Made by a program: the position numbers and the translations under genes. From Flectonema sp. DT1601 (lineage: Eukaryota; Euglenozoa; Diplonemea; Diplonemida; Diplonemidae): 64,000 nt of DNA. Location of the stretch: the NCBI GenBank assembly GCA_964019425.1, contig OZ025785.1:1201501-1265500 (forward strand). The letters run 5' to 3'. Positions 1 through 64,000 of this stretch are shown in pieces (within the stretch, counting starts at the first letter, position 1; every line of letters starts with the position of its first letter). The notes below the pieces were generated by a model, which saw nothing but the letters and a program-made list of their open reading frames with translations, had not been told where the DNA came from and made no database searches.

Positions 1-2
1 TT

Positions 3-3000
3 CATTCTGTTAGTCAAGAAACTTCAAATTCAGAAATGAGAACATTACAATCAAAGATTGACAACCTTTCAAAGTGTCAGGTGATATCCATTACAAGAGA
101 AGATGATTTGAGTTGTGTTAAATTATCACTTCACTCGATTGGAAGTGGTACCGTTAAATGGTCATTATGCAACACAGAAGAATCATTCACTGTTTCTGCA
201 AGTCCACACGCAACACAGATAGATGTCACACGAATAGTCTCTGATAATTGGTCTCCGTTGGGATTGAAATTTTCAGCTTCTGGTGAGACTGGTCCAAACA
301 TTGATTTGGTGATAAGTCATCCACCGATTATAACTAACGCTGTGGCTACGATGAATAGAAATGTCAGAGACAGGACGATGTCATTACAGATTGCGGCTGT
401 GTCACTTCAAAATAACACTTCACTAAATGAATTGTCTCAAAAAACTAATTTGGAATACGTGATTTACGACACTGCTGGCAGTATTAATCACGGCAGTCTA
501 GTAGGAAATAAAGAAATGAGTTCACAAGCAATCAGCGAGGAGTTGTTTGTTGGTAAGAAGTCTGTTTCGGTTAAACTCACTCTCAGATCGATGGATAATG
601 GGAATTCATCATTGAGATCTTATGTAGTAGACTCTTTGATTATTCCTTCTTTAGATGTCGTTGAGTTAAAACTAGTGGATGTGACTACTGAGATGGAACC
701 GAACAGGTGTTGCAGAGTGTTCTTTAATATCATTGGAACTAAAGATGAGAACTCACCTACGCCAGTTGCATATTTCATAGCAACACCGAGAGTGTCTAGT
801 CTTCCTCAACTAACCTCTTTGGAAGTCATTGAAAGAGCGAAATCATCTGAACCCAGCACAGCAGTTTTTAGAACTCTTGACACGGACGCGACGCAAGACT
901 TACAAATATCAAGACTTCCTTTTTCAGGTGGCCCCGTTATTGTGTACGCAGTTCTTAGTTGTAATAATGAATTAATTACTGTCGAGGCTAACGTTCCAAG
1001 ACAACGACCGATTCTAAAGGGATTGACTGTGACAAAAGTAACCCCGAGGGATGTTGAAGTTAAGGTTATTACAGTCGAGGAGTCCCAACCAGATTTAAAG
1101 AAAATGAAATTATCGTTTGTGATTGTGGAGTCAGACTCAGACTGGAATGAACTCATTAAAAGTGAATCACAGCAATCACCTCAATATCACCACGGTCAAA
1201 TAGTTATGGCAAAATCACTTGTTGGTAGTTCAGAGTTGAATGGCAGACAAGGAGTCGTAACTGTTGATACCACTGAAGAAGTACCAGAAGGAAGGGTTTT
1301 AGTTGACTTTGGACAAGACATTGGAAGACGAGCACTTCGATTTAGCAACATCGAACTCTACTTCACTCCAAACAGTGAAGTAAGAGTAAAACACGACAAC
1401 GTCATAGCAGTTGTATCTTCAACTCAGAGAGAGGGAAGTGGCCATGTCATGGTCAACCACTCTGGTGGGATTCAAAAGAGTTACAACCACTCTCAATTAT
1501 CTGATCCATCATTATCCACTTCTGGTGTCGTATCAATTAACAGTAATGGATTAACATCAGTCATTACTGCTAATGGTACAGCTACTATCTCTGTTACAGA
1601 TTGTAATCTCAGAGAACACTGTTCTTATATTATAAAAGCGTGTTTACACCAGTCTAACTTTCAAGGTTTAGCTGATCTGTATAGCAGTGTTGAATCTGTT
1701 GCGATGGTAACATCAGGAGAACCAATTAAAAGTATTCAAGATGTTGAGATCTCGATAACAAGACAGGAGAAGGTGGTCAGGTTTACGTCTTATGGAAAAG
1801 GAATTTTGTTCTGGGGAGTATCACGGGCAGCAGCATCAGAAGCGATGCCTTCAAAGGCGAGTCGATTAATTGCTTCGATAGAAGATGATCCTGAGGTTGT
1901 TGCTGTCGGTTTTGATCTCTCAGGAGTGACAGGACTTCTTCCATCTAAATCTTCTGGTTGTGTGTTTATGACTCCTCATTCAGATGTAGTATCAAACCTT
2001 GAACCTTCAACTGACTACACGCTTCTTCTTGTCGCAAAAACTGAAGACAATTCTTTGCAAGATGAACCGTTCTTGATCTTTCCGTTTAAAACACCCGATG
2101 CTATTCCAGAAATAATAAACTTATTACCAATCCATATCGCTGTTACAAGTGCTACCTTTTCAGTTCAGTTAACAGCAATCCCTGGTGTTATGTTTTATTG
2201 TGTTGGTCAAGGAGGATTTCACAGCCGTGCGAAGTCTTCTTCTGACATTCAACTGATAGCTGATAACGAAGCTGTTGCTTCAAACAATGTCTCAGTAGAG
2301 TCACAGTCAGCAGTTCAGTTTACTATTGACGGACTGTCTCCTGGACAAGAGTTTGATTTGTATACTTGGATTAATGAAGGGACTTCAATTATAAACAGAT
2401 TTTCAACACAATCAATAGCTGCAGTGACTGGTGGTAGAATTGAAATTGTTAAAATAGAACCACAACTAGCGGTGTTTAGCTTTGAAGCCACCAGTCCTGG
2501 TAGACTTCACTGGATGGTCATCCCTTCTGATGAATCACCTGAGATCACACCAGAAATTGTAAAGGCTGCTGCTCTTACAGCAGCCTCTCCACATGCTGGT
2601 GCTAAGCTAGTGGATACTTTATATAGCAATAGTATTACCGTTACTAAACTATTATCGGGTACTGAATATTTATTATTTGCTGTCCCTGCTTCGAATGACG
2701 GATCCATTGCTGGTGAAGCGTCTCTTTTAAGAGTCGAATTCAAGACTGGTCAACGTGGATCACTTCTTCAAAATCTAATCATTTCTAATTTGACGGATTC
2801 TTCTGCTGAACTTCGAATTTCAGCAGACCCATCAAGTGAGCTATCTTTGAAATATATTTTGAGGAGAGCTGATGCTCCGGTTTGTAATTTCTTCATTATC
2901 TTTTCTAATCACATTAGTTTTATATAAAAATACAAAATAACACACAGGAACCGACATCCGATGACCTCGACTCACGCTCAGAAGTTAAAATCACAGACGG

Positions 3001-6000
3001 AAGTGCGTCTGTTATGCTGGATGGCTTGAGTGAGGTTTGTGTATTCTTTTTTCTTTAAATTCATCCAACAGTGTTGATTAATCAAAAACCCCCCCTGTAC
3101 CTTATAACAATAACAACAACAGGGTCAGAGGTACATTGTTACTGCAGCAGTGAGTGATAAGGATACGGAAGAGCCAATTATCAAAAGACTTGACTTTGAA
3201 ACAACTTGCGCTCCTCCAATTATCACAAATATGGAAACTATTGCGATGGCTCACAAATTAACAGTGAAATGTCATATGAAAGGAAGGTCTGGTAGAGTTC
3301 ATTGGGCTGCGAGAGTGAAAAGAGAATCACCTGAAGAGATGACTGTCTCAACTGTGTTGGGAGGATCACCAACAGCATTTGAACAATGCGGAATGATTAT
3401 CCAAGAATTGAGTCACTCAGAACAGAGCGATCAGTTTGTTGAAGTAGAAGTAGTAAACCTAACTTCAGATCCACAACTAAATGGATTACAAGGAAAAGTA
3501 AAACTACCCTTCCCGGATGATACCATTCCTGTTGATGTTTACTTTCCAAATATTGGATTTAAACAAATTCATCAACAGAACCTGACTGAGTCTACACCTG
3601 AAACACAAATCGTTATTAATAACTTACAACACACTGGATTAACATACACATTGTACTTGATTACAGCTACCGCTAATGGTCAAGTATTTGGTACATCAGT
3701 GTATGAAACATCAGGAATACCTAGCGGTGATGCTCCTATCATCTTATCAACAAGAATTGTTGAACACCATCTCGAAGTTAAATTAAGTGGAACTGGAGTG
3801 TTGTACTACAAAACTGTTCCAACGGATGATGACGATGACGATGTAATACCACCTACGGTAGCTTTATTCAAAGACGCTGACCCTTCACATGTACAAACTG
3901 ATGATAACAACGTAGCTGAGGTACCAGTTGGACAGGTTAAGAGTAAGGTCTATTTGTTAACTTCAGAAAAATTAAATTTCGAGAATTGTTCTCAAAGAGT
4001 AAATGAAATAATGTTTGTACCAACTTCAATGGAACCTATCATTAAGGATGTGACGATATTGAAATCTGGTTGTGACTTTTGCAACATCAGTTGTGAAGCA
4101 GTCCCATCAAATCCAGAAGCAGGAGAAACAATAACACAACTCTATTGGGGTGTGACTGTGTCTGGTGATGTTGAAACATCGATTGATTCAACAAGTCTTT
4201 CCAGAAGACCTCGTTCAAGTAGTCTCGTTGAAGGTTTTGGTTCGATAGTCGCGAGAGGATCTTCTGATGGTTTAGATTTGAATAACGTTCTCATCAAGTC
4301 ACCGAAATTAGAAAGTAATAAACACTATGTTGCTCACCTAACTGTTCAAAGTAGTAACGGTAAAATATCAAAAGTTCATAAATCGATTTTTAGAACACTC
4401 GAAGAACTTCACATCGAACTGACATCATTATCAACAACCGAAACAAGTATGAATTCTGAATTTTCAGTCAGTTTGAAAGATGCCAATCTAAACAGTGAAC
4501 TTCTTCCATCAAGAAAAGTTAACTTTTCAATAACTGAAGCAAATGAAACGACAACCCCAAGTAACATCCTGACTGCTATGGTATCACCGGGTGAACCTTA
4601 TACATTGTTGGTTAGTGATGTAAATTTAAAATCAGATACGGATTATAAAATAATATTTCACAACATACAAAAGGGATCATCAGAGTACAACTTTCAAACA
4701 GAAAGTTTAGGTTTTGATCAAAATAAAACTTCACTTCGCGTTACTAATATCGGAGGAACAACAGCAACACTCGAAAAAAGATCAAAAAATATCATTTCTG
4801 GTAAAGAATTCGCTCACAACATCACTTTCTGTTATCTGTTAAGGAGTGGCGTTCATGAAGATCCTGGAACTGCTGAGGACATAAAAGAATGGGGAGAAGA
4901 GTTTAGTGACAATGATCAATTCTTACTAATAAAGAATCTCCAACCAAATAAAGCTTACAGCATAGGTTACTATCAACAAGGTACTACTGATGTTAGATCC
5001 ATCGCATTCGAAACAAAATCAATAATACTAAAAGTAGTATCAGTCGGAGTAACTGATGCAGAGATTTCACTTATAGAGAACACTTCTATTTTACCGAATG
5101 ATATTTGCATTGCGGTCAGTAAGCTAACTGATTCATCGGTTCCAACTTTTAAGGAGTTTGGAAATAATCGAACGACCACATTATCTGACCTGACCCCGTC
5201 AACTAAATACGTTGTAGGAGTCTCCCCTTCTAGTGTTGTGCCGTATCAAAGCGTGGCGACATTGCAGTTTGAAACATCTAACGTGAGTATTTCAGTAACT
5301 AATATTACAGCAAAAACTGCAGATCTTGTTTGCCCTTCTGGAGTTACGTATTTACTAAGGCAAGGAATCCACCCTGATCCGGGTACTGCTGATGATATTC
5401 TATCATGGGGAACTCAAACTCAGTCAACATTAACAGTATTGCCTGGGTTACAACCGTCTAAGGATTATACTTTAGCATATCTAGTAGGTGTGACTGATAC
5501 TGTAGGTGAAACGTTGCAATTTAAAACCTTGAAATTAGTACCTGAAAATACAATTCAATGGGTGACATTACTCTCAGCTGATCAAACTACTGCGACATTC
5601 TCGATTAACGCTACGGCAGAAGGGAAAGCTTTATACAGCTATGCTCCAACAAGTATTGTTACTGGTGTTGTAGACTCAAGTCAGATGTTGAAGTGGAAAG
5701 ATTCATTTCCAGAACAGGGAGGTTCAGGTAAGTCACAAATCCGTTCGCAACCATCCAGTGATGGTCAGCTACAGGCAATAGTACCATTATCTGATTTGAT
5801 GACTGGAGTTAAATATAACTTCTACGCTTCAATATATGAATCTGGAGAGTCTAGTGAGGTAACTGGTCCTACAGAATTCGTGACTGAGCAACTCATCAAA
5901 GAAGCCTTCAGTGATGACGACGACTCTGAAGTTGAAGCACTACCAGATGATTATTTAGAAAGTCGAACATTTGCTGAAGAAGTTAAAAACCCTCTCGATG

Positions 6001-8453
6001 CGGAACTTGACATATCAATGTTAGCAAAACCTCAATACCTACGTGCTCTGTTCCACGTTCAGAAGTTTAATCCAGACAAGGCGTTTGGAGCAAAACGTGA
6101 CAGAGTTTGGTGTCTCGACTTCTACAGTAAGGTTTTTGCGAATCTTCGACCTGGAAAAACAGACATCGATACTCTCGCAATGATAGACAACAATGATAAA
6201 AAGATGACTACATACCCACATGATAAGTTATTTAGATGTGAGAAAGACCCAATGGCATTCAAGAGAGTCAGAGTAAGATTTCATGGAGCAGACCATCCTT
6301 ACGACTTAGTGTTTCAAAGCCCAGCTCATAGACAACGCTTTTACGAATGTGCAAAAGCACTCAGAAATGGATTGGTTTGGGCACCGTCACTTTGTCCAAT
6401 TGAGGGAGAGGATAACACTCCGCATTGCTTTCAGATAGAGATTCAAGGAACTGCTAGGAAAGCTGGTCAGTCAAAGACTCAATTTACTCCTGGACACCAA
6501 CCAAAGATTAAATGTACGAATAGTCCGACTGAAGCATGTCGAATATGGACTGGTTGTATTTCATTAATGAGAGCAGGTCTTCAAGAAGAGATCATAACTG
6601 AACCAGAATTCTTGAGATGGATACCAAAGAACAGCGCTGATATATATGTTGTTGGGTTTGTTGATGTTCCAACAGAGTATCAAGGAAGTAGCAAATTATG
6701 TGATATTCTCAAGGCTCATTTAGGACATGGCAGCATCGCTCTACTCACATCAGACCGTGAAAAGCAAAAACAAGTAATGTCAGTATCGCTGTACGTCATT
6801 GTTACTTCTGGTGTCCCTAAAATCAGCAACACTGGTGCTGCTTTTGGAGGTGCTATTAGAAAGTCTGCGAAAGCTTTACAATTCAGTAAAGTTAGTATGG
6901 CATCATCAGATGCTGTGGCACTTTCATTTCAATTCAACGAGACAACTTTTTGTTTTGTTTGTACGAAGTTGCAGCTGCTGCTTGAAGACGATGACGACAC
7001 TGGAGTTCGCAACACTGTTTTAAAAGAAGTAATTGAATCACTTCACATTGGGAACAGTATGACTGATATCTCTTCTAGATTTCATCACCTGGTAGTACTT
7101 GGGTCTTTAGCTTATCCTTTTGAAGGAGATGATGTAAGTAATTGGCCGAGAATGCTCTCTGAACTCCCACAAGGCACAGACGTCTTATCAACTGAAGTAA
7201 GCAGCGGTAGATGTCTAGCCGGCTTCACTGAACCTGATTTAGAAATGCTTAGTGACATTTCATTGGAACATCGAATCTTAGTTAAATCACATCCATACCT
7301 GAGTCTAACTCCTCAAAGTTATCGTAGTTATAATGTGGGTGGAGGAAGACCAGCAGTGTCGATGATATTAAATGTTCCAACTGAACTTGTATTCTTAGAG
7401 ACGCTATCAACAAAGATATCACCACCTGTTTCATTACGTTTAGAGAATTGTATGTTAACATGTGGTACTATGGAGAGAGCTTCACTAGTCTCAAGAATTA
7501 GAGGTGCGTCAAGACTTGATGCGAGTTCTGTTAGTGAAGGAAGAGATAGAAGAGGATCAGTAAGTAGTGGTAGCGGTGGATCTAGTCACAGTGGTTCATA
7601 TTCACCTCGTAGAAGATCACTAATGTCAATCGCATCAGTCACTGAAAGTACTGATGAGTTTGATTTAGGTGGCAAGCCAGGTCTTCAAAGACCTTTCATA
7701 TCTGCTTACGCTGACTTTGCTGAAGGTCTTTACCGATCAGCAACTCTTACACAAGATGTTCACACTGGACTACCAAGTACTAATAGATTCTTACCAATGG
7801 AACCTTCAACATTCGCACCTGAATTCTTATCAAGACAACACATCGTGTTTAATATTCACAATGACACAACTCCATCTCGTGAAGCCATCATTGGAGATGA
7901 TAAATACGATCCAAAACGATTCCCCGTCTACGCTTCTGCAGTACTATCACTTAAAGATGTAATGGAAGAAGAACGATCATCATTTTGTTTACAATTATAT
8001 CAAGGATGTACTCAAACAGGAGGTACTATAACAGGGATTATTAGACTTAATAAATCAATTAGTACTGATCAGAGTTCTGTTGAAACACTAAGAGGAATGC
8101 CTGTAATATCTGACTCAAACACTACTGTTATCGAATCGGTAATTGAGAATGAGAGGAAGAAAGTTGGTACCGGATGGGGGAGTAAACTCGCACCGAATAA
8201 AGATCCACCAAACTGGTGTGATGAACGAGGAATACCAACTCCGAGAGAGACAGTTGGTATACCCGACGGATGGGTTTGGGAAGGAGAATGGAAGACAGAC
8301 ATAAGTGAAGATACCGATCCTAATGGATGGAAGTATGCCACTGACTTCAACGCTTCAACTTGGGTAATAAAAGAACGCCTAACAACCAAAGCAAGAAAAC
8401 GTCGCTGGATTAGAGTCAGAGTTGTTGCCTCCAAGGCAACAGCTGCTTACTAA
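3..8453 (+). CDS. giant FN3-repeat protein with PH-like, degenerate IPPc and DysF domains (5' partial)
   Basis: The frame is open to the left window edge, so the 5' end is missing. I read three exons: 3-2879, 2948-3034 and 3123-8453. The introns are 68 and 88 bp, GT-AG and phase 0, and joining them gives about 2,764 residues. Most of the protein is fibronectin-III-like beta sandwiches with the recurring L-x-P-x-x-x-Y strand (for example near 1995, 4938, 5190 and 5448). Two sandwiches carry an inserted SH3-like LNGxxG motif (about 1177-1370 and 3440-3590). A motif around G-[VI]-H-x-D-P-G-T-A-[ED]-D-I-x-x-W-G occurs twice (4845 and 5355). The C-terminal third has a PH-like region (about 6010-6400), an inositol-polyphosphate-5-phosphatase-like fold (about 6460-7430), a Ser/Gly/Arg linker (7540-7625) and a DysF domain (about 8160-8440; GWVWEGEWK, WKYATDF, RRWIRVR). 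The phosphatase metal and catalytic motifs are replaced, so it is probably not an enzyme. Function unknown; membrane or cytoskeletal scaffolding is a guess. Confidence 0.82.
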
Positions 8454-9573
8454 AACTCTTTTTTTTTTTATTTGTTTCCTCAATTTTTTTGTCGTTTGTT
8501 TCATTTTTTTTTCTTTTCCCCCGCACTTTTTACATTGCGTTTCTTAAGGATTAGCAAAGGAAAGTCGTTTTTTTATGCGCTTCACTAACATGCGCAGTTT
8601 TCTGTTGTTGTTTTTTTTAAGTATTCATCACCTCTTTTACAGATGTAGTAGTTTACCTACTCTCAGCCTCTTCTTAGCATTCTTGAATTGGTTGGCTTAA
8701 CAAACACATTCGTTTCACCCCCTCATACTGACACACTTAGAATATTTTTTCCCCCCTTTCTCGAAATTCCCTGGATCTGTTGACTCACGCCTACTCCTTT
8801 TAACTTGGAGATGCCCACAAGAGTCTCAACGATTTATTTTTACGATTTTTTTTATTCACAGACAAAAGTTAATTGTCAGAAGAAGATTTCCCAACAGCTT
8901 CTATGGGATCTGGTGTTTTTCATAATATTAAAAAAAAAAAAAAAAAAAAAAAGTAAAACCGTTTTATAAGTAATTATCGTTACCGACTGACTAGCATTTG
9001 TATTGCTGTTCTTTAGATTTAGGAAATTAACGACTAGCTAGAAATTCCTGTATTCGCCATCCATCTCTCTCTCTCTCTCACCCTTAGAACCAACCTTACC
9101 AGTGATGTCGTGCTTTCGGGGAATTTTAGAATTCATCGTTAGTCACGTAGTAAAGTTATGTAGTTTTTGTACCGCCCAGTCCCCCTCCGAATTTCTTTTT
9201 TTTTCTTTCCGGGAATTTTTTTTAGTGGGACAAAGTCTCCCAGTTATTTGAAAGCTTTATTTTTTTTTATTATTTCCCTGAAATAAAATAAAATGAAAAA
9301 AAAAAAAAAAAAAACCCACGAGTGCTGGTAGTTTTATGTTTGTTTTTTGTTTGAAAAAAAAGAATTTTTTTTTTCTTTTTCCAAAGCGCACAGTAATTAC
9401 TTTACAAAAAATCAATGGAGGCATAAAATCGACATTTTACCATAACTTGTCATCGCAGGGAGGGGGAGAGTTATTTACATTAATGCGTTGGACTTTAGTT
9501 GTGGTAGGTTTTTTTTTTTTTTTTTTTAAACGTCATTTTTTTTTGTTATCATCCCCCTTTCAGCATCAGCAGC
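8454..9573. other. gene-free spacer with homopolymer tracts
   Basis: This holds the 3' UTR of the giant FN3 gene and the leader of the coiled-coil gene. It has poly(A) tracts near 8931 and 9296, a CT microsatellite near 9065, AATAAA-like signals near 9283, and a pyrimidine-rich splice acceptor ending at 9563, ten bases before the next ATG. I see no credible coding sequence. Confidence 0.7.
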
Positions 9574-11967
9574 ATGTCGGGCAAGCCTGCGAGGCCTCCA
9601 CCCAGCACGCCCACGGCTTACAGAACGGGTTCTCCATTTAGCAGTGCTCCGGGAACACCGACTGCGGCTCTTCTCGATGATCCATCTCTATTACAAGGAA
9701 ACATATTGAGAGGGAGGTTGACAGGAGTGCAGAGTGATCTGCAAAAATCAAAAAAAGAAGCAAAAATAGCAATTGAAAAAGCCCTTCAAATGAGCATTAA
9801 ACTAAACGAAGAAAAACTAAGCAAAGCATCCCTCTATTCAAAGTACGGAAACGCTGTCGAACGCGTAAAACAATTTGATGAGCGGATGAAGGAAGCAGAA
9901 GAGATAATGCGAAATGAGAAGATGCACCACAAACAGTTACAAGGGATGTTGGAATCCCTTAGAGATCAATTAAAACAAAAGCAAAGCGTTGTTGATCAGC
10001 AGGCCCAGACAATTAAAAAACAACAAATAGACAGAGACGCAGAGATAAAAGGATGGAAAGAAAACTTAGACAGAACAAGCGGGACTGCTGAAGCCCTCCG
10101 CGACAAGCAAACTCAATTCATGGAACACTTCAGACTTTTATTATCCGACAGCATGGATAGGTTATCAGAAGAAAGAGATCGAAAAGATGCGATATTCACC
10201 GTAGCAACAAGTGAGCTCTCCACTACCATAACTGAACAACAGCAAATACTCCATCGTCTTCAACTGGAAGCGGAAACAATGCGTGATTCAGTTCAATTCC
10301 TCGTCAAAGATGTCGAAGAAGGTAACAATGCCCTTGTTATTACTCTCCTTCGTGAAAATAAAGCAATCTGGGCTCAGCTCAATCAAGCCCGTGCACAACT
10401 TGCCAGATACAAAGAAAGCAGTCAATCTCGAGCGAGTAAACTTACTGAAGCACACTTGAAGGAACAACTTGAAAATATGCAACTCGAAAATAAAAAATTA
10501 GAAGAGAAACTTGACAGAGCCAACGCATCATTAACAAATAACGTAAAGAAAGGACAAGAACATGAGAGGAACTTTCAACAGATTATGGATAGTTTGAAGG
10601 GTGCTGACTTAGAGAAAAACAGACTACAGGAATCATTCTCTGAAACACAAGCTACTATTAAGGACCTTCGTGATCAAATTAGCATTTTAGAACGTCAAGG
10701 AAGTGAATCAGGTCTCCTAAAGAAGACCATCAGTGACATAAAGAGTGAGCTTCATGCTGAACGGGAACGATTCAGAATCGAAGCTGACAACCATCACAGT
10801 GAGATCTTAAACCTGAGAAGTGAGTCTGAACGAAGAGTGTCGGAAGAAATCTCAAAAGTAAAAAGGAAATGCACCGACTTGACTTCAGAGAATGATCGTC
10901 TTAAAAAAGATTCCATAAAATCAGTTGAGCAACTCGCAAGTCTAAAACGTCAGGCAGAAGACGACAGATCAACAGTCATCCCTAAACTAAAAGAAGAATT
11001 ACAAGCCACTAAATCAATGTACGACAGAGAAGTCAACGAACTACGCAGAGAGCTCACTGACACAACACAAGAGTTGGCTGAGATTCAAAAGAGTTCCGAC
11101 AAAGAACGAATGGACACTACGAAAATGAGACTCGAGTTTACATCACTCAGCAACTCAGTTGTTAATTTGAAATCCGAAAATGCAACTCTTCACCAAGAGT
11201 CGAAACGAGTTCTAGCGAAGCTGTCTGACAAAAGTCGAGACTACGACTCGAAGAGAACAGAACACGCAGAGTTAGAATCTGCCCTTCGATCTGTTGAACA
11301 AGAACACCATCGATTAGTAAAGGAAAAGACTGATGACAACAGACGAAATGATGAAGACGTTCGAATACTAAAACATCAATTAGAGATTACAACAAAACGA
11401 TCTGAAGAGTTCGAAGCCAAACACATCACTCTTGAGAGAGAAATCCGAGCACTACAATTAGCTGCTGGCAGAGACGGTTCTGGTCGCCGAGCAAAGGAAG
11501 AACTTGAAAAAGACAAAGAGCTACTTGCTCAAGAGAATCAAAGAATACTACGAGAGTACGAGCAGGTTAACGAACAGAACACAAGACTGCTATCAGAGAT
11601 TGCGAAGTGTAGAGAGAAAGGAAGTAATGAACAATTACTTCATGATCAAATCTCTATGTACCAACGTCAGTTGTCTCAAATGGAACACCAAGCAGATGAA
11701 CTTCAAGAAGCTCGCGAACAAGCAGCTCTCGCAGAGGGTGAATTGGAAGAACTTCGTCGAGAACGTGACGCAATTCAATCTCGTCTTGATTCAATGCTTG
11801 AAGAGTCGTCTAACTTAGTTCGTAAGGAAGCAGAGCTTGACCATTGCGTTGAAGCTGCTGATCTTCAAATCAAGAGACTTGAACAGCAAATGGAACGCGC
11901 CTCCGTCTACACATCTCGATCATCTATCAGGTCACCATTTTCAACATCTCCAAATGGCGGTCGATAA
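9574..11967 (+). CDS. long coiled-coil protein (797 aa)
   Basis: Single-exon gene. The ATG follows a C/T-rich acceptor (AG at 9562-9563) by 10 bases, and no better start lies upstream. Residues 1-45 are Pro/Ser/Thr-rich and probably disordered. From about residue 50 to 780 the sequence is almost continuous charged heptad repeat rich in E, K, Q, R and L, with few prolines. The tail is Ser/Arg-rich (about 780-797). There are no membrane segments or catalytic motifs. The composition is typical of centrosomal, flagellar or golgin-type rods, but coiled coils resemble each other by composition, so I assign no family. It is transcribed in the same direction as its neighbours. Confidence 0.85.
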   Translation: MSGKPARPPPSTPTAYRTGSPFSSAPGTPTAALLDDPSLLQGNILRGRLTGVQSDLQKSKKEAKIAIEKALQMSIKLNEEKLSKASLYSKYGNAVERVKQFDERMKEAEEIMRNEKMHHKQLQGMLESLRDQLKQKQSVVDQQAQTIKKQQIDRDAEIKGWKENLDRTSGTAEALRDKQTQFMEHFRLLLSDSMDRLSEERDRKDAIFTVATSELSTTITEQQQILHRLQLEAETMRDSVQFLVKDVEEGNNALVITLLRENKAIWAQLNQARAQLARYKESSQSRASKLTEAHLKEQLENMQLENKKLEEKLDRANASLTNNVKKGQEHERNFQQIMDSLKGADLEKNRLQESFSETQATIKDLRDQISILERQGSESGLLKKTISDIKSELHAERERFRIEADNHHSEILNLRSESERRVSEEISKVKRKCTDLTSENDRLKKDSIKSVEQLASLKRQAEDDRSTVIPKLKEELQATKSMYDREVNELRRELTDTTQELAEIQKSSDKERMDTTKMRLEFTSLSNSVVNLKSENATLHQESKRVLAKLSDKSRDYDSKRTEHAELESALRSVEQEHHRLVKEKTDDNRRNDEDVRILKHQLEITTKRSEEFEAKHITLEREIRALQLAAGRDGSGRRAKEELEKDKELLAQENQRILREYEQVNEQNTRLLSEIAKCREKGSNEQLLHDQISMYQRQLSQMEHQADELQEAREQAALAEGELEELRRERDAIQSRLDSMLEESSNLVRKEAELDHCVEAADLQIKRLEQQMERASVYTSRSSIRSPFSTSPNGGR

Positions 11968-12914
11968 GCTCATTTATCCCATCGTTTCTCTTGATTAAAG
12001 TCCCTTGCCTGTGTCTTACTTGATAACGACTTAAGTAAAAAAAAACACACAATAGAAACAAGCAAAATGACAATAAAAGAGGTGATTTGGTTGTCAATAA
12101 TAAAAAAGTGATGAAACTCCCAGTTCTCACAATAGAAGTCAGAACGAATGAATAAAGTATCTTTTTAAAATAAGAAGAAAAAAAAAAAAAAAAAGTGACG
12201 AAACTCCCACAGTTCTCACAATAGAAGTAAGAACGAATGAGCAAACTAGTCAGTGATGAGATTTCAACAACGTGTAGAAGATTGTTGTCTCTTTTACTTT
12301 AGTTAACCAGTGTTCTTTATCTCTTCCCTCGATCCCTAATCCCCCTTTCTTGGTGTCGGTAGAAGATTCGATGCTTCAGGCTGCTCAAATAGATTTTAAA
12401 AAAAAAAGGAAAAAGAAGAAGAGGGAAAAAAAAAGGAAAGGAAATAAAAACAACCTATCCACTGATACTACAAACACATTTGTTTGGTTTGAACTTAACC
12501 GACCGTTTCGAGGTTTTTCTGTGAATTAGAGAGCAGCTGATTTGAGATTAGCAAGTCTGTTGGTTAAGTAACATCATCTTATCCCCCTCCTCAAGATAAC
12601 ATATGCAAAGTGGCGCTCAGCTATGTTCACGTGGTACCCTGCAGCTGACTGTTGTTCCTTTTGAGCTCTAATACAGTATCTATTCACCCCTCTTCACAGT
12701 TAGCGATACATCCTTATTGCTTTATCTTTAGTATTATAAAGTTTATTTACTGTTTTTTTTTTTTTTTTCTACGATTGTCAAAACTATCACCTCCTCACAG
12801 ATCATAAAATGATGATGTAGAAGAATTTGTTATTTTTTTTTGTTTTTGTGTCGTTATTAAGCAATGTGAATTTAACTTTTTTAATTTACAGAACGACAAA
12901 ATCTAAAAAAAAAA
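11968..12914. other. gene-free spacer
   Basis: 3' UTR of the coiled-coil gene and leader of the next gene. It contains a short direct repeat (separate entry), purine-rich stretches near 12395-12450, a poly(T) run near 12751, and a splice-acceptor-like site with AG at 12890-12891. No coding sequence seen. Confidence 0.65.
12102..12241. repeat. imperfect direct repeat of about 50 bp, two copies
   Basis: The segment at about 12102-12151 is repeated at about 12189-12241. Both read GTGA[TC]GAAACTCCCA, then GTTCTCACAATAGAAGT and AGAACGAATGA, with small differences. They are separated by an A-rich run. They lie in the 3' flank of the coiled-coil gene; their role is unknown and a local tandem duplication is likely. 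Confidence 0.75.
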
Positions 12915-13643
12915 ATGATGAAAATTTTGTCATACGTGTGTGTCATTCTCTCAATTCAACTAATTGAGGCAGAGACGATATTGAAAGGAGTGAAGCTGCC
13001 TGGATGTCGATTCGAAGGAAGGGAATTTGAAGAGCGAGTGGCGATGGTATTCGACGTTGAAACGACTTCTGAAATATTACAAACCTGCCAAGAATGGATA
13101 ATTGCAGTCAACAAATCAACTGATAATTGGATGGATTTGTTTACAGCTGAGGCGAAACTGTCACTAAAAGTATCGAAATTCAACACGCTTGAAACATGCG
13201 AGTATGGTGCTGACAAACCTTCACTTGGATTTAATTCCCCGACAGGTGTCTGCATACCCCTCCGCTGTAGCGTTGATTATATTAGAGTCGAAACCTTAGC
13301 AGGAGAGGTTACTTGCATCCCAGCAAACTCTAGTATTGCTAAGGTAACAGTTGTACCACCTCTTCCTGAAGGTGGTGATCCTGCGATGAATAAGACGCTT
13401 TACGCTGGATTTGCTTGTAGTTTTGGTATCATAACGTTTTGTTTATTAGTTGTGTTCTGTGTATGTTACACAAGGCTTGTCAGAAGGGAGATGGACAGAC
13501 CGGAATTTATTATTCCAGAAGAACCTGCAGGACGACATGTGATCATATCGCAAGCAGGTACTACAGAAATGGAAGTGGTTCGCAACAGCTTCTGTCAGGA
13601 TCCGAAATCAAAAACTGAAAATACGGAGAAAGAAGAAGTCTAA
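12915..13643 (+). CDS. small type I membrane protein (242 aa), unknown
   Basis: The N-terminus is a clear signal peptide (residues 1-19, hydrophobic core followed by small residues). The ectodomain (about 20-160) has six or seven cysteines and several N-x-S/T sites, so it is probably a disulfide-bonded, glycosylated exported domain. One membrane helix follows (about 162-187), then a cytoplasmic tail of about 55 residues rich in Glu, Lys and Ser. The ATG lies 23 bases after an acceptor-like site (AG at 12890-12891), within an A-rich leader. I do not recognise the ectodomain. A surface receptor or secretory-pathway protein is plausible, but nothing identifies the ligand. Confidence 0.75.
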   Translation: MMKILSYVCVILSIQLIEAETILKGVKLPGCRFEGREFEERVAMVFDVETTSEILQTCQEWIIAVNKSTDNWMDLFTAEAKLSLKVSKFNTLETCEYGADKPSLGFNSPTGVCIPLRCSVDYIRVETLAGEVTCIPANSSIAKVTVVPPLPEGGDPAMNKTLYAGFACSFGIITFCLLVVFCVCYTRLVRREMDRPEFIIPEEPAGRHVIISQAGTTEMEVVRNSFCQDPKSKTENTEKEEV

Positions 13644-14007
13644 GCGTACTCACGCTGATATAAAGTTTAATTTTAGTTTATATTTCCCTTAAGCATAATA
13701 AAATAAAAATTAGATAACTGATGTTTCTTTCTTTTTTTTTTTTTTTTTTTTTCGTTCTTTTTTTCTTCTCTCTAATTCTGCCTACAAACCTCAAGTAGTC
13801 ACGATTGTGTAATGATTGCTTCCCACAAGCAGCTCTTCTGTGCCTCTTTTATGTTTCCTTAGCTAAAGAAACAATCCGACTTTCCCAGGCGTAGCTAATT
13901 ACATTTTCTTTGCATTGTCAAAATGACTATCCAGCAATCGCTTTTTTTTTTATGTTAAGTAATGTTACGGTTTTGTTTTGTTTTCGTTTTTAAAGTTTCT
14001 TCCGATC

Positions 14008-14038
<31 letters not shown>

Positions 14039-14482
14039 GATGAAAAAAACTGATCGCGTCACTAATAAAGGGAAACTGTTGTCACATTTTCTCAAAAAAA
14101 CTCATAGCGAAGGAAAAATTGCCGCTAGTAAAAAGTAGCTGTTCAGGTGCGAAATTTTCTTTCTGGTTTCTACCATGTAAAAAAGAGAACCCAATTTTTT
14201 TTTTTTTTTTTCCCTTCCAAGTACTTGAATCCACCTGATTCTAATTATATTGAAAACACACTTGTTAAATTGTGTTACTGACCCCACAGCAAATACTTAA
14301 ACAGGGTCTGTGACCTTGTGTTGCATATTTAGGTCTTCCACCTGCAAAGTATTGGAAGTCGTCATCACTTGCTTTGCCAACCGACGTTGAAATAACTCCG
14401 ATCCGTCTAAGTAGCTCAAAAAGATTCTCAAGTTATTTTTAATATATTTCCTTCACAGTTATCAAATCTTTTTATAAATTAA
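13644..14482. other. gene-free spacer
   Basis: Contains AATAAA-like polyadenylation signals near 13700, long poly(T) runs near 13734 and 14012, and a pyrimidine-rich acceptor with AG at 14457-14458 before the next ATG. No coding sequence seen. Confidence 0.65.
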
Positions 14483-17400
14483 ATGCCACGAGGGGGATAT
14501 TTTGAAGATAATGAAGTCTTTGATGATGATCAACAGATGCTTCCAATACCATCAGGTAGTGACGACTATTCACAAGGAGATAGAAAGAAATCAATCGGAG
14601 CTAGGAGAGCAAGCACAGTAGAAGAAAACAGCTATCGTTCAATGAGCCCATCAGCGAGTATAATGAGTGGAAGAAGAGAGAGCAATGCTAGTCCTCTACC
14701 AAGTCCAAAATCAATCAGCAGAAAGCAAAGCACGTCTGGTTCATACTTACAGCAACCACTTGCAAGCTCTGGTTGCTTAGATGATATGGACGTTGAGGAG
14801 GAGGGTTTTGTTTCATTTGACGATGATGTTAATGAAGTAAATCAACCAAAGTCTAAAAAATCGAATAAAAAAAGGATTGCCATCATTATCTTACTATTAC
14901 TTCTATTATCAACATTGATAATCATACTCTCTTTAGTACTAACCTCTGGAGACGATCACGACGACAACACCAATAAAGCTCCAGTAGATCACAAAACAGC
15001 TGTCCCAATCACTGAAACTACTTCACCTAAAACATCACCTTCATCAGGTTACTATAGAAGTGCTAATAGTATTGTTGTTCATGGTGACTTGGCTTTTATT
15101 GGTAAGGCTTCAGATGGTTTGTTTGTTGTTAATATTTCTTCACCTGGTAGTCCACAGCTACTCGGATCCCTTGTTGGTATCAACATTGAACAAGTAGTCA
15201 TAACAAGTGATGGAGATTCAATCATAGCAACTGATCGAATGTACGGAGGCGTTCACATCATTCAAGTATCTGTTCCAACATCTCCAAAACGTATTAGCAG
15301 TTTCGAAACAAGAGATGAAAACAGCAACAAATCTCTTACGATTTCTATTCACAAAGATACTCTTTGTATTTCAGATGAAGCAACTGGTTTATTCTTTATT
15401 GATATATCTGACAAGACTAACCCAAATCAGTACAGCAGCTTATTCAGTCCATCAGCAGGAACACCAACTGACACATACATCAGTGATGAAGGCTTAGCTT
15501 ATGTACTAAGATCTGGTGTCTTATCTATTGTCGATACGACTATTAAGAGTACGCCGTTAGTTATATCTGCTCCGTCTGAATTGTATTCGAAGGGTGTTGG
15601 TATTAGTATAAAAACATCACTTGACTCTTCAACAAAAACTGCTTACATTATTGATGAAGTGGGTTTGCTTCATATCATCGATGTCACTGATCCAACACAA
15701 CCGTTGGCTGGACCTTCTTCGATTGACTTCAGTGGAAATGATGATAAGAAAACCCTTCTAAGACCACTTGTGTCATCAGCGAGCCCAGCAATGATATTGC
15801 CTAGCGAAGAACAGCTGAAAGTCAATTGTAAAACTGAACCAAGTTTAAATGGATTGTTGATTTCTTGTTTTGGTCAACTACAATTCATCTCTCACGACTC
15901 AACTGGAAACTATTCTGTTTCTGTTTTAGAAGCTGAGAATGTTATTACTTTTTCAATTTCAAATGGTAAGTTATACGTTTTAAAGTCTGATGGATTATCT
16001 GTTTTTGACTGGACTCACTATATTGAAACACCTCCAACAACAACATCACGTGATGTAAGAACTCAAAGTACTAACAGTAATGATATTTCACATTTAAAGA
16101 ATGTATTCATTAAATTGTTTAATCACTTATCACAAGTTGATATCGATCTTTCAGACTACGGTCTCACACAAACTGACTTAGCGAATACCATTGATGCGAA
16201 GAATCTTGTTGTTGGTTTGAAAACACTGTTACAATTAACTCCAAAAGTAGAAGGGTATTTTGGATTGTTCAATCACTTGCAGGGAGTTCCTACGTTAGAG
16301 GGTCTCGCTGATATAGTACAGAATAATATACCAACGCAGTCTTCTGATTACAGTCTCAAACCTGATTACGTCTACGCCGGAAATTTCGATTCGTTTTCAG
16401 ATGAGTTGGTTGTCAGAATTCAACTAAAAGCGATCTCACATAAATCGAGTCAGCAGATCTTCCTCGCAGATCAACTCCACGGTGTTCTTAAAAATATTAA
16501 TAAATTAACTGAACTGTTCGAGTTTTTAAACACGCCGAGTGTCGATATTAACATCCCAAACCTATCCCGAAAGACATCATTCGAAGCGACTTCCTTCATA
16601 GATGTTACTCTCGGGTTGAATATTGCTTCTGTAAAAGAGTCAAAGAAACTGTCTGAAGACCAACTTCTAAGCAAAGCGTTTATTAGGATTAACAGTTATG
16701 AAGCTGGTGTTAAAGTTGTTATAGATCCGTTGGAGTTTGATTTCAGTAAGGTGTTTATAAAAGATGGATTATGCTCTTTGGCTTTGGGAGTAAAACCAAG
16801 TGAAGAGAATGTTAAGTATCCATCACCAAAAACGTTCATGCTGTCAGAACTTGATGGTAGCAGCCTACCGGAATTACTGTTGAGGAAAGTGTCTCCAAAA
16901 CCATATGCAACGTTAGATGTAGAACTTCCTGTTCAATTTAAAAATGATGCTGAACCTGGATCGTCTAATCTCACTCCTATCATTGAACTTCGTGATTCAA
17001 ATCTACTGGACGGTAAACTTCATGCTTTCGATCTTGATGTCGATTTGGAATACTTAATTTCGAATGGTCTTATTAAAAGAATAACAGACTCCCTTGATTT
17101 GTTATTAGCTGACGTTACTTCTATTGGTGTTCAGAACTCTGTAGACTCATCAGCAATAACAATAAGTAATTCACTTTTAAGTGGAATTGACAAGAGAATT
17201 AACTTTACATCAACTCTAAACACTTATGTTTCATTATTGAAGAAGTATAGGAAAATGGAAAATGACCAACCAGTTGATTTAAAACTTGATGCTGCTGGTA
17301 TGGGAATGGCGCAGTCGGAGGGTTTTCAAAAATCACTTCTACAGACTTTGGGATTCGATTCTCAGGTCGTTAAATTATCTGAAAAATTCCCTGAAATCCA

Positions 17401-20400
17401 ACTTTATTATAAAATGATTTCTGACATTGGAAATGCTGATCCGAATTTTGATGTTGAAAAACTGGGTTGGTATCTCTCAGTAAAACCTGAACACCAACTC
17501 ACGAGATCGAACTCACGCGCCATTCTAAGTGTGTTGCCTTCAGATATACAAACAAAATATCAAAAACTGAACACTCACGGATATCCTGTGGATTCAAGTG
17601 GTGTTGTATTTGATCCAACTAATGAGGCATACCTCCCAAAGCTGACTTCTATTCTTGGAGGTACTAGTACCTTCACCGCAGTACAGCTTGGTAAAGCATT
17701 GTCTGAAATCCGTCCAACGTTAGGCAAGAATGATGAATTTCAACTTGAGATGTTTTATTTATTAAAAAATAGATTTCCTGTTGTGATGTCGCGTTATGAA
17801 CAATCACCAAACGACAACTTCCCAACTGACCCAATCACTAGTGATAAGTTCGATTGGGAAATATATCTTCAAGAAATAGCTACCGTCTTTGGAATGGGAA
17901 ACACTGGTCTTAATAAGAATGATTTGAGTGTTTTATTTGGAAAGACTCCAACAATTCAAGGACTCTTATCATTCGTGAAGAATATCTTCAAAGATTCAAT
18001 GAGAGACTATTTCGTTGATAATGTTGGTGTGCAAACTCCTTTTGAGTTTGAAGGTCACATCGTCAGCAGAGATGGACATCAACTTCTTCTAATGGAACTC
18101 ATCATCGACTTTACGATACCAGGTGTGACCTCAAGTGGTTTAATTAATCCTTTCTTAGAATCCGCGTTGGGTAAATTAGGTCTGGTTGAGTTGGTATCAT
18201 CTTTTGAGGATTCTTTCACAACTCTTCAAAAAAATAAGACGACAGTCTCTGCCGACCTTTTACTTGATGTGGAAGCAGGTGTTCAATTAGATTCACTTTG
18301 GATACCATCTAATGGTGGTGTTACTCTCCCTTCTGTATTTGTGAATGTATCAAAACTTGAAATAGTAGCATCTGTCTCGACTAGTAGTCACAGTAGCTCA
18401 TTTGAGTTTGGTTCGGGTGTCAGTTTTGGAATAACCGACGCTTCTCTAAACGCCACCTTCAACCTGACGGCTGCGATCCCAAAAGGCCATCCTGTTGTTG
18501 TAATCAGTGATGATCAGAATATGAAATTCTCTCTCTCTTCTGTATTTGATGCCATCCACGTATCCTCAAGCTTCAACTTAACCGCTCCAGTTCAATTCCC
18601 ACTCCTTACATCACCTGTCATCATATCTCTCGATGATAGAAATTTATTCGATGATGTGTCACCAGTGTTGTCGGTTACTTCCGAAGGTTTTCCAGTTTCG
18701 ATGTCGATTAGCCAATCACCGAAAGTGGTGGAAGAAGTTGTTGTTGACTTTATGGTGGAGACTAAAACAGGAATTATGTCCTTACCAGTTAGTGTGATTG
18801 GTAAGACTACCTTCACTGCAGAAGCTATACAGAAAACACTTTTAGAATTTTCTTTAAGCACACCTGTGACATGTCCTATCAGTGTTGTTGGAGCTGTTAC
18901 GAAACTTGTGGAGGCTGACTCAAAGATGTTAGCTGCTGGGGGAGTTTCTACTGTGAGTGGTGCCTTAGTTAGTTTAGAATCAATGACTATAAACCCTTGT
19001 GTTGTAGCCGTCAAGGATTCATTAACATCTTTCTTTTCTATGAAATTACGCATCGGTTCTGTCCTGTCAGTAAACAACCTCTCAATTGAAGACCTCCGTT
19101 TGGAAGTATCAGGCAAACTGACATCAACATCAGCTGTTGTTGTTACAACACCCATTTCTTGGATTGGAAGTGTAAATGCAAACACTGTAGTATTTGACAT
19201 TCCTTGTTTACTAAAAGGATCAATGGACAACTCTTGGGGACTTACAAACATGTTAGCTGACTGTACTATTCATACTAAATTATTCACCTTATCAACTGAA
19301 GTGGAATATACTTCAGAGAGATGTTCTTCAGTTAATAAGGGTCAGGCAAAGTTAGAAATCCCAACAATCGGACTCACAGCTACTGGTGACATAACAGAGA
19401 GAACAGGATGTGGAAGTGATAACAAACCAGAATATGATATTCAAATGAAGGCTTCAGATGTCTTTGTTCAGGGAGTGACGTTAGTGTCACCAGAACTTTC
19501 AGTGTCACACACAGCAGTGACTGACTCGATTTCAGGTATGGTATCCAGAGAGTGGTCTGGTAGAGCATCTGGTGACCTGTCTATCGGTTCACATACAACT
19601 CTCGCAGCCACATTGATATTTGATGATAAAACAATCACATCATTTGACACCACTGGAATTCTTAACATGGGACCCTTAGCAGGTACTGTATCCGCTTCTA
19701 TCACTAATGGACTTGTAACAGGTTCAGGTATCTTTGATATCACTTTAATGAATGGAATCATACCTCAACTGTCTGCTACATTTCAACACGTCTCAACATA
19801 CACGACATCGAATGCTGATATTCCTCTTTGGTCTGTGAATGGATCTTTGACTGCCTTTGATATTTATGGAATCACATTAGCAGCTACGAATGTTAACATA
19901 ACTGGAGCTTACAAAGACACTACTGCTACTGCTGATGATGTAACGTGGACTGGGTCTGTGACTGCTGAAGGTCGTTTTTTGGACAACTCAAACGCTCAAT
20001 TCAGAGCAGAAATCCGAAATGATGAGTTTTCATCACTCTGGGCTAACATTACCCTCGACGGACCATCCATCAAGTTTAGTGGAGAAGCGGAGATTACAAG
20101 TGACCACCAAATCAATAAATGCTCTGCTATCGAAGCTGAAGGACAACTATTCATCACTGGATTAGACAGAGATAAGACTATTGATTTTGAATCAACTGCA
20201 TTGTATAACGACTGTGCTGGTATTGGTGAAGTTGGATATTCTTTAGAAGCAACAGTCAACACGACCATTGAAGTATTCTCAGGTTTAAGTATAAAAGATC
20301 TCTCAGTTAGTGTAGAGTCTCGTGTTGCTAAAAATGATAATAATTGGAAAGCAACAGTCCAAGGAACAGCAAACATATTCGGAATGACATCTCATGCTGC

Positions 20401-23400
20401 TGTTGTTTGGGAGAATGGAAAAATATCTCAGGCAAACATTCAAACAGCTTTCACTACCACCAACGGTCTTCTGAGTGCAAAGCTTGAGTTTGATTACATT
20501 GATGAGTGCAGATCATCAAAAGGATCATCAGAATTCTTAATTAGACTTAAAGACTTATCAGACTTAACAATTACAGGAGACGTATCTTATAATAAGTGTA
20601 CAGGTGTTGTTGAGGTTATTGGAAGCACTATTCACAAATGGAAAGGTCCATCAGGAACGACTTATAATGGGATTTCTGTGGTAATCACATCGAGTGACAA
20701 TGGAGGTGACGTCAATGCGAAGTTAGCTACCAGGGATTGGATTGGTAGTATATCAGGAACCTCATCATCTGGTTTTTTATCTCAACTCTCGTTTGATACA
20801 AAAAATGGTACCGTCGATGGAATGGTCACCTACGAAGACGACAATCTCTCATTAGTTGTAGCAGTAGGTACTTCAAACTGCACTGGTAGAGGTACAGCAA
20901 TTCTTAAGGACCTTCCACATAATATTCCTGCCATCGAATTAGATGTTTCATTCTCAAGACCAGGATGTGTAGAACCATCTTGGATAGCTGAAGGCTCTAT
21001 TAGACAAGTTATAATACCATTCAATAGTAAAGTCTTAATAATTGATAGGATGACTGTTACTATTACTAACGACAAACATAACAAAAAGAAAGTTGAGATA
21101 GTGGGTGAGTTCATGGATGGTGATTTTGCTGTTAAAATTGAATTTGGAGTGAGTCCGTTGACGGAGGTGACGTTGATTGGTGAGAAGAAGTCAGTGACAC
21201 CGATTTCTATTTCATCTTTTACGTCGAAGTGGTACTCGACGGGATCGTCGTCTCCTTTCTCAACTAATTCTGCAGACCCGTCAACTCAAAAATCGGTAAC
21301 AGCAACTTCGTTAAATAACGTGAAACTTGAAATTAGTTTTCATGAAAAACTTTTATCAGTAACAGCAAATGGATTTTTATTTGGACTCTCATGGAATGTC
21401 GCTGTTGGGATTCAACACGAAGGATCAAAATGGAAATTCGGAGGATACATCGAAACGTCAAATTTTACTGGTCGGACAGAAACACCTGATTTGGTTGATA
21501 AGGTAATCAATGGACTACTGCCGGCATCACTTTCTCTAAGTATCGCTAATGAAGACATTCACATCCAAGGAAACACTATCAGGAAAGGTTTATGTGTTAG
21601 AATTGTATTAGCTGAATCATCATCACACATTCAACAAGTTGTTTCATCTGCACCTTCGTCCTTTAAAACTCAGATTGCAGCAGCTAAGAAGCCTGCTGTT
21701 TCTAATGGTGTAGCAGGGTTTATCTTACAAGCAGACATCATCACTCCAAAAGACATTACTTTGTATGTGATGCTTGCTGGTAATATTAGGTTAACTGATG
21801 GTGTTTATTTTAGATCTGTTGGAATGGCTTTTAAAATTCAAACAGTTCCAGAGATGGGATTCATGGCTGAAATTGACTTCACAGTTGGAAAAGGTGTTCA
21901 TCAACAAGTTCTCACGGCAGGCGGTTTTGTTGGTTTAGACTTAGCAGGAACTATCTCTGTTGGACTCTCTCTTGATTCATCACAACCTTGGGTAAGCCCA
22001 TTTGGAATTAATGGTGTTGAAGTATTGTTCCCGCTTGGAATTGAGATGGGGATATCATTCACGGGTTATCCAACTAGCTTTGCGTTTATTGGAGGAATGC
22101 AAATTGGTGGAGTTTACGGGAAAATCGTCATCGGAGTCGATTTAATTGATTTCACAAAAACAGCATTCAAAGGTGAAGTTGGAGGACTCAGCTTACGAAG
22201 ACTAATTGTTGGTGTTGGGGAATGTGATAAATGTATCCCGAGTGAATTAGATGACCTCATTGATGGAACAGCCTTAGAGTCACTTAGTGGTTCATTCAAT
22301 CCTGATCCATTTCACTCTGTTGCAATTCATGCAGGAACAGTGTATGAGACAATCGATGCTGGGATCACGATTGAGATTAAGAATTTACAGTTCTTAGGAG
22401 TCCTACATATCCAGTCTGGAAAATTTAAACTTAACAGCCACGGAATAGATACAGGATTACAACTAGCTCCAGTGCATTGGGGACCACTACACATTACTGC
22501 TCCTGGTGATGAGTCAAAGGGTCCTGGATTCGAACTTTTATTATCTCCGACAAAACAAAAAGTTTCAGTTTATGGTCAGATTACAGTTTTAGGTATGAGA
22601 GCAATGCTTGACTTGTCTGTTGGATCTCGTGAGTCACACGGTAAGTTTAGCTTAATGGTTGCTGGTCTTGAAGTTAGTGTTGCCCTCCTTGTGAGAGGTA
22701 AACCGGGAGATAAAGACTTCAGGAATGTAATTGAAGGAAGTATGTCTTTGGGATATATGAATCACATACTTGACAAGGCTGGTGAGTATTTTCAAAAACT
22801 TGCTGACAAGGCAGCAGCTGCTTTGGAAGAAAAACAAAAGAAATTTGAAGCTGCTGCTGAAACCGTCAGATCAGCAAAGGCTAAACTCGAAGAAGCAAAA
22901 GAGAGCACTTCTAGTAAACTGAAAGCTGCACGTGATAAAGTTACAAAGTACAGACATGAAAAGCAACAAGCGACCTGTCCTAACAAATGTACCAGAGGAT
23001 GGTTAGGCATCCCAAACTGCTGGGGAATGTTTAAGTGTTGGGTAACCAAACAGGCGGTTAAACTTCTGGTGGTTGCTGAGAAGGCACTCTCCGCTGTTGA
23101 AGTAATTGCCGTAGGAGCTATTGAACTAGCTCAGGGCGTATTAACTGCTGCTGAAGTAGTTCTTGAGATCACTGCTAAAGCTCTGGAACTTGCAAAGATT
23201 GGAATGAAGAAGTTCAGTGATCTCATTAACAAGTATGGATCTCTGAGTAAGATATTTAGTATTCAAAGATTGGGTTTTAAATCAACTCTGACTAGTGATG
23301 ATGTAGCTCTCAATGTCTACGCTGATCTCATTATTCTTGGACGAATTGTAAACATTGAGTTTACATCAGAACTCACTTTTGAAGCAATCTTTAAATCAGT

Positions 23401-23431
23401 AATTGATCCTGTCATTCAGTATGTGTTATGA
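14483..23431 (+). CDS. giant type II membrane protein with LVIVD propeller repeats (2,982 aa)
   Basis: One uninterrupted exon; the ATG follows an acceptor (AG at 14457-14458) by 24 bases. The cytoplasmic N-terminus (about 1-130) is Ser/acidic-rich. A basic KKSNKKR stretch then precedes a strongly hydrophobic helix (about 132-154), predicting a signal anchor with some 2,800 residues outside. Residues about 190-520 contain LVIVD-type beta-propeller repeats (GLFVVNISSPGSPQ, GLFFIDISDKTNP, LLHIIDVTDPTQP). The long middle is beta-rich; between nt 19320 and 21000 a Cys-pair module recurs four times, with cysteines about 90 nt apart. Near the C-terminus an Ala/Lys/Glu helical stretch (nt about 22780-22970) is followed by a four-Cys knot (nt 22978-23040) and an Ala-rich amphipathic helix region (to about nt 23220). 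The ectodomain is probably adhesive or lipid-binding; function unknown. Confidence 0.85.
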   Translation: MPRGGYFEDNEVFDDDQQMLPIPSGSDDYSQGDRKKSIGARRASTVEENSYRSMSPSASIMSGRRESNASPLPSPKSISRKQSTSGSYLQQPLASSGCLDDMDVEEEGFVSFDDDVNEVNQPKSKKSNKKRIAIIILLLLLLSTLIIILSLVLTSGDDHDDNTNKAPVDHKTAVPITETTSPKTSPSSGYYRSANSIVVHGDLAFIGKASDGLFVVNISSPGSPQLLGSLVGINIEQVVITSDGDSIIATDRMYGGVHIIQVSVPTSPKRISSFETRDENSNKSLTISIHKDTLCISDEATGLFFIDISDKTNPNQYSSLFSPSAGTPTDTYISDEGLAYVLRSGVLSIVDTTIKSTPLVISAPSELYSKGVGISIKTSLDSSTKTAYIIDEVGLLHIIDVTDPTQPLAGPSSIDFSGNDDKKTLLRPLVSSASPAMILPSEEQLKVNCKTEPSLNGLLISCFGQLQFISHDSTGNYSVSVLEAENVITFSISNGKLYVLKSDGLSVFDWTHYIETPPTTTSRDVRTQSTNSNDISHLKNVFIKLFNHLSQVDIDLSDYGLTQTDLANTIDAKNLVVGLKTLLQLTPKVEGYFGLFNHLQGVPTLEGLADIVQNNIPTQSSDYSLKPDYVYAGNFDSFSDELVVRIQLKAISHKSSQQIFLADQLHGVLKNINKLTELFEFLNTPSVDINIPNLSRKTSFEATSFIDVTLGLNIASVKESKKLSEDQLLSKAFIRINSYEAGVKVVIDPLEFDFSKVFIKDGLCSLALGVKPSEENVKYPSPKTFMLSELDGSSLPELLLRKVSPKPYATLDVELPVQFKNDAEPGSSNLTPIIELRDSNLLDGKLHAFDLDVDLEYLISNGLIKRITDSLDLLLADVTSIGVQNSVDSSAITISNSLLSGIDKRINFTSTLNTYVSLLKKYRKMENDQPVDLKLDAAGMGMAQSEGFQKSLLQTLGFDSQVVKLSEKFPEIQLYYKMISDIGNADPNFDVEKLGWYLSVKPEHQLTRSNSRAILSVLPSDIQTKYQKLNTHGYPVDSSGVVFDPTNEAYLPKLTSILGGTSTFTAVQLGKALSEIRPTLGKNDEFQLEMFYLLKNRFPVVMSRYEQSPNDNFPTDPITSDKFDWEIYLQEIATVFGMGNTGLNKNDLSVLFGKTPTIQGLLSFVKNIFKDSMRDYFVDNVGVQTPFEFEGHIVSRDGHQLLLMELIIDFTIPGVTSSGLINPFLESALGKLGLVELVSSFEDSFTTLQKNKTTVSADLLLDVEAGVQLDSLWIPSNGGVTLPSVFVNVSKLEIVASVSTSSHSSSFEFGSGVSFGITDASLNATFNLTAAIPKGHPVVVISDDQNMKFSLSSVFDAIHVSSSFNLTAPVQFPLLTSPVIISLDDRNLFDDVSPVLSVTSEGFPVSMSISQSPKVVEEVVVDFMVETKTGIMSLPVSVIGKTTFTAEAIQKTLLEFSLSTPVTCPISVVGAVTKLVEADSKMLAAGGVSTVSGALVSLESMTINPCVVAVKDSLTSFFSMKLRIGSVLSVNNLSIEDLRLEVSGKLTSTSAVVVTTPISWIGSVNANTVVFDIPCLLKGSMDNSWGLTNMLADCTIHTKLFTLSTEVEYTSERCSSVNKGQAKLEIPTIGLTATGDITERTGCGSDNKPEYDIQMKASDVFVQGVTLVSPELSVSHTAVTDSISGMVSREWSGRASGDLSIGSHTTLAATLIFDDKTITSFDTTGILNMGPLAGTVSASITNGLVTGSGIFDITLMNGIIPQLSATFQHVSTYTTSNADIPLWSVNGSLTAFDIYGITLAATNVNITGAYKDTTATADDVTWTGSVTAEGRFLDNSNAQFRAEIRNDEFSSLWANITLDGPSIKFSGEAEITSDHQINKCSAIEAEGQLFITGLDRDKTIDFESTALYNDCAGIGEVGYSLEATVNTTIEVFSGLSIKDLSVSVESRVAKNDNNWKATVQGTANIFGMTSHAAVVWENGKISQANIQTAFTTTNGLLSAKLEFDYIDECRSSKGSSEFLIRLKDLSDLTITGDVSYNKCTGVVEVIGSTIHKWKGPSGTTYNGISVVITSSDNGGDVNAKLATRDWIGSISGTSSSGFLSQLSFDTKNGTVDGMVTYEDDNLSLVVAVGTSNCTGRGTAILKDLPHNIPAIELDVSFSRPGCVEPSWIAEGSIRQVIIPFNSKVLIIDRMTVTITNDKHNKKKVEIVGEFMDGDFAVKIEFGVSPLTEVTLIGEKKSVTPISISSFTSKWYSTGSSSPFSTNSADPSTQKSVTATSLNNVKLEISFHEKLLSVTANGFLFGLSWNVAVGIQHEGSKWKFGGYIETSNFTGRTETPDLVDKVINGLLPASLSLSIANEDIHIQGNTIRKGLCVRIVLAESSSHIQQVVSSAPSSFKTQIAAAKKPAVSNGVAGFILQADIITPKDITLYVMLAGNIRLTDGVYFRSVGMAFKIQTVPEMGFMAEIDFTVGKGVHQQVLTAGGFVGLDLAGTISVGLSLDSSQPWVSPFGINGVEVLFPLGIEMGISFTGYPTSFAFIGGMQIGGVYGKIVIGVDLIDFTKTAFKGEVGGLSLRRLIVGVGECDKCIPSELDDLIDGTALESLSGSFNPDPFHSVAIHAGTVYETIDAGITIEIKNLQFLGVLHIQSGKFKLNSHGIDTGLQLAPVHWGPLHITAPGDESKGPGFELLLSPTKQKVSVYGQITVLGMRAMLDLSVGSRESHGKFSLMVAGLEVSVALLVRGKPGDKDFRNVIEGSMSLGYMNHILDKAGEYFQKLADKAAAALEEKQKKFEAAAETVRSAKAKLEEAKESTSSKLKAARDKVTKYRHEKQQATCPNKCTRGWLGIPNCWGMFKCWVTKQAVKLLVVAEKALSAVEVIAVGAIELAQGVLTAAEVVLEITAKALELAKIGMKKFSDLINKYGSLSKIFSIQRLGFKSTLTSDDVALNVYADLIILGRIVNIEFTSELTFEAIFKSVIDPVIQYVL

Positions 23432-25049
23432 AATTATTTCAGTACTAGCTGTAGCATTAGATGTCTGTTTGTTATAAATGCATCCACTGTCTAAGTTCAA
23501 CATCACGGCTTGACGTGGAACACATTCTTTTGGGTAGCCTGCCTCACTTATTACTTTAAGGGTAATCTTTATTTCTCTTTTTTTAAAATAGCTGATTATT
23601 TAGTTTTATCAGTCTTGTCACGCTAGGTGAATTCTTTATGCCCCAGCTGTGAATTATCTTTTTTTTTCCCCCCTTTCTTTTCTTACTTCACGTTGTGTCC
23701 AGATTGGACACAACGTGGTTCGTACCAATAATTGTTCTTTGAAAACAAAATAATATCTTCCTGTATGAATGGATTTGTGATGACTAAGCGATTTCCTGTC
23801 TCTTGGAAGGCTGACGGATGCTCATTCTATCCATTTCGGTATTAATAAATAGAAGATATCATGAAAGGTTAATTTACCTTTCCTATTTTGTACCCCCCCT
23901 CCTTCCCTGCTCTACTCTCCGTTTTGATGATAGCTTTGCACCGCTATTAAAAAGGAATAGTGGAGTAATGGAGGGGACTTTTTATTATTATTTTTTTTAA
24001 AACTAATTGACTAGCTCTCTCAGGGACGGTCAAACATATCATCCAGCGATCTGAGGAGAATGTTATCCTAGAAAGAACGCTTTTTTATTTTTATTTTTAG
24101 TTTTTCTCCCCTCTTTTTTTTTTTTTGATTTGTTTTGACTCTCAACGTAATGTTCTTTCACAGGAGATTGTAATAATATCGGAGACAAGGATTTCTGGAT
24201 TATTATACTCTTCTCAAATTTTTCTGCTTTTGATGTGTTCCTCCCTTTTCTTTTGTTTAAGATGCCTTCATATGTATGAAGAGGCTATTTGTAGAGGGAT
24301 GCGCTCTCACAGAGTTGTAGTTCCAGTGGCAATTCTTTTTTTTAATTTTAACTTCTTTTAAATTATCAAAAAAGTCATAGTCACTACTTTTCTAATTGCC
24401 AATGAAAGAATTGCAATTAGGGGATTGCTGACACAGGATTAGCTAATAATTTTAAAAAAAAATTAAAAAAAAAAAATTGTCCATACTCCCCGCAGAATTA
24501 GATTTACTCACTCTATCGATTATTGTATGTGTTGGTTATTCATCATGTGGCCTTTATTCTAAATCTAAATATCTTATTTATATCACCCTATCATAAGTCA
24601 CTTGAGTTTCGACAACTTTCTCCGATTAATTAAAACTGGTACAAGGGTATAGTATTGACCATCATGAATATCTTTGTTATTCTGTCCTCCAGCACTATTC
24701 CATTTTTTTTTTTTTTTCGTGGTTGTGCTCTTATTATTTTTTTTTCAGTTAGTATATTCACTTCTGGGAGAACCTTGAAGCTCTTGTTTCGTGAGGATTC
24801 TTCGATATTCCTACCTAGCTCTGCCTACAGAGCGAAGACTTTTGAAAATAACATTTTTGGGAGACTTCTTTCGCTTGCTGTTTGGTTTTAAATCTCGTCC
24901 TTGTCTCACTTAGAGCATAGCTTTTCCAAATGCTAATCGCTCCTCTTTTTTTTTTCTTTTTTTTTCCCTTTCAAATCGTTTCTGAAAACCTCGAGAACGG
25001 TTCACAGCTGTTGCAAGTTTTCTGTTATAATTAGTTTTTTTTTTTTTTT
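23432..25049. other. long gene-free region
   Basis: About 1.6 kb with only short, low-complexity open frames and many T-rich tracts (near 24111, 24703 and 25036). It holds one perfect hairpin (separate entry). It may include the 3' UTR of the giant gene. I see no conserved coding signal or RNA gene. Confidence 0.55.
23689..23717. repeat. perfect 13-bp inverted repeat with 3-nt loop
   Basis: CACGTTGTGTCCA, loop GAT, then TGGACACAACGTG. The stem is perfect and lies about 260 bp after the stop of the 2,982-aa gene. A transcript from either strand would fold into a stable hairpin. It is not followed by a T-run that would suggest a Pol III terminator. It could be a 3'-end processing element, a protein-binding palindrome or a transposon remnant. 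Confidence 0.8.
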
Positions 25050-25403
25050 TTTTTCTCAGTTGAAACCTATTCAAAACCAAAAGCCATATTTGTTTATTTC
25101 AACAGGCAAACTCAAAATAGAAACCCTACAAGTACCGTTCAGAGGATGTCTGATGCGACTGCGAAAAAGCAAAAACGTCTTGTGTGTATTTATAAAGGGT
25201 TTTCTGATTTCCGACTAGCAGCGCCAAGCCCTATGCAGCCCCATTATACTTCACCCCTCAGGAATTACCGAACAAGATCAAAGGCTCAATTATATTTTTT
25301 TTTCTCGGTTGAAACCTTCTCAAAATCAAAAGCCATATTTGTTTATTTCAACAGGTAAACTCAAAATAGAAACCCTACAAGTAGCGTTCAGAGGATGTCT
25401 GAT
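25050..25403. repeat. direct duplication of a leader region (two about 105-bp copies)
   Basis: Positions about 25050-25154 and 25299-25403 are nearly identical. Each has a T-run, an acceptor-like TTTATTTCAACAG, a shared leader and ATGTCTGAT. They are separated by 145 bp of unique sequence. The second copy supplies the first candidate start of the NAXE gene. The first opens a 70-codon frame (25146-25358) ending inside copy two, which may be a cryptic peptide or a decayed first exon. Confidence 0.8.
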
Positions 25404-26228
25404 ATTTGTTTATTTAATTTTCGATCACAACAGTTGTTACACATGATCAGAATAATAAAACATTTCAAACAGTTTCGAACTATGACTGCAAAACTTCAGA
25501 TACTTAATAGAAATAAGATAAGATATTTATCTCAAGAAGAAGCCATCTTATTAGACAAAAGACTTATGGGAGATGATGGGGGCTATCGTGTAAGCCAACT
25601 GATGGAGCTAGCTGGACAGAGTTGCGCTGTTGCAATCGAAAACGAGTATTCTAATCACCGCGACTCCGCAACAGAATTCATAATAGTTTCAGGTCCTGGA
25701 AACAATGGAGGCGATGGCCTTGTCATTGCCCGACACTTACTACATTATGGATTTAAAAATGTGAGAGTTGTGTATCCCAGAGAGACGACAAATGATCTCT
25801 ACCTCGACTTACTTAAACAATGTAAGTCTCACGGAATAGACGTCAGTAGTGAGTTAGTTAGATTAACAAAAGACTGTGTCGTAGTCGATGCGTTGTTTGG
25901 ATTTAGTTTTAGACCACCTCTTAAGAAACCATTTGATGAAATAATAAATAAAATAAACGAAGCTCAGTCATCAGGTGCTAAGGTAGTGTCAATCGACATC
26001 CCAACTGGCTGGCACGTTGAAAACGGTCCTCTCTCTGATGGTGCTGGAGCTGACAAGCCGCTAACACCCGACATGCTTGTTAGTCTAACGGCACCTAAAA
26101 AGTGTGCTGAACACTTCAAGGGATCACATTATATTGGAGGTAGATTCGTACCACCTGGATTCACTGATTATCCTTTACCCGTGTATACTCCTGGTCCTGC
26201 TCTTGTAATGAAGGTTGCTTCACTGTAA
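25395..26228 (+). CDS. NAXE: NAD(P)H-hydrate epimerase
   Basis: The YjeF_N-type epimerase interconverts R and S forms of damaged NAD(P)HX so that the S-specific dehydratase can repair it. Visible motifs: a PGNNGGDGLVIARHL substrate loop near residue 97, DALFGFSF near 160, the SIDIPTGW segment near 198 and the C-terminal TAPKKCAEHF...GGRFVPP. Length (277 aa) matches animal and fungal NAXE. There are in-frame ATGs at 25395 and 25482, and the second gives a compact enzyme starting MTAKLQ. The basic, aromatic first 30 residues could be a mitochondrial presequence, as animal NAXE has, so both starts may be used. Only 166 bp separate its stop from the next start. Confidence 0.93.
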   Translation: MSDICLFNFRSQQLLHMIRIIKHFKQFRTMTAKLQILNRNKIRYLSQEEAILLDKRLMGDDGGYRVSQLMELAGQSCAVAIENEYSNHRDSATEFIIVSGPGNNGGDGLVIARHLLHYGFKNVRVVYPRETTNDLYLDLLKQCKSHGIDVSSELVRLTKDCVVVDALFGFSFRPPLKKPFDEIINKINEAQSSGAKVVSIDIPTGWHVENGPLSDGAGADKPLTPDMLVSLTAPKKCAEHFKGSHYIGGRFVPPGFTDYPLPVYTPGPALVMKVASL

Positions 26229-26394
26229 AGCATCCTTTGAGAACTCCTGCAATTCCATACACTCACCCCCCACAGACAGGTCAGTGAAAGTTCTTTTTGT
26301 AACTCGTTTACTATAAAATTGATTGTCAGGTTTAACTTAATTCCCAGCAAGACACTTTTACAATAATCGAAACATGAGTTAGACTTAGTTACAA

Positions 26395-28344
26395 ATGCCT
26401 TACTCGGTATCCCCAACGTACATTAAAGTTGATTTTAACAGCACAGAACCTACAGTATTTGATGTGGTGGTCAGAAACACTGGAAATGACTGGGGCATGT
26501 ACAAAATAAAAACAAACGGAAAGCGGGAATATTCAGCAAGACCAAGGGCTGGTTTTATTGCAGGTGGTGAGACGATAACGATATGTCTGAAGTATAAAAA
26601 ACAAAAATCATTCGACGAACACCAATCGAAGAACCCTTCTAACGAAAAAGATGTCCTGGCTATACTTGCACGTGATCTGATTGCGGAGGAAAATAGCATG
26701 GTATTGCATGCAGATGGTAATGTCAATTCAAAAAATATTTCTTCATTTGTTTCATCTGCGTGGGATAGGCATGCTGGACACGACTCTGCCACCATAATGA
26801 AAATTCGTATTCAGTCTGACATAGGATCTTCTCCACGAAAGTCATTTGATAAGATTTCTGCCTCAAATTCTAACGTCCTTCAAAGTCAACCTGTTGAATG
26901 CGTGTCTTGGTCAGAAAGAACTATTTCTTTACATAATCTGTCACATGCTCTTCTTAGTCCTTCTATTGATGAAGTGCACAAATTTGAATCAAGTTCGAGT
27001 AGAGTCTTAGTAACATACAAAGACCGACAGTCAACTATCGATGCTTTAAAAAGTATTAAAAGAAGTGCTTTGTTCAATCCGATAAACGACTTGCTGATAA
27101 CTATTCCAAATCTATCGACATTGCAACGTCACTTAAAGTGTGCTTACATCTGTGGTTATGTAAACACTGGTCAGAAGATGGGTTTGTCGAGTAATTGTGA
27201 GATTTCGTATTCTTCATCATCAGATGGAAGTTCAGAATTGGCTTGGAAAATAATGCTAGAACCGTTATCATGTTGCGTTGCTATTTCTTCAAACCCAGCC
27301 TGTAGTAATATATCAGACTTGTGTTCTGTAGTTCCTGCTACTGTACTTAGGTATAAACGATGTTGCCTCACAGTTCATGGGGGTCTTTGGAATTCTGCTT
27401 TGCAAATGTATCCAGCAATTAAACACTCGCTGTTACAGTTGTTACCAAAATTACGAAACACAGTAACTGTGACTGGCCATGGTAAGTCTGGAGCATATGC
27501 TCAAGCGATCACAATGTTGATCGCTTCTGATAAAGTTTTTAGTAGTGTTAAAAATATTAGTACTGTTACTTTTGGTTCTCCGAAGTTCATATTATCAGTT
27601 GGGGAAAGCGATGACATCGGACAAACCATGACTGGGCTTGACAGAATACGGCAATACAACTACATTCACATTGACGATCCTGTTGCTGCATTATTCACTA
27701 TCAGACACGATGATGTAGTAAAACACCCCACTGTTATACAACTACTAACTGCTTGCATGCAACATAGTAATGTAGACATTGGTACGTATGCTGCTGTTGG
27801 AGCATCAGTTTATGCTATTCCAAACTGGATGCGGATTAAGTTAAAACTTGATTGTGAGCCGAATGACTTTGTTATTGATATTAAAAAACCTTATTTGTCG
27901 AGATCTGGTTTTTCAGTTGCCGCGCACGACATTAATTCATATGTTTGTTTCTTGAATGATCTAATCCGTTCTAGAAACTCACCCAAAACGTTTCCTCTTA
28001 TAATGAGTAACATTACTAAACGAATTCTACCTATTAAAAAACGATTCTTATTTGGGATGTTATGCGCAGTCATGTTGTTAGGCATGTGGTATTATCCAGT
28101 ATTTTATCGTTCAGTTGTTGTGCCTTATTTGTTTGACAGTTTCTCATTTTTTTATTCGTTATTACCGGATGGTTTTACGATCCCAACAATCAACGAGATC
28201 GATGATTATTTTATTATTTTTGACGAGTGGTTACAAGAAACCATAACCTGGACATCTCTCGTATCAGTTGTTATGTCTATAGCGCAATGGCTGATAGAAG
28301 CCGCAGTTTTATTGACTAGAATTATACTAGGACTGATATTCTGA
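26395..28344 (+). CDS. MSP-domain / inactive lipase-like protein with C-terminal membrane helices (649 aa)
   Basis: Residues about 3-100 resemble a major-sperm-protein (VAP-like) beta sandwich, the fold that in VAP binds FFAT motifs at ER contact sites. Residues about 320-455 look like a class 3 lipase alpha/beta hydrolase: a buried strand TVTVTGHGKSGAYAQ, TFGSPKF, and an acid-loop equivalent at D428 (IDDPVAAL). The nucleophile elbow reads G-H-G-K-S-G (361-366), so Gly sits where the G-x-S-x-G serine belongs; catalysis is doubtful. Two hydrophobic helices lie near the C-terminus (about 551-580 and 622-649), giving a tail-anchored or hairpin protein with a cytosolic body. A two-codon uORF (ATG at 26374) precedes the start. 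Possibly a lipid-contact-site scaffold; this is inference. Confidence 0.75.
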   Translation: MPYSVSPTYIKVDFNSTEPTVFDVVVRNTGNDWGMYKIKTNGKREYSARPRAGFIAGGETITICLKYKKQKSFDEHQSKNPSNEKDVLAILARDLIAEENSMVLHADGNVNSKNISSFVSSAWDRHAGHDSATIMKIRIQSDIGSSPRKSFDKISASNSNVLQSQPVECVSWSERTISLHNLSHALLSPSIDEVHKFESSSSRVLVTYKDRQSTIDALKSIKRSALFNPINDLLITIPNLSTLQRHLKCAYICGYVNTGQKMGLSSNCEISYSSSSDGSSELAWKIMLEPLSCCVAISSNPACSNISDLCSVVPATVLRYKRCCLTVHGGLWNSALQMYPAIKHSLLQLLPKLRNTVTVTGHGKSGAYAQAITMLIASDKVFSSVKNISTVTFGSPKFILSVGESDDIGQTMTGLDRIRQYNYIHIDDPVAALFTIRHDDVVKHPTVIQLLTACMQHSNVDIGTYAAVGASVYAIPNWMRIKLKLDCEPNDFVIDIKKPYLSRSGFSVAAHDINSYVCFLNDLIRSRNSPKTFPLIMSNITKRILPIKKRFLFGMLCAVMLLGMWYYPVFYRSVVVPYLFDSFSFFYSLLPDGFTIPTINEIDDYFIIFDEWLQETITWTSLVSVVMSIAQWLIEAAVLLTRIILGLIF

Positions 28345-28548
28345 GGGATTTTCTTTGTTTTCTATTTTCTTATCTGTTCGAAACATCTCTTTAAACCTTT
28401 TTTTGTCTTGTTAAGTTGCTACTTATGCTGCTTATAATTGTGTTGTAAAGCTTAGGGGGGGGGAATTTTTTTTTTAATTTTTTTATAAAAAAAAAATCAA
28501 CTGATTTATTTTTTTATTACAGAAAAGAGAACAGCATTCGCAAACAGC

Positions 28549-29298
28549 ATGTCGACGTACAGCATACCCAAGAAATATGTTCCTGGAAAGGGACCAAGAC
28601 CAACACGACCTGATGCTGATTTGACGAAGGACGCAATTGAAAAGGAAAGGGGTACTGTGAATGAAGTATCACTGGTGGTAGTATTGGGTGACTTAACCAA
28701 CGAGAAGTGTGGCTGTTTGGTGAACGCTGCTAACAGTAAATTGACACACGGAGCTGGGCTTGCAAAGGCAATATTAAAAAAGGGTGGAAAGGTGATCCGA
28801 CAACAGTCTGACAACTACCTACAAAAACACGGGCTCATAAAAACTGGTGAGCTTGCTGTAACAGACGGTGGTAACCTCCCTTGCAATAACGTTCTTCACG
28901 TTGTCGGTCCTATATATGAGGATGGTACTAAAAACGAAGACCAACTACTTGCACTGTGCATGAAAAATATTATCAAGACGTGTAATGAGCTCAAACTTAG
29001 TTCCGTTGCTCTCCCTGCTATTAGCAGCGGGCTGTTCAAGTTCCCAAAGGACAAAGTCGCTAAAATACTGTACACAGAATCCATAACTTATGCATTAAAG
29101 AAATCTGAAACAGGTATGAATTTTTTTAATATGTTTTTTTTTTAACTGCTGTAATAAAACACAAAAATAACGACAGATACCCTCACTGAGATTCGCTTCA
29201 CTAACTTTGACTCAGACACCGTATCGTACTTTGAAAGGTTCCATCAGCAGGTTTTCAACGGAGACATCGATCCAAAGTCACTAGTTGAAGACAGCTAG
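28549..29298 (+). CDS. macro-domain protein (228 aa, two exons)
   Basis: Exons 28549-29113 and 29177-29298 joined by a 63-bp GT-AG, phase 1 intron. Residues about 40-195 form a macro domain, the ADP-ribose binding and often hydrolysing fold. Seen: LGDLTNEKCGCLVNAANSKL near 46-65, the GAGLAKAI loop near 68, PAISSGLFKFPKD near 156. The N-A-A-N and G-A-G-L-A-x-A-I motifs fit the MacroD/YmdB and Appr-1-p-processing group. The second exon adds a short acidic tail ending LVEDS. Without splicing, the first exon would run into an intronic stop after a T-rich stretch. The ATG follows a pyrimidine-tract acceptor (AG at 28521-28522) by 26 bases. Probably removes or reads ADP-ribose on protein or nucleic acid. 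Confidence 0.9.
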
Positions 29299-29485
29299 TG
29301 GATATCTAACCAAACATGAATGTTATTAAGCAGCCATTGATTTTTTTGTCTGCGCTGTTTGGGGGGAAAAAAAAAAGGGAAAAAGAAAAAAAAACAAGAA
29401 TAGTTCGCGCGTTCGATGTATACGCTGCGAAGTTTTTTTTTTTTTTTTTGATTTTGTTTGCGAAATAAGTACGATGGACTTTTTT

Positions 29486-29521
<36 letters not shown>

Positions 29522-29783
29522 ACCAACAAGATTGATACACTTCCCCACTAGCCTTCTTCTAAGTCCACGATGATTTTACGTACAAACAAAAAAAAAAAAA
29601 AAAAAAAAAAAATGTTAAAGAAAATATTTCAGTTTTGTCTTTACGTTGTTGAGCTATCGTCCAATTAAATCTTCTGATCTTCTCTTAATATTTCTTGAAA
29701 ATGAAACAATAATAAATGTGACTATTAGATGGCCTCACTTAAAGTCAGGGTTTTTAATTCTTCCCTGTCATCGTCTACAACAA
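29299..29783. other. gene-free spacer before the cyclase array
   Basis: Holds very long A and T runs (near 29432, 29489 and 29588). The short open frames in it are homopolymer artefacts. The cyclase repeat unit begins at about 29784. Confidence 0.65.
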
Positions 29784-29833
29784 TATTCTTATATCTTTTG
29801 ATTTAACAGTGAAGTGATTTACTGAAGGTCAAC

Positions 29834-32071
29834 ATGACGACAGTAAACAATCAATCAACTCGTATTGCTGACGCGTATTCTCCGTTTCGAATCTTTTACT
29901 CGGAAGATGACACGGAAGAAGATCGTCGCAAGAAAAGGATTTCTATATCTTGTATGATGTTCGGCTATGTGGGTATGGGCACGGCTGTGTCGTACCCAAC
30001 ACCAATGTCAGTAACACTGTTTTCTTACGGAGTAGTAAGTAGTCTCCCATTTATGTTGAAATGGGGAATCACAAAGAAACAAACAGACAATGAAATATCT
30101 ATATTTCTACTACTCTGGATACCAATGATATTACTGTTCGACTTGGCAAATGCGAGTGAAATGATAGATCCCGTTTGGCCGACTGTAGTGTTGATGGTTG
30201 ATGTTGCGTTGCTTTGTAGATTACCTACAAGAGTTACTTCAACAATCATAGTATTAGTAACTTTATATATGATCTTGCTGTGTTCAGAAAGAATCCTGAG
30301 ATTCGGTCTTTTAGAAATTTTGCCAGTCGAAAAGATGAGATTATTAGACACATGTTTCAACATAACACAAGAGGAAATAGATGCCACCCCGTGTAAAATA
30401 GAACCTGCTGGTGCGATCTCATTTTGTGTTGTATATTTGGGTGTCTTTATCCTTGACTATTACTGTACGAGGGGATTCGCTGTGGGTATGCGAAATGAAC
30501 AGGCTAAACTAAAAGCCAGTGTGTCCCTTGCTGAGAATGTTGTCACTTCTCTTGTTGGATTTGATTTGGAAGAAGCGAAAAGTCAACTCTCCAGTGAAGA
30601 CACTCCGCTAACAGCAACTCTATCAACTCTGATAGAAAACTTACGACTATATCGTCCATACTTACCAGATGCTTTATTTGAGCTATCTGAGCAGGTGAGA
30701 TCCCGTGACACGGTGAAACCTCCTGAAGGACATGCTGCCATAGTCTTCACTGACTTGAAATCATCAACAGCTATTTGGGAAGCCTCACCTGATGCTATGA
30801 AGCGCGCGTTGAAAACCCACAACAAGATAATTCGCAATGGGATATCTGAATTTGAAGGTTACGAAGTGAAAACGATTGGAGATTCGTTTATGGTGGCGTT
30901 TGCCGAATTCGAATCCGCCTGCAAATTCGCGATGTTGATCCAAGAGAAGTTCAGCTATGCTTCATGGCCTAATGATTTGGTGCTTCCGGCAGAATTTCAG
31001 AGGCATGCATGGACAGGTCTTATGATGCGAATTGGTGTTCACTTCGGAGAAGTTGAAAGCGACCTCGACACTCACAATGGTCGAACTGATTATGTTGGGA
31101 GAAGTGTTAATAAAGCTGCTCGTCTTGAAGGTGTTTGTGCACCTGGTGCTGTTGCTATTGACAGTTCTTTACTACACTTTTTAAGCATTCGTGAGGGATG
31201 GTCTACTCGACAGATCTCTGAAAAGTTGAAAGGAATTGCAGAGGAACAAACGGACATAACCCTTCTCTTCCCTAATACTCTAGAACATGAAAGTTCAACC
31301 TCCTCAGTGTGTTGTAGTTGGAGGAGTATGAGTAGTGCTGTAAGTGAAACACTTGTTGATAAGTTGACTTTAAAGAGATCCGCCACCACAAGTATTTTCA
31401 ACCTTGAAATGAGCAGCGAGGGTATTCACGTTCAAAATCACATAAACACATCGCTAGCGAAATCCATTGGCTGTTTGGAACGTACGGATGGGTCGATCGT
31501 ATCGGTTCTTGCTTCTTTCATAACTGTTGGTTGGAATACTAGCCGCCAATCATCTTCACATCTGCAAAGTGGAATCAGATTTGTTTCACTTCTATTTGGT
31601 TTGTTTTCTGAGGGGGACGTCTTTGTTGGAATCTCTTCGAGTCCCGTTCACTGTGGGTGGATTGGAACAAAAGAACAACGATTTATTACCGTCTTTGGTG
31701 ACTGTGTTCAGAATTGCATGCACCTCTGCCAATCATGTGCTGATATTTCTGCCTTTGCCCTCTGCTCTGACTTTCCCACTGATGTCAGTGTGTTGCGTCC
31801 TATCGATCGCTGGAGAGGAAGTAATAGTGTCAAAACAGTTTACCAGATAAATGCTTCAAAATTAAAGCAGATAATTGCAACTAAAACACCTGAAGAAGTA
31901 GTGGACAACGAAGATCAGAGCAGTGAATGGGGTTGGAGTTCAGAATATACGGACGCTTTTACAACGGGAGACTGGGAGACAATTGAAGAACAGCGAAACC
32001 CTTCCGACGATGTCTTGAAGAAAGTTGCTGAACTTGCTCGGACTGGAAAGAGTCTGCGAATGATATTTTAG
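29834..32071 (+). CDS. six-helix adenylyl cyclase, array copy 1 (745 aa)
   Basis: Makes cAMP from ATP. The N-terminus is cytoplasmic with a basic RRKKR. Six predicted helices follow (about 36-54, 57-75, 86-105, 112-130, 136-152, 192-212). The outer loop before helix 6 keeps a Cys pair and an NIT glycosylation site (CFNITQEEIDATPC). The class III cyclase domain (about 295-450) has metal Asps D307 and D350, adenine-selecting K346 and D419, and N426 and R430, so it should be active and ATP-specific; the closest layout I know is trypanosomatid receptor cyclases. A second, degenerate cyclase-like domain (about 515-665) and a conserved tail (EYTDAF...SLRMIF) follow. Copy 1 has private changes in the shared part (Leu in KFAMLIQ, TDV, TTGDWET, LKKV), so it is the array's slight outlier. 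Confidence 0.93.
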   Translation: MTTVNNQSTRIADAYSPFRIFYSEDDTEEDRRKKRISISCMMFGYVGMGTAVSYPTPMSVTLFSYGVVSSLPFMLKWGITKKQTDNEISIFLLLWIPMILLFDLANASEMIDPVWPTVVLMVDVALLCRLPTRVTSTIIVLVTLYMILLCSERILRFGLLEILPVEKMRLLDTCFNITQEEIDATPCKIEPAGAISFCVVYLGVFILDYYCTRGFAVGMRNEQAKLKASVSLAENVVTSLVGFDLEEAKSQLSSEDTPLTATLSTLIENLRLYRPYLPDALFELSEQVRSRDTVKPPEGHAAIVFTDLKSSTAIWEASPDAMKRALKTHNKIIRNGISEFEGYEVKTIGDSFMVAFAEFESACKFAMLIQEKFSYASWPNDLVLPAEFQRHAWTGLMMRIGVHFGEVESDLDTHNGRTDYVGRSVNKAARLEGVCAPGAVAIDSSLLHFLSIREGWSTRQISEKLKGIAEEQTDITLLFPNTLEHESSTSSVCCSWRSMSSAVSETLVDKLTLKRSATTSIFNLEMSSEGIHVQNHINTSLAKSIGCLERTDGSIVSVLASFITVGWNTSRQSSSHLQSGIRFVSLLFGLFSEGDVFVGISSSPVHCGWIGTKEQRFITVFGDCVQNCMHLCQSCADISAFALCSDFPTDVSVLRPIDRWRGSNSVKTVYQINASKLKQIIATKTPEEVVDNEDQSSEWGWSSEYTDAFTTGDWETIEEQRNPSDDVLKKVAELARTGKSLRMIF

Positions 32072-32306
32072 TCAGCACTCGCAATACGGTGAAATCGGGA
32101 CAGATGTATCCTTGGAGAGTTCATTCATAATTATTTTGTGTCATTTCTATGCCACAGCATTGCCCTTTTTTATTTACACCGACAAGGTTCGGAGAAGAAA
32201 CTATTCAGATTAAGAGCCGTTATTTATTATTGTTGTCTGTGGTCAACTGTTTAGAGTATTCTTATATCTTTTGATTTAACAGTGAAGTGATTTACTGAAG
32301 GTCAAC

Positions 32307-34535
32307 ATGGACAATCAATCAACTCGTATTGCTGACTGGTTTTCTCCGTTTCGCATCTTTTACTCGGATGATGACACGGAAGAAGATCGTCGCAAGAAAA
32401 GAATCTCAACAGCCGCTATTATGTTCGGCTACTTGGGTATGGGCTCGGGTATGACGTTTCCGTCAACAACGACCGTATCGCTGTGTTCTTACGGAGTAGT
32501 AAGTAGTCTCCCATTTATGTTGAAATGGGGAATCACAAAGAAACAAAGAGACAATGAGATAGCTGCGGTTCTGCTACTCTGGGTACCGCTAATATTACTA
32601 TTAGACTTGGCAAATACGAGTGAAATGATGGATCCCATTTGGCCGACTGTAGTGTTGATGGTTGATATTGCTTTGCTTTGTAAACTACCCAGAATCGTTA
32701 CTTCAACTCTCGTATTAGCAGTAACTTTATATATGATCTTGGTGTGTGCAGAAAGAGTCCTGAGATTCGGTCTTTTTGAATTAATTTCAACTCAAAAGAT
32801 GCGCGGATTAGACAAGTGTTTCAACATAACACAAGAGGAAATAGATGCCACCCCGTGTAAAATAGATCCCACTAATGCGGTATCGTTTTATGTGGTGTAT
32901 TTGGGTGTCTTTATCCTTGACTATTACTGTACGAGGGGATTCGCTGTGGGTATGCAAAATGAACAGGCTAAACTAAAAGCCAGTGTGTCCCTTGCTGAGA
33001 ATGTTGTCACTTCTCTTGTTGGATTTGATTTGGAAGAAGCGAAAAGTCAACTCTCCAGTGAAGACACTCCGCTAACAGCAACTCTATCAACTCTGATAGA
33101 AAACTTACGACTATATCGTCCATACTTACCAGATGCTTTATTTGAGCTATCTGAGCAGGTAGGATCCCGTGACACGGTGAAACCTCCTGAAGGACATGCT
33201 GCCATCGTCTTCACTGACTTGAAATCTTCAACAGCTATTTGGGAAGCCTCACCCGATGCTATGAAGCGCGCGTTGAAAACCCACAACAAGATAATTCGCA
33301 ATGGGATATCTGAATTTGAAGGTTACGAAGTGAAAACGATTGGAGATTCGTTTATGGTGGCGTTTGCCGAATTCGAATCCGCCTGCAAATTCGCGATGTC
33401 GATCCAAGAAAAGTTCAGCTATGCTTCATGGCCTAATGATTTGGTGCTTCCGGCAGAATTTCAGAGGCATGCATGGACAGGTCTTATGATGCGAATTGGT
33501 GTTCACTTCGGAGAAGTTGCAAGCGACGTCAGTGCTTGCAGTGGTCGAACTGATTATGTTGGGAGAAGTGTTAACAAAGCTGCTCGTCTTGAAGGTGTTT
33601 GTGCACCTGGTGCTGTTGCTATTGACAGTTCTTTACGTCACCTTTTAAACATTCGTGAGGGATGGTCTACTCGACAGATCTCTGAAAAGTTGAAAGGAAT
33701 TGCAGAGGAACAAACAGACATAACCCTTCTCTTCCCTAATACTCTAGAACATGAAAGTTCAACCTCCTCAGTGTGTTGTAGTTGGAGGAGTATGAGTAGT
33801 GCTGTAAGTGAAACACTTGTTGATAAGTTGACCTTAAAGAGATCCGCCACCACAAGTATTTTCAACCTTGAAATGAGCAGCGAGGGTATTCACGTTCAAA
33901 ATCACATAAACACATCGCTAGCGAAATCCATTGGCTGTTTGGAACGTACGGATGGGTCGATCGTATCGGTTCTTGCTTCTTTCATAACTGTTGGTTGGAA
34001 TACCAGCCGCCAATCATCTTCACATCTGCAAAGTGGAATCAGATTTGTTTCACTTCTATTTGGTTTGTTTTCAGAGGGAGACGTCTTTGTTGGAATCTCT
34101 TCGAGTCCCGTTCACTGTGGGTGGATTGGAACAAAAGAACAACGATTTATTACCGTCTTTGGTGACTGTGTTCAGAATTGCATGCACCTCTGCCAATCAT
34201 GTGCTGATATTTCTGCCTTTGCCCTCTGCTCTGACTTTCCCACTGAAGTCAGTGTGTTGCGTCCTATCGATCGCTGGAGAGGAAGTAATGGTGTCAAAAC
34301 AGTTTACCAGATAAATGCTTCAAAATTAAAGCAGATAATTGCAACTAAAACACCTGAAGAAGTAGTGGACAACGAAGATCAGAGCAGTGAATGGGGTTGG
34401 AGTTCAGAATACACGGACGCTTTTACAAAGGGAGACTGGGAGACAATTGAAGAACAGCGAAACCCTTCCGACGATGTCTTGAAGAGAGTTGCTGAACTTG
34501 CTCGGACTGGAAAGAGTCTGCGAATGATATTTTAG
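32307..34535 (+). CDS. six-helix adenylyl cyclase, array copy 2 (742 aa)
   Basis: Same architecture as copy 1, with all cyclase catalytic residues kept. The start is shortened: MDNQSTRIADW replaces MTTVNNQSTRIADAY, a loss of three codons. The first outer hairpin is unique (MGSGMTFPSTTTVSL). In the shared part it has GMQNEQ instead of GMRNEQ, QVGSRD, the VASDVSACS loop and LRHLLNIREGW. It therefore shares its cyclase loop type with copies 5-7 rather than with its neighbours 1 and 3, a sign of past exchange between copies. Confidence 0.92.
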   Translation: MDNQSTRIADWFSPFRIFYSDDDTEEDRRKKRISTAAIMFGYLGMGSGMTFPSTTTVSLCSYGVVSSLPFMLKWGITKKQRDNEIAAVLLLWVPLILLLDLANTSEMMDPIWPTVVLMVDIALLCKLPRIVTSTLVLAVTLYMILVCAERVLRFGLFELISTQKMRGLDKCFNITQEEIDATPCKIDPTNAVSFYVVYLGVFILDYYCTRGFAVGMQNEQAKLKASVSLAENVVTSLVGFDLEEAKSQLSSEDTPLTATLSTLIENLRLYRPYLPDALFELSEQVGSRDTVKPPEGHAAIVFTDLKSSTAIWEASPDAMKRALKTHNKIIRNGISEFEGYEVKTIGDSFMVAFAEFESACKFAMSIQEKFSYASWPNDLVLPAEFQRHAWTGLMMRIGVHFGEVASDVSACSGRTDYVGRSVNKAARLEGVCAPGAVAIDSSLRHLLNIREGWSTRQISEKLKGIAEEQTDITLLFPNTLEHESSTSSVCCSWRSMSSAVSETLVDKLTLKRSATTSIFNLEMSSEGIHVQNHINTSLAKSIGCLERTDGSIVSVLASFITVGWNTSRQSSSHLQSGIRFVSLLFGLFSEGDVFVGISSSPVHCGWIGTKEQRFITVFGDCVQNCMHLCQSCADISAFALCSDFPTEVSVLRPIDRWRGSNGVKTVYQINASKLKQIIATKTPEEVVDNEDQSSEWGWSSEYTDAFTKGDWETIEEQRNPSDDVLKRVAELARTGKSLRMIF

Positions 34536-34747
34536 TCAGCACTCGCAATACGGTGAAATCGGGACAGATGTATCCTTGGAGAGTTCATTCATAATTATTT
34601 TGTGTCATTTCTATGCCACAGCATTGCCTTTTTTTATTTACACCGACTGATTAAGAGCCGTTATTTATTATTGTTGTTTGTGGTCAACTGTTTAGAATAT
34701 TCTTATATCTTTTGATTTAACAGTGAAATGATTTACTGAAGGTCAAC

Positions 34748-36985
34748 ATGACGACAGTAAACAATCAATCAACTCGTATTGCTGACGCGTATTCTCCGTT
34801 TCGCATCTTTTACTCGGATGATGACACGGAAGAAGATCGTCGCAAGAAAAGGATTGCTGTATCTAGTATAATGTTCGGCTATGTGGGCATGGGCACTGCT
34901 TTGTTGATCCCATCACCAGCCTATGTAACACTTTCTTGTTATGGAGTAGCAAGTAGTCTGCCATTTATGTTGAAATGGGCGATCACAAAGAAACAAAGAG
35001 ACAATGAGATAGCTGCGGTTCTGCTACTCTTGGTTCCAATGATATTACTATTTGACTTGGTATTTATGAGTGAAATGATGGATCCCATTTGGCCGACTGT
35101 AGTGTTAGTAGCGGATGTTGCGTTGCTTTGTAAATTACCCACAAGAGTTACTTCAACAATCATAGTATTAGTAACTTTATATATGATCTTGCTGTGTTCA
35201 GAAAGAATCCTGAGATTCGGTCTTTTCGAACTGATACCAAGCAAAAAGATGAGATTATTAGACACATGTTTCAACATAACACAAGACGAAATAGATGCCA
35301 CCCCGTGTAAAATGGGTGCGGCTGACGTGATGTCTATTACTGTAGTATATTTAGGTGTCTTTATCCTTGACTATTACTGTACGAGGGGATTCGCTGTGGG
35401 TATGCGAAATGAACAGGCTAAACTAAAAGCCAGTGTGTCCCTTGCTGAGAATGTTGTCACTTCTCTTGTTAGATTTGATTTGGAAGAAGCGAAAAGTCAA
35501 CTCTCCAGTGAAGACACTCCGCTAACAGCAACTCTATCAACTCTGATAGAAAACTTACGACTATATCGTCCATACTTACCAGATGCTTTATTTGAGCTTT
35601 CTGAGCAGGTGAGATCCCGTGACACGGTGAAACCTCCTGAAGGACATGCTGCCATAGTCTTCACTGACTTGAAATCATCAACAGCTATTTGGGAAGCCTC
35701 ACCCGATGCTATGAAGCGCGCGTTGAAAACCCACAACAAGATAATTCGCAATGGGATATCTGAATTTGAAGGTTACGAAGTGAAAACGATTGGAGATTCG
35801 TTTATGGTGGCGTTTGCCGAATTCGAATCCGCCTGCAAATTCGCGATGTCGATCCAAGAGAAGTTCAGCTATGCTTCATGGCCTAATGATTTGGTGCTTC
35901 CGGCAGAATTTCAGAGGCATGCATGGACAGGTCTTATGATGCGAATTGGTGTTCACTTCGGAGAAGTTGAAAGCGACCTCGACACTCACAATGGTCGAAC
36001 TGATTATGTTGGGAGAAGTGTTAACAAAGCTGCTCGTCTTGAAGGTGTTTGTGCACCTGGTGCTGTTGCTATTGACAGTTCTTTACTACACTTTTTAAAC
36101 ATTCATGAGGGATGGTCTACTCGACAGATCTCTGAAAAGTTGAAAGGAATTGCAGAGGAACAAACGGACATAACCCTTCTCTTCCCTAATACTCTAGAAC
36201 ATGAAAGTTCAACCTCCTCAGTGTGTTGTAGTTGGAGGAGTATGAGTAGTGCTGTAAGTGAAACACTTGTTGATAAGTTGACCTTAAAGAGATCCGCCAC
36301 CACAAGTATTTTCAACCTTGAAATGAGCAGCGAGGGTATTCACGTTCAAAATCACATAAACACATCGCTAGCGAAATCCATTGGCTGTTTGGAACGTACG
36401 GATGGGTCGATCGTATCGGTTCTTGCTTCTTTCATAACTGTTGGTTGGAATACCAGCCGCCAATCATCTTCACATCTGCAAAGTGGAATCAGATTTGTTT
36501 CACTTCTGTTTGGTTTGTTTTCAGAGGGAGACGTCTTTGTTGGAATCTCTTCGAGTCCCGTTCACTGTGGGTGGATTGGAACAAAAGAACAACGATTTAT
36601 TACCGTCTTTGGTGACTGTGTTCAGAATTGCATGCACCTCTGCCAATCATGTGCTGATATTTCTGCCTTTGCCCTCTGCTCTGACTTTCCCACTGAAGTC
36701 AGTGTGTTGCGTCCTATCGATCGCTGGAGAGGAAGTAATGGTGTCAAAACAGTTTACCAGATAAATGCTTCAAAATTAAAGCAGATAATTGCAACTAAAA
36801 CACCTGAAGAAGTAGTGGACAACGAAGATCAGAGCAGTGAATGGGGTTGGAGTTCAGAATACACGGACGCTTTTACAAAGGGAGACTGGGAGACAATTGA
36901 AGAACAGCGAAACCCTTCCGACGATGTCTTGAAGAGAGTTGCTGAACTTGCTCGGACTGGAAAGAGTCTGCGAATGATATTTTAG
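34748..36985 (+). CDS. six-helix adenylyl cyclase, array copy 3 (745 aa)
   Basis: Catalytic residues complete. The first outer hairpin reads MGTALLIPSPAYVTL, and the segment before helix 6 is KMGAADVMSITVVYLG, the most divergent of the set there. It carries SLVRFDL and QVRSRD (shared with copy 5), the VESDLDTHN loop (shared with 1 and 4) and LLHFLNIHEGW (shared with 4). It is followed by the long 235-bp spacer, as is copy 1, which suggests that copies 1+2 and 3+4 descend from a two-gene unit. Confidence 0.92.
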   Translation: MTTVNNQSTRIADAYSPFRIFYSDDDTEEDRRKKRIAVSSIMFGYVGMGTALLIPSPAYVTLSCYGVASSLPFMLKWAITKKQRDNEIAAVLLLLVPMILLFDLVFMSEMMDPIWPTVVLVADVALLCKLPTRVTSTIIVLVTLYMILLCSERILRFGLFELIPSKKMRLLDTCFNITQDEIDATPCKMGAADVMSITVVYLGVFILDYYCTRGFAVGMRNEQAKLKASVSLAENVVTSLVRFDLEEAKSQLSSEDTPLTATLSTLIENLRLYRPYLPDALFELSEQVRSRDTVKPPEGHAAIVFTDLKSSTAIWEASPDAMKRALKTHNKIIRNGISEFEGYEVKTIGDSFMVAFAEFESACKFAMSIQEKFSYASWPNDLVLPAEFQRHAWTGLMMRIGVHFGEVESDLDTHNGRTDYVGRSVNKAARLEGVCAPGAVAIDSSLLHFLNIHEGWSTRQISEKLKGIAEEQTDITLLFPNTLEHESSTSSVCCSWRSMSSAVSETLVDKLTLKRSATTSIFNLEMSSEGIHVQNHINTSLAKSIGCLERTDGSIVSVLASFITVGWNTSRQSSSHLQSGIRFVSLLFGLFSEGDVFVGISSSPVHCGWIGTKEQRFITVFGDCVQNCMHLCQSCADISAFALCSDFPTEVSVLRPIDRWRGSNGVKTVYQINASKLKQIIATKTPEEVVDNEDQSSEWGWSSEYTDAFTKGDWETIEEQRNPSDDVLKRVAELARTGKSLRMIF

Positions 36986-37220
36986 TCAGCACTCGCAATA
37001 CGGTGAAATCGGGACAGATGTATCCTTGGAGAGTTCATTCATAATTATTTTGTGTCATTTCTATGCCACAGCATTGCCCTTTTTTATTTACACCGACAAG
37101 GTTCGGAGAAGAAACTATTCAGATTAAGAGCCGTTATTTATTATTGTTGTCTGTGGTCAACTGTTTAGAGTATTCTTATATCTTTTGATTTAACAGTGAA
37201 ATGATTTACTGAAGGTCAAC

Positions 37221-39458
37221 ATGACGACAGTAAACAATCAATCAACTCGTATTGCTGACGCGTATTCTCCGTTTCGAATCTTTTACTCGGATGATGACAC
37301 GGAAGAAGATCGTCGCAAGAAAAGGATTTCTATATCTACTATAATATTCGGCTATGTGGGGATAGGAACGACTTTCTTCTCTCTATCAATCACTTTCGTA
37401 ACGCTTTCTTTTTACGGAGTAGTAAGTAGTCTCCCATTTATGTTGAAATGGGGAATCACAAAGAAACAAACAGACAATGAGATAGCTGCGGTTCTGTTAC
37501 TCTGGATACCACTCATTTTGCTAGTAGACTTAACACATATGAGTGAAATGATGGATCCCGTTTGGCCGACTGTAGTGTTAGTAGCGGATGTTGCGTTGCT
37601 CTGTAAATTACCCACAAGAGTTGCTTCAACAATCGTATTAGCAGTATCTTTCTATATGATCTTAGTGTGTTTTGAAAGAATCCTGAGATTTGGTCTTTTT
37701 GACATATTATCAACCAAAAAGATGAGATTATTAGACACATGTTTCAACATCACACAAGAAGAAATAGATGCCACCCCGTGTAAAACTGAACCCGTTGATG
37801 CTGCAGCGTTTTGTATTGTTTATTTGGGTGTCTTTATCCTTGACTATTACTGTACGATGGGATTCGCTGTGGGTATGCGAAATGAACAGGCTAAACTAAA
37901 AGCCAGTGTGTCCCTTGCTGAGAATGTTGTCACTTCTCTTGTTGGATTTGATTTGGAAGAAGCGAAAAGTCAACTCTCCAGTGAAGACACTCCGCTAACA
38001 GCAACTCTATCAACTCTGATAGAAAACTTACGACTATATCGTCCATACTTACCAGATGCTTTATTTGAGCTATCTGAGCAGGTAGGATCCCGTGACACGG
38101 TGAAACCTCCTGAAGGACATGCTGCCATAGTCTTCACTGACTTGAAATCTTCAACAGCTATTTGGGAAGCCTCACCCGATGCTATGAAGCGCGCGTTGAA
38201 AACCCACAACAAGATAATTCGCAATGGGATATCTGAATTTGAAGGTTACGAAGTGAAAACGATTGGAGATTCGTTTATGGTGGCGTTTGCCGAATTCGAA
38301 TCCGCCTGCAAATTCGCGATGTCGATCCAAGAAAAGTTCAGCTATGCTTCATGGCCTAATGATTTGGTGCTTCCGGCAGAATTCCAAAGGCATGCATGGA
38401 CAGGTCTTATGATGCGAATTGGTGTTCACTTCGGAGAAGTTGAAAGCGACCTCGACACTCACAATGGTCGAACTGATTATGTTGGGAGAAGTGTTAACAA
38501 AGCTGCTCGTCTTGAAGGTGTTTGTGCACCTGGTGCTGTTGCTATTGACAGTTCTTTACTACACTTTTTAAACATTCATGAGGGATGGTCTACTCGACAG
38601 ATCTCTGAAAAGTTGAAAGGAATTGCAGAGGAACAAACAGACATAACCCTTCTCTTCCCTAATACTCTAGAACATGAAAGTTCAACCTCCTCAGTGTGTT
38701 GTAGTTGGAGGAGTATGAGTAGTGCTGTAAGTGAAACACTTGTTGATAAGTTGACTTTAAAGAGATCCGCCACCACAAGTATTTTCAACCTTGAAATGAG
38801 CAGCGAGGGTATTCACGTTCAAAATCACATAAACACATCGCTAGCGAAATCCATTGGCTGTTTGGAACGTACGGATGGGTCGATCGTATCGGTTCTTGCT
38901 TCTTTCATAACTGTTGGTTGGAATACCAGCCGCCAATCATCTTCACATCTGCAAAGTGGAATCAGATTTGTTTCACTTCTGTTTGGTTTGTTTTCAGAGG
39001 GAGACGTCTTTGTTGGAATCTCTTCGAGTCCCGTTCACTGTGGGTGGATTGGAACAAAAGAACAACGATTTATTACCGTCTTTGGTGACTGTGTTCAGAA
39101 TTGCATGCACCTCTGCCAATCATGTGCTGATATTTCTGCCTTTGCCCTCTGCTCTGACTTTCCCACTGAAGTCAGTGTGTTGCGTCCTATCGATCGCTGG
39201 AGAGGAAGTAATAGTGTCAAAACAGTTTACCAGATAAATGCTTCAAAATTAAAGCAGATAATTGCAACTAAAACACCTGAAGAAGTAGTGGACAACGAAG
39301 ATCAGAGCAGTGAATGGGGTTGGAGTTCAGAATACACGGACGCTTTTACAAAAGGAGACTGGGAGACAATTGAAGAACAGCGAAACCCTTCCGACGATGT
39401 CTTGAAGAGAGTTGCTGAACTTGCTCGGACTGGAAAGAGTCTGCGAATGATATTTTAG
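37221..39458 (+). CDS. six-helix adenylyl cyclase, array copy 4 (745 aa)
   Basis: Catalytic residues complete. The first outer hairpin is IGTTFFSLSITFVTL, more hydrophobic than in the other copies. It reads CTMGFAV after helix 6 (shared with 6 and 7) where the others have CTRGFAV. It has QVGSRD, the VESDLDTHN loop and LLHFLNIHEGW, and keeps SNSVK near the end as copy 1 does, whereas copies 2, 3 and 5-7 have SNGVK. Confidence 0.92.
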   Translation: MTTVNNQSTRIADAYSPFRIFYSDDDTEEDRRKKRISISTIIFGYVGIGTTFFSLSITFVTLSFYGVVSSLPFMLKWGITKKQTDNEIAAVLLLWIPLILLVDLTHMSEMMDPVWPTVVLVADVALLCKLPTRVASTIVLAVSFYMILVCFERILRFGLFDILSTKKMRLLDTCFNITQEEIDATPCKTEPVDAAAFCIVYLGVFILDYYCTMGFAVGMRNEQAKLKASVSLAENVVTSLVGFDLEEAKSQLSSEDTPLTATLSTLIENLRLYRPYLPDALFELSEQVGSRDTVKPPEGHAAIVFTDLKSSTAIWEASPDAMKRALKTHNKIIRNGISEFEGYEVKTIGDSFMVAFAEFESACKFAMSIQEKFSYASWPNDLVLPAEFQRHAWTGLMMRIGVHFGEVESDLDTHNGRTDYVGRSVNKAARLEGVCAPGAVAIDSSLLHFLNIHEGWSTRQISEKLKGIAEEQTDITLLFPNTLEHESSTSSVCCSWRSMSSAVSETLVDKLTLKRSATTSIFNLEMSSEGIHVQNHINTSLAKSIGCLERTDGSIVSVLASFITVGWNTSRQSSSHLQSGIRFVSLLFGLFSEGDVFVGISSSPVHCGWIGTKEQRFITVFGDCVQNCMHLCQSCADISAFALCSDFPTEVSVLRPIDRWRGSNSVKTVYQINASKLKQIIATKTPEEVVDNEDQSSEWGWSSEYTDAFTKGDWETIEEQRNPSDDVLKRVAELARTGKSLRMIF

Positions 39459-39670
39459 TCAGCACTCGCAATACGGTGAAATCGGGACAGATGTATCCTT
39501 GGAGAGTTCATTCATAATTATTTTGTGTCATTTCTATGCCACAGCATTGCCTTTTTTTATTTACACCGACTGATTAAGAGCCGTTATTTATTATTGTTGT
39601 TTGTGGTCAACTGTTTAGAATATTCTTATATCTTTTGATTTAACAGTGAAATGATTTACTGAAGGTCAAC

Positions 39671-41908
39671 ATGACGACAGTAAACAATCAATCAACTCGT
39701 ATTGCTGACGCGTATTCTCCGTTTCGCATCTTTTACTCGGATGATGACACGGAAGAAGATCGTCGCAAGAAAAAAATCTCTACATCTACTGTAATGTTCG
39801 GCTATGTGGGTATGGGGGCGTCTTTGTTATCTGCAACTTCAACCTATGTAATGCTTTATTCTTACTGTGTATTAAGTAGTCTCCCATTTATGTTGAAATG
39901 GGCGATCACGAAAAAACAAAGAGACAATGAGATAGCTGCGGTTCTGCTACTCTGGGTACCACTAATATTACTATTTGACTTGGTACATATGAGTGAGATG
40001 ATGGATCCCATTTGGCCGACTGTAGTGTTGACAGTTGATGTCACATTGCTTTGTAAATTACCCACAAGAGTTACTTCAACAATCGTATTAACTGTATCCT
40101 TCTATATGTCCTTGTTGTGTGCAGAAAGAATCCTGAGATTTGGTCTTTTTGACATATTCCCAGTCGAAAAACTAAAACTTATGAACAAGTGTTTCAACAT
40201 CACACAAGAGGAAATAGATGCCACCCCGTGCAAAATAGAACCAACATATGCGGTCACGTTTTGTATGTTATATTTAGGTGTCTTTATCCTTGACTATTAC
40301 TGTACGAGGGGATTCGCTGTGGGTATGCGAAATGAACAGGCTAAACTAAAAGCCAGTGTGTCCCTTGCTGAGAATGTTGTCACTTCTCTTGTTAGATTTG
40401 ATTTGGAAGAAGCGAAAAGTCAACTCTCCAGTGAAGACACTCCGCTAACAGCAACTCTATCAACTCTGATAGAAAACTTACGACTATATCGTCCATACTT
40501 ACCAGATGCTTTATTTGAGCTTTCTGAGCAGGTGAGATCCCGTGACACGGTGAAACCTCCTGAAGGACATGCTGCCATAGTCTTCACTGACTTGAAATCA
40601 TCAACAGCTATTTGGGAAGCCTCACCTGATGCTATGAAGCGCGCGTTGAAAACCCACAACAAGATAATTCGCAATGGGATATCTGAATTTGAAGGTTACG
40701 AAGTGAAAACGATTGGAGATTCGTTTATGGTGGCGTTTGCCGAATTCGAATCCGCCTGCAAATTCGCGATGTCGATCCAAGAAAAGTTCAGCTATGCTTC
40801 ATGGCCTAATGATTTGGTGCTTCCGGCAGAATTCCAAAGGCATGCATGGACAGGTCTTATGATGCGAATTGGTGTTCACTTCGGAGAAGTTGCAAGCGAC
40901 GTCAGTGCTTGCAGTGGTCGAACTGATTATGTTGGGAGAAGTGTTAACAAAGCTGCTCGTCTTGAAGGTGTTTGTGCACCTGGTGCTGTTGCTATTGACA
41001 GTTCTTTACGTCACCTTTTAAACATTCGTGAGGGATGGTCTACTCGACAGATCTCTGAAAAGTTGAAAGGAATTGCAGAGGAACAAACAGACATAACCCT
41101 TCTCTTCCCTAATACTCTAGAACATGAAAGTTCAACCTCCTCAGTGTGTTGTAGTTGGAGGAGTATGAGTAGTGCTGTAAGTGAAACACTTGTTGATAAG
41201 TTGACCTTAAAGAGATCCGCCACCACAAGTATTTTCAACCTTGAAATGAGCAGCGAGGGTATTCACGTTCAAAATCACATAAACACATCGCTAGCGAAAT
41301 CCATTGGCTGTTTGGAACGTACGGATGGGTCGATCGTATCGGTTCTTGCTTCTTTCATAACTGTTGGTTGGAATACCAGCCGCCAATCATCTTCACATCT
41401 GCAAAGTGGAATCAGATTTGTTTCACTTCTGTTTGGTTTGTTTTCAGAGGGAGACGTCTTTGTTGGAATCTCTTCGAGTCCCGTTCACTGTGGGTGGATT
41501 GGAACAAAAGAACAACGATTTATTACCGTCTTTGGTGACTGTGTTCAGAATTGCATGCACCTCTGCCAATCATGTGCTGATATTTCTGCCTTTGCCCTCT
41601 GCTCTGACTTTCCCACTGAAGTCAGTGTGTTGCGTCCTATCGATCGCTGGAGAGGAAGTAATGGTGTCAAAACAGTTTACCAGATAAATGCTTCAAAATT
41701 AAAGCAGATAATTGCAACTAAAGCACCTGAAGAAGTAGTGGACAACGAAGATCAGAGCAGTGAATGGGGTTGGAGTTCAGAATACACGGACGCTTTTACA
41801 AAGGGAGACTGGGAGACAATTGAAGAACAGCGAAACCCTTCCGACGATGTCTTGAAGAGAGTTGCTGAACTTGCTCGGACTGGAAAGAGTCTGCGAATGA
41901 TATTTTAG
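39671..41908 (+). CDS. six-helix adenylyl cyclase, array copy 5 (745 aa)
   Basis: Catalytic residues complete. The first outer hairpin is MGASLLSATSTYVML, and the loop before the Cys pair is distinctive (DIFPVEKLKLMNKCF). It combines the SLVRFDL/QVRSRD type of copy 3 with the VASDVSACS/LRHLLNIREGW type of copy 2. ATKAPEE near the C-terminus and CAATTCGG just after the stop are shared only with copy 6. Confidence 0.92.
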   Translation: MTTVNNQSTRIADAYSPFRIFYSDDDTEEDRRKKKISTSTVMFGYVGMGASLLSATSTYVMLYSYCVLSSLPFMLKWAITKKQRDNEIAAVLLLWVPLILLFDLVHMSEMMDPIWPTVVLTVDVTLLCKLPTRVTSTIVLTVSFYMSLLCAERILRFGLFDIFPVEKLKLMNKCFNITQEEIDATPCKIEPTYAVTFCMLYLGVFILDYYCTRGFAVGMRNEQAKLKASVSLAENVVTSLVRFDLEEAKSQLSSEDTPLTATLSTLIENLRLYRPYLPDALFELSEQVRSRDTVKPPEGHAAIVFTDLKSSTAIWEASPDAMKRALKTHNKIIRNGISEFEGYEVKTIGDSFMVAFAEFESACKFAMSIQEKFSYASWPNDLVLPAEFQRHAWTGLMMRIGVHFGEVASDVSACSGRTDYVGRSVNKAARLEGVCAPGAVAIDSSLRHLLNIREGWSTRQISEKLKGIAEEQTDITLLFPNTLEHESSTSSVCCSWRSMSSAVSETLVDKLTLKRSATTSIFNLEMSSEGIHVQNHINTSLAKSIGCLERTDGSIVSVLASFITVGWNTSRQSSSHLQSGIRFVSLLFGLFSEGDVFVGISSSPVHCGWIGTKEQRFITVFGDCVQNCMHLCQSCADISAFALCSDFPTEVSVLRPIDRWRGSNGVKTVYQINASKLKQIIATKAPEEVVDNEDQSSEWGWSSEYTDAFTKGDWETIEEQRNPSDDVLKRVAELARTGKSLRMIF

Positions 41909-42120
41909 TCAGCACTCGCAATTCGGTGAAATCGGGACAGATGTATCCTTGGAGAGTTCATTCATAATTATTTTGTGTCATTTCTATGCCACAGCATTGC
42001 CTTTTTTTATTTACACCGACTGATTAAGAGCCGTTATTTATTATTGTTGTTTGTGGTCAACTGTTTAGAATATTCTTATATCTTTTGATTTAACAGTGAA
42101 ATGATTTACTGAAGGTCAAC

Positions 42121-44358
42121 ATGACGACAGTAAACAATCAATCAACTCGTATTGCTGACGCGTATTCTCCGTTTCGAATCTTTTACTCGGAAGATGACAC
42201 GGAAGAAGATCGTCGCAAGAAAAAAATCACTACATCTACTATACTATTTGCCTATTTAGGTATGCTCAGGACTTTCGCGTGGCCATCGCAGTCCTTTGTT
42301 ATGCTTTGTTGTTACGGTGTTGTAACTAGTCTTCCGTTCTTGTTGAAATGGGCGATCACAAAGAAACAAAGAGACAATGAGATAGCTACGTATTTGCTTC
42401 TCTGGGTTCCAATGGTATTACTATTTGACTTGGTTTATATGAGTGAAATGATGGATCCCATTTGGCCGACTGTGGTGTTAATAGCGGATGTTGCGTTGCT
42501 TTGTAGATTACCCACAAGAGTTAATTCAACAATCATAGTATTAGTAACTTTATATATGATCTTGCTGTGTTCAGAAAGAATCCTGAGATTCGGTCTTTAC
42601 GAACTGTTACCAAGCAAAAAAATGAGATTATTAGATACGTGTTTCAACATAACACAAGAAGAAATAGATGCCACCCCGTGTAAAATTAATCCCATTAATG
42701 CGATATCAACTTCTTGGACATATTTGGGTATTTTTATCCTTGACTATTACTGTACGATGGGATTCGCTGTGGGTATGCGAAATGAACAGGCTAAACTAAA
42801 AGCCAGTGTGTCCCTTGCTGAGAATGTTGTCACTTCTCTTGTTGGATTTGATTTGGAAGAAGCGAAAAGTCAACTCTCCAGTGAAGACACTCCGCTAACA
42901 GCAACTCTATCAACTCTGATAGAAAACTTACGACTATATCGTCCATACTTACCAGATGCTTTATTTGAGCTATCTGAGCAGGTAGGATCCCGTGACACGG
43001 TGAAACCTCCTGAAGGACATGCTGCCATAGTCTTCACTGACTTGAAATCTTCAACAGCTATTTGGGAAGCCTCACCCGATGCTATGAAGCGCGCGTTGAA
43101 AACCCACAACAAGATAATTCGCAATGGGATATCTGAATTTGAAGGTTACGAAGTGAAAACGATTGGAGATTCGTTTATGGTGGCGTTTGCCGAATTCGAA
43201 TCCGCCTGCAAATTCGCGATGTCGATCCAAGAAAAGTTCAGCTATGCTTCATGGCCTAATGATTTGGTGCTTCCGGCAGAATTTCAGAGGCATGCATGGA
43301 CAGGTCTTATGATGCGAATTGGTGTTCACTTCGGAGAAGTTGCAAGCGACGTCAGTGCTTGCAGTGGTCGAACTGATTATGTTGGGAGAAGTGTTAACAA
43401 AGCTGCTCGTCTTGAAGGTGTTTGTGCACCTGGTGCTGTTGCTATTGACAGTTCTTTACTACACTTTTTAAGCATTCGTGAGGGATGGTCTACTCGACAG
43501 ATCTCTGAAAAGTTGAAAGGAATTGCAGAGGAACAAACAGACATAACCCTTCTCTTCCCTAATACTCTAGAACATGAAAGTTCAACCTCCTCAGTGTGTT
43601 GTAGTTGGAGGAGTATGAGTAGTGCTGTAAGTGAAACACTTGTTGATAAGTTGACTTTAAAGAGATCCGCCACCACAAGTATTTTCAACCTTGAAATGAG
43701 CAGCGAGGGTATTCACGTTCAAAATCACATAAACACATCGCTAGCGAAATCCATTGGCTGTTTGGAACGTACGGATGGGTCGATCGTATCGGTTCTTGCT
43801 TCTTTCATAACTGTTGGTTGGAATACCAGCCGCCAATCATCTTCACATCTGCAAAGTGGAATCAGATTTGTTTCACTTCTATTTGGTTTGTTTTCAGAGG
43901 GAGACGTCTTTGTTGGAATCTCTTCGAGTCCCGTTCACTGTGGGTGGATTGGAACAAAAGAACAACGATTTATTACCGTCTTTGGTGACTGTGTTCAGAA
44001 TTGCATGCACCTCTGCCAATCATGTGCTGATATTTCTGCCTTTGCCCTCTGCTCTGACTTTCCCACTGAAGTCAGTGTGTTGCGTCCTATCGATCGCTGG
44101 AGAGGAAGTAATGGTGTCAAAACAGTTTACCAGATAAATGCTTCAAAATTAAAGCAGATAATTGCAACTAAAGCACCTGAAGAAGTAGTGGACAACGAAG
44201 ATCAGAGCAGTGAATGGGGTTGGAGTTCAGAATACACGGACGCTTTTACAAAGGGAGACTGGGAGACAATTGAAGAACAGCGAAACCCTTCCGACGATGT
44301 CTTGAAGAGAGTTGCTGAACTTGCTCGGACTGGAAAGAGTCTGCGAATGATATTTTAG
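42121..44358 (+). CDS. six-helix adenylyl cyclase, array copy 6 (745 aa)
   Basis: Catalytic residues complete. The membrane cassette is the most diverged type, with MLRTFAWPSQSFVML in the first hairpin, Leu for Met in PFLLKW, and INAISTSWTYLG before helix 6; it is shared only with copy 7. The cyclase loop is VASDVSACS, with LLHFLSIREGW as in copy 1. The 3' end (KAPEE and the base change after the stop) matches copy 5, so this gene looks like a join of two parental types. Confidence 0.92.
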   Translation: MTTVNNQSTRIADAYSPFRIFYSEDDTEEDRRKKKITTSTILFAYLGMLRTFAWPSQSFVMLCCYGVVTSLPFLLKWAITKKQRDNEIATYLLLWVPMVLLFDLVYMSEMMDPIWPTVVLIADVALLCRLPTRVNSTIIVLVTLYMILLCSERILRFGLYELLPSKKMRLLDTCFNITQEEIDATPCKINPINAISTSWTYLGIFILDYYCTMGFAVGMRNEQAKLKASVSLAENVVTSLVGFDLEEAKSQLSSEDTPLTATLSTLIENLRLYRPYLPDALFELSEQVGSRDTVKPPEGHAAIVFTDLKSSTAIWEASPDAMKRALKTHNKIIRNGISEFEGYEVKTIGDSFMVAFAEFESACKFAMSIQEKFSYASWPNDLVLPAEFQRHAWTGLMMRIGVHFGEVASDVSACSGRTDYVGRSVNKAARLEGVCAPGAVAIDSSLLHFLSIREGWSTRQISEKLKGIAEEQTDITLLFPNTLEHESSTSSVCCSWRSMSSAVSETLVDKLTLKRSATTSIFNLEMSSEGIHVQNHINTSLAKSIGCLERTDGSIVSVLASFITVGWNTSRQSSSHLQSGIRFVSLLFGLFSEGDVFVGISSSPVHCGWIGTKEQRFITVFGDCVQNCMHLCQSCADISAFALCSDFPTEVSVLRPIDRWRGSNGVKTVYQINASKLKQIIATKAPEEVVDNEDQSSEWGWSSEYTDAFTKGDWETIEEQRNPSDDVLKRVAELARTGKSLRMIF

Positions 44359-44570
44359 TCAGCACTCGCAATTCGGTGAAATCGGGACAGATGTATCCTT
44401 GGAGAGTTCATTCATAATTATTTTGTGTCATTTCTATGCCACAGCATTGCCTTTTTTTATTTACACCGACTGATTAAGAGCCGTTATTTATTATTGTTGT
44501 TTGTGGTCAACTGTTTAGAATATTCTTATATCTTTTGATTTAACAGTGAAATGATTTACTGAAGGTCAAC

Positions 44571-46808
44571 ATGACGACAGTAAACAATCAATCAACTCGT
44601 ATTGCTGACGCGTATTCTCCGTTTCGAATCTTTTACTCGGAAGATGACACGGAAGAAGATCGTCGCAAGAAAAAAATCACTACATCTACTATACTATTTG
44701 CCTATTTAGGTATGCTCAGGACTTTCGCGTGGCCATCGCAGTCCTTTGTTATGCTTTGTTGTTACGGTGTTGTAACTAGTCTTCCGTTCTTGTTGAAATG
44801 GGCGATCACAAAGAAACAAAGAGACAATGAGATAGCTACGTATTTGCTTCTCTGGGTTCCAATGGTATTACTATTTGACTTGGTTTATATGAGTGAAATG
44901 ATGGATCCCATTTGGCCGACTGTGGTGTTAATAGCGGATGTTGCGTTGCTTTGTAGATTACCCACAAGAGTTAATTCAACAATCATAGTATTAGTAACTT
45001 TATATATGATCTTGCTGTGTTCAGAAAGAATCCTGAGATTCGGTCTTTACGAACTGTTACCAAGCAAAAAAATGAGATTATTAGATACGTGTTTCAACAT
45101 AACACAAGAAGAAATAGATGCCACCCCGTGTAAAATTAATCCCATTAATGCGATATCAACTTCTTGGACATATTTGGGTATTTTTATCCTTGACTATTAC
45201 TGTACGATGGGATTCGCTGTGGGTATGCGAAATGAACAGGCTAAACTAAAAGCCAGTGTGTCCCTTGCTGAGAATGTTGTCACTTCTCTTGTTGGATTTG
45301 ATTTGGAAGAAGCGAAAAGTCAACTCTCCAGTGAAGACACTCCGCTAACAGCAACTCTATCAACTCTGATAGAAAACTTACGACTATATCGTCCATACTT
45401 ACCAGATGCTTTATTTGAGCTATCTGAGCAGGTAGGATCCCGTGACACGGTGAAACCTCCTGAAGGACATGCTGCCATAGTCTTCACTGACTTGAAATCT
45501 TCAACAGCTATTTGGGAAGCCTCACCCGATGCTATGAAGCGCGCGTTGAAAACCCACAACAAGATAATTCGCAATGGGATATCTGAATTTGAAGGTTACG
45601 AAGTGAAAACGATTGGAGATTCGTTTATGGTGGCGTTTGCCGAATTCGAATCCGCCTGCAAATTCGCGATGTCGATCCAAGAAAAGTTCAGCTATGCTTC
45701 ATGGCCTAATGATTTGGTGCTTCCGGCAGAATTTCAGAGGCATGCATGGACAGGTCTTATGATGCGAATTGGTGTTCACTTCGGAGAAGTTGCAAGCGAC
45801 GTCAGTGCTTGCAGTGGTCGAACTGATTATGTTGGGAGAAGTGTTAACAAAGCTGCTCGTCTTGAAGGTGTTTGTGCACCTGGTGCTGTTGCTATTGACA
45901 GTTCTTTACTACACTTTTTAAGCATTCGTGAGGGATGGTCTACTCGACAGATCTCTGAAAAGTTGAAAGGAATTGCAGAGGAACAAACAGACATAACCCT
46001 TCTCTTCCCTAATACTCTAGAACATGAAAGTTCAACCTCCTCAGTGTGTTGTAGTTGGAGGAGTATGAGTAGTGCTGTAAGTGAAACACTTGTTGATAAG
46101 TTGACTTTAAAGAGATCCGCCACCACAAGTATTTTCAACCTTGAAATGAGCAGCGAGGGTATTCACGTTCAAAATCACATAAACACATCGCTAGCGAAAT
46201 CCATTGGCTGTTTGGAACGTACGGATGGGTCGATCGTATCGGTTCTTGCTTCTTTCATAACTGTTGGTTGGAATACCAGCCGCCAATCATCTTCACATCT
46301 GCAAAGTGGAATCAGATTTGTTTCACTTCTATTTGGTTTGTTTTCAGAGGGAGACGTCTTTGTTGGAATCTCTTCGAGTCCCGTTCACTGTGGGTGGATT
46401 GGAACAAAAGAACAACGATTTATTACCGTCTTTGGTGACTGTGTTCAGAATTGCATGCACCTCTGCCAATCATGTGCTGATATTTCTGCCTTTGCCCTCT
46501 GCTCTGACTTTCCCACTGAAGTCAGTGTGTTGCGTCCTATCGATCGCTGGAGAGGAAGTAATGGTGTCAAAACAGTTTACCAGATAAATGCTTCAAAATT
46601 AAAGCAGATAATTGCAACTAAAACACCTGAAGAAGTAGTGGACAACGAAGATCAGAGCAGTGAATGGGGTTGGAGTTCAGAATACACGGACGCTTTTACA
46701 AAGGGAGACTGGGAGACAATTGAAGAACAGCGAAACCCTTCCGACGATGTCTTGAAGAGAGTTGCTGAACTTGCTCGGACTGGAAAGAGTCTGCGAATGA
46801 TATTTTAG
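44571..46808 (+). CDS. six-helix adenylyl cyclase, array copy 7 (745 aa)
   Basis: The protein is identical to copy 6 except Thr for Ala in KTPEE, including the whole membrane cassette. This marks the most recent duplication of a 2,450-bp unit. The downstream sequence reads CAATACGG, like copies 1-4, rather than CAATTCGG as in 5 and 6. Similarity to the other spacers ends about 80 bp after the stop, so this is the array edge. Confidence 0.92.
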   Translation: MTTVNNQSTRIADAYSPFRIFYSEDDTEEDRRKKKITTSTILFAYLGMLRTFAWPSQSFVMLCCYGVVTSLPFLLKWAITKKQRDNEIATYLLLWVPMVLLFDLVYMSEMMDPIWPTVVLIADVALLCRLPTRVNSTIIVLVTLYMILLCSERILRFGLYELLPSKKMRLLDTCFNITQEEIDATPCKINPINAISTSWTYLGIFILDYYCTMGFAVGMRNEQAKLKASVSLAENVVTSLVGFDLEEAKSQLSSEDTPLTATLSTLIENLRLYRPYLPDALFELSEQVGSRDTVKPPEGHAAIVFTDLKSSTAIWEASPDAMKRALKTHNKIIRNGISEFEGYEVKTIGDSFMVAFAEFESACKFAMSIQEKFSYASWPNDLVLPAEFQRHAWTGLMMRIGVHFGEVASDVSACSGRTDYVGRSVNKAARLEGVCAPGAVAIDSSLLHFLSIREGWSTRQISEKLKGIAEEQTDITLLFPNTLEHESSTSSVCCSWRSMSSAVSETLVDKLTLKRSATTSIFNLEMSSEGIHVQNHINTSLAKSIGCLERTDGSIVSVLASFITVGWNTSRQSSSHLQSGIRFVSLLFGLFSEGDVFVGISSSPVHCGWIGTKEQRFITVFGDCVQNCMHLCQSCADISAFALCSDFPTEVSVLRPIDRWRGSNGVKTVYQINASKLKQIIATKTPEEVVDNEDQSSEWGWSSEYTDAFTKGDWETIEEQRNPSDDVLKRVAELARTGKSLRMIF

Positions 46809-46890
46809 TCAGCACTCGCAATACGGTGAAATCGGGACAGATGTATCCTTGGAGAGTTCATTCATAATTATTTTGTGTCATTTCTATGCC

Positions 46891-47243
46891 GCAATTTATT
46901 ATTTTTTAAAATTTCCTTTTCTGGGATATGTTCTGCTTGTTTTACGCGCCATGCGGATCTTTAATACTAGCTGTTTCAGCGATTCAAATTTATGATTGGT
47001 TTCGGAAGTAGCGAGGTACAGAGGCGATCTATGTTTTCTTTATTTACCCTTTTAAATGTTAAAGACAAATAATATAGTTTTCCCATTTATGTTTTCTTTT
47101 TCTAGACGTAATTTGTCTTTGATTAACAACTGTTAATATTTTTTAGTCAAGTACTTGATATTAATTTTAATACCTAAAGTTGTTACTGTTCTTCCATTGT
47201 CAAAGTTTCACCCCCTTTTAAATGTTTCAGATTATTATTCAAA
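46891..47243. other. spacer between array and RRS1
   Basis: Unique AT-rich sequence beyond the array edge. It ends in a pyrimidine-rich acceptor (AG at 47229-47230) 13 bases before the RRS1 start. Nothing else seen. Confidence 0.6.
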
Positions 47244-48029
47244 ATGGCAGCTGCTGTTGTCGGAGACTCAGAATTCGATGTAGGGGCATTATTAATTGTA
47301 AACCGAGTACAGCCAGATGGATACACTGAAGAAGTCTTAAAACGTTCAGCACAAGCAGAAACACAAGAATTAGTTGCGAAGCTTTTTGATTTGCCGACCG
47401 ACGTCAATGACGATGGCGTACTGGTATGTTTTGCTGTTTTCTTTTTGTGGTGGCTAAAGTAGTTGTTCTCTTTTGTTTTTGGAACATCTCACATGTGATT
47501 AAGGAAAATAATATTTAGTTGTAACCACTAACAGGCACACCTTCCGAACCCAACGTACCAACTCCCTCGTGAAAAACCACCACCGTCTGATAAGGCGTTA
47601 ACAAAGTGGGAAGAATTTAGAAAGGAGAAGGGATTGAAAAAGAGGAATAAGGAGAAGCGTGTCTGGGATGAAGAGAAGCAGGAACACGTAGCAGTGTATG
47701 GAGCAAAGAGAAGACAGTTGGACAGAAAGATGGATTGGCTGAGAGAAGTACCAGATAACTACACTCCAAAAGAAGATGGAGGAGATGCCTTTCTTGACGA
47801 TAAAATCGACCGTCGTGAGCGTGTTAGCAAACAGAAGTCACGTGAGCAGGCTAACCAGCGTCGCAGCCGCGATAACAGCGCCATTGCTTCTCTCGACACA
47901 GCCTCTTCCAAACTCGCTACTGCTAGTATGGGTAAATTCGATAGCAATGCGTCGAAGGTTAGCATTGGAAAGAAGGCACCAAAAAAAGCCGCCAAGAAAT
48001 CTAAAATTGCCATGCGCAAGAGAAGGTAA
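47244..48029 (+). CDS. RRS1: ribosome biogenesis regulatory protein RRS1 homologue (224 aa, two exons)
   Basis: Exons 47244-47423 and 47535-48029 flank a 111-bp GT-AG, phase 0 intron. RRS1 works in the nucleolus with RPF2 and the 5S RNP to bring 5S rRNA and uL5/uL18 into pre-60S particles. Seen: an N-terminal acidic DVGALLIVN segment, FDLPT, then LPREKPPPS...TKWEEFRKEKG, KRVWDEE, YGAKR, and a basic tail KKAAKKSKIAMRKRR. These follow the family order, and length is close to the short protist and fungal proteins. Exon 2 translates in frame from its first base, which confirms the intron. The start lies 13 bases after an acceptor-like site. Confidence 0.93.
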
Positions 48030-48649
48030 GCTCCCTACTTCAAATATCTACTTCTGTGTTATAGCGTCCTTAGCGACGGCTCGGGGCCGAAATGCACGTT
48101 TTCTGAAACCCTGTCGGGGTTATGATGACACTTCTGGTTGGGAGGAGGATACCTATCGGCAGTGGGTGTTATTTGGTTTGTTACTCCTGTTTGAATTGTT
48201 ATCGTAAGATCGAAGATTGTCACGACGTTAAGCTCAACCCTTTTTGCTTGCAGAACTGTGAATCAGCAGGTTGCAATAGCTGTGTATCCAGTTGGTATTT
48301 GTAGTCAGCCTTTTTTCTTACCTTCAATGTGATGAAGACGGTGCAGATTTTTATATTATTAAGCATTCTTCCAATGATCGTTGTCTGGGCAAGAAAGGAA
48401 TAAAAAATGTTAGCACCAGTTACGTGCGCAAAACAAGTTTCGGTATCTTCCCAACCCCTTTCCTTTCCTCCTGTTTAAAGTTATCAATCGGTTCTCAGCT
48501 AATCATTACGTCACAAAGTGTTTTATCAGTAGTTTGGTTGTATTGAATTGTTTTTCTTATGTAACTTTTTTTTCAACACAGAAACATAACAGAAGCCCTG
48601 GAGTAGTCTTAAGAAGCAAATTACATTATCTTTTTCAGACATCTGCAAA
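48030..48649. other. spacer between RRS1 and the p24 gene
   Basis: Contains only short open frames with no conserved pattern. It ends in TTTTTCAG (AG at 48637-48638), eleven bases before the p24 start. It probably holds the RRS1 3' UTR. Confidence 0.55.
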
Positions 48650-49225
48650 ATGTCAGTGTTACGGTCTGCCCTGTTACTGGCTGTTGTTGCCTGTGCTGTG
48701 GGTATTACTGTGAAAGTTGAACCAAGATCTGAAGAATGTTTAATTGAAGAGATATCAGATCACGGTGTACCAATCACAATGATATTTCAGGTCACAGCTG
48801 GTGGTCATCTTGATATTGATTGCATGATTAGTGACCAAAGAGGAAATGTTATTCAGTCATACAAGGGACAACAAGACGGAAGACATCATTGGACAAGTGT
48901 CGGCTCAGGAGAATACAAAATCTGTTTCTCCAATGAGATGGCAAGGTACACCCCAAAGTGGGTTTCGTTCTACATTTCAGTTGGCAACAGTCCAAACACA
49001 GCGAGATTGGAACACCTTGACCCTATTGAGCAGACTATTATCCAGCTCTCACAGGGACTTACTGAGCTTCAGGACGAGCAGAAGCTTCTCCGTGCGGTAG
49101 AGCGCTTGCACAGAGATACTATCGACACCACTAACACAAGAATCCTGTACTGGTCTATCTTTGAAGCAATTGTCCTTGTCACAATGGGTCTGTTTCAGGT
49201 ATGCGTTTCTGTTCCTGTCAGTTGA
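48650..49225 (+). CDS. p24/TMED family cargo receptor (3' end uncertain)
   Basis: p24 proteins cycle between ER and Golgi in COPI/COPII vesicles and help load cargo such as GPI-anchored proteins. Seen: a signal peptide (1-18), a GOLD-type beta domain (about 20-115) with a conserved Cys pair (C30 and C63) and YKICFSN, a coiled-coil segment (about 125-160), and a membrane helix beginning RILYWSIFEAIVLV. A good donor (CAG/GTATGC) at 49198/49199 suggests that exon 1 ends at residue 183 (GLFQ). The usual short cytoplasmic tail with aromatic and dibasic signals would then be on a further exon, which I could not place with confidence. Read through, the frame stops at 49225 with CVSVPVS, which lacks those signals. 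Confidence 0.88.
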   Translation: MSVLRSALLLAVVACAVGITVKVEPRSEECLIEEISDHGVPITMIFQVTAGGHLDIDCMISDQRGNVIQSYKGQQDGRHHWTSVGSGEYKICFSNEMARYTPKWVSFYISVGNSPNTARLEHLDPIEQTIIQLSQGLTELQDEQKLLRAVERLHRDTIDTTNTRILYWSIFEAIVLVTMGLFQVCVSVPVS

Positions 49226-49809
49226 ATGAGTTGTGTGGAAATCAACAAAAACAACAAAACAGATTTACTATCTGAAGAGATTCCTAGAAGTGAAGTCATC
49301 AATCTAAGTTCTGAGAGGGGGAAAAGGGGAAAAAAAAAAGAGAGAGAACAAAAACAAGGAACTGGAGACTGCTGTTCGCACGTTTTCTTTTGTTGCTGTC
49401 ATTTGTTTTTTTTTTTTTTTTTTTTTTACTTTTTTGCTTTAAAACGCTGCAGTGATCTGCGCACCGCCAAAAGTCATCTCCTGTTCTTATTACAATTCAA
49501 GTTGGTGCATTTGGAGAAAAAAAAAAAGATGAAAGTAAAAAGGAACGAATTTACAGAAAACAACCGAGTGTTTGTTTTTTTTTTGTTTTTTTCGCATTTG
49601 AGGGGAAAAAAAGAAGAAAAACAGCTAATGAATATGGATAACGATTCTTACCGAGCGATTAAGCTGAGTCAGCAATAAAAAACAATATGCAGCACAGAGT
49701 ACAGGTCACACTAACTATGAGATATTTATGATTGCATTCGTTTGAAGTCATCGTTCGTCAGTTTTGAAAAATTATTTCCTAACAGATACAAACATGGCAT
49801 CAGAGTAAA
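49226..49809. other. spacer, may contain the last p24 exon
   Basis: Poly(T) run near 49409 followed by CTGCAG (49448-49453), then A-rich sequence. Several AG acceptors were tried for the p24 tail exon without a convincing result. It ends in TTTCCTAACAG (AG at 49784-49785) before the next gene. A five-codon uORF (49794-49808) sits just before the next start. Confidence 0.5.
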
Positions 49810-50583
49810 ATGACCTTACCTCCATTGCCAATCCTTGACGACCGATGCTCTATCTTTAACACCAGCAGTGACTGCGCACTGGATGCTCTCTGCATGTGGA
49901 ATGGCGACTGCCTTTCCGTGAAAACTACAGAGAATGGACAAGACCCAGTCGTGTGGATAATTGTAACTAGCTTGGTTGTAGTGTGCATTGGTATCGTAGG
50001 AATAGTGTGGTCAAAGGTCAGATACCAACGAATGAAGACAATCGAAGAGATGCACAAAGTGTCATACTCGAAATCCCTTTTACAACAAGAGCAGTCTGAT
50101 GAACTTCGAAAACGCGACCGTGAAATGGAACATTTGAAAGAGAAAGCTGGGGAGATTGAAGAACTGCAGTCAGAGCAAAAATCCCTTCAGAAAAAGGTTA
50201 AAGATGCCGATAAAGCAATACAAATTCAGGATGGGAAATTAAGTAAACAATATGAGACGATTGACAACCACGAAACCGCTCGAGCTCGGGAGGCTTCGAT
50301 CCGCGACTTGGATTCCGATTTGCGCGAGTCTGAACTTTACAGATCGATCTCATCTGGTCGCCACACTGACATCAGTAGACTAACCAGATCTCTTAATTAC
50401 TCGGGGGTTGTTAATTCATTGAAACGCTCAAGTGGGATGAGCACATATTCTATCCACAGTAAGGTTTTCAATTCTGATAGCCCATCTCCAATAACTTCCC
50501 CTGCTTGCTCTCCCACAAACAGCGTTGCTGGCTCTGCATCTGTGATAGGTACTCGAGGTTCCATTCGATTGCCAACAGTATAA
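49810..50583 (+). CDS. single-pass membrane protein with short Cys-rich ectodomain and coiled-coil tail (257 aa)
   Basis: Residues 1-43 contain four cysteines in a C-x9-C-x5-C-x4-C pattern with a Trp, reminiscent of a truncated PSI or EGF-like module. Residues about 44-67 form one membrane helix. The next hundred residues are a charged coiled coil (about 80-160), followed by a Ser/Thr-rich, probably phosphorylated tail. No signal peptide precedes the ectodomain, so the helix may act as a reverse signal anchor. The ATG at 49794 opens a uORF of five codons (MASE) that ends one base before this start. Splicing to the AG at 49802-49803 instead of 49784-49785 would remove it. AATAAA at 50686 is a good polyadenylation signal. 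Function unknown. Confidence 0.75.
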   Translation: MTLPPLPILDDRCSIFNTSSDCALDALCMWNGDCLSVKTTENGQDPVVWIIVTSLVVVCIGIVGIVWSKVRYQRMKTIEEMHKVSYSKSLLQQEQSDELRKRDREMEHLKEKAGEIEELQSEQKSLQKKVKDADKAIQIQDGKLSKQYETIDNHETARAREASIRDLDSDLRESELYRSISSGRHTDISRLTRSLNYSGVVNSLKRSSGMSTYSIHSKVFNSDSPSPITSPACSPTNSVAGSASVIGTRGSIRLPTV

Positions 50584-51386
50584 GTGACCTTGTCGCTCTC
50601 GATGATTGTGAGCCGAAAACAGCACGCGTTGTTTGTGAAAACCCTTTTCTACTTGGTTGTTTTTTTTTTGCAATCATTTTTAAACAATAAAGGTGGAACC
50701 CACTTTATAGTTTTTTTTTTTCTTTCCACATTTGTTAACTGTGCGTCATATCAAGCTGTGACTGTAGCTGCTGGATAACTGGCAATGTTCGCTTTAAGCC
50801 TATCGAGGTATTAAATTACCGAGGTCTACTCAATTTATTCTTTTTTTTTGCGCGTTCTGAGATAATTTCCTTCTACGAAATACTGACATTGTGATTATTT
50901 CACGGTTAGCTACAAAAGGAATGGAAACAAACCAATTCAGCGTGGCCCTAGTTGCATTTGTTTTGGGATTTGTTACTTTTGCCTTCCAGTATGATTCACC
51001 TATTTGTTTTTCATCTGGATGGTTTTGTTATGTCTATCTCCGCCTGCTGAATTGCAGTCTGAGTGAAGGATATACACCAGACTGCGGTCAGTAAAATTCC
51101 AAACGAAATCGTCTGTGAAGATTTCGATAGTTGAATTAAGTTTTGTAACGATGTACTGCGCAAACAGGAGGCTGAAGGATAACCGCTTACTGACAGCAGC
51201 TTTACTTTGGCCCACCACCCAGGGTGAGTCAAAGAATTTTAAAATGCTCCACTGTGAGCGTCCTTTTAATCTACGGTAAAAACTTTACCAACACTTTTGA
51301 TTTAATGATTGTATGCACCTTCATGTTACAAGATTATTGTTTCCCCCTTACAGCAAAAAAAAACTACCTTCTTCGAACAAAAATTT
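50584..51386. other. spacer with a possible tiny membrane peptide
   Basis: AATAAA at 50686-50691 probably ends the preceding transcript. A frame starting METNQFS (ATG at 50921) encodes a hydrophobic stretch of about 20 residues and stops at 51094. It could be a short membrane peptide but has no recognised relatives, so I give it little weight. The region ends in TTTCCCCCTTACAG (AG at 51352-51353), 33 bases before the CNNM start. Confidence 0.4.
50686..50691 (+). terminator. polyadenylation signal AATAAA
   Basis: Canonical hexamer 103 bases after the stop of the 257-aa membrane-protein gene, followed by a T-rich stretch. It is the likeliest 3' end signal of that transcript. Confidence 0.5.
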
Positions 51387-54300
51387 ATGATCCCTAATAA
51401 TGCTCATATATCACTGCTGGTTGTCATAGCCATCGCAGGTGGGGCAGAAGCCATGAATGCCACCGGTACTGTAACCTATTTATTAGCGTGTGATTCTTGC
51501 TGTGCTACGCCGGCGCCTGAATCAAAATCCTCAATACCAACTTGGATTTCTGTTATAGCAGGGATTGGGCTGTTGTTCCTGAGTGGATGTTTCAGTGGGC
51601 TGACACTCGGTCTTCTCGGTCTGGACACAATGGCTCTAAGGGCCGTTTCTGAAGCAGGCCAAGAGCCTCAAAAAAGCTATGCAAGAGCAATTACCCCACT
51701 GAGAAAGGATGGGAACCTACTATTGTGCACTCTCCTTTTGGGAAATGTCATGGTGAACGTAATGATTCCCATATTGTTGGCAGATCTGACGGGTGGTCTA
51801 TTCGGTTTTGTCTTCTCAACCGTTTTCATTGTTATTTTCGGGGAGATTGTTCCTCAAGCCACTTGTTCTCGCTATGCTCTTTACATCGGATCAAAATCTA
51901 TTCCCTTAGTATCTTTTTTCATGTTCATTTTGTACATCTTCGCCAAACCCATAGCAGTGGTTCTTGATAAACTCTTGGGAAGAGACGCAGGACAGATCTA
52001 TGATAAGTCAGAGCTTAAGCAACTGTTGTGGCAGCACCTAACAGAAGAGAAGCTGGAAGTAAGAGAATATCAAATTGTCTCGAGAGGATTGGATCTGCAA
52101 AAGACAGAAATTGAAGCTATAATGACCCCAGAAGACAAAATGTACAAGCTGGACATTGAAACGATACTTACTATTGATAAGCTACTCGAAATTTGGCAGA
52201 CTGGTCATTCTCGAATCCCTGTAGTTGAGAGAGTTCCTAACATGGAAAGTTCTTACCCTCCTCACCGTGAAGAATACATTGGTGTTCTGTACACCAAGGA
52301 TCTTATTACATGTCGGGTTGAAGATCGTGTTACCGTCAGACAAATTCTTGCTTTCTACAACCGAGGACCTCCACTCTTCTTGGACAAGAATACCAAGTTG
52401 GATGCTGCTCTTGATGCTTTCAAAAAGAGAAAGACGCACATGTCCATTGTCACCGAGGTATGATTATTTTTTTTATGTTCCTTTTCCTTTCCTCCTCCTG
52501 TTGTCGTTGGAGTTCTAAGTTTCTCTTATTCAGGACAAGCAGTTAAAGCAAGCAACTCGTACTCCAGCTCATTAAATTGTTATTAACCCTTACACCACCG
52601 TAAGAACCCCCAAAACAACGGGTCCAAAAATTTACTGTTTTTCAAAAGGAGAAAAGGTACCCCCCCAGAAAACCTATGTACCCAACCGGACACAACTACT
52701 CCTACGGGTCAATAGCACCTGTCACCCAGGTGCGTACCTCGGTGCGTTGTTGCACATTCAGCAGAACTAACAAAGTCGGCAGTGTCGCAATAACGTACTC
52801 AACGGTTTCCATTCATAGCAGCTGCATGTTATTCCCTTCCCGTATTTTGAAAGGGATAATGTTTCTGCGCAACATCATGTCAGAGGGAGCCCAAGTAAAG
52901 AGAATGCCAAATCACGGCCGATATTAAATCGAAAAATCAGATTTTCCCTGTTTTTTGAGCTTGTAAAAGCCCTCTGGTAGCGGAAAATACACAAACAACC
53001 CGCATCATGGCACAGCAGGTTCAGACACACAGGAGGATTACCGCATCGGGGTTGATAAGCTCGAAAAATATAAATAACATCGATCCCAGATCATGGAACT
53101 TCATTAGGAACAGTGCAGCTACTCAGATCAGACCGTGTTGGGCTGGATCTATAAACTTCCGCTCTTTACCCCACCAGCCTACTGGATTTTTGGGAAGTTG
53201 GCGGTTTAGGAACATCACGAGGAATTTTGTAGTTTTGGAGGATGTGATACCTTTTGAAACACGGGTAAGCACAAAGCGCTTGGTTGCATCGCTCACAGAA
53301 TTCTAGTGATTGTGCGCGCGCGGTACTGATGGTGTTATTAATAGTGTTGGTGCCGTTCTGGTACGTTTAAAATGTACCTATAAGCTGCCCAAAACAAAGC
53401 CAATTCGAAGGATAAGAATCTCTTGCTTCTCCAGCCAGATTCACTACTATCCGTCCAAATTCCACCATGCCCGTCACTTGACGAAGTATCTGACCCCAAA
53501 TGGGGAGGGGAGGTAACAAGGGTTACCAAGAATAAAAACACGTCTCCAAGAAACGTTAAAGATTAGAGTTGCACGCAACTCGGAGCTGCAGGTTTTTGAG
53601 TTTTTCTTCGGATAATCAGTTTTCCAGCTGATGAAGAAAAACTCTGAGGTCTATGCCTCACAGAGGAAGAAAATTTAAAACCAGTACGAGCAGGAGCGAA
53701 GGGCCTTTGTTGGCACAACACTACTGACGCGCCTCCCAATAAAATCTAACCTGGGGATTACTGGGGTTTGAATGACATGCTGTTGACCCCCTGTTGTTCT
53801 TTCCGCAAGTGTTTTCACATAATCGCTTCGCCGAAATACTGAGGAACTCACACTTCTCTGCGACGATGGATTAACAAATACTGTTGCATCCTCATCAGAA
53901 CTGTGGACCGACATATTTCCCAAGTTGATTTTGGCCAGCTTTAGCAAATGGAAAATTTACCATTTAATAAAAACTATTGCGGCGCAACATGTAAGGAACA
54001 TAAAAGACATCGCAATAATACCTCTCCTGTGAAATCGTTGTACTCAGAAATGCAAAATTTTCACTTAGCAAAAAAAAAATTTTTTTTTCAGACTGATATA
54101 TCAGCTCCGGTGGTGTAAGGGTTGAGTTCATATTATTTTAAGTTCAGCTTCAACAATCACAACCAACACAGACAATTTCCCCTGATCAGGGAGACCCTCA
54201 CGTTGAGGTTGCAGGCATTGCAACTTTAGAGGATGTAATCGAGCAACTTGTGGGTGAAGAAATTGTGGATGAGCACGACACCTACATCAACATAGGTGCC

Positions 54301-54636
54301 ACACGTATGAAAAAAACAGACCGTTCCACAAGCATCCCACTGGGAGCGCTCCAGCTTCAGTTGAAGAACATGCAGCATGAACAAACTGTCGCAATTGCCA
54401 AGTATCTCCAATATTCTCTCTCTGACCCATTTTCTGGGCTTTCTGAAAGCCAGGCCACATTTCTCATTAACAGGGTGGGAATGCGTGAGCTGCGCTGCTC
54501 TGTTAAGAATGTCCCAGATTCCATTACCTCGCAAGACAATGTGTGGCTGTACAAGAAAGACTGCACAATGGAAAACTTCACAATGGTGTTAAGTGGAAGG
54601 TGTGTATTCTTTAAATCAAATTATGAAAAAAGATAA
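51387..54636 (+). CDS. CNNM/CorC-family metal transporter (DUF21-CBS), 3' end probably incomplete
   Basis: Exon 1 is 51387-52457; exon 2 begins at 54148 after a 1,690-bp GT-AG, phase 0 intron. CNNM proteins move or regulate Mg2+ across the plasma membrane. Seen: a signal peptide, a DUF21 membrane domain (about 50-215; SGCFSGLTLGLLGLD, LLGNVMVNVMIPILLADL, GEIVPQA), an acidic helix, and a CBS pair spanning the splice (IMTP...TGHSRIPV; MSIVTE joined to EVAGIATLEDVIEQL and EIVDEHD). Exon 2 continues into the start of a CNBH-like domain (ENFTMVLSGR) and then reads CVFFKSNYEKR and stops at 54636. A donor-like site at 54600 (GGAAG/GTGTGT) in the middle of the CNBH strand suggests more exons downstream. 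The start was chosen for the signal peptide. Confidence 0.9.
52587..54121 (-). mobile_element. decayed piggyBac-like DNA transposon inside the CNNM intron
   Basis: The 14-bp terminal inverted repeats CCCTTACACCACCG (52587-52600) and CGGTGGTGTAAGGG (54108-54121) are perfect. The left flank is TTAA and the right flank TTGA, so the target duplication is nearly the TTAA of piggyBac. The minus strand encodes pieces of transposase: an acidic N-terminal segment (from 53947, HSSDEDATVF) and the diagnostic C-terminal cysteine motif (about 53230-53300; CERCNQALC...CFKRYH). At 1.5 kb it is too short for a full transposase, and the central catalytic part is missing or scrambled, so it is non-autonomous. 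A long hairpin (12-bp arms, 53598-53609 and 53633-53644) lies in the middle. It inserted within an intron and should be harmless when spliced. Confidence 0.82.
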
Positions 54637-54638
54637 AG

Positions 54639-54711
54639 TGGTCACAATGGGGCTCGAACCCATGGCCAATGGCTTATTAGACCAACGCTCTACCGACTGA
54701 GCTATGCGACC
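54639..54711 (-). tRNA. tRNA-Ile (AAT), copy 1
   Basis: The minus strand folds as a 73-nt cloverleaf: acceptor GGTCGCA/TGTGACC plus discriminator A, D arm GCTC...GAGC, anticodon loop CTAATAA with AAT, T arm ATGGG-TTCGAGC-CCCAT. The anticodon stem has a T-T mismatch at 27-43. No intron, and no encoded CCA (the final A is the discriminator base). It lies three bases after the CNNM frame stop, on the opposite strand. Confidence 0.92.
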
Positions 54712-55099
54712 TCTGTTTTAAGAAAACCTTTTTCTTTTGAAGAAAACTTTTTATTTATAAAGAACTTCTAAAGAGAAACAAAAAGGTGTTTTTTATTTTT
54801 GCATTTAACAAGTATTGTAAGAACGAAAAAGAATGTTGGCAGCACACGTAAACCTCCTTTAGCTTTATCAGTCGGTTCACGGTTTCGTGCACAAACAAAA
54901 AATCACAGTGTTATATCATTATTTTCTGTATAGTTGAAGTTAAAGCCAATTCTTTTTTAAAAAACCTTCTCCCCGATACGTGTCAGGTTCCAATATTTTT
55001 TACGTCTTTTTTAATCAAAAAACGATTTTACGTAAAGCAATTTGGATGGCCCCAAGTCTTCTGAGTTACGAAACCTAAATCGGCTTCCGCCCGAAAAAG

Positions 55100-55172
55100 T
55101 GGTCACAATGGGGCTCGAACCCATGGCCAATGGCTTATTAGACCAACGCTCTACCGACTGAGCTATGCGACC
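55100..55172 (-). tRNA. tRNA-Ile (AAT), copy 2
   Basis: Identical in sequence to the copy at 54639-54711, with a few bases of matching flank on each side (AAAG before and CTCTGTTTTA after on the + strand). It arose by a short duplication or retro-insertion. The internal A and B boxes (TAGCTCAGTCGG and GGTTCGAGCCC) are intact, so both copies should be transcribed by Pol III. Confidence 0.92.
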
Positions 55173-55513
55173 TCTGTTTTACGAGCTGCAACTTCGACAT
55201 GAAGTTTTTCGTTATTGTTCTTACCTTCTCCACATATTTACATATGTGATAAGTATAAGTCATATCTTACGATTGACAATTCCTCCCCATAAATAAATTT
55301 CTTTTTATTATTTTATTTTACACCTGCCTTACTAACTTGGGGAGAAAGAAAGGATGAACAATGGGCCTCTTATGAGGTGGGCAATTGCCCTGGACCCACA
55401 TTAAATGTACGCGTGTTTTGCGTCAGCCCGTTGCTGTAGAAAAAGAAGAGACAGTTTCAGGTAGTAATGAAAAAAAACCAACGATTCTAAAGCTACAGTT
55501 TCTGTACTTTATT
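55173..55513. other. gene-free spacer
   Basis: AT-rich sequence between the second tRNA and the 187-bp repeat. No coding or RNA signal seen. Confidence 0.5.
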
Positions 55514-56156
55514 GTTTTTTCCCTCCCTCGCCCCATCCCCGTCAGCGAGTAGGAAAGCGCAGCTAGGAATTTTTCCACGCAAGCGGATCCCACAACCCGA
55601 CCACCCTTCCCCACGCTCACCCCATCCACCCTCCCCCACCCCAACAAAAGAAGAAAACGGCGGCAGCCACGTGACACACTCGTGTTCGTGTAGCGAAGCG
55701 TTTCGGCGACTTCGAAGACGACGACGACGACGACGACGTAGAAGAGACGGTGTATGTGACTGACCTTCTTCTTCCTTATTTATTTGTTTACTTTTGTTAA
55801 TTACTTCCTCTTAATTTCATTCCTCTCTTAGATTGTTGTTTATTTGCTTATTTATTTGTTTGTTTATTTGTCTGTTTATCTGTCTGTATATTCTGTTACT
55901 ATCTGTTATTTTGTTACATTTATCTGTAGTACATTTTTGTTATTGTTAAATTAAAACATCTTCTTCACAGTTTTTTCCCTCCCTCGCCCCATCCCCGTCA
56001 GCGAGTAGGAAAGCGCAGCTAGGAATTTTTCCACGCAAGCGGATCCCACAACCCGACCACCCTTCCCCACGCTCACCCCATCCACCCTCCCCCACCCCAA
56101 CAAAAGAAGAAAACGGCGGCAGCCACGTGACACACTCGTGTTCGTGTAGCGAAGCG
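55514..56156. repeat. 187-bp direct repeat, two copies flanking 269 bp of AT-rich sequence
   Basis: Positions 55514-55700 and 55970-56156 are essentially identical, C-rich on the + strand (TTTTTTCCCTCCCTCGCCCC to GTGTAGCGAAGCG). The sequence between them (55701-55969) starts with a GAC-rich microsatellite (about 55713-55738) and a T/G-rich stretch with TTTATTTGTT-like units. The two copies have different right flanks. They may be two bodies of one SINE family on the minus strand, or the ends of a larger insertion. Confidence 0.85.
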
Positions 56157-56280
56157 CTTAGCGCTTTAAAGTCTTTTAAGTCGCAGAAGTCGCCCCCGTC
56201 GCCCCCCGACCCCCACAGGGTATTGAACCCAGGTGGACCAGAAGACAGACGGTGACAAAAACCACTGCGCCAAAGTATAT
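55970..56280 (-). mobile_element. tRNA-derived SINE candidate
   Basis: Read on the minus strand, 56280 to about 56205 has a Pol III A box (TGGCGCAGTGGT, 56261-56272) and a B box (GGGTTCAATACC, 56219-56230), about 30 bases apart, as in a tRNA-like SINE head. The 187-bp repeat copy follows at 56156-55970 as the putative body. The other copy of that body (55514-55700) lacks the head, as 5'-truncated SINEs do. The tail is not a clean poly(A), so this is tentative. Confidence 0.55.
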
Positions 56281-56507
56281 TGTTGAAAAAAAAATTTTTT
56301 ATTGTTTATTATATATATTAATTAGGTCATATTTATTTAGAAGAATTTGGTATTACTTGTCGTTGTTTATTTAGAAAATACTAAGGAAGAAAGAGGAAGA
56401 AAAAAAAAAAAAAAAAAAAAAAGAAATTAGATTTTGCATAGGCATACTTGCAGAGGAGGAGATAAACGCGGGTCCTTCAGTAAGCTCTAGTACATCGGCG
56501 GGGTAGG

Positions 56508-56552
<45 letters not shown>

Positions 56553-56802
56553 CATCTATCTTCGGTCTACGAACGCTTTGAGTCGGCCAGCAGTCACAAA
56601 CGGACATTGAAGGCGCGGATAATTGTTGTTGCTGTGGAAACCTTGCTCTGCTGAAGAAGGAGTTGAAATTTTCCCCACCTGCATTCTGATTCGAGTTGTC
56701 TTCGAGAGTACTTTGCTTTGGTCAAAAAAAAGTTACTTATTCATCCAGCTCATACGTCCTTCTCATCTTTTCTGGAGACTGGACCGCTGGTGAACGCGCA
56801 AA
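56281..56802. other. gene-free A-rich stretch upstream of the LINE
   Basis: Two long A-runs (about 56400-56422 and 56507-56549) may be tails of older retroelements. Composition changes here from AT-rich host to the mixed leader of the LINE. I cannot place the LINE 5' boundary. Confidence 0.4.
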
Positions 56803-57085
56803 CAGAACAAATTTTTTCTTTTGTTCTTCATTAAAACTACACTGAGACACGGTCTTCCGCAATACATCGCACGAACAGAACATATCCTTTCTTGTTCTCG
56901 TTTAAACACCGCTTTAAGACAGCGAAAAGAACATATCCTTTTTTTTGTTCTTGTTTAAACTCTGCTTTGATACACGGTCTTCCGCTAGTCAGCGCGCGAG
57001 AAGAACATATCTTTTCTTGTTCTCGTTTAAACTTTGCTTTTAAGACCTGCAAACAGAGCATATCTTTTTTTTGTTCCTGTTAAAA
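56803..57085 (+). repeat. five imperfect tandem repeats in the LINE leader
   Basis: A motif close to GAACATATC-T(n)-TTGTTCTCGTTTAAAC recurs near 56803, 56878, 56929, 57001 and 57053, with alternating spacing of about 52 and 72-75 bases. Copies are interrupted by GACACGGTCTTCCGC-type linkers. Tandem repeats in the 5' UTR are common promoter modules of non-LTR elements; that role here is inference. Confidence 0.7.
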
Positions 57086-57253
57086 CTCTTTTTTAAGACA
57101 AAGCGTTACGAATCAGCCTGCGGGAGGAGAAGGAAGAACTCTCTCACTAGCTTTGTTTGGTGCCCGTGGTGGTGACTACCATTCTGCGTCGGAACTGTAC
57201 GGGGGTGACCGCATAGACAGAAGAGTTCGGAAAGCGGAGGATACGCGAGCCAG

Positions 57254-57284
<31 letters not shown>

Positions 57285-57395
57285 ACTCCACACACACGTA
57301 CAGGGCTAACAAGGAGAAGAGCAGGTAAGTCGATTGTCTTTTTTCGGGTTCCATACACAAATCATCCACAGCGAAGAGAACGGAAAAGGAAGAGT

Positions 57396-57441
<46 letters not shown>

Positions 57442-57444
57442 AGA

Positions 57445-60400
57445 ATGGAGAAAACAATGTTACTGTGTGGGTACGTGCTGCTGTGGGCACTACTAAGTGG
57501 AACGAGGGCGCAACAGACGTCCGGAGTGGGTAAGCAGAGGTTAGCCCCAGTGCCAGGCGGATGGCACACCCCTCTTTTCACAACGCTGGACAAAGGCCCA
57601 CTGTTTTCATCGCGCATCAGCCGACGCGTAACACGCCCGATCCCCCCGCACCCATTTATAACCCCCAACAGCTCAAACAGCCCCAACAATACGGCAAGCG
57701 GACGCGCTTTCCAACATGGACGAGAGGGGGTGTGGGTCCCGCGGAGGGGAACGGAAACGGCCGGGAACCGGGTGAGGCGAGACCACCCAAAGCCACCTCC
57801 AGACAAGGGAGGAAGGGAGCTCCTGAAGAGGGCGTCCCCGAAAGTGGCGTCCAAGGCGGCAAGGCGGCTGGAAAGGAGGAGGAGGAAGCTGCTGAAGGAA
57901 CGGCAGGAGAGGTGGGAGCGGTGGGCGGGAGAGTTGGAGAAGTTCCACGCCAGGCGAGAGAGGTTCCGCGCGGAGACAGAGAGGCCAAGGAAGAACAAGG
58001 CGGAGACACCGAGGAAGCGACGGGCAGGGCCCGAAAGGGACTGGACAAAGCCAGGAGGGCACAAGGCGGAGCCCAGACCATGGTATGCGAGGCCGTCAGA
58101 CCTGGCAGGAGGAGGGCAAAGCAAGGAGAGGACGAAGTGCCCGGTGGTGGGGTGCAGCGTCTGGGTGAGGGGTGACCTAGAGTACCACTTCAAACAACAC
58201 CTGAAGGGAGTGGTACCGGGGGAGGTAACGGCCCAGATGGCATCCGACAGACTCGGAAAGCAGATCTGCAAGGCCTGCGGGGAGCTGAGTACCGGATTGG
58301 TGCACCAGACAGTGAGGTGTCGGGAGATGTTGGACCTCAAGGGACGGCTGGGGGTAGCGACGGGACCCACGCCGGAACTGGCAAGCCTGAAGTGCGAGGG
58401 AGCAAAAGTATTCCGGGTGATTGGGGATGGGAATTGCCTGTTCAGGAGTGTGTGCCAACTCCTAGAGACGCCAGAGGGGTGGAAGGGCAGACATGGAGAG
58501 CTCCGCAGGAGAACGGCAGGATACCTGACCAAGAACAGGGAAAGGTTCGAGGTCTTCTTCCAGGACGCGGACGCATTCGGAGTATATGCGAGGGCGTTGG
58601 AAGAGGATGGATGCTGGGGCGATGCATTGGCCCTACAGGTCATGGCAGAGGACCTACAGTGCCGCTTCGTCGTCGTGGTGAGGACGGAAACGCTGGTGGT
58701 GGAAGGGCCATCGGACCCGAAGCGGACGCTGGTCTTGACCCTGCAAAACGGGTGCCACTACGACCCAGTGGAGGCATCCGAGGACTGCGTCGCGCGGCTG
58801 CTACAGAGCGCCCGGAGGTTGGAGTTAGTGTCGCCAGGCCCGCTGTCGCAAGCAGCAGGAGGCGAGCCGGCAGTGCTGCAGACAGCCTCCCGACAGGCCC
58901 AGCTGCACGAGTGCCCCCAAGCGGAGTGCCCGAAACACAAGGGAGGCTTCGAGGAGTGGGCGGAGCTCCTAAGACACGTGGACGAGCACGCATTCAGTGG
59001 CAACCCGCTGACGCATGGACAGTTGGCGAGGCTAGGCCTCCGGGAATGTCCGGTGTGCTGTGGGATCATCGGGCAGGACCAGCCGATGCATCCGGGGTGC
59101 AGTGAGAAACTGCAGAAGGTCCAACTGGGGGACGTGTACACGGCGTTCCGGAAGCGGGTGCTGGAGAGCCAGAGCTTCCCCTCTTTGGAGGAAATAGCCA
59201 GCAGGAGGAGGCCGATAGCGAAGAAGCTGCCGGTGCCCCTGTTGCACCATTTGGGGCGAGCACTCAAGCTGGCGCTTGATCTAGTCGTGGAGCGGAACGA
59301 TGAGTGGGCATGGAAGCTGCTCTTGATGCTCCCGACTTGTACACTGCGGAGGATACGGAGGGGGGGTAGGAGGTTGTCGACCAGCAATCTGACAGGGGCT
59401 GTCGACGACCTGCAGGCATGGATTCGGGGGGATTTTGAGGGACTGTGGAAAGCGGCGGCCCCCCGCAAGGCGACGGGAAGGCCAGCAGTGAAAGAGGCGG
59501 GGCAAAAAGGAAGGAACGACAGGGCCACGTCGCTAGCGAGGGAGGGTTGCCTGTCACAGGCGATCTCGGCCCTAGACGCGCCGCCGCCAGCAGAACGAAC
59601 CGAGAAGGTGCTGGAGCAGATGCGCACCCTACACCCGAGGGCGAGCGGACCCCCATCGGCCACGGCAGGGCAGGAGGTGCAGATAGCAGAGGTGGAGCTG
59701 CTAGCATGCCTACGCTCCTTCCACAGGGGGTCGAGTGGAGGGCCTTCGGGCCTCGCGCCGCAACACCTGAAGGACGTGGTGGAGCGGGGTGAGGTGCCGG
59801 GGCTGGTAGCCTCGATCACGGAGGTGGTGAGGATTCTGGCGAACGGGAGGGCGCCGCGGGAAGTAGCGCCGCTGCTGGCGGGGGCGAACCTGACGGCGCT
59901 GGAGAAAGAAGGGAAGCCGGGGGAGCACCGGCCAGTCGCGGTGGGGGAAACATGGAGGCGGCTGGTGGCGAAGATCCTGTGCGGGGCATACAGGTCCCAG
60001 GCGAGGAGCTCGTTGCTAGAAGTGAGACAACTGGGAGTAGCGGTGTCGGGGGGAGTGGAGGCGGCGGTGCACACCCTGCATGAGTTCCGCGCGGAGCACG
60101 CGCTCTCGTCACAGAAAGTGTTCGTGAAGATAGACTTCTCGAACGCCTTCAACTGCGTGAAGAGGGGGGCGTTCCTGGATTCGACGAGGGATACCCTGCT
60201 GGAGAGCTGGGTCAGCTGGTGTTACGGAGCGCCGACGTGGTTGCTGTTTGGGGACGAGAGGCTGAGCTCGGAGGAGGGCGCTCAGCAGGGGGATCCGTTG
60301 GGTCCCTTGCTGTTCTCGCTGGCAATCAAGCCGGCGCTGCAGAAGGTGTTGGAGGCGAAGCCGGAGTTGGCGTGCTTCTACCTGGACGATGGGCTGGTGG

Positions 60401-63400
60401 CGGGCACCCTGGAACAGGTAGACAAGGCCCTCCAAATCCTGCAGAAGGAGACGGCGGAGCTGGGGCTGACGCTGAGGCCGGACAAGTGCCAGACGCACGT
60501 GCTCGACTCAGCCCAGAACACCCTGCCCTTGGGGTGGGGGTTGGAAGGGATGAGACCCCCACTGTACAACGGGGACTTCCTGGGGGCACCGTTCGGGACG
60601 GAGGAACACTGCCAGGAGTTCGTCGACAGGAAGGTGGCGCAGCTGGAGAAGAAAGCGGAGCTGCTAGCAGACCTGCAGGACCGGCAGGTGGCCATGGTGC
60701 TCCTAAGGCAATGCATGGGCTTCTGCAAGGTGACCCACCTGATGCGATGCTGCACGCATGGGAAAATGGACACCTCGATGCGGAAGGTGGACGAGCTGAT
60801 GAGGTCCACGGCGAGCCGAGTGTTGGGCCTGACACTGGAGGGGCCAAAGTGGATGCAAGCACAACTGCCGACCCGGATGGGGGGATTGGGGCTGCGGTCA
60901 TGTGCAGAGCACAGGGGAGCAGCACTATTGGGATCCCTGGAATTAGTCCAAGGGGTGAGCAAGTCACTGTGGGAGGGGTTCAAGGGGGTGCTGATGCCAG
61001 CACTGAAGAAGGGGTTGAACCTCGCCCTCCCGGAGGAGCTAAGGATAGAAGAAGACGGGCCGGGGCCGAACCCCCAGAGGCTGTCCTCGGCGAAACTGGA
61101 CCAGGTCAAGAGAGACTGCCTGCTGGCGGGGGCGAATGACCCGCGCGATAAAGGGAGGCTGCTCTCCCTGCGCATGGATAAGGCGAGCGCATGGCTGCAA
61201 CAAGCAGATGAAGAGTGCGCGATGGACCCAGAGACGTTCAGGATCGCATGTGGGATGCGATTGGGCGCAGCGCTGTTCGCGGAAGGGGCAGTATGCAGGA
61301 TATGCTCAGGCCCACAGGATAGGCAGGGATACCATGCCTCAATCTGTATCAAAAACGGCCACGTGCACCAGCGACACGAGAGGGTGAAGGAGGAGTTCAT
61401 CTCCATCTTTAAGCAGGCGGGATTGCCGCTGCTGAGAGAACCCAGCCACCTACTGGGACCCAACAAGCAGAGACCGGGGGACTGGTACTGCCAAGAGGGG
61501 CTGAGGGAGGGGAGAGGCAGAGCCTTCGACATCACAGTGGTAAACCCGGGGAAAATTAAATTGTATAAAACCCCGGGGCAAGCCGCGAGAGAAGCAGAGT
61601 CCCTGAAAGGGAACAAGTACGCGGAGCAGTGCACGAAACACGGGATTAATTTCTCGACAATTGCGCTGGAAGCGTACGGAGGGATGGGACGGGAAGCAGT
61701 GGGAACCCTGAAGAAGTTGGTGCAGATCTGCGCAACGAACTCGACGGTGCCACACCGGGAGATCGCGGGGGAGATGGCGAGGAGGATCTCGACATCGGTG
61801 GTAGTGGCGACGGCGGAAGCACTGAGAGCGAGGGAGGCGTCGGTGGCGATGGACTCAGTGAACCCATTGCCAAGGACGAAACCGCCGCCCGAGATGACGG
61901 AGAAGCCGACATCACAAGAGAGAGAACCAAGACCGAGAGCGGAAACGGAAGAGATCCAGCAGCCGGAAGTAATGCGACAGTCGGCAGGACCGCCCCCGAC
62001 GATGAGAGGTTTGCCGAACATCGGGAACTCCTGCTACCTCAACGCGTCCGTACAGTGCCTGCTGAAGGGCACGGCACTGACACAAGTGCTGACGGGGAAG
62101 GAGGAAGTGGGGATGTCGGGCCTCCTGAGTGGAGTGGTCAAAGGGAGTGGGGAGTGCCTGGAGAAGCTGTCCGAGATGTTCGACCCGCTACAAGACAGGC
62201 GGCAGGGGGAGGTAGTAGGAACCCTGACGTCCATAGTAGACGCCCTGTTGGAGGAGAAGAAAGAGGTGTGCGAACCGTTGTTCTCGGCAGTACAGCTGAA
62301 ACAGCTGGTCTGCACGGGATGTGCGGACGCCTCCGGATCGACGGATGAGTTGACGCTGATCCCACTGTGTGGCCGTACACCACAAGTGAGGCTTCAGCCG
62401 ACGAAGGAGAGAGTCGAGCGGTCCTGCGAGAAGCTGTGCGGCAGCAATGAGGCCACGCTGGAAGAGAGTTTCGCCTCGCTCCCAAGCTCCTTGATCTTCC
62501 AGAGAGACAAGCAGGACACGCAAGGGTCCTTGGGATGGGAAGAGCGCTTCCAGGTGCAGGTCGGGGAGAGGGTGATGACGTACCAGCAAACGGGAGCGAT
62601 CGCACACCTCGGGAGTGACAACGCGGGGCATTACGTGTCATACACGTGGGACGGAGTAGGCTGGCAGAAGCAAGACGACAAGGCAATAAGCCAAGTGTCG
62701 ACAGAGGAGATCCACGGGACGAAACCAGTAGTAGTGGTCTACTCGAGGGTGGAGGGATCGACCCAAGAGGACGTCGGGGTGCCGGTGAGATGGATTCCGG
62801 TGGCGAACAAGGACCGGATGGAGGTACGCGAGGCACCGCCGTCGGAGGAGGACACCGCGGGGTACACGTCCAGGGAAGAGGCGGAGTGTGTCCTCCGGAC
62901 GCGAGTAGTAGGGGGGCAGACGCAGCGCAAGCTGCTCTTACTGGTATCGAGCGTCTGGAACGCGGAGATGGAGAAGCTGGGGGCGGCAGCATGCCTGATA
63001 CACATGGGAACGCTCGACAGGAGGTTCACGTGGTCGGGCTGCCTACCGACATGGGACGAAGCGACTGCGGAGTACGTGGCAGCGCTGCTAGGGCTCAACG
63101 CGATCAGGGAGAGATCGCAACTGCTGGGGGGTGAGACACAGATCGAGGTGGTCACACCGCAGCAGGGGTGGGGAGTCGAGCAGCAGGAGGCGCTGAAGTT
63201 GGTAGCGCTCCCGTCGGTGATAGAACACCAGGTGACGGAAAGCTCACGAGGGGTGGAGAACCTGGCCCTCTGGGAAGCGGAATCGGCGGCATGGGACGAG
63301 CCGGTGGAACTCTCGGAGGACGGGCTCGACTACTTGGTGATCGAGCTGGAGATGAATCTGGGGCTGTCCCAATTGAGGGGAAAGGCGGTGGAACCGGATG

Positions 63401-64000
63401 AATCCCAGTCGCTCCCAGGAGGGTCGACGGCATCAGGCGAAGACAGACCACGAGCCGAAGCGCCAGCCCAGGTGGAAGCGCAGACGACGGAAGCACAAGG
63501 AGCGGAAGCAGTAGGGCTGAGAGACGAGCCAGCACAGGAAGTGGGACAACCCGAGGAAAAAGAGCCCCCATCCCCCGACCCCCCGTCGAAGGAGGAGAAG
63601 CTGTATGCGGTGGCGGTGGGATGGAAACCGGGAGTGTATGCATCGTGGGAGGAGGCGAAGGCACAGACGGAAGGGTGCCCGAATGCGACACACCAGAGTT
63701 TCTCCTCCAGGAAGGAGGCGGACAGGTTCGTAGAGAGGTGGCAGCCGGAGACCAGGGAACCGACCCGGGCCACGGAGGGTGTCAGCCCACGTAAGTGGTA
63801 CGCAGTGGCGAGGGGCAGGGCGGTAGGCCTGTTCCAATGCTGGAACGAGGCGAACTCGATGGTGTCAGGCTACGCGGCGGCGAGACACAAGAGTTTCGCA
63901 AGCAAGGGGGAGGCGGAGGGATACCTCCGAACCCACCTGCTGGGGGAGGTGGTTGGCGAAGTAGGGACGAGGTACACCTTGGTGTACGCATGCGAGGAAG
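57445..64000 (+). CDS. LINE polyprotein: zinc fingers, OTU, RT, RLE, USP, two RNase H1-type HBDs (3' partial)
   Basis: Open for 2,185 codons with no stop before the window edge. In order: a hydrophobic leader (1-23); a basic, Arg-rich region; zinc fingers (CPVVGC...H-x3-H near 233, CKACG near 275); an OTU protease (about 320-445) with D328, C331 and H438; another C2H2-like finger (about 490-520) and CPVCC (near 539); reverse transcriptase (about 760-1100) with KIDFSNAFN, AQQGDPLGP and YLDDG (D981 and D982); a CCHC knuckle (CRICSG, near 1285) and restriction-like endonuclease (RPGDW...AFDITVVNP, about 1340-1370); a USP fold (about 1522-1765) with NIGNSCYLN (C1530), CTGC, GHYVSY (H1729) and a DD pair; then two hybrid-binding domains (nt 63598-63740 and 63793-63960). 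All modules are in one frame, which I followed codon by codon. The two proteases could process the polyprotein or remove ubiquitin from it or the host. Confidence 0.88.
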   Translation, partial: MEKTMLLCGYVLLWALLSGTRAQQTSGVGKQRLAPVPGGWHTPLFTTLDKGPLFSSRISRRVTRPIPPHPFITPNSSNSPNNTASGRAFQHGREGVWVPRRGTETAGNRVRRDHPKPPPDKGGRELLKRASPKVASKAARRLERRRRKLLKERQERWERWAGELEKFHARRERFRAETERPRKNKAETPRKRRAGPERDWTKPGGHKAEPRPWYARPSDLAGGGQSKERTKCPVVGCSVWVRGDLEYHFKQHLKGVVPGEVTAQMASDRLGKQICKACGELSTGLVHQTVRCREMLDLKGRLGVATGPTPELASLKCEGAKVFRVIGDGNCLFRSVCQLLETPEGWKGRHGELRRRTAGYLTKNRERFEVFFQDADAFGVYARALEEDGCWGDALALQVMAEDLQCRFVVVVRTETLVVEGPSDPKRTLVLTLQNGCHYDPVEASEDCVARLLQSARRLELVSPGPLSQAAGGEPAVLQTASRQAQLHECPQAECPKHKGGFEEWAELLRHVDEHAFSGNPLTHGQLARLGLRECPVCCGIIGQDQPMHPGCSEKLQKVQLGDVYTAFRKRVLESQSFPSLEEIASRRRPIAKKLPVPLLHHLGRALKLALDLVVERNDEWAWKLLLMLPTCTLRRIRRGGRRLSTSNLTGAVDDLQAWIRGDFEGLWKAAAPRKATGRPAVKEAGQKGRNDRATSLAREGCLSQAISALDAPPPAERTEKVLEQMRTLHPRASGPPSATAGQEVQIAEVELLACLRSFHRGSSGGPSGLAPQHLKDVVERGEVPGLVASITEVVRILANGRAPREVAPLLAGANLTALEKEGKPGEHRPVAVGETWRRLVAKILCGAYRSQARSSLLEVRQLGVAVSGGVEAAVHTLHEFRAEHALSSQKVFVKIDFSNAFNCVKRGAFLDSTRDTLLESWVSWCYGAPTWLLFGDERLSSEEGAQQGDPLGPLLFSLAIKPALQKVLEAKPELACFYLDDGLVAGTLEQVDKALQILQKETAELGLTLRPDKCQTHVLDSAQNTLPLGWGLEGMRPPLYNGDFLGAPFGTEEHCQEFVDRKVAQLEKKAELLADLQDRQVAMVLLRQCMGFCKVTHLMRCCTHGKMDTSMRKVDELMRSTASRVLGLTLEGPKWMQAQLPTRMGGLGLRSCAEHRGAALLGSLELVQGVSKSLWEGFKGVLMPALKKGLNLALPEELRIEEDGPGPNPQRLSSAKLDQVKRDCLLAGANDPRDKGRLLSLRMDKASAWLQQADEECAMDPETFRIACGMRLGAALFAEGAVCRICSGPQDRQGYHASICIKNGHVHQRHERVKEEFISIFKQAGLPLLREPSHLLGPNKQRPGDWYCQEGLREGRGRAFDITVVNPGKIKLYKTPGQAAREAESLKGNKYAEQCTKHGINFSTIALEAYGGMGREAVGTLKKLVQICATNSTVPHREIAGEMARRISTSVVVATAEALRAREASVAMDSVNPLPRTKPPPEMTEKPTSQEREPRPRAETEEIQQPEVMRQSAGPPPTMRGLPNIGNSCYLNASVQCLLKGTALTQVLTGKEEVGMSGLLSGVVKGSGECLEKLSEMFDPLQDRRQGEVVGTLTSIVDALLEEKKEVCEPLFSAVQLKQLVCTGCADASGSTDELTLIPLCGRTPQVRLQPTKERVERSCEKLCGSNEATLEESFASLPSSLIFQRDKQDTQGSLGWEERFQVQVGERVMTYQQTGAIAHLGSDNAGHYVSYTWDGVGWQKQDDKAISQVSTEEIHGTKPVVVVYSRVEGSTQEDVGVPVRWIPVANKDRMEVREAPPSEEDTAGYTSREEAECVLRTRVVGGQTQRKLLLLVSSVWNAEMEKLGAAACLIHMGTLDRRFTWSGCLPTWDEATAEYVAALLGLNAIRERSQLLGGETQIEVVTPQQGWGVEQQEALKLVALPSVIEHQVTESSRGVENLALWEAESAAWDEPVELSEDGLDYLVIELEMNLGLSQLRGKAVEPDESQSLPGGSTASGEDRPRAEAPAQVEAQTTEAQGAEAVGLRDEPAQEVGQPEEKEPPSPDPPSKEEKLYAVAVGWKPGVYASWEEAKAQTEGCPNATHQSFSSRKEADRFVERWQPETREPTRATEGVSPRKWYAVARGRAVGLFQCWNEANSMVSGYAAARHKSFASKGEAEGYLRTHLLGEVVGEVGTRYTLVYACEE

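Follow-up and report, generated by a model that had tools for sequence, protein, structure and literature searches.

The window analysed here, a 64,000-nucleotide stretch of the Flectonema sp. DT1601 genome, ends within a long reading frame that the preliminary description, made from the letters alone, took for a LINE polyprotein with two deubiquitinases of unrelated fold. Are both proteases part of one maintained mobile element, and what might a LINE do with them?

Architecture of the element

The element at the window end is an RLE-class LINE that carries an OTU and a USP domain in one protein (Table 1). Its single uninterrupted frame is open from 57310, starts at window position 57334 and runs beyond the window end to a stop at L009:9467 (C6:1267467), giving a length of 2,877 residues counted from 57334; catalytic sites are numbered with the first ATG (57445) as residue 1. 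Of this frame, 2,222 residues lie within the window and went into the Pfam scan of the window element; the remaining 655 had not been seen in the preliminary description. The polyprotein consists, in order, of a zinc finger, the OTU, a second zinc finger, the reverse transcriptase (RT), a CCHC motif with the restriction-like endonuclease (RLE), the USP, two Cauli_VI domains and a long tail, followed by 3' poly(A). The hydrophobic start of the protein is also seen, by eye, in two related families of the same genome (C and D, below).

Table 1. Features of the element, in window coordinates
Feature	Position	Strand	Details
5' untranslated part, start putative	57155..57444	+	internal A tract 57254-57281
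LINE polyprotein, single open frame from first ATG	57445..64000	+	goes on to C6:1267467
Hydrophobic signal-peptide-like N-terminus	57445..57513	+	by eye
First C2H2-type zinc-finger-like motif, upstream of OTU	58138..58200	+	motif by eye
OTU cysteine protease domain	58387..58779	+	D 58426-58428, C 58435-58437, H 58756-58758
Second C2H2-type zinc-finger-like motif, OTU-RT interval	58912..58989	+	motif by eye
Reverse transcriptase region	59401..60933	+	Pfam core 59905-60501; YLDD within 60376-60396
CCHC motif and restriction-like endonuclease, end approximate	61294..61773	+	RPGD...D motif 61471-61542
USP (ubiquitin carboxyl-terminal hydrolase) domain	62005..62742	+	C 62032-62034, H 62629-62631, D 62677-62679
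Two RNase-H1 hybrid-binding (Cauli_VI) domains	63598..63927	+	starts near 63598 and 63793

The RT scores 62.7 bits against RVT_1 (PF00078; Pfam cut-off 29.6) and finds its best PDB match in the R2 retrotransposon protein (9nl2, E 2.1e-6), while the RLE positions C, C, H, C, RH, E, D and D are invariant in eight aligned sequences. The R2-related RT, the CCHC and (R/K)P(G/A)D...D motifs downstream of it and the 3' poly(A) all point to membership of the RLE class. No Pfam match to an APE (Exo_endo_phos) was obtained in the whole frames of families A and E or in those of C, D and F as fetched; the same scan does detect an APE in the LINEs L001 and L008. Likewise, the scanned frames gave no match to catalytic RNase H (PF00075), only to the N-terminal, hybrid-binding domain of RNase H1. 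Stretches beside the hybrid-binding domains that look RNase-H-like by eye found no support in Pfam or PDB profile searches.

The window element belongs to the family here called A. Ahead of the internal A tract, 15 of 21 family-A loci have the same sequence; among the exceptions, L018 changes to unrelated sequence where the A tract lies, the tail of another copy stands before L015, and L011, L014, L029 and L030 differ. At the 3' end, 13 of the 19 ends seen carry an unbroken A run of at least 31, and the flanks differ, except in L011 and L028, which have one common 3' flank, so that not every family-A copy is an independent insertion. To judge by the near-identical intact copies, the element has probably been active recently.

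Two proteases and a pair of hybrid-binding domains

The OTU matches its Pfam profile (PF02338) with 48.6 bits (cut-off 23.3), and its residues D328, C331 and H438 lie exactly where the preliminary description had placed them. Structural matches agree, with OTUD3 (4bou) found at E 3.9e-10, and a profile of the families reaches E 4e-14; OTU structures of viral RNA polymerases are also among the PDB matches of the profile. An AF2 model of the domain has a pLDDT of 75.1 and a pTM of 0.77 (values of model confidence). The Cys, the His and the WGD are invariant in six aligned sequences (five families, A twice). A DGxC box, a downstream His and the profile match thus characterize the domain as a predicted OTU protease. 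Family F has NG where the others have DG, and its OTU reaches 27.7 bits when the genome is scanned but 21.2, under the cut-off of 23.3, when the whole frame is. In the window element, no Ulp1-type family appears in the Pfam list up to E 1, the OTU occupying that place instead.

The USP scores 44.9 bits against UCH (PF00443; cut-off 23.9), and a profile of seven LINE USP sequences retrieves USP15 from the PDB with an E value of 1.1e-24 (AF2 model confidence: pLDDT 73.1, pTM 0.75). C1530 and H1729 coincide with the residues named earlier, the catalytic Asp is residue 1745, and the two zinc-ribbon Cys pairs are present at 62311 and 62425 (residues 1623 and 1661). The Asn, Cys, His and Asp and both Cys pairs are invariant in seven sequences, which represent five families, with two each from A and E. 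With its Cys and His boxes, zinc-ribbon pairs and profile match, the domain belongs to peptidase family C19. Families E and F contain a further, weaker USP-like copy, below cut-off or unscored, in which the GHY box is lost (RHA/KHA).

Behind the USP, two stretches match Cauli_VI (PF01693) with 96 bits together (cut-off 21), a feature that had gone unnoticed. Families A, C, D and E share this succession of a USP and two hybrid-binding domains. Among 7,533 candidate proteins from elsewhere, none matched the USP region of family D. In this genome, 28 UCH matches score more than 130 bits and resemble USPs of the host itself.

Copies, families and selection

OTU and USP stand in one frame in at least 29 places including that of the window, on many contigs and with differing DNA flanks; 20 of the 29 were read directly on fetched DNA, and the other nine were inferred from equal frame lengths. 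The association proposed earlier therefore holds in 28 places beyond the one then seen (19 read, nine inferred), distributed over five families (A, C, D, E and F) whose RT identity falls to 36%. The refuting condition named in the preliminary description, a lack of further copies with both proteases, was thus put to the test and did not hold. A predicted protein on record, P0020, has the Pfam set UCH, RVT_1, OTU and Cauli_VI; as it matches the family E query at 100% identity, its source is probably the same genome. A tree of the RT-RLE core (13 rows) gives no firm sister relation of the ACD and EF lineages (support 72/54), so that a single gain of the USP and two gains are both compatible with it.

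When family C is compared with family D, dN/dS amounts to 0.14 for the OTU, 0.32 for the USP, 0.07 for the RT and 0.045 for the RLE, against 0.48 and 0.55 for the linkers, which indicates purifying selection on both protease domains. Among 16 family-A copies, pN/pS is 0.18 for the OTU, 0.09 for the RT and 0.28 for the USP, the last from 11 synonymous and 10 other changes. Stretches adjoining the family-A USP give 0.40, 0.35 and 0.63 (the last from three changes), the USP being slightly lower. The USP evolves faster than the OTU, RT and RLE. With respect to the identity of the element and its domains, the preliminary description is thus borne out by profiles, catalytic residues, at least 29 loci, five families and purifying selection. 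For function it had suggested an escape from ubiquitin-dependent decay, self-processing or a counter to host defence, and the [LI]xGG counts in family A (below) lend no support to self-processing.

Relatives and known systems

Seven unnamed RLE LINE proteins in public records (ENA; P0003-P0008 and P0010) score 552-580 bits against the RT-RLE core profile. Like the window element, they have an RT-RLE core of the same group and an OTU-like stretch before the RT. After the RLE, where the window family has its USP, all except P0003 possess a second OTU-like stretch. Against the LINE OTU profile, this C-terminal stretch scores 32.0 bits in P0004 and 3.7-6.3 bits in P0010, and it is under the Pfam cut-off in the three relatives scanned. 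Because both flanks of a relative hold OTU-like domains, the plan of two protease slots around an RT-RLE core extends beyond this genome, and the selected trait may be any cysteine protease activity, the C-terminal slot of the relative being OTU-like. A USP in such a slot was seen, among the elements examined, in this genome only. In P0016, a stretch after the RLE that looked USP-like by eye was dropped, as Pfam at E 10 gave only RVT_1, the PDB nothing and the LINE USP profile 1.6 bits. A separate group of weak OTU matches lies in frames that can be as long as about 2,800 residues; the one copy read has a helicase-like region (by eye) and a C-terminal OTU, and is not such a LINE.

Dualen/RandI LINEs of Chlamydomonas and others reportedly carry an OTU cysteine protease. 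If so, such a protease accompanies the RLE and RT within a single LINE there, as it does in the window element. Dualen, however, encodes an APE as well as an RLE, and Dualen/RandI is listed among the RNase H clades in the relevant passages of PMC4640811, whereas the scanned frames of the window element show neither an APE nor a catalytic RNase H match, and its second protease is a USP. The passages on Dualen in PMC8226300 and PMC12747079 mention no protease. The nematode RLE LINEs NeSL and Utopia-1_TSP, as described in the same passages of PMC4640811, likewise carry at the N-terminus a cysteine protease from the sphere of ubiquitin and SUMO; theirs, a trait of some NeSL/Utopia members, is Ulp1-like, while the window element has an OTU there and an unrelated second protease at the other end. 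Proteases of OTU, Ulp1 or USP (C19) type are also carried by Ginger1 DNA transposons, Helitrons and a T. vaginalis protein combining transposase_11 with Peptidase C19; in the parts of PMC2836005 that treat them, these are DNA transposons with one such protease per family in its table and no RT named. Ulp1 in NeSL/Utopia and OTU, Ulp1 or C19 with DNA transposons are thus in print; the literature consulted yielded no LINE with a USP, nor one with two such protease folds. The nairovirus L protein, in the section of PMC7518590 concerned, has an N-terminal viral OTU that strips ubiquitin and ISG15, on the N-terminal side of the polymerase as here; being an RNA virus polymerase, it offers an analogy of layout only.

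Possible roles of the two proteases

Mobile elements of various types carry a single protease of the ubiquitin/SUMO world, for which no purpose is established. When one element has two such domains of unrelated fold, and five families retain them in 29 or more places, they are hard to credit as passengers, and their presence in many intact copies of several old families suggests that the element fights or exploits the host ubiquitin system. The predicted deubiquitinases, the OTU ahead of the RT and the USP behind the RLE, have intact active-site residues and are maintained by selection; we infer protease activity with ubiquitin as substrate. The role that we consider most likely, giving it an even chance, is that OTU and USP would act in cis, freeing the protein-RNA particle of the element itself, as well as proteins at the insertion intermediate, from ubiquitin. 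Proteasomal removal would then be delayed, leaving time enough for target-primed reverse transcription, and the hybrid-binding domains could tether the USP close to the RNA:DNA hybrid. If this holds, LINE mobility would be tied to host ubiquitin control.

A wider proposal, which we make tentatively and with less confidence, is that of an RLE LINE clade whose RT-RLE core is flanked on each side by a slot for a ubiquitin protease. Upstream, the slot would hold an OTU; the downstream one would hold an OTU in one lineage and a USP in the other, with a USP-like copy added in two families. In the window lineage, the USP, welded to two RNA:DNA hybrid-binding domains, would act on the target-primed reverse transcription intermediate, making ubiquitin removal part of the insertion reaction.

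Somewhat doubtful, and the strongest competitor to a cis role, is an action on host chromatin or repair factors at the target site, such as ubiquitinated histones or clamp proteins, which would open the site or steer repair. The hybrid-binding domains would place the USP at the insertion site in this case too, and the relevant part of the Ginger paper proposes that transposon OTU and Ulp1 proteases act on DNA repair during transposition (PMC2836005); the Pfam lists of the scanned frames, however, contain no chromatin-reader domain. We think it unlikely that the two proteases instead cut the polyprotein into functional units. The papain-like proteases of nidoviruses process polyproteins, and the very long frames (2,877 residues in A, 3,746 in P0020 of family E) and a protease on each side of the RT-RLE core would fit such a scheme. 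Candidate [LI]xGG sites exceed expectation in D (10 against 2.7, reached in one of 500 shuffles) and E (seven against 3.0; 17 of 500), and weakly in C (four against 1.9; 65 of 500). However, eight of the 10 sites in D fall inside a Pro-rich repeat whose unit alternates IAGG and TAGG, A and F show no excess (three against 3.0 and three against 3.6), and no ubiquitin-like domain appears in the Pfam lists of the scanned frames. Because family A has no excess, substrates in trans are favoured over self-cleavage.

That one or both domains are inactive, ubiquitin-binding relics is improbable: the extra USP-like copy of E and F without its GHY box and the altered OTU motif of F would fit this reading, but the main OTU and USP retain their catalytic Cys and His over five families and evolve under purifying selection. 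Least credible by far is an artefact, whether the LINE had been fused to a host USP gene by chance, the assembly was faulty or a profile match was misread: nothing found speaks for it, and it is contradicted by the same-frame arrangement in 29 places on many contigs with differing flanks, its recurrence in five families and the Pfam set of P0020.

Architecture of the polyprotein

The LINE encoding both an OTU protease and a USP-type deubiquitinase (USP) is a real, replicated, old and selected element, in which the two protease folds keep intact active-site residues, flank the reverse transcriptase (RT) and restriction-like endonuclease (RLE) on both sides and are retained by selection. Results of a Pfam scan of the 2,222 polyprotein residues within the window show OTU (48.6 bits), RVT_1 (62.7 bits), UCH (44.9 bits) and two Cauli_VI RNase-H1 hybrid-binding domains (96 bits summed), all exceeding the curated cut-offs; the 654 residues past the window end match no Pfam family at E 0.1. 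Searched by themselves against the PDB, the window OTU finds OTUD3 (E 3.9e-10), the window USP finds USP15 (E 5.2e-7) and the RT finds the R2 protein (E 2.1e-6). Profiles built from the aligned LINE families match the same protease structures (OTUD3, E 4e-14; USP15, E 1.1e-24). AlphaFold models built from shallow alignments have pLDDT 75.1 and pTM 0.77 for OTU (6 rows) and pLDDT 73.1 and pTM 0.75 for USP (7 rows). The catalytic residues that the preliminary description had numbered in the two proteases are exactly placed when checked on the sequence. The RLE shows CCHC and RP(G/A)D...D-type motifs, whose Cys, His and Asp positions are invariant across 8 aligned sequences.

Downstream of the frame lie a 3′ untranslated region and a run of 75 A. 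The element's three 2-kb bins have a GC content of 61–64%, against 35–47% in the remaining bins. The signal-peptide-like start of the polyproteins in the window's own family (A) and two related families (C and D) is odd for a LINE.

Locations of the LINE polyprotein and of associated features
Feature	Location	Strand	Description
LINE polyprotein frame	window 57334 to C6:1267467		2,877 residues, no internal stop
First ATG of this frame	window 57445
N-terminus	window 57445–57513 (A); L031, L032 (C, D)		hydrophobic, signal-peptide-like (by eye)
Type E element, 5′-truncated	L010:2555–8035 (C6:1268055–1273535)		begins immediately 3′ of the window's element; carries a USP-like stretch, then a USP and two hybrid-binding domains
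Repeat of family D	L032:4637–7918		between RLE and USP; Pro-rich unit of ~57 residues repeated roughly twelve times, AGG motif in every unit
Family-A copy	L015:98–190		head to tail behind another copy's poly(A)
Seven consecutive ORFs	window 29834–46808	+	742–745 residues each
Long frame	L036:2–2998, L035:2–1264 (C12:16301–20563)		helicase-like part (by eye), two OTU-like stretches at end

Copies within the genome

A profile scan of the organism's own genome (89.5 Mb in 92 contigs, the window being C6:1201501–1265500) gives at least 134 UCH and at least 67 OTU rows, many family-A copies contributing two UCH rows apiece. When rows on the same contig and strand with open frames of identical length are paired, OTU and UCH fall in one frame at 29 places, distributed over five related LINE families (A 16, C 3, D 2, E 6 and F 2); 20 of these places were examined on the DNA itself, and we infer the family of places not read as DNA. 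Of the 67 OTU rows, score and profile range assign 41 to the five families: 19 to A, 12 to C and D, 8 to E and 2 to F. Twelve of the 41 do not share a frame with a USP: these copies are split or truncated, reach a contig end, or have no USP close by.

Read on DNA, 16 of 21 family-A loci carry OTU, RT, RLE and USP in a single unbroken frame; one copy is split by an insertion (L013), two have the 5′ part only (L016 and L027) and no OTU was found in L029 and L030. Families C, D, E and F each have OTU, RT and UCH in one frame at the one locus read per family, the OTU of F scoring 21.2 bits at that locus (cut-off 23.3) and 27.7 in the genome scan. An unbroken run of 31 or more A ends 13 of the 19 family-A 3′ ends observed, and 3′ flanks differ, except that L011 and L028 have one common flank and short A runs. 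Per-domain identity to the window is 97–100% in most family-A loci (the RT part of L030 is at 89%), which points to recent activity. Most family-A copies also show an internal A tract just upstream of the frame.

LINE-like RT frames of other kinds also occur in the genome (L001–L008; 150 of 759 RT candidates were scored), and an APE-type endonuclease is present in both of those that were scanned, L001 and L008.

Divergence and selection

Domain order is identical in all five families, and A, C, D and E have the two hybrid-binding domains after the USP. Family A shares 63% RT identity with C and D and 36% with E and F; corresponding USP values are 29–30% and 21–26%. OTU identity is 45–47% to C and D and 40% (over part) to E, and the OTU of F gave no match to A in the same search. 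By BLAST, E (1662–1936) and F (2076–2346) contain an additional USP-like segment, placed between the RLE and the main USP, which keeps the Cys and a His and has lost the GHY box; that of E scores below the Pfam cut-offs (UCH_1 19.5, cut-off 22.2; UCH 14.1, cut-off 23.9) and that of F has no Pfam match.

Substitution patterns indicate that OTU and USP are both under constraint, the USP less so than the RT. Between C and D, dN/dS is 0.14 for OTU, 0.07 for RT, 0.045 for RLE, 0.32 for USP, 0.22 for the hybrid-binding domains and 0.13 for the stretch after these, with two linkers at 0.48 and 0.55. Among 16 family-A copies, pN/pS is 0.18 for OTU, 0.21 for the OTU–RT stretch, 0.09 for RT, 0.02 for RLE, 0.28 for USP and 0.07 for the hybrid-binding domains, with 0.63 (three changes), 0.40 and 0.35 in the stretches around USP and hybrid-binding domains. 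Since changes within A are few (11 synonymous and 10 non-synonymous in the USP), the contrast between USP and neighbours is slight there, and the C–D comparison is the stronger test. Between E and F, synonymous sites are near or at saturation.

Relatives in other records

Searches that find solely proteins with short exact words in common with the query returned, from 5.8 billion proteins, 16 matches to the window protein (best 7,999 candidates scored): itself and 15 relatives with 25–32% identity over aligned parts. These presumably come from other organisms, one of them lying on a 3.3-Mb contig that exceeds in length all contigs seen in this genome. With the LINE OTU profile, P0004–P0008, much alike and counted as one family, show two OTU-like stretches, before the RT (~33 bits) and after the RLE (~32 bits); P0003 has one before the RT only, P0010 three weak ones (8.3, 6.3 and 3.7 bits; 23.9 together) and P0014 scores 8.5 bits, the other seven reaching at most 1.3 bits or being absent among the matches listed. 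Pfam OTU scores fall below the cut-off of 23.3 in P0004 (17.8), P0006 (20.1), P0010 (14.4) and P0014 (13.2). None of the 15 relatives shows a USP: the LINE USP profile scores at most 1.6 bits, and neither Pfam (9 of 15 scanned) nor precomputed domains (15 of 15) give one. In the same kind of search, the family D USP region found no protein relatives, and the sole match of the family E frame was P0020, 100% identical to it, with UCH, RVT_1, OTU and Cauli_VI domains.

Possible role and known systems

OTU and USP would remove ubiquitin. LINE proteins act mostly on their own RNA, and for this reason we favour action in cis, in which the proteases would serve the particle and the insertion intermediate of the element itself. 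Cis action is also favoured by the two RNA:DNA hybrid-binding domains that follow the USP in A, C, D and E, and by the lack of any excess of self-cleavage motifs in A; D and E do show an excess. The main rival is that OTU and USP act on chromatin or repair factors, an action of the type proposed for transposon OTU and Ulp1 domains in PMC2836005. The same paper describes OTU or Ulp1 in Ginger1, OTU in some Helitrons and one T. vaginalis protein joining transposase_11 to Peptidase C19, so that C19 with a mobile-element enzyme is, on that account, not new.

LINEs with ubiquitin-type proteases are a known kind, and the present one has two that are unrelated. No LINE that bears a USP, whether or not an OTU accompanies it, appears among the literature matches listed, Repbase and most subscription papers lying outside the scope. 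The protease of Dualen is of the OTU type. Dualen has both APE and RLE (PMC4640811), whereas the window element has an RLE and no APE match in the Pfam scan of its frame and is therefore not placed in Dualen. The same source recognizes five clades of RLE LINEs besides Dualen, with an N-terminal Ulp1-like protease in nematode NeSL and one Utopia.

Other features of the window and genome

One OTU-like stretch of the long frame on contig C12 scores 24.1 bits, above the Pfam cut-off, the other being seen by eye; a Helitron is the probable identity of this frame. The genome OTU scan contains further weak OTU matches of this sort, also within long frames. Before window 57000, all 15 complete ORFs of at least 250 residues are + strand ORFs, an arrangement reminiscent of kinetoplastids or related organisms. 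The first of the seven consecutive ORFs, the one scanned, has a guanylate/adenylate cyclase domain.
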